Position numbers and translations under genes: made by a program
Shown: positions 1 to 36,973 of the stretch, in pieces
How the letters are laid out: each line of letters opens with the position of its first letter
How positions within the stretch are numbered: position 1 is the stretch's first letter
Notes under the pieces: generated by a model
The model's database searches: none
The model's input: the letters and a program-made list of their open reading frames with translations, nothing else
Told to the model about the DNA's origin: nothing
Source of the DNA: Planctomycetota bacterium
Lineage (GTDB): Bacteria > Planctomycetota > Planctomycetia > Pirellulales > Thermoguttaceae
DNA: 36,973 bases
Reading direction: 5' to 3'
NCBI GenBank assembly: GCA_025353625.1
Contig: JANXOJ010000438.1
Coordinates: 1 to 36,973 of the forward strand

Positions 1-1405
1 CGGCTTGCACCCGATAGCTGACGACCCAATGCGAATGGGCTTCGGCTACATACAGCAGCGACTGATCCGTGGAAAGAGCGATTCCACTGGCATAGTCCAG
101 CCCCGTATCGGCGATTTTCTTTTCCCCCTTTTGAAGGAACCAAACGCGACTTTGTTCGCCCTTGGCCGCGCCGGGATCGGTGATATAAATCGTGCCGTCG
201 CGGCGGACGACGAGGTGATTTCCCCGCACGGCCGAGGCGATTTCGGTGACTTCCGCACGTTCCTTGGTCTCGTGGTAGGCGACGCACTGCCGCTTGCCGC
301 CAACCGCGTAAATCTGGCCATCGCCACCGATGGCTATCCCGCGATTTTGCCGCGAGTCGGCCAGCACGAAGCGTACTTTGCCATCCAGCCCGAGGCAGTA
401 AATCTTGTCGTCTTGTCCATCGTTGAAATAGACCTCGCCTTTTTCGTTCGCAGCCAGTCCGTCGATGTGCCGATAACCTTCGGCGGCAATTTGCCACGTC
501 TGGTCGGGCACGAGTATCTCCTGGAGCTGCGAGGATCCAGCACCCGTATGGATCGGTGCCGGCCAGTCTTTCCAGAGCCAACGCATGGCATCGGGATAAA
601 TCTTGGCAGCGTCTTGGCCATCGTGGCCGCGCTCGCCCCAGAAATGATTCACTTCGTAGCCGGCAAAAACCAGTGCCCTTTCCATTTCCTGGTTGGCCAT
701 CCACCAATCGCCGCCGTAGATGTTCAGGTCGTGCGAGCCATCTTGCAGAAAGACTCGGAGCGATTTAGGCTCGGTCTTGCGAAGGAGCGTCGGATAGACG
801 TTCGCCCCACGCAGCCCGACGTACGTGCCGATGGAACTGAACACCCGCCGAAACGCATCGGGCCGCTCCCATGCGGCGGTAAAGGCGCAGACCGCGCCGC
901 TGCTAGAACCGCCGATGCCTCGGTCGTTGCCATCGCTTGAAAATTTAAGATTCTGCTCCATTGCCACGCGCGGCAGAAGCTCATCGAGCAGGAAGCGAAC
1001 GTAGCGGTCGCCGAGACCATCGTACTCGAAGGAGCGGTTGAAGCGATCCAAGGCGTTGGCCGACGATCCCCGCACGCGGCCCGGCGTCACGAAGATGCCG
1101 ATTGTGACCGGCATTTCCTTGGCGGCGATCAGCTTATCGAAAACGGCCGGGGCGTTGTTCTGGATGCCGTCCTGATTGACCCACAGGCAGGCAGGCTTGG
1201 AGCCATCGTACTGTTTAGGCACGTAGACCCAATAGTCGCGCGTCGTTCCGGGGAAGATTTTGCTTTCTTCAAAAACATGCTTCGTCACCGCACCTTTGAG
1301 AACATCGGCGGGCGGGGGAGCCGGATTGTCGGCCGCACCGGCTGAAACGGCGAAAAGTACGTTGACGAAAAGGAGGAGAAGCACGGGGTTTTTGCGGACT
1401 GCCAT
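1..1405 (-). CDS. Esterase (enterochelin-esterase/EsD-like alpha/beta hydrolase) fused to a C-terminal SMP-30/gluconolactonase-like beta-propeller; 3' end truncated by window edge
   Basis: Manual minus-strand translation from ATG at 1405: MAVRKNPVLLLLFVNVLFAVSAGAADNPAPP (signal peptide) ... FPGTTRDYWVYVPKQYDGSKPACLWVNQDG ... DRGIGGSSSGAVCAFTAAWERPDAFRRVFSSIGTYVG (nucleophile elbow GGSSSG) ... then YRHIDGLAANEKGEVYFNDGQDDKIYCLGLDGKVRFVLADSRQNRGIAIGGDGQIYAVGG. Frame is open to base 1, so it is absent from the ORF track, which lists only antisense/out-of-frame ORFs here. Confidence 0.85.
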   Translation of the reverse strand, partial: MAVRKNPVLLLLFVNVLFAVSAGAADNPAPPPADVLKGAVTKHVFEESKIFPGTTRDYWVYVPKQYDGSKPACLWVNQDGIQNNAPAVFDKLIAAKEMPVTIGIFVTPGRVRGSSANALDRFNRSFEYDGLGDRYVRFLLDELLPRVAMEQNLKFSSDGNDRGIGGSSSGAVCAFTAAWERPDAFRRVFSSIGTYVGLRGANVYPTLLRKTEPKSLRVFLQDGSHDLNIYGGDWWMANQEMERALVFAGYEVNHFWGERGHDGQDAAKIYPDAMRWLWKDWPAPIHTGAGSSQLQEILVPDQTWQIAAEGYRHIDGLAANEKGEVYFNDGQDDKIYCLGLDGKVRFVLADSRQNRGIAIGGDGQIYAVGGKRQCVAYHETKERAEVTEIASAVRGNHLVVRRDGTIYITDPGAAKGEQSRVWFLQKGEKKIADTGLDYASGIALSTDQSLLYVAEAHSHWVVSYRVQA

Positions 1406-1434
1406 GATGTTCTCGACGGTTTGAGGCCCAGAGC

Positions 1435-1463
1435 AAGAAAAGGGGATCGAAAAGATAATCCCC
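1435..1463 (-). terminator. Putative intrinsic terminator downstream of the TPR kinase gene
   Basis: Minus strand reads GGGGAT-TATCTTTTCG-ATCCCC followed by TTTTCTT; 6-bp stem, 10-nt loop, T-rich tail; located about 75 bp after the stop of the 1536..5087 gene. Confidence 0.45.
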
Positions 1464-1535
1464 ATTATGGTATGGCCAAATCCATTGCACAAGCTGCCAG
1501 GGACGGGATGCAATTTTTTAGACTTGCACCGGCCT

Positions 1536-4500
1536 TTACTTTTCCAGATCGGAAATAAGCTTCTGAAAATCGTCCCGCTTGCGGAGGGGGTCGAGGTCTA
1601 CGTCCTGCTTCAAATGCGCGACATTCCGATAGCCCTTGGCGACTGCCCGACGCAATAGGTCCACCGCACGCAGTAAGTCTTTCTCTCGCGACTCCTTTTC
1701 GCCGCTTGCACTCAAGCGGGCAAAGACGTCGGCCGCATCGCAAAAGGCGTCCGGCAGTGCCGCCGATTCGGCCAATAGTTCGGCCGCTCGTCTGGCGTTC
1801 GGCAAATCGTTCTTCGCCAGCAAGTTGGCCGCAACCGCTTTTAAGACGGGTGCTTGAAGATCGGCGGGCAGCTTGCTCACCGACAATACCTCGGCGAGAA
1901 CTTGCGGAAAGTGTTCGCAGAGGGCAATCCGAATCGTCAAGTTCTCGACATCTTGCTTGAAGACCTCCGGCTTATCGAAGCGTTGGGCCACTTCGAGGGC
2001 TTTTTTGAACCACTCGGCGGCCTTGGTGAAATCGTGCGTCGCCTGCGCGGTTGCGCCGATCGTTTGACAGATTGCCAGCATGTCGCGCTGGGCTTGGGCG
2101 TTCTTGGGGTCCGCCTCCGCCAAACGCTCATCGATAAGCCTCGCCTTTTGGTAGAATCCGATCGCCTCTTTGGACTGGCCCAATTGCCGGGTTACATCGC
2201 CGAGTTTCTCGTAGCTGAAACCAAGGTCGCGTTGGGTTTGGGCATTTTTGGGATCGGCCTCCGCCAAACGTTCGCGGATTACCAATGCCTTGTTGTAGAA
2301 AGTGATCGCATCGAGAGCCTTGCCCGACTGCTGCGATGCGCGGCCAAGCTTGTTGTAGCTGACGGTCAGGTTGCGTTGAAACTCGGCATTCTTGGGGTCG
2401 GCCTCCGCCAGATGCTCGCGTATCGCTCGCGACTCTTGGTAGAAGTCGAGGGCTTCTTTCGCCTCGCCCGATTTTCTCGAAACGTCGCCGAGTCGATCGT
2501 AGCCGATGCTCAGTTCATTTTGGATTTCGGCATTCTTAGGGTCGGCTTGGGCCAATCGAACGCGGATCGCCAATGCCTTGCGGTAATAGTCCAACGTCTC
2601 GACTGTCTTCCCCGACGATTGCGACATATCTCCGAGGTTGTTGTAGCCGGTGGCCACGTCGCGTTGGGCCTGGGCATTTTTGGGGTCGGCCTCTGCCAGA
2701 CTTTCGCGGATCGTGAGGGCCTTGCGGTAAAAATCGAGGGCCTCCGCCCTCTTCCCCAATCGATGCGACACCTCGCCGAGCCGCTCGTAGCTCACGCTCA
2801 GGTTGCGTTGGGCCTGGACGTTTTTGGGGTCGGATTGGGCAAGACTTTCGCGAATCGCCCGCGCCTTCTCGTTGAAGTCAAACGCCTCCTGCGACTGCCC
2901 TACTTGCATCGTCACCTCTCCGAGCCGCTCGTAGATCACACTCAAGTCGCTTTGGGCCTGAACGTTCTTGGCGTCGGCATCGGATAGACCCTGGCGGATT
3001 GCAGATGCCTTCCGATAGAAATCGAGTGCCTCGTGCGTCTGGCCCAACTGCCGCGCCACGTCGCCCAGTCGTTCGCAGTTGACGCTCAATCCGCGTTGGG
3101 CCTGTCCGTTTTTGGGTTCGGCCTCGGCGCGATGCTGCCGGATTGCCAACGCCTTGAGATAATAGTCCTGCGCATCCTGGGTCTTCCCCATTTGCTGCGC
3201 GATATTGCCGAGGCTGATGTAACCGACGCCCAGGTCGCTTTGAGCCTGCGAATTCCTCGGATCGGCATCGGCCAGCTTTCGCGCTAGTTCGTAGCCGTTG
3301 GCATATTCATTTTTTGCCGCCAACGTGTTGCCCATCACCTGCTCCACATCGCCCATGCGGAAATACGACCAAACGAGCGTTTGATCCGGGGTGCCCTGCT
3401 TCTCCGCCTCCTGAAGGAGCTTTTCCAAGCCTTTACGGGCGTTTTCCAGCAGATCCTTTCGCAGGTCCTGCGTGCCCGGTCGGGTTTCGAGCTTGGTCTG
3501 GATGCCGAACACCATGTCGTTCAACGCATCGAGCGCGAGTTGAAACCGCCGCACGGCCTGGTCTCGGGAGGTATCGGCTCGCAAGGCGTTCGCGTCGGCA
3601 CGATGGGCATTTTCCACGGCCTGCCGACGCGCCGCATCGGTCAACAACTGTTGTTGTTTGACGAGGACCGTCGTTACGGCCAGGACCACCACCGTCGCCG
3701 CGAGCAGGCCGACGGAGCCGACCACCTGGGTCTTGTGCTTGCGAGCCCACCGCGCTGCTCGGGCCGACCATCCCTCGCGAAAGGCGGAGACCGGCTCGTC
3801 CGCCATCCAGTGCTCCACATCGTCGGCGAGAGCTTTGCAGGTTATGTAGCGGTTGGCGGGCTTCATCGCCATCGCCTTCAAGCAAATCGCTTCCAAGGGC
3901 TTGGCAATCTGGTCGTTGACCGCACGGGGCGGCTGAAATTCCCCGCGCTGCACGTTGCTTAAAATCGTTTCCACATTTTCGCCTTCGATCGGCGGACGGT
4001 TCGTCAAGAGGCAGTACAGCGTCGCCCCGAGACTATAGACATCGCTGGCTGGGCCGAGCAGATCGAGTCGTCCGGCGGCCTGTTCGGGGCTCATGTACTG
4101 CGGCGTGCCGATGGCCGCACCCATCATCGTGGCTGCGGAACCGCTGATCGATGTCGGCTTGAGCGGCCCTTCCACGGATTCCGCAATCGACTCCGGCCGA
4201 TCGACCGATTTGGCCAGCCCCCAGTCGACGACCAGCGTTTCACCGTACTGCCCGAGCATGATGTTGCCCGGCTTGAGATCGCGGTGCAGCACGCCGCGAC
4301 TGTGGGCATAATCGATGGCATTGCAAACATCGAGAAACCGCCCGAGAAGCTTTCGCAATTCGACCGCGCGCTCGCCCGAGTCGAGCCGCTTTCCCCCGCG
4401 ACCGTGGAATCGCTTCACGGCCTCCTGAAGACTGTCGCCGCGAATGAATCGCATGGCATAGTAGGGCCGGCCATCGGCATACTGCCCGAGGCCATAGACC

Positions 4501-5087
4501 GGCACGATGCCCGGATGCTCCAGACCGCCGGTGATTTCAGCCTCCAAGAGGAAGCGCGCGCGACTTTCGGCGTTGTCGGCATGCCGTTCCTGAATTTCCT
4601 TGAGGGCCACTTCTCGCTGTAGCTCTTCATCGCGGGCCACCGAGACTTGCCCCAGACCGCCCTTGGCATGTGGGCGGAGGATACAAAAGCGCGTGCCCAA
4701 CGAGGTGGAACCGCCGACCGAGCGCGCCTGCGACGCATAGGGATCGACGTGTCGCGGGGCGGCGGCGAGATGGATGAGCGATGCCTGCACTTGCGGGTCG
4801 GCGATCTGGCGAAGGTCTTCCCGCACCGCCCCCACGGAACTGACCGCCGCCAGACTCTTTTCGGGATCGTTGTTGTGCTGCTTGAGGTGTTCGAGAACCA
4901 GGGCTTCCAAGAGTGCGCGACGGTCGGCCGCCAGGGCCTTTTGCGCAACCAGAATTTCTCCGAGGGGCTTGTCCTTGGCCAGAACCCAGGCGTTCATAGC
5001 ACCGACTAAGGCGTCGCGGCTGATGAAGTCCATCTGCACGGCAAGGATGCCGAAAAGCAGATTGCGATCGTGACTGTTCGTGCCCAT
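1536..5087 (-). CDS. Serine/threonine protein kinase with TM segment and C-terminal TPR array
   Basis: ORF 1536..5231; start MGTNSHDRN at 5087 preferred. Kinase motifs VLHRDLKPGNIML, DWG (VVDWGLAKS), GTPQYMSPEQA, SDVYSLGATLYCLLT; TM VVGSVGLLAATVVVLAVTTVLV; then repeated ~48-aa TPR-like units. Confidence 0.92.
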   Translation of the reverse strand: MGTNSHDRNLLFGILAVQMDFISRDALVGAMNAWVLAKDKPLGEILVAQKALAADRRALLEALVLEHLKQHNNDPEKSLAAVSSVGAVREDLRQIADPQVQASLIHLAAAPRHVDPYASQARSVGGSTSLGTRFCILRPHAKGGLGQVSVARDEELQREVALKEIQERHADNAESRARFLLEAEITGGLEHPGIVPVYGLGQYADGRPYYAMRFIRGDSLQEAVKRFHGRGGKRLDSGERAVELRKLLGRFLDVCNAIDYAHSRGVLHRDLKPGNIMLGQYGETLVVDWGLAKSVDRPESIAESVEGPLKPTSISGSAATMMGAAIGTPQYMSPEQAAGRLDLLGPASDVYSLGATLYCLLTNRPPIEGENVETILSNVQRGEFQPPRAVNDQIAKPLEAICLKAMAMKPANRYITCKALADDVEHWMADEPVSAFREGWSARAARWARKHKTQVVGSVGLLAATVVVLAVTTVLVKQQQLLTDAARRQAVENAHRADANALRADTSRDQAVRRFQLALDALNDMVFGIQTKLETRPGTQDLRKDLLENARKGLEKLLQEAEKQGTPDQTLVWSYFRMGDVEQVMGNTLAAKNEYANGYELARKLADADPRNSQAQSDLGVGYISLGNIAQQMGKTQDAQDYYLKALAIRQHRAEAEPKNGQAQRGLSVNCERLGDVARQLGQTHEALDFYRKASAIRQGLSDADAKNVQAQSDLSVIYERLGEVTMQVGQSQEAFDFNEKARAIRESLAQSDPKNVQAQRNLSVSYERLGEVSHRLGKRAEALDFYRKALTIRESLAEADPKNAQAQRDVATGYNNLGDMSQSSGKTVETLDYYRKALAIRVRLAQADPKNAEIQNELSIGYDRLGDVSRKSGEAKEALDFYQESRAIREHLAEADPKNAEFQRNLTVSYNKLGRASQQSGKALDAITFYNKALVIRERLAEADPKNAQTQRDLGFSYEKLGDVTRQLGQSKEAIGFYQKARLIDERLAEADPKNAQAQRDMLAICQTIGATAQATHDFTKAAEWFKKALEVAQRFDKPEVFKQDVENLTIRIALCEHFPQVLAEVLSVSKLPADLQAPVLKAVAANLLAKNDLPNARRAAELLAESAALPDAFCDAADVFARLSASGEKESREKDLLRAVDLLRRAVAKGYRNVAHLKQDVDLDPLRKRDDFQKLISDLEK
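2080..3270 (-). repeat. Tandem ~144-bp (48-aa) TPR-encoding repeats, roughly 8 units
   Basis: Recurring LAEADPKNAQAQRDLSVSYERLGDVSRQLGQSKEALDFYRKALAIRE-like units; the nucleotide motif 'ttggggtcggcctccgcc' recurs about every 144 bp. Confidence 0.85.
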
Positions 5088-5276
5088 AAACCCACCCTTT
5101 TTTATCCCGGCAAACATCCCAGTAAAACGCACCGATATCGCGCAGTCGGTTGGGAATTTATTCCCGATGGCCATATATCGTGCAAACACCCATGAAGCAC
5201 TCCACGAGCGAGGATCGAGCATGCGTTTCAAGGCACATTCCTTGCTTGCGCTGCGGGCTTGGATGGTCGCCGCCGA

Positions 5277-6839
5277 TCAGAACTTTCGGTTCACAAAGAC
5301 GCGAAGTTCGCCGTCAAAGCCTCGGTCCTCGGTGGCCGGCGTGGCGTAGCCCACGGTCAAGGTCGTATTGCCGATGACCGCATGCGCTCCGACCGTTATA
5401 TCCACATCATTATACCGCGCCGTGCCATCTCCGATCAAGAAGTTTCCCGCCTGGAGGGCCGAGGGGGCATTTACGCCGCCGGTATAGTGCGCTTCGATGA
5501 CCGCCGCCAGGCCGGAAAGTCGCCGGGCCGGATTGCGGTAGAGCCAACGCCCAATCGAGGCGTCGACGAAAATTAGCGTCTGGTCGTAGAGGTCTCCGAC
5601 GGATACCAGGCCATTTCCGGCCACGTTGGCGGAGACGGGGTCGCCGCTGGCAGCAACGTCCACCTGCACGTAAACCTGACTGAACCATTCGTCGTTGGGC
5701 TTAACGAGCAAGCCGAAGAAAGGAAGCAGGTGCGTCGACTGGTTGACGATCTTTAGCAGCGGCGTACCGTCGGCAAGGCCCACGTTGACGCCGGGGGCCG
5801 TGGGAATCGAGATCCCCAACCCCATGCTCAGCGTCCAAGTCTCCTCTTGGGCAACGATCCCTTTAAGAATGACTTCCATGTCGCCGAACTGCCCGGTCGT
5901 GCCGAAGCCGGTCTGGTCGGCGACGATGTTGCTCGATGCCATGATACCCATGGGGAATCGCATCTCGACCGACATGCGACGATCGAAGAACGTCTTCTCG
6001 AAGCCGGGAACGAAGCGATTGGCGTCGGATGGCGTCGACAGCACGGCGTCGTGAAAGAAGCTGTAGTCGCAGAAGACGCGGTCGGTGGGAATGGGACTCT
6101 CGTTGTCCGAAATCCGCTGCCGCCCGAGAACGCCGCCGCTGGGACTGGGGATGTTGATAGCGATCGGCGACGGTGTTATGAGGTACTGGTACTGATAGTT
6201 TTGGGCTACAACAAAGGCATCGTTTGGCCGGATCGGGTTGGGGTGAGGTTTTAGCTCGGTGGCTTGGGCATCGGTTCCGCTCACGCTTACCGTGGAAAGG
6301 CTTTGATTGGCCGTATTTTGCGATGCGTAGAACTTGAACAGGGCCTGCGTTGCCGAATTTTGATACGCCGAATCGCTATTCGTTAGTGGTATCGGTTTTG
6401 AGGGATCCGTGGTGGTGGTGATGTTGGCGATAAAATCCGTGGGCTGCAAGATCGAACCAAAAAGTGGTGTCGCATTGGTGGAGAACACGAGCGATCCGGT
6501 TGGAAGAAACTTTGGTATTGCCGGGGATGGCAACAAAACGAACTGCCCGCTTTGTACTGGTCCCAAGTGACTTGGCGGCTGAAGTTTGCCTTGCAGCGTC
6601 CGCCCGCCCCCCATGTCGCCGATCATATTCGGCGCGGCAGTGCTGGCGGAACTGTTCGCCGATTCGTCGCGGCCTTCGTCGGACGAGCCATCGCCGCTGG
6701 GAGGAGTTGTTTGGGCCGCATCGGGTGCCGGTGCAACGGGCTGGCATCGGGCCGCATTGCTCAAGGCAAAGGCGAGTGCTAGTGCCCCCATCGCCATGAG
6801 CCGGCATTTCGACTTTTGTTTCATTGCGGTCTCCAACAC
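5277..6839 (-). CDS. Secreted/outer-membrane beta-barrel-like protein of unknown function (transporter/porin-like)
   Basis: 520-aa ORF; signal peptide MKQKSKCRLMAMGALALAFALSNAARC (alternative start 6824); C-terminal alternating beta-like strands ending ...DGELRVFVNRKF with terminal Phe, as in many OM barrels. Confidence 0.7.
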   Translation of the reverse strand: MLETAMKQKSKCRLMAMGALALAFALSNAARCQPVAPAPDAAQTTPPSGDGSSDEGRDESANSSASTAAPNMIGDMGGGRTLQGKLQPPSHLGPVQSGQFVLLPSPAIPKFLPTGSLVFSTNATPLFGSILQPTDFIANITTTTDPSKPIPLTNSDSAYQNSATQALFKFYASQNTANQSLSTVSVSGTDAQATELKPHPNPIRPNDAFVVAQNYQYQYLITPSPIAINIPSPSGGVLGRQRISDNESPIPTDRVFCDYSFFHDAVLSTPSDANRFVPGFEKTFFDRRMSVEMRFPMGIMASSNIVADQTGFGTTGQFGDMEVILKGIVAQEETWTLSMGLGISIPTAPGVNVGLADGTPLLKIVNQSTHLLPFFGLLVKPNDEWFSQVYVQVDVAASGDPVSANVAGNGLVSVGDLYDQTLIFVDASIGRWLYRNPARRLSGLAAVIEAHYTGGVNAPSALQAGNFLIGDGTARYNDVDITVGAHAVIGNTTLTVGYATPATEDRGFDGELRVFVNRKF

Positions 6840-6915
6840 CCCGAGGTAAACTCCAAGGTCGTTCGCAAAACTGGCATTAGCCGGAATCGGTGTGCGTTGT
6901 CCGGGTTAAAGCCGG

Positions 6916-6927
6916 AACTACGTAGTT
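6916..6927. other. 12-bp perfect palindrome AACTACGTAGTT in a large intergenic region
   Basis: Direct reading: gccggAACTACGTAGTTtctg. Confidence 0.5.
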
Positions 6928-7213
6928 TCTGTTTTAAGGATTCCGAGTAGGCGAAGACCCACCCAATTGCCTCCACGCCTTAAGCATCCGCGCAACTGCT
7001 TGCCGTGCAACGCCTTAAGCCACTCAGCGAAAATCATTGTCTCGCGGTTTTGCACCCCATCGGCACGCTCACAACGGATTCAAACTCCGGAAACGGAATC
7101 CTACAATCGCTATGATCGGCATAATCCCCCCGACCGATACAGTTGTAATAACCGGAATTATGGGCAGAACATCTGTAAAGTCCGAGACTTGCCGTTGCTG
7201 AAATTGGGTTGCC

Positions 7214-7251
7214 GGCGTCTCGCCCGCGTTTATTACGGCGGGCAAGACGCC
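7214..7251. repeat. REP-like imperfect palindrome (14-bp arms, one mismatch, 10-nt loop)
   Basis: GGCGTCTCGCCCGC-GTTTATTACG-GCGGGCAAGACGCC; the arms are reverse complements except at one position. Confidence 0.65.
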
Positions 7252-7425
7252 CGAGCCACAAAAACCTGGACTTTGCAAGTCTCCTGGAATGAAGGGCTTT
7301 TTGATTGAAACCTTTTTGGTAGACTTAGACGTGGCATTTTCCCTTCGGTTCTGGGTTTCGGGTGTCAAAACGGATGTCAACGTTATGCAACCCAACATAT
7401 CCGAACCGCAAAAACGCAGATTGTT

Positions 7426-7498
<73 letters not shown>

Positions 7499-7522
7499 TT
7501 TATCACCGAGGGGGGTGGTGCG

Positions 7523-10500
7523 TTATGCCTGCGGGGTTGGTTGATTCGGATGACCCAACGGACTTTCTGGAAAACGATTCCAGGGCCAGAAGCGACACAA
7601 AAGCGTAGCGACCATTATCGCAAGCCCCGCAATGCTGGGTGAAAGCCAAAGCCACCACCCCAAGCCGAGTGCAATTCCGAAGAGATAGGGCCATTGGATA
7701 AAGGAATTCCAAGCGACATTTGATTGTGACACCAGGGCAGCCAGCGCGATCAGTGCAAGAAAACCGGCAATCTTCGTGAAGTCGGCGTACCACGCTCGCG
7801 CGGCAATGGGGCGATAGTAGAGCGTAATCGAATCCGACGGGCCTTGGACCGTGTACGTCGAGCCCGGCGGCCCGGCGTCGGCCATCCGTTGCCACTGCGA
7901 GCAAAGTTCACCGTTGGATGTCGCATCTTTTTTATCGGGTTGGCCAATTTGGAAAGCGTCGTCGCGGGCCGCGCCGGCCTCGAAATTCGGCGGCCCGGCA
8001 ATCGTCCAAAGTGTTCGTTCGACCGGCAGGTCGCCCAATCGCGGGGCATCAAAACGGCGATGCTGGGCCCAACCGTCGCGAGCCGGATTGGCGGCATTCG
8101 GCGCGTAGTAAAGCATCTCGACGCGGGCGTTGGGCCGGTCTCCGGAGAGCGGCACCAGCCACTTGCACGGGCCCGCCGAAACGGGATCAACCGGCACGCC
8201 GGCAACGGAAAGTTGCAACAGTTCGGCCCCTTTGGGCAGTTCGGTGGGGCAATCGAACGTTTGCGCCGTTTCGACATCGAAGATTGCGAGGCCCAGCGTG
8301 CGGCCATCGCCCTGCCAGACAATCCGCAGATCGGCTGCGCTGACGCGGGTCGAGTTGCCAGAGTGCCGTGATTCTTGCAGCGTCGCCTGCCAAGGTTCGC
8401 CGGTTACTTCGAGCATGGTTGACTCCGCGCCGCTGAAGAGATTGGGCAAGTCAACGTGCCGCAGATTTTGCGTCGTCCAGAAGATAGGCCGGTTATCGAC
8501 CTTGGCCGGCAAGACGAGGTACTTCTTGAGGGACGCGATCTGCCGCATGGAGATATCCGCGACGGCCACTTTGCGCGCAGTGCCGTTGAGCGGGCTGGTT
8601 ACCGTGAACGCGAAGTCCCCGGAAATCGCGATTGTTGGCCGAAGCAAGAGCCGAGTGCGCTGGTCGGAAACGTGACTTGCCGAAACCACCATGGGAGGGC
8701 TCGTTGTGAACGGCCCGGTCCAATACGCGGGCGCGTCGAGTTCGATCACGTCGACGAGACCGTTGGAAACGTGCATGCGGCAATCGACGACCGCTTGCCA
8801 ACGATCGCCTTCCCAGCTCAGGCGAGAAATCTGCTCGGCCTTTGTTTGTGTACGATTCGGCTTGACGCCGATCGTTACTTGGGATGCCTTATTCGGATCG
8901 ACATAGAACGACTGGACGAGGCGGCCGGTTTCGTTGCGCCCGGAATCGTCCTGAGCCGGTTTGACCTCGGCCAGCCCGGCAGTGCCGGCAATATCGACGA
9001 GTGCGCCCGATTGGCGGTAGATATATACGAGTGCGTTCTGCATTCGCACATCATCGAATTTCACGAAGGGCAAGGGGACGACGCGTTTCTTTGGCAAGGA
9101 TTGGATGCCGCGAAAGTGAAATGCCTGTCGCCCCGTCACCGGCGCGGAAAGAAAGACGGTAATGCGACCGGTTCGATCTTGCGACCAACGAGCCATGCGT
9201 TCAACGCCATCGGAAGTAATGGAGATCGATTCGATTCGCAAAGGGGTAGGGGCCATCAACTGGTATTGAAATACCGAGCCGCCCGATGTTTCAAACTGAG
9301 CATCGACACGCAGCCGGCACGAATCGGCATCGAAGATGAGGGTCTGATTCTGGTCGCCGACGGTTTCCGCCAACTTTGGGTGCGTTGAGAGACCGAATTC
9401 CGCCTCGTCGTCGCTCAACTGGGCGGCGACTTGCGGTGCCGCATTGCTCGTTCCCCAGCGGGCAAGGAAATCAGGCACGCTCAACGAATCCTGGTTCCGT
9501 GCCGACGGAAGTCGATAATCCAGGCTCGAATCGATCGAGACGGCGACGCTTCGACGCAAGAGTCTGCCATTGGCGAGTTCCAACTTCGGCAGCCGCAATG
9601 TGCCCACACTTGCCGCATCGCTGCAAAGAAAGTGCAGGTCGACCGTGGCGGAGTCGACGACCGACCGCAGCCATTGAATTTCGATGGCATCGGTTGGACC
9701 ATTTCCGCGACTGGATTGGATGGAAACGCCGTCCGCAGGCTCCGAGGGAAGCAAACTCAAGGAAGGATCGGCCAGCAATCGCAGCCGACGGAGTTGGCCT
9801 TCGGAAACCTTTACCTTAAGTCGGACGTCGAGGAGTACTGCTTGCGGCAGAACTTTCATCCAAAGCAACTGTTCGATTTCCGCAACCGGACTTCCGCTGT
9901 TGGAAGGCTGCGGATCCTGCCAGCGAACCGAGAGCTTATCGCCAGATCCCAACTCGGCATTCCAACGCGATTCGATCTCTTCCCAGCGGACCTCGCCGCT
10001 AGCGGCGGGAAATGTCACGGCAGGCAGGGCAGCGGGAACCGCGAACTCGAGTCGCGAGCCTGGCAACCGAGGGATGGAAAGATCGAATCCCGTACCGTTG
10101 ACTTTCTCAACGGTTGAACGATCGCCGTGCAGTAAGTTAGGCCGCAAAGAAATTTCCAGGCGGTGCTCGCCCGCCTCGGCGATATCGACCAAGAGTGCGC
10201 TTCCATCGGGCTCCCATTCCGGTTGAACGAGGCGACCGTCGAGCGTTGCTTCGCCCGGCAAGAGCTTTCCTTCGTCGCGACGAAATGGGATGCGGACTTG
10301 AGTGGGGGCGTTGAACGTGCGGATGGAGAGATCCGCCGTAAGTCGATCGACGGCATACTGCCGCGCAATCGCATCTTCCGACAACGCGCCGCGGTAGACG
10401 GCCGACGCGATGAGCCAACCTTGCGGCTTGTCTGCCTCACGGGATGCTGCACGGTAAAGCTCATCGAAAAATGCGCCCGGAACGAAGTACTTGCCCTTCG

Positions 10501-13500
10501 TGGGCTTTTGCTTCTCGTCCACGGGGATGAAGACGGAGTAGCTGGCGGCCGCAACCTTCGTCGGCGATGCGGCCGCCGGTGCGGGTCGGTCCTTCTCGGC
10601 GGCATCGCTCCACGAGCCGCCCCAGAACAGGACACCGGCCAGCAGGGGCGCGCCGAACGGCACGTCGGATGGACAACGTTTAAGCGGAATCCCGAACATC
10701 GGAACATTCGTGCGAGTGCTGGGCAACTCGCCATGAGGCGGTCGAGTTGGCACGATGGCGGCCCACTTTCGCAGCACAACCAAAGCAACACAGAAGAGCG
10801 TTGCCAAAAATAAACGTGAAAAAATCCCCGCCAACACCGGCGGCACCACGATCGCGGCGATGCCCGCGACGGCGGCAATGCCCAAAAGCACGGCCGGTCG
10901 AGGAACCATTCGCAAGAATCCAAAACTGACCAATAAAAGAAACAGCAGCCAACCGATTCCTTCCATCGTCGCTTGGTGGACGGCGGTTACGCTAGCCTCG
11001 GTATCGAGCAAGTCAAAGCAATACTCGGACTCGCCGGACGGCCCGACTTCCTGCGCGGCATCGGTCGGGCTTCCGGTGTTCCAAAGCCGAATCGACGATC
11101 GCCAATCTTCGCTCCTAAGAGGGTTGAACATCGCCTGACCGCTACGGCGTCCCAGAGGGCCGAACAGGTTTTGCATTACGCACGGGGGATCGATCGGCGG
11201 GCCTTGAGAAATCCCGGTGGAACTACAAACGACGTAGCCCGGCGGCAACCGAAGGTGCCAACGGCGCGTAAGCACCGGTAGATCGATCTGCGGGATCGAT
11301 TCCTGTAGGCGATGGAAGGATTGCAAGGGAGATGCCGATGTGGAAAAACGAACGGCCAGCATCACCATTTCCTCACCTGGGGGCAAGTCAACGATTAGTT
11401 TAACGGATTCGGCATTTGGCGAGTCGGCATCGCTGAAGGATGCGGCCACGGGCCGATCGTTGATCGAGACTCCGTGGATACTCTTTTTCGATTGAGGTGC
11501 TCCGAACGAAAGGCACGCCTGTCGCCGACCCGCACATTGCAAGCGATAGGTCACCAAGTGATCGGCCGCACCGTTGCTTGCAAATTGTGAGTCGAGCGTG
11601 CAATCCCATGCCCACGTCCGCGAAGCAACCGCAGCCGCCGCAGTCGGCGAGTCGCCGGAACGAGCCAGCACCAAGGCCGGCTCATCCTGAGCGGCCGATT
11701 CGCCCAACGGATCGTACTGGTAGGTAGCGCGAATGGTTTGATACTGCCCCCGTGCGACCGGTTCGGTTGCCAGCAGTTTGAGACGGCAGTTCTTAATCGC
11801 GACGGGCTGCGTTCCCACGCTTCTTATGACGAGCGTGCCCTCTTGGCGTGCCGCGTCGGGCAAAGATGCAAGGCTAACGGGAACGTCGCCGGAGAAATTC
11901 ATCGCGCGCGAGGCACGAATCTCGATGGGGCTGTTGCGTGGACTCCGAAATGCAATTTCCCACGATTCCTCTTCGGTCGATTGGCCGCCGTCCGAGTCCT
12001 GATGTTCCATCCACGGCGTGGCGGTGAAGCGACTTTCGTCGAGGCCCGCAACCGACCAACGAAAGGGGACGTCCCGTCGCTGCGTAAAGTGGACGAGGAC
12101 GCGGTCGATGCGGGCCGATTTCGATGGCGTGCAGACGAATGCGTAGCTTTCCTGAAGAACCTTGTCGGTTACGGTTGCTTCGCCGCGAACGGTTGCCAAG
12201 TAGCTGGGCTTGCGGCTCTCCATGGAAACGAGCAAGTTGGTCGCGTCTCGGTCATCTCGAAACAGCAGTTCGTCCGGCGACTCGCCAAGCAAATCAATTT
12301 CAGCCGCGCCAAGTTGCTTGGGAGTTATGCGCTGCAATCGCTCGTCGTTTGTCAGCCGCAGTTCGTAGGCACCGGTCGTTCGCAGGTCGATAAGCCTCAC
12401 CGACTCCGCAAGGGAGATAAATCGCAGGGGTACAATGTCGCCCAAAGCCAGGTTTCGCCCTGGGAAGGCAAAGAGCCTGCGTGCCACAATCACGAGCCGC
12501 ACGGGACGAGCCGCCGTCAATGACCGCGCCAATCGAACCGACAGGCGATGTCCTTTGCCGCGCGCTTCCAACGTCCAGTCATCCAGCGCGTCGGCGGGCT
12601 GCGATTCGACCGTATCGATGATCCAGTTCGGAGAAACGTCGGCATTGAGTGTGAAGTCCGATCCCGCCATCGCTTGGAACTCCGTGGCTACGCGGCTACT
12701 CATCTTGCCTTGGCCCAACACCGTCGATGTGACGGACACGGCTTTGACCTTGGTAGGCCGTTGAACGAGCGAGAGTTCCAGGCCAGCGTCCGGTTTGAAC
12801 GCTTCAAATGTCAATTGTTCGCCGCTTTCCGGAGCCGGAAGTGGGGCCGCGTCCGTTTGCCGACAGCCGTTGGGTGTAATCTGGTCGATGCAAAACGGCA
12901 GCGGCAAGCGCAGTTTCATCGCGTGCGATTGCCGCACGAGGTTATCGGGAAGGATGCGAGGCAACTTCCAGGATGGTCCGGCAACGAGCGGCGCGATGGC
13001 TCGCACGCGCAACTTTAGACTTCCCTTGCCAAGAAGTTTTGGAAGCTCTACTTCCAGGCAAGAACTTTTGCCATCGCCTTTCGCGACAACATCCCAGGCG
13101 AGCGACTTGCCGCCACACGACACTTCGATCGGTTCCAACGGCGAATCCATCGACAGAACCACGCGTTGCAAAGAAACATCGTGCGCCGGCACGCTCAGTT
13201 CGGTGATAACTTCCAAGCCGTGCGGCGAAAAGTCGTAGCTGCTCGATTGGCTAGCCAAGATGAGGTTCGCCGCTTGGCTCTGGGGCTCAACTCGGGTGAG
13301 TTGAAGGCGAATGCGGCTTTGTCCCCCCATTTCGATCTGCCAGCGACGGGCACCGGCATCGGTTGCCGCGGTCCCGGCGTCGGTCGCATCGCGGACGATG
13401 ATTCCAATATCAACGCTGGGCTTCCATTCCGCTGGAAGTTCGAGGGACAGGCGATGCACCGGACAGGGCGGAAAAACTATCTCAAAAACGACGCTATTCG

Positions 13501-14044
13501 CCGCATCGTGCCGGCCGATCAGGGACCAAGGCAGCGTCAACTGCCCCGATCGGTCGGCCAACAAATGCAGCTTGCCATCGGCCGCGACACCCACTTCCGC
13601 AACGAGGCCGCGCGTTGCCGGTTTGCCCTCGGCGGAAATCCATTTCGGTTTGCCGATAGCCAGATTGCAGACACCCAAGGGGACGAGCGTGGCGGAAGCG
13701 GCGGACTGCGAGACGACGAGCGTGCCGCTGCCTAACAGAAGCGCATCGCCCTTGAGCCGCGCTTCGTAGTACGACACAACCAGCCCGGCTCCATCGCGCT
13801 CAGGCATATCGGGAGAATTGCGTTGGCTCAAACCGAGCAGCCGCTCGAATTCGGCTCCCTCCATCGGCAGGTACTTCGTTTGGCCGCTGGGCCAGTTGCT
13901 CATGCCGTCGGGAATGTAGACTCGTCGAAAGCGACTTGTGCCGTTGCCGTCGTCGGGTGGCATCGACTTTTCCGGCGGTGCCGCGAACGTCGGCAGCGAT
14001 ACGGCAATCAAGCAAAACGTTAGTAACGTAATTGGAAGTCTCAT
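7523..14044 (-). CDS. Giant (2173-aa) secreted/membrane-anchored protein of unknown function, two tandem homologous modules
   Basis: Continuous ORF; signal peptide MRLPITLLTFCLIAVSLPTFAAPPEK; internal TM cluster (GIGWLLFLLLVSFGFLRM...VLLGIAAVAGIAAIVVPPVLAGIFSRLFLATLFCVALVVL) at about 10.75-10.95 kb and a C-terminal TM cluster (IAGFLALIALAALVS...WPYLFGIALGLGWWLWLSPSIAGLAIMVATLLCRF). Confidence 0.85.
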   Translation of the reverse strand: MRLPITLLTFCLIAVSLPTFAAPPEKSMPPDDGNGTSRFRRVYIPDGMSNWPSGQTKYLPMEGAEFERLLGLSQRNSPDMPERDGAGLVVSYYEARLKGDALLLGSGTLVVSQSAASATLVPLGVCNLAIGKPKWISAEGKPATRGLVAEVGVAADGKLHLLADRSGQLTLPWSLIGRHDAANSVVFEIVFPPCPVHRLSLELPAEWKPSVDIGIIVRDATDAGTAATDAGARRWQIEMGGQSRIRLQLTRVEPQSQAANLILASQSSSYDFSPHGLEVITELSVPAHDVSLQRVVLSMDSPLEPIEVSCGGKSLAWDVVAKGDGKSSCLEVELPKLLGKGSLKLRVRAIAPLVAGPSWKLPRILPDNLVRQSHAMKLRLPLPFCIDQITPNGCRQTDAAPLPAPESGEQLTFEAFKPDAGLELSLVQRPTKVKAVSVTSTVLGQGKMSSRVATEFQAMAGSDFTLNADVSPNWIIDTVESQPADALDDWTLEARGKGHRLSVRLARSLTAARPVRLVIVARRLFAFPGRNLALGDIVPLRFISLAESVRLIDLRTTGAYELRLTNDERLQRITPKQLGAAEIDLLGESPDELLFRDDRDATNLLVSMESRKPSYLATVRGEATVTDKVLQESYAFVCTPSKSARIDRVLVHFTQRRDVPFRWSVAGLDESRFTATPWMEHQDSDGGQSTEEESWEIAFRSPRNSPIEIRASRAMNFSGDVPVSLASLPDAARQEGTLVIRSVGTQPVAIKNCRLKLLATEPVARGQYQTIRATYQYDPLGESAAQDEPALVLARSGDSPTAAAAVASRTWAWDCTLDSQFASNGAADHLVTYRLQCAGRRQACLSFGAPQSKKSIHGVSINDRPVAASFSDADSPNAESVKLIVDLPPGEEMVMLAVRFSTSASPLQSFHRLQESIPQIDLPVLTRRWHLRLPPGYVVCSSTGISQGPPIDPPCVMQNLFGPLGRRSGQAMFNPLRSEDWRSSIRLWNTGSPTDAAQEVGPSGESEYCFDLLDTEASVTAVHQATMEGIGWLLFLLLVSFGFLRMVPRPAVLLGIAAVAGIAAIVVPPVLAGIFSRLFLATLFCVALVVLRKWAAIVPTRPPHGELPSTRTNVPMFGIPLKRCPSDVPFGAPLLAGVLFWGGSWSDAAEKDRPAPAAASPTKVAAASYSVFIPVDEKQKPTKGKYFVPGAFFDELYRAASREADKPQGWLIASAVYRGALSEDAIARQYAVDRLTADLSIRTFNAPTQVRIPFRRDEGKLLPGEATLDGRLVQPEWEPDGSALLVDIAEAGEHRLEISLRPNLLHGDRSTVEKVNGTGFDLSIPRLPGSRLEFAVPAALPAVTFPAASGEVRWEEIESRWNAELGSGDKLSVRWQDPQPSNSGSPVAEIEQLLWMKVLPQAVLLDVRLKVKVSEGQLRRLRLLADPSLSLLPSEPADGVSIQSSRGNGPTDAIEIQWLRSVVDSATVDLHFLCSDAASVGTLRLPKLELANGRLLRRSVAVSIDSSLDYRLPSARNQDSLSVPDFLARWGTSNAAPQVAAQLSDDEAEFGLSTHPKLAETVGDQNQTLIFDADSCRLRVDAQFETSGGSVFQYQLMAPTPLRIESISITSDGVERMARWSQDRTGRITVFLSAPVTGRQAFHFRGIQSLPKKRVVPLPFVKFDDVRMQNALVYIYRQSGALVDIAGTAGLAEVKPAQDDSGRNETGRLVQSFYVDPNKASQVTIGVKPNRTQTKAEQISRLSWEGDRWQAVVDCRMHVSNGLVDVIELDAPAYWTGPFTTSPPMVVSASHVSDQRTRLLLRPTIAISGDFAFTVTSPLNGTARKVAVADISMRQIASLKKYLVLPAKVDNRPIFWTTQNLRHVDLPNLFSGAESTMLEVTGEPWQATLQESRHSGNSTRVSAADLRIVWQGDGRTLGLAIFDVETAQTFDCPTELPKGAELLQLSVAGVPVDPVSAGPCKWLVPLSGDRPNARVEMLYYAPNAANPARDGWAQHRRFDAPRLGDLPVERTLWTIAGPPNFEAGAARDDAFQIGQPDKKDATSNGELCSQWQRMADAGPPGSTYTVQGPSDSITLYYRPIAARAWYADFTKIAGFLALIALAALVSQSNVAWNSFIQWPYLFGIALGLGWWLWLSPSIAGLAIMVATLLCRFWPWNRFPESPLGHPNQPTPQA

Positions 14045-17000
14045 GGTGCCGCTTTCGGGTGCAGCAGGGAGAGCGTTGCCGTCGACGAAGAGGCCGATGC
14101 GACCGCGCCGTGGCCGAACTCAACGTTTGCGGTCGATTCAACGGCCGGTGCCGGCTGCACGACGATGGCAGCGAGTGTGCTTGCCGACTCGGCTTGAAAT
14201 CGCGGTGGACGCGCGGCGGTCAATTGCCGCAACAAAGCTGCCAACAACGAAAGCCCCACGCCCACGGCGGACGCTTCGGCTGCGATCGCGGCAAGGTCCG
14301 GCCAATTGACCGCTAGCCCGCCTAAGACCACGACGAAGATCAGCAGGCTTGCTGGGCTTCGTGCCGCTCGAAAGTAAATCAACGCGAGCCCGATCAGGAG
14401 AGTCGCCCCGGAGGCGCACAACACGATCATGGAGCGACTCGCCGTGCGGATTTCGCACGGAGGCAGCTTGCCGATCGAACTGTAGAGGTAGCAGTTCTCG
14501 CCGACCGGTGCCGGCGATGCGCCCGGATGGCGAAGACCGGCCCACGCTTCCAACTCCTCCTGGGTCAAAACCGGTTGGCGTCCATAGTAAAATGTATTCC
14601 AGGCCCAGGTGAACTCGGACGTCATATCGCGCGGTGTGGCAATCACATGTTCGTCGGGCGGAAGGAGAAGCTGCCAGTAGATTCGCCGCACCCAAACGTC
14701 TTCACCGAGGCTTGGAAAGTCGAAAGCAATCTTCCCGCGCGGCGGTCGATCGCCCGAGAACGCATATCGCAGTTCGATCACATAGCGGGGCGATGCCGCG
14801 TCGGAACTCAACGGCACCAACAGCGAGCGTTCGTTGCGCGGCTGGGCTGCAATGGGAACGCCGTTAAGTTGCACGCTTGCTTGATCGCGGATTGCGCCCT
14901 CCGGCAGGGTAATTTCCAACTCGCGGCGGTGGCTTGCGACTTGAAATACGGCTCGGTCCAGTCGAATACCGCCGGAAGTCTTGCTGATCCAGGTCTGGAC
15001 CCAGGCACGCTCGACGACGAACGCCGATTCGCTGCTCGCCTCGCCCTGGACCGTGAGGATGGCCTCGGTAACTCGCTGGGTTGCTGTAAATTGCAGCGGT
15101 GCCGATGTTGTCAATTGCGGGAGGTTATTTGCTTCCTTGACCCAGGGTTCCGATTGGATGGCAACGTGCTGCCCGGCGGCAGGCGCGACGGATAGTTTAT
15201 TGCTTACCAGGTCGGCCTCGATCGGCATAATCAGCGGCACGCTCCACGGTTGGGCCGGATCGCTTGCCGAGAGAGGCTTTGCAATCGAGTAAAGGGCGGT
15301 TATCCGGCACGAACCGATGCGGGACTTTGGCAGCGCGATCCGCATGCGTAGCGATTTTTCGCCGTTGTCGGCCTTTTCGCTGAGGGGGATTGAAGAGAGC
15401 GTCTGATCCTCATACTTTAAGATCAGCCGCCCCTTCTCCGTCAACTCCCTGGGAACTTCAATCACAAAATAATCGGTCGGCTCGTGTTGGATCGTATAGT
15501 CGAGTTGTTCCTCGACCCGACAATCCTGCGGATCGAGTACGATGCGATTCGAGACATCGACGGAGATCGACTGTGCTTGCGGGCGGAGGTCGGCAGCGAA
15601 AACGGCCTTGGCGGCGTCGCTGCGATAGAAGAGCGGCTCCTGCTGCCGCGTCGGAAGTTCCGCCGTTGCTTCGCGGACGAACGGCACGGCCGTTTGTTGT
15701 CGGAGCAGCCCCGCCATCCTTTTCTCGTCCGGAACGACCTCGACGTTGTCGGCTGCCACAACGACCACGATGGCCGCCGACGGAGTGCTCGCTTGCGGTT
15801 GCGGAAGCATCACGGAAATGGACTTCGTATCGCCGGCTATTGGTTTGTGGGCCTTCAGACGGATTTCAAACTGCCCAATAGTTGGCTGTGCTAGCGGAAT
15901 GGTTACGGTCGGTGCCTCCGTTTCTGCGGGATCGCGGTCGATCGATGCGACGCTGTCTGGCCCCACTTCGTCAATTTGCCAGTCGCGCATGGCCACTTCA
16001 ACGGCAAAAATCTTAGCACCGCGAACCGTGTAGCGCAGCCGGGCCTCAAGTCGAGTCTGGTCTCGGTCGACGAACAAGACGTACTCCGGCTCGACGCTAA
16101 TGCGCGTCTTGCGGGGAACCAATCGCGCGGTCAACGATGAGGATTGCGTGGAGTACTCGAATCCTGCCACAATATCCTTGCGACGCACGGTTTCAGGAAT
16201 CTGGTCGAGCTGCTGGGTATCGCGGTTTGGACCCCAAAGCACCTGCCAATTGCCGGCTGCACCTACGGCAATCGTGCCCCATTGGCGGCTGGCACCGACT
16301 ACTTCAATGCCGGCAAGTTCCGTCCATGCGTCCCGTCGCGTTGGATCGCAGGTCCGCTTTGTTGTCAAATGAATCTCAACCGGGCCGGTCGTTCGTTTCG
16401 CGAATTCCACTTCAACTTGCCGACGAATGTTCGAGCTTCCGTTAAGTCGTTGTACGTCCGAAGGTTTCGCACCCTTGGGAGGTGCGGAAGGTCCGTCAAT
16501 CGCGGACAAGGTGAAGCCGTTGGTGTTGCCGGGCACCAAATCCGTATCTGGCGGAAGAGCGATTCGAAAGTGGTCGAACGCATCGCCGTAGCTGCGCACC
16601 GAAAAGGTTGCGTCGGTTTCAATGCCGCCGCGGTCGAGGTTCACCAACAGTGTGCCAAAGGCTTCGAGAATGACCGGCGACCCACCGGGGCGACTGCTCG
16701 GCGGACGCCAGGATAGCTCGAAAGCGCCGCTCAATCCGACGACGGCCAATTCCGTCGCGTTGGCTTCTATCGCCGTCGTTTGCAACGTTGCCCCTTCCGA
16801 AACTTTGGCCACGGCCTTTGACTGTGGCACTTTGAGTTTCAACTCAGAGGTAGTTGCCCGAGGGACCACGAGTCGCAGTCGAGTCTCTTGACCGGCAGGC
16901 ACGAGCGGCACGAGCATCTTCAAGGTAATCTGGTGCTGTTGCCCGGCGGGGCTGCGTATCCAGGCAACGTAGCCGTCGCCGTCTCCTTCAAAACTGAGGA

Positions 17001-17505
17001 AGTGTTCGCCCGGCCCTTGAAACTGGGCCGATTCGCGGAGCATGGCCCGATCGAGCCGCAACGGGATGCGCGTCCACTGCTCCTCGCGAACGAGGATTCC
17101 TATTTTCAAATTCAATTCGACGTAACCGGTTGCGGAAACTTCGCCGCTGGCAGAAAACTGTTGTACGCTGTAACGCGGTCGTCGATCGCCATCCACGAGT
17201 TGATGCTTGAGCTTGTAGAGCTCCTCAAAGTCCTCCAGCGTAAAGTTAGGGACCGCCTGAAGATTGCCCTGCTTATCCTTTAGATAATAGATCGCCGGAC
17301 GGCTCTCTTCAATCGACTGCGTCCGCATCGCGGACGATGGCATCGGACCGCGCGGCTCGGCGGAGGGAGGCTTTTCGGGTTTATCGAGATCGGTTGCGCC
17401 GGCCGTACCGGAGGAACTCGCCTCCTGTGCCGCCAACGGCGTCCCCGCGCAAAGGATCGGGCATAGCAATAAACTCATCACCGTTTGTATCGCAAGGCAT
17501 CGCAA
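14041..17505 (-). CDS. Large (~1154-aa) secreted/membrane-anchored protein of unknown function, one module related to those of the downstream giant protein
   Basis: ORF with signal-peptide-like N-terminus (TTG at 17505, or ATG at 17478: MSLLLCPILCAGTPLAAQEASS); C-terminal TM cluster SMIVLCASGATLLIGLALIYF...ASLLIFVVVLGGLAVNW; overlaps the next gene by 4 bp (ATGA). Confidence 0.85.
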   Translation of the reverse strand: MRCLAIQTVMSLLLCPILCAGTPLAAQEASSSGTAGATDLDKPEKPPSAEPRGPMPSSAMRTQSIEESRPAIYYLKDKQGNLQAVPNFTLEDFEELYKLKHQLVDGDRRPRYSVQQFSASGEVSATGYVELNLKIGILVREEQWTRIPLRLDRAMLRESAQFQGPGEHFLSFEGDGDGYVAWIRSPAGQQHQITLKMLVPLVPAGQETRLRLVVPRATTSELKLKVPQSKAVAKVSEGATLQTTAIEANATELAVVGLSGAFELSWRPPSSRPGGSPVILEAFGTLLVNLDRGGIETDATFSVRSYGDAFDHFRIALPPDTDLVPGNTNGFTLSAIDGPSAPPKGAKPSDVQRLNGSSNIRRQVEVEFAKRTTGPVEIHLTTKRTCDPTRRDAWTELAGIEVVGASRQWGTIAVGAAGNWQVLWGPNRDTQQLDQIPETVRRKDIVAGFEYSTQSSSLTARLVPRKTRISVEPEYVLFVDRDQTRLEARLRYTVRGAKIFAVEVAMRDWQIDEVGPDSVASIDRDPAETEAPTVTIPLAQPTIGQFEIRLKAHKPIAGDTKSISVMLPQPQASTPSAAIVVVVAADNVEVVPDEKRMAGLLRQQTAVPFVREATAELPTRQQEPLFYRSDAAKAVFAADLRPQAQSISVDVSNRIVLDPQDCRVEEQLDYTIQHEPTDYFVIEVPRELTEKGRLILKYEDQTLSSIPLSEKADNGEKSLRMRIALPKSRIGSCRITALYSIAKPLSASDPAQPWSVPLIMPIEADLVSNKLSVAPAAGQHVAIQSEPWVKEANNLPQLTTSAPLQFTATQRVTEAILTVQGEASSESAFVVERAWVQTWISKTSGGIRLDRAVFQVASHRRELEITLPEGAIRDQASVQLNGVPIAAQPRNERSLLVPLSSDAASPRYVIELRYAFSGDRPPRGKIAFDFPSLGEDVWVRRIYWQLLLPPDEHVIATPRDMTSEFTWAWNTFYYGRQPVLTQEELEAWAGLRHPGASPAPVGENCYLYSSIGKLPPCEIRTASRSMIVLCASGATLLIGLALIYFRAARSPASLLIFVVVLGGLAVNWPDLAAIAAEASAVGVGLSLLAALLRQLTAARPPRFQAESASTLAAIVVQPAPAVESTANVEFGHGAVASASSSTATLSLLHPKAAP

Positions 17506-17742
17506 GGCTACTTTTCCACTTTCCGGGAATGTCGAATTCGGCCGGAACGATCGTCCTGGCAGCGGTGCAAATTACGAGGAGGAATTGGGAAGAGTCAAAC
17601 GTGAAGGCCGGACATCCGGCCCACTCCAGTTTAATCGAGTTGACACGAGAAAAAAAGGAATATCCACAAGCAAGCGTTGCACGGCTTCGTAGCGCAGTCG
17701 CGATAAAGTCGGATTTTTGGAATAGTCCGTCGTGGGGGGCTT

Positions 17743-17887
17743 GGTTTTTAGCCCTAGAAGGCACAGACAGCACACAGATGAGGCAGAAAGACGGGGCAAT
17801 TTGTTCGATGGTAACGTTCAGATGTTGCTCTTACGGAATTTTCCTCTTCATCCCTGGGGGTTCTCCGTGTCCTCTGTGGATAAAACA
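17743..17887. repeat. MITE-like short element with imperfect inverted ends
   Basis: Plus-strand left end GGTTTTTAGCCCTAGAAGGCACAGACAGCACACAGATGAGG and minus-strand right end TGTTTTATCCACAGAGGACACGGAGAACCCCCAGGGATGAAG are visibly similar in inverted orientation. Confidence 0.45.
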
Positions 17888-18711
17888 ATTTTGTTCCGAG
17901 AGCTGGTGTCGATTCCAATCGCTTTCAAATAGGCTTCCGAAACTTTCTGCGTCCAAGGGTGATGAAAGAGGATATCGAGCAACTCAGCCCGCAGTCTTCG
18001 GCGGTTCGCGGGGATTACGATTGCACCGATATTCGGAATCTCTTTATCGTCGGGGTCGTTGGAAAGCCGTTTCTCAAGATGAACGCCATCGAAAAGAAAC
18101 TTGGCCCCCCACCCGGGAAACTCTGGATGAATGATTGGAAGATTGATGTCGTGCAGGACGACGACCGCCCCGTTGGCAAGGGAATCGAGCGTGGCAAGTA
18201 GATCGAGGACCGGCCACGGATGTTCGTGGCAGGCGTCGATAAACATGAAACCAATCCCACCGCGACCAAAATCCCGCGCCGCATCGTAAGCCACTGCCGG
18301 CGAGCGAAACGTTACCCGCTTGAGAAGTGCCGCCGGCAATTGTTCGCGGGCCGCGTCGCCCGACCGCTTCGTCTTATTTGCAAAAAAGTCGACGTCGATG
18401 TCGTAGGTCACGATATCGTAATCCGGTTCGACGCGGCCAGACTTGGCGGCGAAATGCATTGCATGGCATAGAAGTCCGGTCGAAAAACCGGACGCCGTTC
18501 CGATCTCGACAATCGGACTGCGTGCGTGCTGAAACGCTTCGCGAAAGAGAAACCTCGCATCGTGGTACGAAACCGACGTTCCATTGAGCCATTTAGGTTG
18601 GTTGTGCCAATAGGAATCGCTGAAGTTCTCCGGCGGCGTCCGTTTAACGGATCGAGTTGTTTTCGCCGATAACTTGCTTGCATTCGTCGATCTTGCTGCT
18701 TTGGTTGCCAT
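17848..18711 (-). CDS. Class I SAM-dependent methyltransferase (Methyltransf_24/CmcI-like)
   Basis: 287 aa; SPIVEIGTASGFSTGLLCHAMHF (motif I), DIVTYDIDVDFF, GIGFMFIDACHEHPWPVLDL, GAVVVLHDINLP. Confidence 0.75.
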   Translation of the reverse strand: MATKAARSTNASKLSAKTTRSVKRTPPENFSDSYWHNQPKWLNGTSVSYHDARFLFREAFQHARSPIVEIGTASGFSTGLLCHAMHFAAKSGRVEPDYDIVTYDIDVDFFANKTKRSGDAAREQLPAALLKRVTFRSPAVAYDAARDFGRGGIGFMFIDACHEHPWPVLDLLATLDSLANGAVVVLHDINLPIIHPEFPGWGAKFLFDGVHLEKRLSNDPDDKEIPNIGAIVIPANRRRLRAELLDILFHHPWTQKVSEAYLKAIGIDTSSRNKIVLSTEDTENPQG

Positions 18712-19560
18712 CTACTGTGCCTGCGCCTCTCGATACATTTGTTCGTCCGCAAGACAATACTCGAATTTTGTCCCTTGCAACGCGGCGACAACTTCGCTGA
18801 AGTTCTCGATAGTCTCTTCCAGCGGAAGGTAGGACTGCTTCTTATAGGTCGGCTGACGTTGAAAGTCGGGCTGGATTCCCAGGTGATTCGCGATTGTTTT
18901 TCGGCAGTCGGTTGCCACCGCGCCGCTAGGCTCCGGGAATACTGCGTCGTAGTCGAGGGCCAAATAGTTCTCGTAAACGGAATAGTAATTGTCGATCATG
19001 GTACTTTCGGCGTCGCAATAGCTCAGTTGCCGCATGAGGTATCCAATGTCAACGTGGACCTTACGGTCTCGATAGTCTTTTTCCGAACGGTCCAGCACCC
19101 AGACGCCGGACTGCTCGGCCTTGACCGTCGATACGACGAAGCGCAAATAGTTGCCGCGGCGAAGATTGAATACCCGCAGGCCGAACTGTTTGGTGAGATA
19201 GAAAAGATACGGCGCGAGGTTCCAGCGATACGATTCGGTGAGGAAGTGCGCATTGTTGTACTTGACGTCGATGAGCATGAACCGCTTCATCGAAAAACAG
19301 CGCAGGTAGTCGAGGAAGTTCAGGAACAGCTTCTCGTGGTTTTCGGGATTCAGTCGATTCCAATCGCGGCCGGCATCGTCGCGGATGAAATTGAAGTAAT
19401 TGATGTGGCGAAGTTCGGGCTCTTCAAGGGAGTCGCGGTCGGCAACCGAAAAGACTTCGTTGTGGCAATAAATGTCCGGATGCGTTTCCAGCACCGAGCG
19501 CAGGGCGTTCGTTCCGCTCCGCTGCCGCGCCAGTAAGATGATGATATTGGAGTAATCCAT
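18712..19560 (-). CDS. Stf0/NodH-like sulfotransferase
   Basis: 282 aa; N-terminal PAPS-binding-like motif IILLARQRSGTNALRSVLETHPDIYCHNEVF; FMLIDVKYNN; typical length. Stop codon abuts the methyltransferase ATG. Confidence 0.8.
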   Translation of the reverse strand: MDYSNIIILLARQRSGTNALRSVLETHPDIYCHNEVFSVADRDSLEEPELRHINYFNFIRDDAGRDWNRLNPENHEKLFLNFLDYLRCFSMKRFMLIDVKYNNAHFLTESYRWNLAPYLFYLTKQFGLRVFNLRRGNYLRFVVSTVKAEQSGVWVLDRSEKDYRDRKVHVDIGYLMRQLSYCDAESTMIDNYYSVYENYLALDYDAVFPEPSGAVATDCRKTIANHLGIQPDFQRQPTYKKQSYLPLEETIENFSEVVAALQGTKFEYCLADEQMYREAQAQ

Positions 19561-19582
19561 AGGTGCTTATCCCAGGAGCCGA

Positions 19583-22500
19583 CTACTGCCGACTCCGCAG
19601 TCCGGGCAATTGAACGAGGTGGGAATACATGGACGGCGGCAGAAGAACGTCGCCGATCGAGGCCCGATGCCGGCCCCAATTCAAACAGGCGGGCCGCACG
19701 TACTTACCGGAACAAATCTCCGCTGCAATCCGCGACAATAGCTCGCTGAACTGCCCGCCGACGTGTTCGACGGTGAATTGCGCGCGGACGGTTTCCTGAG
19801 CGTCTTGCGACATTTGTGCCAGGCACTTGGGATCGCGCCACCATTGCACGAGCTTGCGTGCCCAATCGTCGTAATCTCGCCCCTCGACCAGGAATCCCGT
19901 CTTGCCGTGCTGCACCAATTCCGGGATACCGCTGTCCATCTCCGCGACCACCGGCACGCATCCGTGGGCCATGGCCTCGACCACCGACAGAGGAAGCCCC
20001 TCGAACTCCGAAAGCAGCACGAAGAAATCGCTCTTACTCAACTCGTCGAAAACTTCCGCCTGCTTCATGCGGCCGCAAAGCTTGATGCGGCCGTCGCGGA
20101 GGTGAGCGTGGGCCTTGGCCAGAAAAACCTCTTCCGTCTTCTCGTGGGGAACGAACCGGCCGATCAACGAGATCGTGTAGTGTACGCCCGTCTTGTCCAA
20201 TCCGGCGGCCAGATCGAGTACGTCGAGAATCCGCTTTTGATATTGCACGAGCCGACCGGTATAAATCAATCGCAGACGCCGCGACCGCGAGGGCTTCCTG
20301 GGGACGATCTGCCGCTCCAAGATGCTCGAATTGTGGATGACTTCGGCACGTGCGCCGACCGCGGGATTAAGCCCGGCAACAACACTTTTGATGTGCCCCG
20401 AGACGCAGACGACCGCATTGCAGTAGGGGCCTAGCCGATACGTTTGCTCGTAGTAGTCGTTGTCGTCCGATTGCGACCAGGCGACGACGCCGACCTTGTC
20501 CGACAGTGCCGGCGCGACGCTGTTCGCGGCGAAGTCGTAAGCCATCAGCATGATGCACGGGCCATTGTTTTCCAAATGGGCGACCAACGACTGCCATAGG
20601 CCCTCCGTGCCCGGAAGCCGCCGGTCCAGGTAGGAATACGGAATCTCCGGGAGGTGTCCCCCGCCGACCGTGGTTTTGGCAATGGTCTCGCGGTCCCGCG
20701 TGAAGAGAATTTCCGCGTTCCAACCTCGGCGAATGAGCTCCTTGCCGATCGCCTCCAAGGCCGAGTTGACTCCGCTAACCCACCAGTCGCAGCAGGGAAT
20801 GAATACCTTGCGCGTGGATGTCGCCTTGCGGGTTTCGGGAACGGTGCAAATCCTTTCCGGTACGCAGCCATCGCGGACCCCCAATTCAAGCAACGAATAG
20901 GCGTAGCCATGTACGTTTTCTTCCGCATAGGGAAGCAAGGACGAATTGGTCGGATACTTGCCCAGCGTTCGCGCGGCTGCATGAAAGGAGTCGCTCGAAT
21001 TAAATACCACGCGCGCCGAGCGGGGCAACGATGCTTCCAAGACCGCCTTCGGGCTTGCGGCCAGCCGTTCGTCGCAGAGAAGCATGCTCGGTACGCCGAT
21101 AACGTTCAGCGATTCCACGACGCGCGGTGTCGATGAAATCGCCGTGAACGGCCATCGCCCCGCCAGCGTCTTAATGAGCAGGCGCTGCGCCGAATCGCGG
21201 AGCACATCGCAGCGCAACTGATGGTCTTCAAGGACGACATACTTGGCGTTTTGAAGTTCCGCCGATGCGACGTTGCGCAATCTTAGGAAAACGATGGGGC
21301 AGCTTACGTGGTAGGTTGACGACAGAGCCTCGGAAATCCGCACGGCTCGCATCGCTTCCTCGCGACGCTCCCCATCGGCAAAGAAAATCGTCGTCCCGCT
21401 TTGCCATTGGCCTCGCTCAATTCTTGGAAACGGCCCACCCGCTAGACTCTCGACGAGCTCCTTGTGCAAATGGGAAACGAAGCGACCTTCCACGAACCCG
21501 AACGCAAGGTAGTGGGCCAGTGGATTGAGCGCCCCACGTTCGATGTCGGGATAGGTGTCGAAGTAATACTCGCTTCTGAACAAAGGATTGGGCTGGCAGG
21601 CGAGTCGTTGTCCCACATTGGTAATATAATGTACCAGGGCGTTGATGCCAGCCGCACGAAGTCCGGGCGACTGGTTGTAGTAATACTCGGTATCGAAAAG
21701 CGGGTTCGGATCCTGCTGGCCGCGAACACCGTGTACGACAAAGTGCAGCAACGGATTGATCCCGGCCACTTCCACCCCCAAATACCGTCGCGAATAATAG
21801 GCCGGATCGAAAAGCGGGTGCGGGTAATAACCCTGCCGGTAGCCGGCTTGCAGATAGTGGATCAGGGCCTCATTGACCGAGGGGAACTCGCCCGCTTGCT
21901 GCGCGTAGTGCCAGCCGTCGAAAAGCGTGAAGAGGTCGGAAACGTACTGCGGCTCAACCAGTTCTTCGATGCCGCGCACCGGACGTGCCGATCCGTTGAG
22001 CAAGTGGCCGCTTATCGGCTGCCGCGGTGTTTCCGCCTCGACTTCATCCGAACGGATCAATCCCCGCAACGAAAGCGGCTTGGCATTTTGCTTACGCGGT
22101 TCGCCGGATAGGGCGTAAATCAGACAGCTATCGTCGTCGCGTGCAATCAGAGCATAGTTGCTCTCTAAGTGCGCTCGAAACTTACTGTAGTGATCGAGCC
22201 ACCAAAACGAGTGCTGCGGAAAGACGAGGTATTCGGCTCCCTGCCGCCGCAACGATTCAAGGTGTCCAATGGCGGCGTCGCAGTCACCCGGATAATAGCC
22301 GGTATAGGAACCATCTTCGCTTCTGGGGAAATGCCAAGTGGTTCGTCCTTCCAACTCCAGAATTGTCGGATCGCCCTTGCTAACGATCGCCACCACCGCC
22401 CCCGAGGCGATCGACTTACCAACGACGCGCTGGAAACGGCGTGCGAATTCCAAGTAGGCGACTTCCGGGTCGATCGGCGGAGGTTCGTCGGCGATGCCAT

Positions 22501-22642
22501 CGTCCGCGTAGCAACCGCCGTCCATTGCCAAAAGACTAACGCCGGTAAGGGGTTTGAGTTGCAATCTCCTACGCTTGGTAGGCGGCTTGGCATGGCTTCC
22601 CCGAACCCGGCGAGCGGGTGTGGATTTGCGACTCACAACCAT
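19583..22642 (-). CDS. Multidomain GT4-family glycosyltransferase with N-terminal domain and NPL-H/YY repeats
   Basis: ORF to 22681; start MVVSRKSTPARR at 22642 preferred. C-terminal GT4 features RLRLIYTGRLVQYQKRILDVLDLA, ISLIGRFVP, IKLCGRMKQAEVFDELSKSDFFVLLSEFEGLPLSVVEAMAHGCVPVVAEMDSGIPELVQHGKTGFLV; central repeats of the form GINPLLHFVVHGVRGQQDPNPLFDTEYYYNQSPGL. Confidence 0.88.
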   Translation of the reverse strand: MVVSRKSTPARRVRGSHAKPPTKRRRLQLKPLTGVSLLAMDGGCYADDGIADEPPPIDPEVAYLEFARRFQRVVGKSIASGAVVAIVSKGDPTILELEGRTTWHFPRSEDGSYTGYYPGDCDAAIGHLESLRRQGAEYLVFPQHSFWWLDHYSKFRAHLESNYALIARDDDSCLIYALSGEPRKQNAKPLSLRGLIRSDEVEAETPRQPISGHLLNGSARPVRGIEELVEPQYVSDLFTLFDGWHYAQQAGEFPSVNEALIHYLQAGYRQGYYPHPLFDPAYYSRRYLGVEVAGINPLLHFVVHGVRGQQDPNPLFDTEYYYNQSPGLRAAGINALVHYITNVGQRLACQPNPLFRSEYYFDTYPDIERGALNPLAHYLAFGFVEGRFVSHLHKELVESLAGGPFPRIERGQWQSGTTIFFADGERREEAMRAVRISEALSSTYHVSCPIVFLRLRNVASAELQNAKYVVLEDHQLRCDVLRDSAQRLLIKTLAGRWPFTAISSTPRVVESLNVIGVPSMLLCDERLAASPKAVLEASLPRSARVVFNSSDSFHAAARTLGKYPTNSSLLPYAEENVHGYAYSLLELGVRDGCVPERICTVPETRKATSTRKVFIPCCDWWVSGVNSALEAIGKELIRRGWNAEILFTRDRETIAKTTVGGGHLPEIPYSYLDRRLPGTEGLWQSLVAHLENNGPCIMLMAYDFAANSVAPALSDKVGVVAWSQSDDNDYYEQTYRLGPYCNAVVCVSGHIKSVVAGLNPAVGARAEVIHNSSILERQIVPRKPSRSRRLRLIYTGRLVQYQKRILDVLDLAAGLDKTGVHYTISLIGRFVPHEKTEEVFLAKAHAHLRDGRIKLCGRMKQAEVFDELSKSDFFVLLSEFEGLPLSVVEAMAHGCVPVVAEMDSGIPELVQHGKTGFLVEGRDYDDWARKLVQWWRDPKCLAQMSQDAQETVRAQFTVEHVGGQFSELLSRIAAEICSGKYVRPACLNWGRHRASIGDVLLPPSMYSHLVQLPGLRSRQ

Positions 22643-22895
22643 GCATAATTCCTTGAAATCCAGTCCGACCAGGAGCATCACTGCGGACGACTACCGATCG
22701 CGGTTTAGAAATGAGAAGTTCTAAACGAGTTCACCCAGTGCAAAGTATCATTTCCAACCGAGAAAAGTATAAATTGACGACCCCATCACCTTCCAGAGGC
22801 GTCGCGCAAACGGCGCGTTTGAGAATCTATCCTAACTCGCCTACATCGCGTTGTCTACTTTTCGATATGCCTTGCTCGATGCGCCGTGCTATCCG

Positions 22896-23696
22896 TTAAA
22901 CGTCAACCAGAGCGTGTGAAACCAACGCGGCGAGCTCTTCGTGCAATTCTTTTCCGGCGGAGGCGAGAAAACGCCCCGATCCGAAAACGACATCCCCACC
23001 TTCGGCTGACGTAACAACCCCCCCAGCCTCTTGAACGAGCAGAAGCCCCGCGGCGATATCCCAGATTTTGGTTGAAAAACCCCAGTTGACATCGAATCTC
23101 CCTGCCGCCAGATCGCACAGATTGAGCGCGGCTGATCCGGTTCTGCGTACGCCCTGACAGCGGAAGATTGCCTTGTTGAAAACGAGCAAATCGGGCGAGT
23201 CAGGTTGAACTTGGGCCGGGAAGCCACTTGCGGCCAGGGCGTCGGAAAGTCTTGCCACGCTGCTAGTTTGTATTGCGCGGCCGTTCAAGAAGGCCCCGCG
23301 ACCCTTTGCCGCAGTGAAGCACTCTTGAAGCGAAGGATCAAATACGGCCCCCACGATGACCTGGCCCCGATGTTCTAGGGCCAGCGAAACGGCATAATGC
23401 GGCACGCCATGCACGAAATTGGTCGTTCCGTCGAGCGGATCGACAATCCAGCGGTAGTCGGTTTTGCTCGGCGTACTACCGGCTTGAGGGTCTTCTTCAC
23501 CCAAGAGCGAATGGTCGGGAAAAGCTCCAAGAACGGTCGCACGCACAATTTCTTGCGCGGCAAAATCGGCCTCCGTCACGAGGTCGGCCGGGCCCTTGTG
23601 CTGAACGTGGATCCGTCCCAGCCAACTCTGGATCGTGGCCCCCGCCGCACGCACGGCCTTCTCACAAATCGACGAAAACTCAGGTAGTTGGTCCAT
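22896..23696 (-). CDS. suhB: Inositol-1-monophosphatase family protein
   Basis: 266 aa; DLVTEADFAAQEIV, LLGEED, WIVDPLDGTTNFVHGVPHYAVSLAL, NLCDLAAGRFDVNWGFSTKIWDIAAGLLLVQEAGG. Confidence 0.9.
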   Translation of the reverse strand: MDQLPEFSSICEKAVRAAGATIQSWLGRIHVQHKGPADLVTEADFAAQEIVRATVLGAFPDHSLLGEEDPQAGSTPSKTDYRWIVDPLDGTTNFVHGVPHYAVSLALEHRGQVIVGAVFDPSLQECFTAAKGRGAFLNGRAIQTSSVARLSDALAASGFPAQVQPDSPDLLVFNKAIFRCQGVRRTGSAALNLCDLAAGRFDVNWGFSTKIWDIAAGLLLVQEAGGVVTSAEGGDVVFGSGRFLASAGKELHEELAALVSHALVDV

Positions 23697-23833
23697 AGTT
23701 GCTAAATTATCGATGAAAGGATCTCGACGGCCAGGTCGGGCGCGAGGCTGCGACTTGAAGTTCAGCGATAGTAGCCGTGAGACCTTCTTTCCTCAAGGTA
23801 AAGGGAACTTCATTTCACTGCATTCTATTTGTT

Positions 23834-24859
23834 TCACGTCGGTCGATCAACTGGTATCGGTCCCCTCCCCGGCTTCCCTCCCCGCAACTTCACCAAGAGG
23901 TTTTCCATGTCCGGCGGCATGGGCGTTTTGAAGAGCAACTCTTGCCCGGTGATGGGATGCTTGAAGCCCAATTCGGCGGCGTGGAGGGCTTGTCGCTGGG
24001 CACCGCTGCGGTCGACGATCGGCTTTTTGAAGAGCGGCTGGTTGTAGACCTTTTCGCCGCACAGAGGATGGCCCGCCTCGGCAAGGTGAATGCGAATCTG
24101 ATGCGTGCGGCCGGTTTCCAAACGGCACTCAACGAGCGTGTAGCCGTCAAGGTTCTCTAATGGCCGCACGTGGGTGACGGCCCGTTGGCCGACATTGGGA
24201 AGCTTCGTACTGCCGCGACGGCGGTCGCCCCGGTCGCGAACGAGATGCGACTCAAACGTTCTTGCCTCCACGCGGCCTTGGGCAATTGCGTGATAGGCCC
24301 TGTGCATCGCATGTGCGCCAAACATCCGCACGAGTAAGCGTTCTGCTTCGACGCTGCATGCCAACACCATGACCCCGCTGGTATCGCGATCGAGCCGATG
24401 GACCAACCGCACGCGCGGCGGGCGATCCGACTTGCCCGCCTTTTTCTGTTTGCCGAAGCGCCGCAAAAGAATCTGCATCACGATCTCGTCGATCGTCGGC
24501 TGGCGTTGCTTGCGGCGCGAGGGCCACTGGCGTTCTTCGGCGTGTCGTTCGCTCGTCACCCCGGCCGGTTTCTCGACGATAATCAAGTGTGCATCTCGAT
24601 AGAGAATCTTGATATCGTCCGGTTGCGGCGGGGCGATACGCGGTTCGTCCCAAACCTTGACGACATCGCCCGCTAGCAGCTTGCGGCCATCGTCGAGAAC
24701 CAGATTGCCGTTGATCTGCACGCGGCGCGTTTCGACGAGACGCCGCACGGCCGACCACGCTTCACCGGGAAGCAACTTCCGCAGCGCGGTCACGAGCGTC
24801 AGCCCCGCCTGCTCGGGCGCGATATGATAGTTGCGAAAACCGGTCTCATGCTTGGTCAT
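23834..24859 (-). CDS. RluA-family 23S rRNA pseudouridine synthase
   Basis: 341 aa; S4-like N-terminus (VRRLVETRRVQINGNLV), LIIVEKPAGVTSE, RLVHRLDRDTSGVMVLA, RTHQIRIHLAEAGHPLCGEKVY. Confidence 0.93.
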   Translation of the reverse strand: MTKHETGFRNYHIAPEQAGLTLVTALRKLLPGEAWSAVRRLVETRRVQINGNLVLDDGRKLLAGDVVKVWDEPRIAPPQPDDIKILYRDAHLIIVEKPAGVTSERHAEERQWPSRRKQRQPTIDEIVMQILLRRFGKQKKAGKSDRPPRVRLVHRLDRDTSGVMVLACSVEAERLLVRMFGAHAMHRAYHAIAQGRVEARTFESHLVRDRGDRRRGSTKLPNVGQRAVTHVRPLENLDGYTLVECRLETGRTHQIRIHLAEAGHPLCGEKVYNQPLFKKPIVDRSGAQRQALHAAELGFKHPITGQELLFKTPMPPDMENLLVKLRGGKPGRGPIPVDRPT

Positions 24860-24885
24860 AAGTATTCACCGCGCTGAGCGAGAGC

Positions 24886-26079
24886 TCAACTTCTTCCCAC
24901 GAACCAGCCCATCGTCTGCCAGCCTGCCGGGAACTTCAGGCTCGATTTCGCCGCCGTCTCATCGTCGTAGCGATCGAAACCATCGGGTTGAATGCCCGTG
25001 CCGGCCATCGCCACGGGAACGTCGCCGTGGCTGTGCGTCTTCGTACGCAGCGGCGTGGGATGGTCGGGCGAGATCATGATTCGCCATTCACAATGGCACC
25101 GCAGGGCATCGAAGACTGGGCCGACGATATGCCGATCGATCTGTTCCAGGGCCTCGATCTTGGCCTCGACGCGGCCTTCGTGGGAGGCTTCGTCGGTCGC
25201 CTCCACGTGGACGCAAACCAAGTCGTTATCCTTCAATGCCTCAATCGCATAACGGCCCTTCGCGGCGTAGTCGGTATCGAGGTAGCCGGTTGCTCCGGGC
25301 ACGTCGATTCGCTTCCAACCGATCAGTTTCGCCAAGCCGCGCAGCAGATCGACCGCCGTAATCATCGCGCCGCGAATTCCATGCATCTCTTCAAAGGGCT
25401 TTAAGCTCGGCGCACTGCCCTGCCCCCAAAGCCAGACATTTGTGACGGGTTTTTTACCCGCTTTGCGACGAGCAACGTTCACCGGATGCTCCGCAAGCAG
25501 GAGGTGACTTTTGCCCATCAACTCGGTAAGCAGTTTGCTGCCGGGACCGCGCGGATAGCTTTCCAAAATATATTGGTCCGTCAGGTCGTGCGGGGGAATC
25601 GTGCGAGTATCGCGCGAAAAGACGCCCCCTTGGACGAGCAGTAAATTGCGGTAACTGACGCCGGCGTGGAATCGCAACTGTTCGTTGCCGAGTTTCTCTT
25701 GCAAGGTGGCCAGTACGGCCGCAGCTTCTTCCGTCGAGATATGGTCTGCCGTGAAGTCGCGCATGATCTGGTCTTCCACCGTGACCATGTTGCAGCGAAC
25801 GGCCCAGTCGCCAGCTCCCAGGGCGATCCCCTGCGCGGCCGCTTCCAGCGGCGCACGGCCCGTATAGTACAGCTTCGGATCGTAACCGAGGAGGCTCAAG
25901 TTGGCCGTATCGGATCCGGCTGGAAGCGAGATCGGCGTATGGTTGGCCGATGCGACAACACCGGCAGCGGCAATAGCATCCATCGACGGCACGTTGGCCG
26001 CCGCTAGAGGCGTCTTTCCGTGCAGAGAGACTTGGGGTTCGTCCGCACAACCGTCGGGAATGACAATGACGTATTTCAC
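24886..26079 (-). CDS. ApgM-type alkaline-phosphatase-superfamily protein (cofactor-independent phosphoglycerate mutase / proposed homoserine kinase)
   Basis: 397 aa, GTG start; MKYVIVIPDGCADEPQVSLHGKTPLAAANVPSMDAIAAAG, SDTANLSLLGYDPKLYYTGRAPLEAAAQGI, VHVEATDEASHEG, ISPDHPTPLRTKTHSHGDVPVAMAG. Adjacent to homoserine dehydrogenase. Confidence 0.88.
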   Translation of the reverse strand: MKYVIVIPDGCADEPQVSLHGKTPLAAANVPSMDAIAAAGVVASANHTPISLPAGSDTANLSLLGYDPKLYYTGRAPLEAAAQGIALGAGDWAVRCNMVTVEDQIMRDFTADHISTEEAAAVLATLQEKLGNEQLRFHAGVSYRNLLLVQGGVFSRDTRTIPPHDLTDQYILESYPRGPGSKLLTELMGKSHLLLAEHPVNVARRKAGKKPVTNVWLWGQGSAPSLKPFEEMHGIRGAMITAVDLLRGLAKLIGWKRIDVPGATGYLDTDYAAKGRYAIEALKDNDLVCVHVEATDEASHEGRVEAKIEALEQIDRHIVGPVFDALRCHCEWRIMISPDHPTPLRTKTHSHGDVPVAMAGTGIQPDGFDRYDDETAAKSSLKFPAGWQTMGWFVGRS

Positions 26080-26091
26080 GGGGTCGGATCA

Positions 26092-26140
26092 GAAGGGACA
26101 GGGTTCAAAAGGGACGGGGTTCAGATGGGAAGGGGTTCAG
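26092..26140. repeat. Three imperfect ~16-bp direct repeats
   Basis: aagggacagggttca / aagggacggggttca / atgggaaggggttcag in tandem, directly upstream of the apgM-like gene. Confidence 0.6.
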
Positions 26141-26237
26141 GTCATTTACACCCCTCTCCCGCGACTGCGAACGGCGACCATGCGAACGTGGCATTCGGTG
26201 CGTGGGGCAGGGGGGTGAGGGCATAGTGGGTCGGGAA

Positions 26238-27545
26238 TTAGTCCCTTACTCGCATTCGCACCGTTCCCGGATGCACGGCCGCAAGACGATTGATGGCGTC
26301 CGTTGCTTCGCGGATCGCGCCTTCCGAGGTTGTATGCGTCATGATGGCCAGTGGCACGGTGCCGCCGGCTTCCGCCGCCGACTCATGTTGAATCACCGAC
26401 GATATCGATATCTTTTGCTTGCCGAGGATGCCGGTGATCTCGGCCATCACGCCGGGCCGATCCGCCACATTGAATCGCAAGTAGAACCGCCCCGGCACGC
26501 TGCTTGGATCGCGCAAACTAACCGGTGCCTCGCGTGCGTCGGACCAAAGCTGCAAGGTGTTGAATGTAATTGCGGTGCGACCCAACAGCGTATCGATCAA
26601 ATCGGCCACGCAGGCGGAGGCGGTAGGCATCTGACCCGCTCCCAAACCGTGCAGAAAAACTCGGCCCACCGCGTCGCCGACAATCCGCATGGCATTGAAC
26701 GCTCCGTGGACTTGCGCCAACGTCGAACGCTGCCGCACCAAGGTTGGCGCAACGTGCAACTGCAAGCCTTCCGCAACCAATTCGGCCACCGCCAGAAGTT
26801 TAATGCAATAACCCAACTCGCGGGCAAATCGCATCTCCGCCACATCGACCGTATCGATGCCGATCCGAGGAATCTGTTTCCAATCGACTCGGGCACCAAA
26901 CGCCAAATGTGCCAAGATCGCCAACTTCTGGGCTGCATCGCTGCCGTTGACGTCCATCGCCGGATTGGCTTCCGCGTAGCCCAGTTTTTGGGCCTCGGCC
27001 AAAGCGTCGGCGTAGCTTTTGCCTTGCTCTTCCATCTGCGTGAGGATGAAATTGCTCGTACCGTTTAAGATTCCGTGAATCGACTGAATCTGATTCGCCA
27101 CCAACGATTGATTGATCGCCGCGATAATCGGAATCCCGCCGCCGACTGCCGCTTCAAAGGCAATCGTTCGCCCCATTTTGCGTGCGCAGTCGAAAAGCTC
27201 AGGCCCGTGTTCGGCGATTACGGCCTTGTTCGCGGTAATCACGTTCTTGCCGCTTTGCAACACGCGGAGCATGATCGACCGATCCGGCTCCAATCCGCCA
27301 ATCAACTGGACGACGGCTTCAATTTCCGGATCGTCGATCACGGCGGAAACGTCGGTCGTCAGAATTCCCGGCGGTACGGCCACATTGCGAGCTCTCTGAA
27401 TATCCGGATCGACGATTTTCACCAAGTCCACACGGCGGCCGGTCTGACGGGAAATGCGGTCTTTGTGCTCCAGTAGCAGACGTGCGACCCCGGAACCGAT
27501 GGTTCCGAAGCCGATAATGGCAACTTTAGCGGTAGACTTTGTCAT
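26238..27545 (-). CDS. hom: Homoserine dehydrogenase with C-terminal ACT domain
   Basis: 435 aa; VAIIGFGTIGSGVARLLLE, QLIGGLEPDRSIMLRVLQSGKNVITANKAVIAEHG, EAAVGGGIPIIAAINQSLVANQIQSIHGILNGTSNFILTQM; C-terminal ACT-like RFNVADRPGVMAEITGILGKQKISISSVIQHE. Confidence 0.95.
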   Translation of the reverse strand: MTKSTAKVAIIGFGTIGSGVARLLLEHKDRISRQTGRRVDLVKIVDPDIQRARNVAVPPGILTTDVSAVIDDPEIEAVVQLIGGLEPDRSIMLRVLQSGKNVITANKAVIAEHGPELFDCARKMGRTIAFEAAVGGGIPIIAAINQSLVANQIQSIHGILNGTSNFILTQMEEQGKSYADALAEAQKLGYAEANPAMDVNGSDAAQKLAILAHLAFGARVDWKQIPRIGIDTVDVAEMRFARELGYCIKLLAVAELVAEGLQLHVAPTLVRQRSTLAQVHGAFNAMRIVGDAVGRVFLHGLGAGQMPTASACVADLIDTLLGRTAITFNTLQLWSDAREAPVSLRDPSSVPGRFYLRFNVADRPGVMAEITGILGKQKISISSVIQHESAAEAGGTVPLAIMTHTTSEGAIREATDAINRLAAVHPGTVRMRVRD

Positions 27546-27621
27546 AATAGGGTCCAGAGGGAAGGCACTGCTAAACCATATTAAATCGGCAATCGAGATG
27601 CGTCAACCGGTGGGGGGCTGC

Positions 27622-27659
27622 CCCCTCTTATTGGCTGGCACCCCTCTTATTGGCCGGTG
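27622..27659. repeat. Tandem direct duplication, 2 x 19 bp
   Basis: cccctcttattggctggca followed immediately by cccctcttattggccggtg (16/19 identical). Confidence 0.6.
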
Positions 27660-27787
27660 CCAGTGCAGCTCTGCCGCTGGAAGCCGAGAATATTCAATTA
27701 GCCTTGGAGTGCTAGCGAGTGTTGGGGCCAAAATTTGATTTCGCGTAGCTGTTTAGCGGGATGAAGTAGCAAGTAAATTGAATTGCC

Positions 27788-27819
27788 AAAAAAAGTCCCC
27801 GCCGCGTTCATCGCGGTGG
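27788..27819 (-). terminator. Intrinsic terminator for the DUF1559-lipoprotein operon
   Basis: Minus strand: CCACCGCG-ATGAA-CGCGGCGG then GGAC and TTTTTTT; 8-bp stem (one G-U), 5-nt loop, 7-T tract, positioned between the lipoprotein gene and hom. Confidence 0.6.
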
Positions 27820-28003
27820 AGCGCAAGGTTGAATAGCTAAAAGACGGCCCTTTGTCCGAGAACGAGACCCCCACCTCGCTTGCCAAGGTTGTTGAGGATG
27901 GTGAGGTTGGTGAATCAGATTGACCGGCTTCCCTAGCCGAAAAGCCTGATTCAGCGTCCAGGGAATAGCCCGCAATCGAGTCATCGTGCGAGTCAAGATA
28001 CGG

Positions 28004-28405
28004 CTAATCCAAGGCAAAGTCGACCGCTTGCCCCGCCGCGACATCGCGGGTGAGCGTCGTGGCAGTGTTGTAGCGAGCCGGCAGCGTCTGCACTTCGTCG
28101 TCGACCATCGGGCTGCTGTCGTTGCCTATCTCGGCGCGGCGCTGGCCAACCTTGCGAAAACTGAGAATTTGGACCTTGTATTTGCCCGGCACGATCCGCA
28201 GCCGATACTGCCCACCCTTCACGATGGCACCCGCCGTGGGACCGTGGCCATCGGCCGGCAGGAAGCTCACCGACCCCTTTTCGACGGCCTTCCCCGCCAC
28301 GGTCACGTTGCCGGTAATCTCCGAAAGCTTCGATCCGCAGCCGGCCACAACCGCAAGCAGCAGCAGGCAGAGCGACGAATGCCGGAAAAAACGTTGGAAA
28401 TTCAT
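28004..28405 (-). CDS. Small lipoprotein, carboxypeptidase-regulatory-like/transthyretin-like fold
   Basis: 133 aa; lipobox LLLLAVVAGCGSK; ITGNVTVAGKAVEKGSVSFLPADGHGPTAGAIVKGGQYRLRIVPGKYKVQI; 12 bp downstream of the DUF1559 gene. Confidence 0.8.
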   Translation of the reverse strand: MNFQRFFRHSSLCLLLLAVVAGCGSKLSEITGNVTVAGKAVEKGSVSFLPADGHGPTAGAIVKGGQYRLRIVPGKYKVQILSFRKVGQRRAEIGNDSSPMVDDEVQTLPARYNTATTLTRDVAAGQAVDFALD

Positions 28406-28416
28406 GTGGCGGTTCC

Positions 28417-29355
28417 CTAGTAGGCATTGGCATTGACGGTCGCGCCGTCATTTTTCGCGCTCAGCGATTTCCACACGTCGGCGTCAATTTCATTGCTGAT
28501 AAAGATCGTGCTGCCATCGCAGAAAACGGTGTTCACACCGGCCGGATGCTTGCTGCGGGATATCGCATAGACGTCGCTCCTGTTCGTCTGACACGTATCG
28601 AGCGCCCCCTGTGAAACGCACTCCAGCGTATCGAAGTTCGAGTTGGGGGTATAGCGGGACATGAATTGCGCGCAGCCGGGACCGGAATTGAAGAAGTCGC
28701 CGCGGAGATCGAACGCTGCGTCGCTGGGCGACTGAACCACCTCCGCCATCGCCAGGCAATGCGAGGTGCCCTTGGTGACTTCGCGCAGCTTCGTCTTGTG
28801 GTTCGGGCCGAAGGCCCCAATCATGAGATTGTTCGGCCTTGCCGCGCTCGGCAGCTTCTGCGTGAAATCGCAATATCCCCAACTCACCACGAAATTGCAC
28901 CGGCGACGCCCGGCGTACTGATCCCCCTTCCAGATGCCCCAGCGATCGCTCGGGCAATAGTAGATCGGATTCGAGTAGCCGGTCAGCGGGAGATTTTGCG
29001 GGGAATAAAACGTGTAGCCAAAGTCGTACTGCTTGGCGAGCGACCCCGACTCGAAGAACGGCCACAAGTTGACAACAAACGAGTATCGTTGGTACTGGGC
29101 GTTCGCGCCCACGGCACCACCGGATACCACCGAACTGTCCCCTTTCGTGCCGTAGGTGACTCCTTCGGGAAAGTACCCGTAACTCGACTCATGGTTCAAC
29201 AGCGACAACCCCCACTGCTTGAGGTTGTTGCTGCACGACATCCGCCGACCGGCTTCTCTGGCGGCGTTTATCGCCGGCAAAAGCAACCCAATCAAAATAC
29301 CGATGATGGCGATGACGACAAGAAGTTCCACCAGTGTAAAGCCTTTTCGCCGCAT
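28417..29355 (-). CDS. DUF1559 (SBP_bac_10-like) protein with prepilin-type N-terminal methylation motif
   Basis: MRRKGFTLVELLVVIAIIGILIGLLLPAINAAREAGRRMSCSNNLKQWGLSLLNHESSYGYFP; C-terminal SKHPAGVNTVFCDGSTIFISNEID. Start at 29355 preferred over the 29487 ORF start. Confidence 0.95.
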   Translation of the reverse strand: MRRKGFTLVELLVVIAIIGILIGLLLPAINAAREAGRRMSCSNNLKQWGLSLLNHESSYGYFPEGVTYGTKGDSSVVSGGAVGANAQYQRYSFVVNLWPFFESGSLAKQYDFGYTFYSPQNLPLTGYSNPIYYCPSDRWGIWKGDQYAGRRRCNFVVSWGYCDFTQKLPSAARPNNLMIGAFGPNHKTKLREVTKGTSHCLAMAEVVQSPSDAAFDLRGDFFNSGPGCAQFMSRYTPNSNFDTLECVSQGALDTCQTNRSDVYAISRSKHPAGVNTVFCDGSTIFISNEIDADVWKSLSAKNDGATVNANAY

Positions 29356-29535
29356 GTTGATGCTCCCATAATCGGAATAAGAACCCCCACTGTACGCCGC
29401 TTTCCATTCAATATCAATACCGTTGCGGGAAAAGAAAAGGAAAGACGGGGTAAGTCCAATTTTATAACTAAACTCTCCCCAATTCAAGGATGCGACAAAG
29501 TTTGCGGTTCGTGCCGATTGGGCGGAATTTTCGCG

Positions 29536-29561
29536 GGAACTTCTTGCCCGGCGAAAGCGTC
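29536..29561 (+). promoter_or_regulatory. Candidate ECF-sigma-type promoter
   Basis: GGAAC (29536-29540) - 17 nt - CGTC (29558-29561), 68 bp upstream of the rhodanese ATG. Confidence 0.3.
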
Positions 29562-29628
29562 GAACTGAGAAGCGGTGGTGTTCCGCGAGTTATAGATCAC
29601 GCTCCCCCTTTTTTTGAGGTCATTTTCC

Positions 29629-30165
29629 ATGAGAAACCTGGTAACGATGCTGTGCGTCCTAGCGGCGACGACGTTGGTGGTCCAAGCGGCGGAAACCGCG
29701 CCCCAAGCGAACCAAATCCCCAATCGGCTGATCGACTACAAAGGCTTTTTGACGACGGCCGCCGAGGTGGCGAATGTCCGCGAGAAGCATCGCGTTACGG
29801 AAGCCGAATTCGTGCGAATGGCGGCCGAAGCGAGCACCGTCATCCTCGACGCTCGTAGCGATTCCAAGTATGCCCTCCTACATATCCGAGGAGCCAAGCA
29901 TCTCTCCTTCCCCGATATTACGGCCAACGAGCTTGCCCTACGGATATCTAGCCGCGAAACTCGCATACTGATTTACTGCAATAACAACTTCGAGAACGAG
30001 CCTAAGGCATTTCCTAGCAAGGTGCCCTCGGCCTCGTTAAACATCCACACGTTCAATACGCTGTACAATTACGGTTATAAGAACGTCTACGAGCTCGGTC
30101 CCCTCGTCGATGTGAAGAAGTCGGCATTGCCCTTCGAGGGAACGCTCGTGCCGACAGGGAAATAG
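29629..30165 (+). CDS. Secreted rhodanese-like domain protein
   Basis: ATG at 29629: MRNLVTMLCVLAATTLVVQAAETAPQ signal peptide; VILDARSDSKYALLHIRGAKHLSFPD, ILIYCNNNFENEPKAF, YGYKNVYELGPLVD. Confidence 0.85.
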   Translation: MRNLVTMLCVLAATTLVVQAAETAPQANQIPNRLIDYKGFLTTAAEVANVREKHRVTEAEFVRMAAEASTVILDARSDSKYALLHIRGAKHLSFPDITANELALRISSRETRILIYCNNNFENEPKAFPSKVPSASLNIHTFNTLYNYGYKNVYELGPLVDVKKSALPFEGTLVPTGK

Positions 30166-30188
30166 AGCGTGAAAAGGAAAGCATTGCA

Positions 30189-30728
30189 ATGTTCCGCACG
30201 ATTCTGCTTGCCGCTTATCTAGTTGTCGCCGGCCAAGTCCGAGCCAAGGAGCCGAAGTCCGGCCCTCCTGTCGGACAGCCGCCGGAGGGTGCCTTCAACA
30301 TCGAAACGAAGAAGCCCGAGGATCGCGTCAAGGTGCAGGTTGAAAGGGATTCCGCCACGTTTGAAATTTCGAGCAAGAGCGGAATTGGCGGGGCACAAAT
30401 CAGTTCGGCCAAGGATGCGTGGCCGACGACCGTCACGGTTCGCCTGCATCTCCGCGGCTTGGAGTGGGTTGCCATTTCCGGCGGAATGCACAAACTTACC
30501 GGATCGGTCTTGAGCCATAGCGACAACGCGGCGACTTTGCACCTCAGCGAGGAGGGGAAAAAGGGAGAGCGAGACGCAGGTACGAGTATCAAAACCTTCA
30601 ATTCGGCGGGCAAGCCGATCAAGGGCCTGCCCGGCGAGGGAGGATATTTTGAGATTAGCCTGCCGAAGGCTCTTTTGGAGGGCAAGGTAAAGAAATTGAA
30701 TGTGGACTGGATCGACTTTTATCGCTAG
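30189..30728 (+). CDS. Hypothetical secreted protein
   Basis: 179-aa ORF; signal peptide MFRTILLAAYLVVAGQVRAKE; 23 bp downstream of the rhodanese gene. Confidence 0.65.
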   Translation: MFRTILLAAYLVVAGQVRAKEPKSGPPVGQPPEGAFNIETKKPEDRVKVQVERDSATFEISSKSGIGGAQISSAKDAWPTTVTVRLHLRGLEWVAISGGMHKLTGSVLSHSDNAATLHLSEEGKKGERDAGTSIKTFNSAGKPIKGLPGEGGYFEISLPKALLEGKVKKLNVDWIDFYR

Positions 30729-30828
30729 CGGTAACTCAAAATTCTCCCGACCGTAATGCCTCCGTAACATTCGTCTGATAGAATCGTTAGAAGTTGAGTG
30801 TTACCCCCTAAGTAAACGGAGAATCATA

Positions 30829-31491
30829 ATGCGTCGAGTTCGTGCATCTTTTTCGGTTTCTTTCTGCGCCTTGGCGGCGTTTGCCATGCTGCCGTCGGCA
30901 TTTTGCGCTGAGCCTACCAAAGCGGCAACACCGCCATCGATTGCCGAGGTCGGTGAGTTGGGTGAGAACGTCTACGATTTGGCAAAGGACAACGATTGGA
31001 CCAAGGCGGAGGCAAAACTGGCTTTGCTGGTGAAGGAGGCTGAATCGCTTCACGCCCAAGTCAAGGACGAAAAAGCCAAAGGAAAGCTCGACAAGTACCT
31101 TGCCGCGCTAAAGACGTCGGTCGCCGCGAAGGATCAACCGGTGACGATGCAGCAAGCCAACAAGGTCACGAAGTTTGCCGCCGATCTGAGCGCGCCGTTC
31201 CATCCGCAGATCCCCGTCGATGTCACGATGCTCGACTACTACGGTCGGGAATTGGAAGTCTGGTCGGCTGCCAAGAACGATAAGAAGCTGAAGAAGGCTG
31301 CCGATTCCTTGGAGACGACCTGGGCCAAGGTGCGTCCTTCCGTGAAGGAGCATGGCGGCGAGAAACAGGCAACCACCTTTGACGGCCTCGTCGCGAAGCT
31401 CAAAGCGGCGACCTCGGCAGAGCAATACAAGGGCGTCGCCACGCCGATCTTGGACGAGGTCGATAATCTGGAAAAGGTCTTTACCAAGTAG
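30829..31491 (+). CDS. Hypothetical secreted, alpha-helix-rich protein
   Basis: 220-aa ORF; signal peptide MRRVRASFSVSFCALAAFAMLPSAFCAE; upstream GGAG; Lys/Ala-rich helical body; no CXXCH. Confidence 0.75.
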   Translation: MRRVRASFSVSFCALAAFAMLPSAFCAEPTKAATPPSIAEVGELGENVYDLAKDNDWTKAEAKLALLVKEAESLHAQVKDEKAKGKLDKYLAALKTSVAAKDQPVTMQQANKVTKFAADLSAPFHPQIPVDVTMLDYYGRELEVWSAAKNDKKLKKAADSLETTWAKVRPSVKEHGGEKQATTFDGLVAKLKAATSAEQYKGVATPILDEVDNLEKVFTK

Positions 31492-31519
31492 ATCGGACGG
31501 ATCGCGGGCCGGAGCAAGA

Positions 31520-31553
31520 TTTGTAGGACGGACTCGGAGGTCCGTCCTACAAA
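31520..31553. repeat. Perfect palindromic hairpin (14-bp stem, 6-nt loop), REP-like
   Basis: TTTGTAGGACGGAC-TCGGAG-GTCCGTCCTACAAA; no T-tract follows on either strand. Confidence 0.75.
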
Positions 31554-31700
31554 ATGCCGCAAAACTCGCCAGGGAACAACCTCTTTCGTTTCTCGCCATC
31601 TTCGTAAATCTTGGCGTGGCGAATGCATTTCCCAAAACTTTCAACCTGCCCCCCGAATCAACTGGTTGTGGAAAAAGTATTTTAACCTTACAATAACAAC

Positions 31701-33302
31701 ATGAGCGAACTACGCGACGAATGTGGTGTGGCCGCGATCTATCACCTCGCAGGCCGGGGGCCGAGTCCGTTGTGCGTCGATTGCACGCCGGATACGGTGT
31801 CTCGTTTCATGCCTCGGATGTTGCTGGACATCCAGAATCGCGGCCAGTTGGCAGCCGGCATATCGAGCTTTAATTCCCATCGAAAAACCCTGATCGACAC
31901 CTACAAAGACGTGGGAACCGTCTGCGAGGTGTTCAAAATGAACCATCGGGCCCCTTATCTGGCCCTGATGGAAGCCTACGATGGCCGTGCGGCAATCGGA
32001 CACGTCCGCTATGCAACTTGCGGGGCGGACGACCGAGGATATGCCCAGCCTTTCGAGCGACCGCACATTAAAAAGCACAAATGGTTCAGCTTCGCCTTCA
32101 ACGGACAGTTGGCCAACTACAAAGAGTTACAGGCGGAATTATTGGCGGATGGCAACAACCATCTGGCTCGCGAGACCGATACGGAGGTCTTCATGCACCA
32201 AATTTCGCAGGCGTTGTCGTCGGACAAGCAGCCGCCGTTGATTGACGTCATGCGGCGGATCGGCGAGAAGTTCGACGGTGCCTACAGTTTTGTCTTTCTC
32301 GATGCCTTGGGCGATATGATTGTCGCCCGCGACCCGCTGGGCATCAAGCCATTGTGCTACGCCGTCGAGGGCCCGCTATTTGCCGCCGCGAGCGAGAGTG
32401 TGGCGTTGATGAACTTGGGATTTACTCCGGAGAGTATCAAACCGGTTCCGCCCGGCCAGGCGATCGTCATCAGCAACGACCAACTGGATATTCTGCCCTT
32501 TGCCCCCAGCCCCCGCAAGGCGCATTGCTTCTTTGAATGGGTCTATTTTGCCAACGTGGCCAGCACGCTCGACAACCGCAGCGTCTATTTGACGCGCAAG
32601 GCCCTGGGTGAAGAACTGGCGCGATTGGAAACGGTCGAAATTGACGAAGACACGGTCGTAGTCCCGGTCCCCGATACGAGCAAAGCCGCAGCCGACGCGA
32701 TGGCCTACGCGCTAAAGATTCCATGCGTTGAAGGTCTGATCCGCAATCGCTACACCGGCCGGACCTTCATCGAGGCCAGCGGCGATCGCAAGCGCAAAGC
32801 TGAAACCAAATACACGCCGCTCCGCGAGGTGCTGGAGGGCAAGCGCGTGATCCTGGTCGAGGACTCGATCGTTCGCGCTACCACGCTCAAGGTGCTGCTG
32901 GAACGCATCCGTCAGACCGGTTTGCCGCGCGAAATCCATGTGCGCGTGGCGTGCCCTCCGATCGTTTCTCCGTGCTTCTACGGCATCGATATGTCGACCG
33001 TCGGCGAATTGTTTGCAGCTCAATTCATGCAGGACGGCCCGTTGACGGCGGAAATCGAAGCCAAGATGGCCAGCCGTTTGGGGGCCGATTCGTTGCGTTA
33101 TCTGCCCTTGGAGTCGGTCGAGCGGGCCATCGGCCTAACTCCCGGCAACCTCTGTCAGGCGTGCATCACCGGCACCTACCCAACTCCGTGCGGCCAACAG
33201 TTGGCCCACTTGGCTCTTGAAAATGATCGCAACAACATTGCCGGCCGGACCTACGAGGCGGTCGGCGGAGCACGACAGCTTTTATTGCGGCAGGGTAATT
33301 AA
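31701..33302 (+). CDS. purF: Amidophosphoribosyltransferase
   Basis: 533 aa; short propeptide then Cys: [16 protein letters not shown]; Ntn glutaminase motifs [21 protein letters not shown]-binding [22 protein letters not shown]. Confidence 0.93.
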
Positions 33303-33304
33303 GG

Positions 33305-33616
33305 TTGGCAGACGTGCGGCGCAACGTGCTGGGAATCTTGGCCATCGGCTTCCTAGCTGCTGGAACCGCCTGTAGCTTCCATCCTTCACTAACGGACTAC
33401 GCTAACTTCGGCTTGCTCGCCATGCGTGCTGGGCTAATTTGCGGAATCGCTTGGTTGGCCTGGCCCGACCTCCGCCGATTGCCCGAGTGGCTCCTGTTCG
33501 CCGTCCCCATCGTGGTCTTGGTCCTTGTGGCCAGGCCGCGCTATTTGCTCTTGCTGCTGCCGGTGCTGGTGGTGTTGGCAATCCTCAAGCCGCGTTTCGG
33601 CCGCCGTAGCCGATAG
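33305..33616 (+). CDS. Small membrane protein of unknown function
   Basis: 103-aa ORF with TTG start directly after the purF stop; hydrophobic segments VLGILAIGFLAAGTACSF, WLLFAVPIVVLVLVARPRYLLLLLPVLVVLAIL. Confidence 0.5.
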   Translation: MADVRRNVLGILAIGFLAAGTACSFHPSLTDYANFGLLAMRAGLICGIAWLAWPDLRRLPEWLLFAVPIVVLVLVARPRYLLLLLPVLVVLAILKPRFGRRSR

Positions 33617-33684
33617 AGCGTATGCCGGAACGAGCGGAGCGCGGTTCAAACTACCGGCTGCGGGAAAACTTGCCGGCCCGACTG

Positions 33685-33713
33685 TTGACACCCTATCGAG
33701 TTAATGCGAGAAT
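33685..33713 (+). promoter_or_regulatory. Candidate sigma70-type promoter upstream of the kinase
   Basis: TTGACA (33685-33690), 17-bp spacer, GAGAAT (33708-33713; 4/6 match to TATAAT). Confidence 0.35.
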
Positions 33714-33898
33714 GGGACCGGTTTGCCCCAAGGGTTGGGGTAGATTGCCCTACGTTGCCCGGCCAAGATTGGACCAATAGATCGTGCAACTGCGGTAGGT
33801 TTGCACGGTCTCGCACCGTTGATGTTGTTCGTATTGGTGACCCGAGCGGTGACTAGGATATGTTATCTCGGATTTCCTGCCCCCAAGGGAATTGCCGG

Positions 33899-35938
33899 AT
33901 GAGCTATCACGATGACCAACTCGAAAGCGACGAAGCGACCGTTGCTAGTCCGTCGCGGCTGGCTGCCGTTTATACGGAATTCCAGCGCGAGTGGTCTAGC
34001 GGCAAGCGCGTGTCGATAGAAAGCTGGCTGTCGAAAACGCCTTCCGGCTCGCGCGATACTATTCTGCGTCAGTTGCTAACGCTCGAAATACGCACCCGCC
34101 ATAGCTGCGGTGAAAAGCCGTCTCCCGGCGATTACACCGCACGTTTTCCCGAGCAGGCCGATTGGATTCGATTACAGATCAATCAATTGGAATCGGAAAG
34201 CGGCATCAATGACGCAACTGAGAGTTGGGCTCGCCGCGTGCAGGGATCATCGGTTACGGAAACCGAGGTTCGTCCCACGACTACCGCCGTGCCGCAGCAG
34301 CTCGGCAGATATCGACTCGACGCGCTGATCGGTGCCGGCGGCTTTGGTGAAGTGTGGCGAGCTTGGGATCCCAACCTAGAGCGGGCGGTGGCCATCAAGA
34401 CGGCGCGGTCCGATAGCCACGAGCCTTGCAACCAGTTTTTAGCTGAGGCTCGCAGACTGGCTTTGCTGCGGCATCCGAATATAGTCTCCGTATTTGACGT
34501 CGGAGAGATCGACGGCCGATTTTACATCGTTGCCGATTTTATTGAGGGTCAGACGCTCGCCTCGCGGATGCGGGGGCAGCCGCTACCGCCGCAGAAAGCG
34601 GCCGACTTGATAGCGACCGTGGCCGTCGCGCTGCACCACGCACACCTGCAAAGCATTGTGCATCGCGACGTCAAGCCGGCGAACATCCTTCTCGATCGCC
34701 GCGAACGGCCCTTCGTGGCCGATTTTGGCCTTGCCGCTTCCGAATGGGAGCAGTTATCGGAATCGGCCGGCGTGATGGGAACCCGCGCCTACATGTCGCC
34801 GGAACAAGCCCGCGGCGAAGGACGCCACGCCGACGCACGCACCGACGTCTACAGTTTGGGGGTCATCCTCTTTGAACTTTTGACCGGGCGGAGACCGTTT
34901 GTGGGCAAGAGCCCTTCGGAATATATCGAACAGTTGCAAAACCGCAGTCCGCGTCCGCTGCGTACGATCGACGATACCATTCCGCGCGAACTGGAACGGA
35001 TATGTCTAAAGTGTCTTGAAAATTCGCCGTCGAATCGCTACACCACAGCCGCCGATCTGGCCGAAGACCTTCGCGCATGGATAACGACAGCGCGCCAGGG
35101 GCGGGGATGGTCGATCGGCAGAACGGGGGCTATCGGCATCGCCAGTGCCGCCGTTCTATCGATCGCCGTACCGGGATACTATATTATCTTTCGCGGTGGC
35201 CCGAGTACATTGCCGGCAAAGGCCGCTGCGACGAAAATGGCCGAAGACGATAGCGAACGCCGCAAAGCAAAGCCCCGCGAGTCTGCTCAGGCACCTGCCG
35301 CTCTTCCGGTCGCCGACGACCCGTTCGGCTGGCGCATTCGCTTGGGACAACTTCCCCACGAACTGATTTGGCCCGGCTATCGCGGCACGGGATCGCCCGG
35401 TTTCCGCAATGAACTTCGAGCGTACGAGATTACCTCGGACCACATCCGCCTCGTCGAATTAGGAAAGCTTACGGACAAGCCGTGCAGCCTCTCCATCGGC
35501 ATAAAGCAGCCGTTCTGGAACGGTGCGGCAGGCATTTTTTTCGGCTATCATATCGTCGACGACAAGGGGCATTCCCGCAGTCGATTTCAGATCGTCGCCC
35601 TAAATATGACGTCGGATCGCGAGAAACGTACCATGCAGATCACTCGTTCGATCTCGGAGATCGATCCGGAGGGTGGCCAAGTCGTACCCGTTTTTCATTT
35701 TGGAGCGGTAACCGTGACGCCGCCCTCCTCGACTTTCCCTCTTCAGCTCGAACTGCAGTTTGCCGCTCGTGGTACGCAGATCAAACTGAGCGAAATCCGT
35801 TGGCAAAACGTCGCTTTGTCGGCTTTGATCGATGCAGACGTGGAAGCAACTATTTCACCAACCGATTATTCCGGTCCCTGGGGCATTTGCGGCCAATTGG
35901 GTACTACTTGGTGGTATGACCCGCTCATCACTCCCTAA
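33899..35938 (+). CDS. Transmembrane Ser/Thr protein kinase with C-terminal extracytoplasmic beta-rich domain
   Basis: Start MSYHDDQLESDEATV at 33899 (ORF from 33860). GAGGFGEVWRAWD, AIKTA, IVHRDVKPANILLD, VADFGLA, GTRAYMSPEQA, TDVYSLGVILFELLTG; TM IGIASAAVLSIAVPGYYIIF; C-terminal ~220 aa beta-rich. Confidence 0.92.
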   Translation: MSYHDDQLESDEATVASPSRLAAVYTEFQREWSSGKRVSIESWLSKTPSGSRDTILRQLLTLEIRTRHSCGEKPSPGDYTARFPEQADWIRLQINQLESESGINDATESWARRVQGSSVTETEVRPTTTAVPQQLGRYRLDALIGAGGFGEVWRAWDPNLERAVAIKTARSDSHEPCNQFLAEARRLALLRHPNIVSVFDVGEIDGRFYIVADFIEGQTLASRMRGQPLPPQKAADLIATVAVALHHAHLQSIVHRDVKPANILLDRRERPFVADFGLAASEWEQLSESAGVMGTRAYMSPEQARGEGRHADARTDVYSLGVILFELLTGRRPFVGKSPSEYIEQLQNRSPRPLRTIDDTIPRELERICLKCLENSPSNRYTTAADLAEDLRAWITTARQGRGWSIGRTGAIGIASAAVLSIAVPGYYIIFRGGPSTLPAKAAATKMAEDDSERRKAKPRESAQAPAALPVADDPFGWRIRLGQLPHELIWPGYRGTGSPGFRNELRAYEITSDHIRLVELGKLTDKPCSLSIGIKQPFWNGAAGIFFGYHIVDDKGHSRSRFQIVALNMTSDREKRTMQITRSISEIDPEGGQVVPVFHFGAVTVTPPSSTFPLQLELQFAARGTQIKLSEIRWQNVALSALIDADVEATISPTDYSGPWGICGQLGTTWWYDPLITP

Positions 35939-35964
35939 AAACCTTGCTAAAACTAGGAGTTATC

Positions 35965-36759
35965 GTGACACAAATTGTCAAAGGAACATTCAACGATTGC
36001 GTTCGGATTGATGTCCCCGAGGGTACGAGCGACCCCAAGCCCCTTTGCGTGACGGTCGACAAAAACAATTGTATCACGGCTAGCGGCGGAACCGACGACG
36101 GAAACGTTAGCTCCATTGTTACGGTCGAGGGCGTGCTAGACGGTGGTGCGACCTTTCCCGGTGTCTCGACCGGGCTGCATTGGTCGATCCCCAATATCGG
36201 CCCCCTTAACATCGGGCAGAAATACAGGTTGGACGTCAATATCACCGTCATGCGATTCGGCAGCAGCCATCCGATGCCCTGCACGAACTTCAAACCGTTC
36301 ATCGCCGTGAACGACAGCTATTCGTGCCCTTCGGGGCACTCGCCTCCTATGGGATTGACCCGCGCCCGCACCATGCCGCGACGCTTCCTAGTGCGGCTGC
36401 CCGACGAATCTCCCGGCAGGCAAACGCAAGACGGAAGCCCGCCGCTCGATGAGATGCTGGGTACCAGCAGTATTTGTTTGGTGTACGATTTTGATTCTTC
36501 CACGCTTACAGAACCAGTATGGAAGAATGTAGATTCACCGGCGTCCTCCGGCTGCTGGACATTGCGAATTGACCAGTCTTGCTGCGTTTCGAATGCGGAA
36601 CTCGTGTATCTTAGTGCGGACCCGCGCTACGTACTCGTGCCAATAACGTATCGATGCAGTTCGTGGCGTTTTTCCGGGCAAAGTGTCTTCGTGCTAATTA
36701 ACTCGGCAAGCGCGGATTTGGAGGCAGCACCGCGTACGGTCGTGGTGGAGCCGGCTTGA
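35965..36759 (+). CDS. Cys-rich orphan protein of unknown function
   Basis: AGGAG at 35955-35959 then GTG at 35965 (ORF listed from TTG 35944); VTQIVKGTFNDCVRIDVPEGTSDPKPLCVTVDKNNC...; about ten Cys; no evident signal peptide. Confidence 0.7.
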   Translation: MTQIVKGTFNDCVRIDVPEGTSDPKPLCVTVDKNNCITASGGTDDGNVSSIVTVEGVLDGGATFPGVSTGLHWSIPNIGPLNIGQKYRLDVNITVMRFGSSHPMPCTNFKPFIAVNDSYSCPSGHSPPMGLTRARTMPRRFLVRLPDESPGRQTQDGSPPLDEMLGTSSICLVYDFDSSTLTEPVWKNVDSPASSGCWTLRIDQSCCVSNAELVYLSADPRYVLVPITYRCSSWRFSGQSVFVLINSASADLEAAPRTVVVEPA

Positions 36760-36761
36760 GC

Positions 36762-36973
36762 ATGGAGCGAGAATTGCCTATTTGCCGCCATCGCGGCGAT
36801 GAAGTTCGGCGCGGACATTGGGCTTGCTCGTCGACGAAGCTGATCGTACTTCATGGCTCCGTCGTGGCCGAAGACTGCCGTGCCTGCCCGTACGTGGACC
36901 ATCCTAGCGAGCCGGTTCCGCCAATGTTTGCTCGCCTGAAGCCGCATTCCAACGGCAATCGAATCGGGGGATC
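36762..36973 (+). CDS. N-terminus of a Cys-rich protein, truncated by the window edge
   Basis: Open frame from ATG 36762 to the window end: MERELPICRHRGDEVRRGHWACSSTKLIVLHGSVVAEDCRACPYVDHPSEPVPPMFARLKPHSNGNRIGG; starts 2 bp after the previous stop codon; absent from the ORF track because no stop is in the window. Confidence 0.6.
   Translation, partial: MERELPICRHRGDEVRRGHWACSSTKLIVLHGSVVAEDCRACPYVDHPSEPVPPMFARLKPHSNGNRIGG

Follow-up and report, generated by a model that had tools for sequence, protein, structure and literature searches.

Three homologous giant membrane-anchored modules encoded by a planctomycete operon: candidates for an envelope scaffold or tether

In this work, a two-gene operon encoding three homologous giant modules was analysed in a stretch of planctomycete DNA of 36,973 nucleotides (the window). 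We tentatively propose, as a reading that we consider quite possible while short of probable, that these modules are the subunits of a non-enzymatic inner-membrane complex with long periplasmic rods, which would act as a scaffold or tether of the cell envelope. The proposal draws on sequence profiles, family-wide hydropathy and a predicted fold. The two open reading frames of 2173 and 1154 aa named in an earlier note on this DNA are both present, and the features on which the argument is built are the following.

14041 to 17505, minus strand: gene C, 1154 aa, one module, TTG start listed; consists of a signal peptide, an ectodomain of ~950 aa, a 3-TM anchor and a Ser/Thr-rich C-terminal tail
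14611 to 17184, minus strand: repeat array of module C, five units of ~175 aa, residues ~108-965
15832 to 16092, minus strand: half of unit 3 of module C, predicted beta-sandwich, residues 472-558 (AlphaFold2 pLDDT 84.4)
14041 to 14427, minus strand: C-terminal part of C (residues ~1027-1154), with anchor segments crossing the membrane at ~1027, 1051 and 1072, followed by the tail
7523 to 14044, minus strand: gene AB, 2173 aa, ATG start, two modules in tandem fusion
10715 to 14044, minus strand: module A, AB residues 1-1110, signal peptide and five repeat units
10595 to 10714, minus strand: linker, AB residues 1111-1150, putative cytosolic loop followed by a hydrophobic segment at ~1119-1145
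7526 to 10594, minus strand: module B, AB residues 1151-2173, five repeat units
22896 to 23696, minus strand: gene of the inositol-monophosphatase (IMPase) family, a conserved neighbour that lies upstream of C in 18 of 40 loci

The stop codon of C and the start codon of AB overlap by 4 bp (ATGA), and the order of transcription is C, then AB. An in-frame ATG nine codons into C (codon 10, ~17478) is a possible alternative start. Module A carries the N-terminal motif 'VYIP...YLP..EFE.L' and three hydrophobic segments at ~1029, 1050 and 1071, and module B the motif 'VFIPVD...YFVP..F.ELYR' and three hydrophobic segments near its C-terminus. The division of AB was formerly placed at residue ~1110; it does lie near there, although the boundary is better given as about 1110-1150.

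The homology of the three modules was evaluated with profiles built from orthologues of the same order (39 for A, 39 for B and 33 for C), with AB cut at its central hydrophobic cluster. By hhalign, A matched B with a probability of 100 and an E-value of 2.7e-40 over 954 columns, A matched C with a probability of 100 and 5.1e-41 over 973 columns, and B matched C with a probability of 99.9 and 1.1e-36 over 956 columns. These alignments are collinear from end to end, while reversed-profile controls reached at best an E-value of 1.2e-3 and a probability of 19. The earlier note had described three copies of one module and had named profile-profile similarity beforehand as the test of that claim; the similarity proved strong, and the triplets of N-terminal, mid-module and pre-TM motifs pointed out there fall in register in the alignments. 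A finer repeat, which had gone unremarked, was observed within each module. Comparison of each profile with itself gave matches at an offset of ~163-190 aa (E-values of 5e-17 for C, 3e-16 for B and 1e-7 for A), so that a module consists of about five units of ~175 aa following a short N-terminal motif, '[IV]YIP...LP...F..L'. In module C, the units begin at ~109, 284, 472, 650 and 824, and the spacing is most regular in module B, at ~170-173 aa. Each unit has two halves, of which the first (~87 aa) is beta-rich and the second is less conserved.

Family-averaged hydropathy showed that each module ends in three hydrophobic segments. The charge around them follows the same pattern in A, B and C, with a positive first loop, a neutral or negative second loop and a positive tail. 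By the positive-inside rule, this pattern places the large domain outside the inner membrane, and the membrane anchoring by a terminal TM cluster that had been claimed for every module is thus sustained. The N-termini are of a predicted exported type. The further hydrophobic segment at AB ~1119-1145 (~1119-1134 by family-averaged hydropathy) lies directly ahead of module B, in the position of a signal peptide, and would re-export that module; where module B is encoded by a separate gene, as in loci L098 and L119, it begins with a hydrophobic segment of its own. The positively charged, S/T-rich tail of C is probably cytosolic. An ST.T.P-like motif was seen in the C tails of 9 of 33 orthologues, compared with a mean of 0.3 in shuffled sequences (window ~14041-14200), and it is a possible phosphorylation or docking site.

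Both genes are nearly universal among the relatives sampled. Of 60 relatives taken from this family and order, 58 have C and 57 have AB, and in every fetched locus with both genes on one contig they are adjacent, with C before AB. The co-conservation that had been suggested as a check is present, and the exact 4-bp overlap of start and stop occurs in about half of the 32 C/AB pairs checked. The planctomycete origin proposed from the letters alone also agrees with the genome, which has 36 hits to the planctomycete-typical SBP_bac_10/DUF1559 family against none in 14 control genomes.

The same genome contains a second homologous operon, which the earlier note did not report. A single-module homologue, P0002 (contig C712, 1161 aa), was detected with the operon-1 profile at an E-value of 7e-27, together with two open fragments homologous to the giant genes on contigs C49 and C536. 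Since C49 bears the last 25 codons of P0002, it continues C712. A P-loop protein, P0003 (199 aa; L100, G000:C712, 3893-4492), is encoded directly upstream of this operon; it was rejected as an operon-2 partner because the remaining operon-2 loci covered did not show it. Complete second operons occur in other genomes; one example is L114 (1175 and 2696 aa), from another family of the same class, in a genome where the first operon is complete as well (L113, 1171 and 2226 aa). In a FastTree phylogeny of 41 modules, whose long branches are not used to claim a deep branching order, six position-specific clades were obtained: A, B and C of operon 1 and A', B' and C' of operon 2, with C49 placed with A' and C536 with B'. 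With the operon-2 C' profile, relatives were detected in 57 of 150 genomes of a phylum-wide sample, and the loci from outside the class that were placed in the tree are of the operon-2 type. One of the loci, L133, has each module as a gene of its own in a tandem row (1128, 1237 and 1138 aa), with C', A' and B' as the respective best models, and in L098 (G017:C42) unusually long modules are likewise encoded by three genes (C 1670, A 1506 and B 1682 aa). The separate A and B genes of some lineages, also unreported in the earlier note, mean that the conserved item is the set of three modules and not the fusion. Some deep lineages deviate, with two large ORFs or with an ECF sigma/vWA partner. No relatives of the giant modules were found in the viral contigs and plasmids searched.

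The gene neighbourhood gives few indications of function. The IMPase gene is here 5.4 kb away from C owing to three inserted genes at 17848-22681, encoding a methyltransferase, a sulfotransferase-like protein and a 1032-aa glycosyltransferase; together these form a glycan cassette specific to the lineage, set into a junction that is otherwise conserved. A rimI gene follows the operon in ~10 loci, and both IMPase and RimI look like housekeeping neighbours. No other gene recurs in most loci, and no conserved partner points to a pathway. Two further genes lie downstream in the window, one for a 520-aa protein (5277-6839) with a signal peptide and a final F that reads like an outer-membrane beta-barrel and has no match in Pfam or NCBIfam, and one for a 1231-aa Ser/Thr kinase with a C-terminal TPR array (1536-5231; Pkinase E-value of 8e-33). 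An assignment of function from these window neighbours (glycosyltransferase, sulfotransferase, methyltransferase, kinase and possible beta-barrel) was rejected because they are not conserved across the order.

The ectodomains could alternatively sense envelope stress or ligands, with the 3-TM anchors and cytosolic tails signalling to ECF sigma factors or Ser/Thr kinases, which we regard as rather unlikely. Five deep loci (L146-L150) have a giant gene of the AB type that follows the gene of a membrane protein with an anti-sigma-like N-terminus and periplasmic vWA and YfbK_C domains. An ECF sigma gene precedes the vWA/YfbK_C gene in four of the five, and all the junctions in L148 are 4-bp overlaps. 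Beside the L143 operon there is also a divergent ECF sigma gene, and the recurrent ST.T motif of the C tails and the kinase gene downstream in the window point the same way. However, within the class the neighbourhoods of operons 1 and 2 show no recurrent gene for a sigma factor, an anti-sigma factor or a kinase, and the tail motif is absent from most orthologues. The ECF/YfbK-like pair of this genome is not linked to the giant genes; its locus (L154, G000:C446, 7781-10519) has an ECF sigma gene, then a gene for a 734-aa protein matching YfbK_C, then one for a 987-aa protein.

The module proteins have no match at curated cut-offs in Pfam or NCBIfam and no sequence match in the PDB, in agreement with the earlier statement that no known family is recognisable, and the papers and passages of the literature covered contain no description of these modules. 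The fold of the unit was approached by structure prediction. A model of two units from six alignment rows was not confident (pLDDT 45), and no meaning attaches to its matches in the PDB. The half-unit C 472-558, predicted from an alignment made of the repeats in the window only, gave an all-beta sandwich. When this model was compared with the PDB by Foldseek, M1 aminopeptidases made up most of the best 50 matches, led by LTA4H from Xenopus (4gaa, TM 0.74) and including E. coli PepN (2dqm, TM 0.70), APN and the malaria M1 enzyme. These matches have probabilities of ~1.0 with E-values of 0.03-0.2, none being at or below 1e-3. The part of the M1 enzymes that was matched is presumably their N-terminal sandwich. 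On the sequence level, PF17900, the M1 N-terminal domain, gave a weak hit in 1 of 73 members (E-value of 0.099), and 6iff matched weakly (E-value of 0.11). The likeness, which adds a feature to the earlier description, is treated here as a predicted fold resemblance and not as family membership, because the motifs HExxH (1 of 33 C and 4 of 39 AB sequences) and GxMEN (0 of 33 and 0 of 39) are not conserved.

The columns conserved at 88% or more consist of W, P, G and L with a few R, Y and Q, and no Cys or His column reaches 80% conservation. The conserved residues are mostly structural and show no catalytic signature. A few conserved Arg, Tyr and Gln residues near the anchor (including R848, R851, R976, R1024 and R1049) could mark a site of binding or other function. 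This composition also bears on the doubtful reading, clearly weaker than that of a sensor, in which the beta-sandwich arrays bind polysaccharide or protein for uptake, export or surface display. A cellulose-binding domain (6qfs) among the weaker fold matches, the glycan cassette upstream and the possible beta-barrel gene downstream would agree with substrate handling, but the cassette and barrel genes lack conservation in the order, conserved genes for transport or glycans were not found, and the aromatic or acidic clusters that mark a binding site are missing from the conserved columns. A reading of the modules as a protease that has degenerated, or as a trap for proteases, with kinship to M1 aminopeptidases or the alpha-2-macroglobulin class, as the Foldseek matches and the PF17900 and 6iff hints might suggest, is highly improbable and largely refuted by the missing motifs, since besides HExxH and GxMEN the thioester CxEQ is not conserved (0 of 33 C and 2 of 39 AB sequences), no Pfam M1 catalytic domain was detected in the module proteins, and no A2M domain was matched in the window proteins, with one weak C3_CUB2 hit (E-value of 0.051) in 1 of 20 C orthologues.

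We hypothesize that C, A and B are three homologous inner-membrane subunits, with A and B fused in this genome, that would assemble into one hetero-oligomeric complex. Each ectodomain of ~900-1000 residues, consisting of some five ~175-aa units in a row, would be exported via its N-terminal signal and held by the C-terminal three-helix anchor; a sandwich like the N-terminal domain of M1 aminopeptidases would make up at least half of every unit. The ectodomains may form periplasmic rods, and their job would be mechanical or organisational rather than enzymatic. Within the wide periplasm of planctomycetes, the complex could tether the inner membrane to the wall or the outer membrane or space it from them, or it could offer other envelope proteins a platform. 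The features of an envelope scaffold or tether that were found computationally are an export signal, a repeated folded ectodomain, a membrane anchor and the lack of a catalytic site. The six position-specific clades are as expected if the three modules hold distinct, fixed roles. The ectodomain system in a planctomycete-like envelope that was considered plausible at the outset therefore holds in its homology, anchoring and origin, and its work as an envelope system is what we infer. A bolder form of the proposal, which we consider unlikely, is an undescribed envelope machine, in which an obligate trio of giant inner-membrane subunits, paralogous and rod-like in shape, would set the geometry of the periplasm or of the membrane invaginations. 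An M1-N-terminal-like sandwich would have been repurposed to build these subunits, and the trio would have been duplicated as two operons (six modules).

In Planctomycetota the periplasm is enlarged, the membranes are invaginated and the wall is divergent, and to our knowledge the parts behind these features are mostly unknown. A giant set that is universal in the order, spread across the phylum and outside any database family is a concrete candidate for such parts. The candidate is testable, as genetic tools exist for Planctopirus limnophila (PMC4910669), gene essentiality has been mapped across its genome (PMC10632474), and both operons are present in another family of the class (L113/L114). 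The ~175-aa repeat with its M1-N-terminal-like sandwich may further provide a handle for annotating many giant proteins now called hypothetical, and the ECF sigma/vWA linkage in deep lineages keeps a role in envelope sensing in play.

Compared with known systems, the predicted half-unit resembles the N-terminal domain of M1 metallo-aminopeptidases (LTA4H, PepN/APN; PF17900), an all-beta sandwich of ~87 aa; however, the modules repeat the sandwich ~15 times in three membrane-anchored modules, without the catalytic domain or motifs and without a significant sequence match. Bacterial alpha-2-macroglobulins of the YfaS/YfhM type are also giant envelope proteins of many beta-sandwich domains, whereas the present modules have neither an A2M Pfam match nor a conserved CxEQ, and instead carry a C-terminal 3-TM anchor and form a three-module set. 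The operons of ECF sigma factors with YfbK-type vWA proteins are related through the deep planctomycete AB relatives that lie in them, although in the class both of these genes are missing from operons 1 and 2. The proposed role is closest in kind to that of Deinococcus SlpA, reported to be a large multidomain connector from the outer membrane to the wall (PMC9388160), and thus likewise a multidomain link between envelope layers. No shared sequence family is shown, and in contrast to SlpA the modules are anchored by C-terminal TM helices and occur as three paralogues together.
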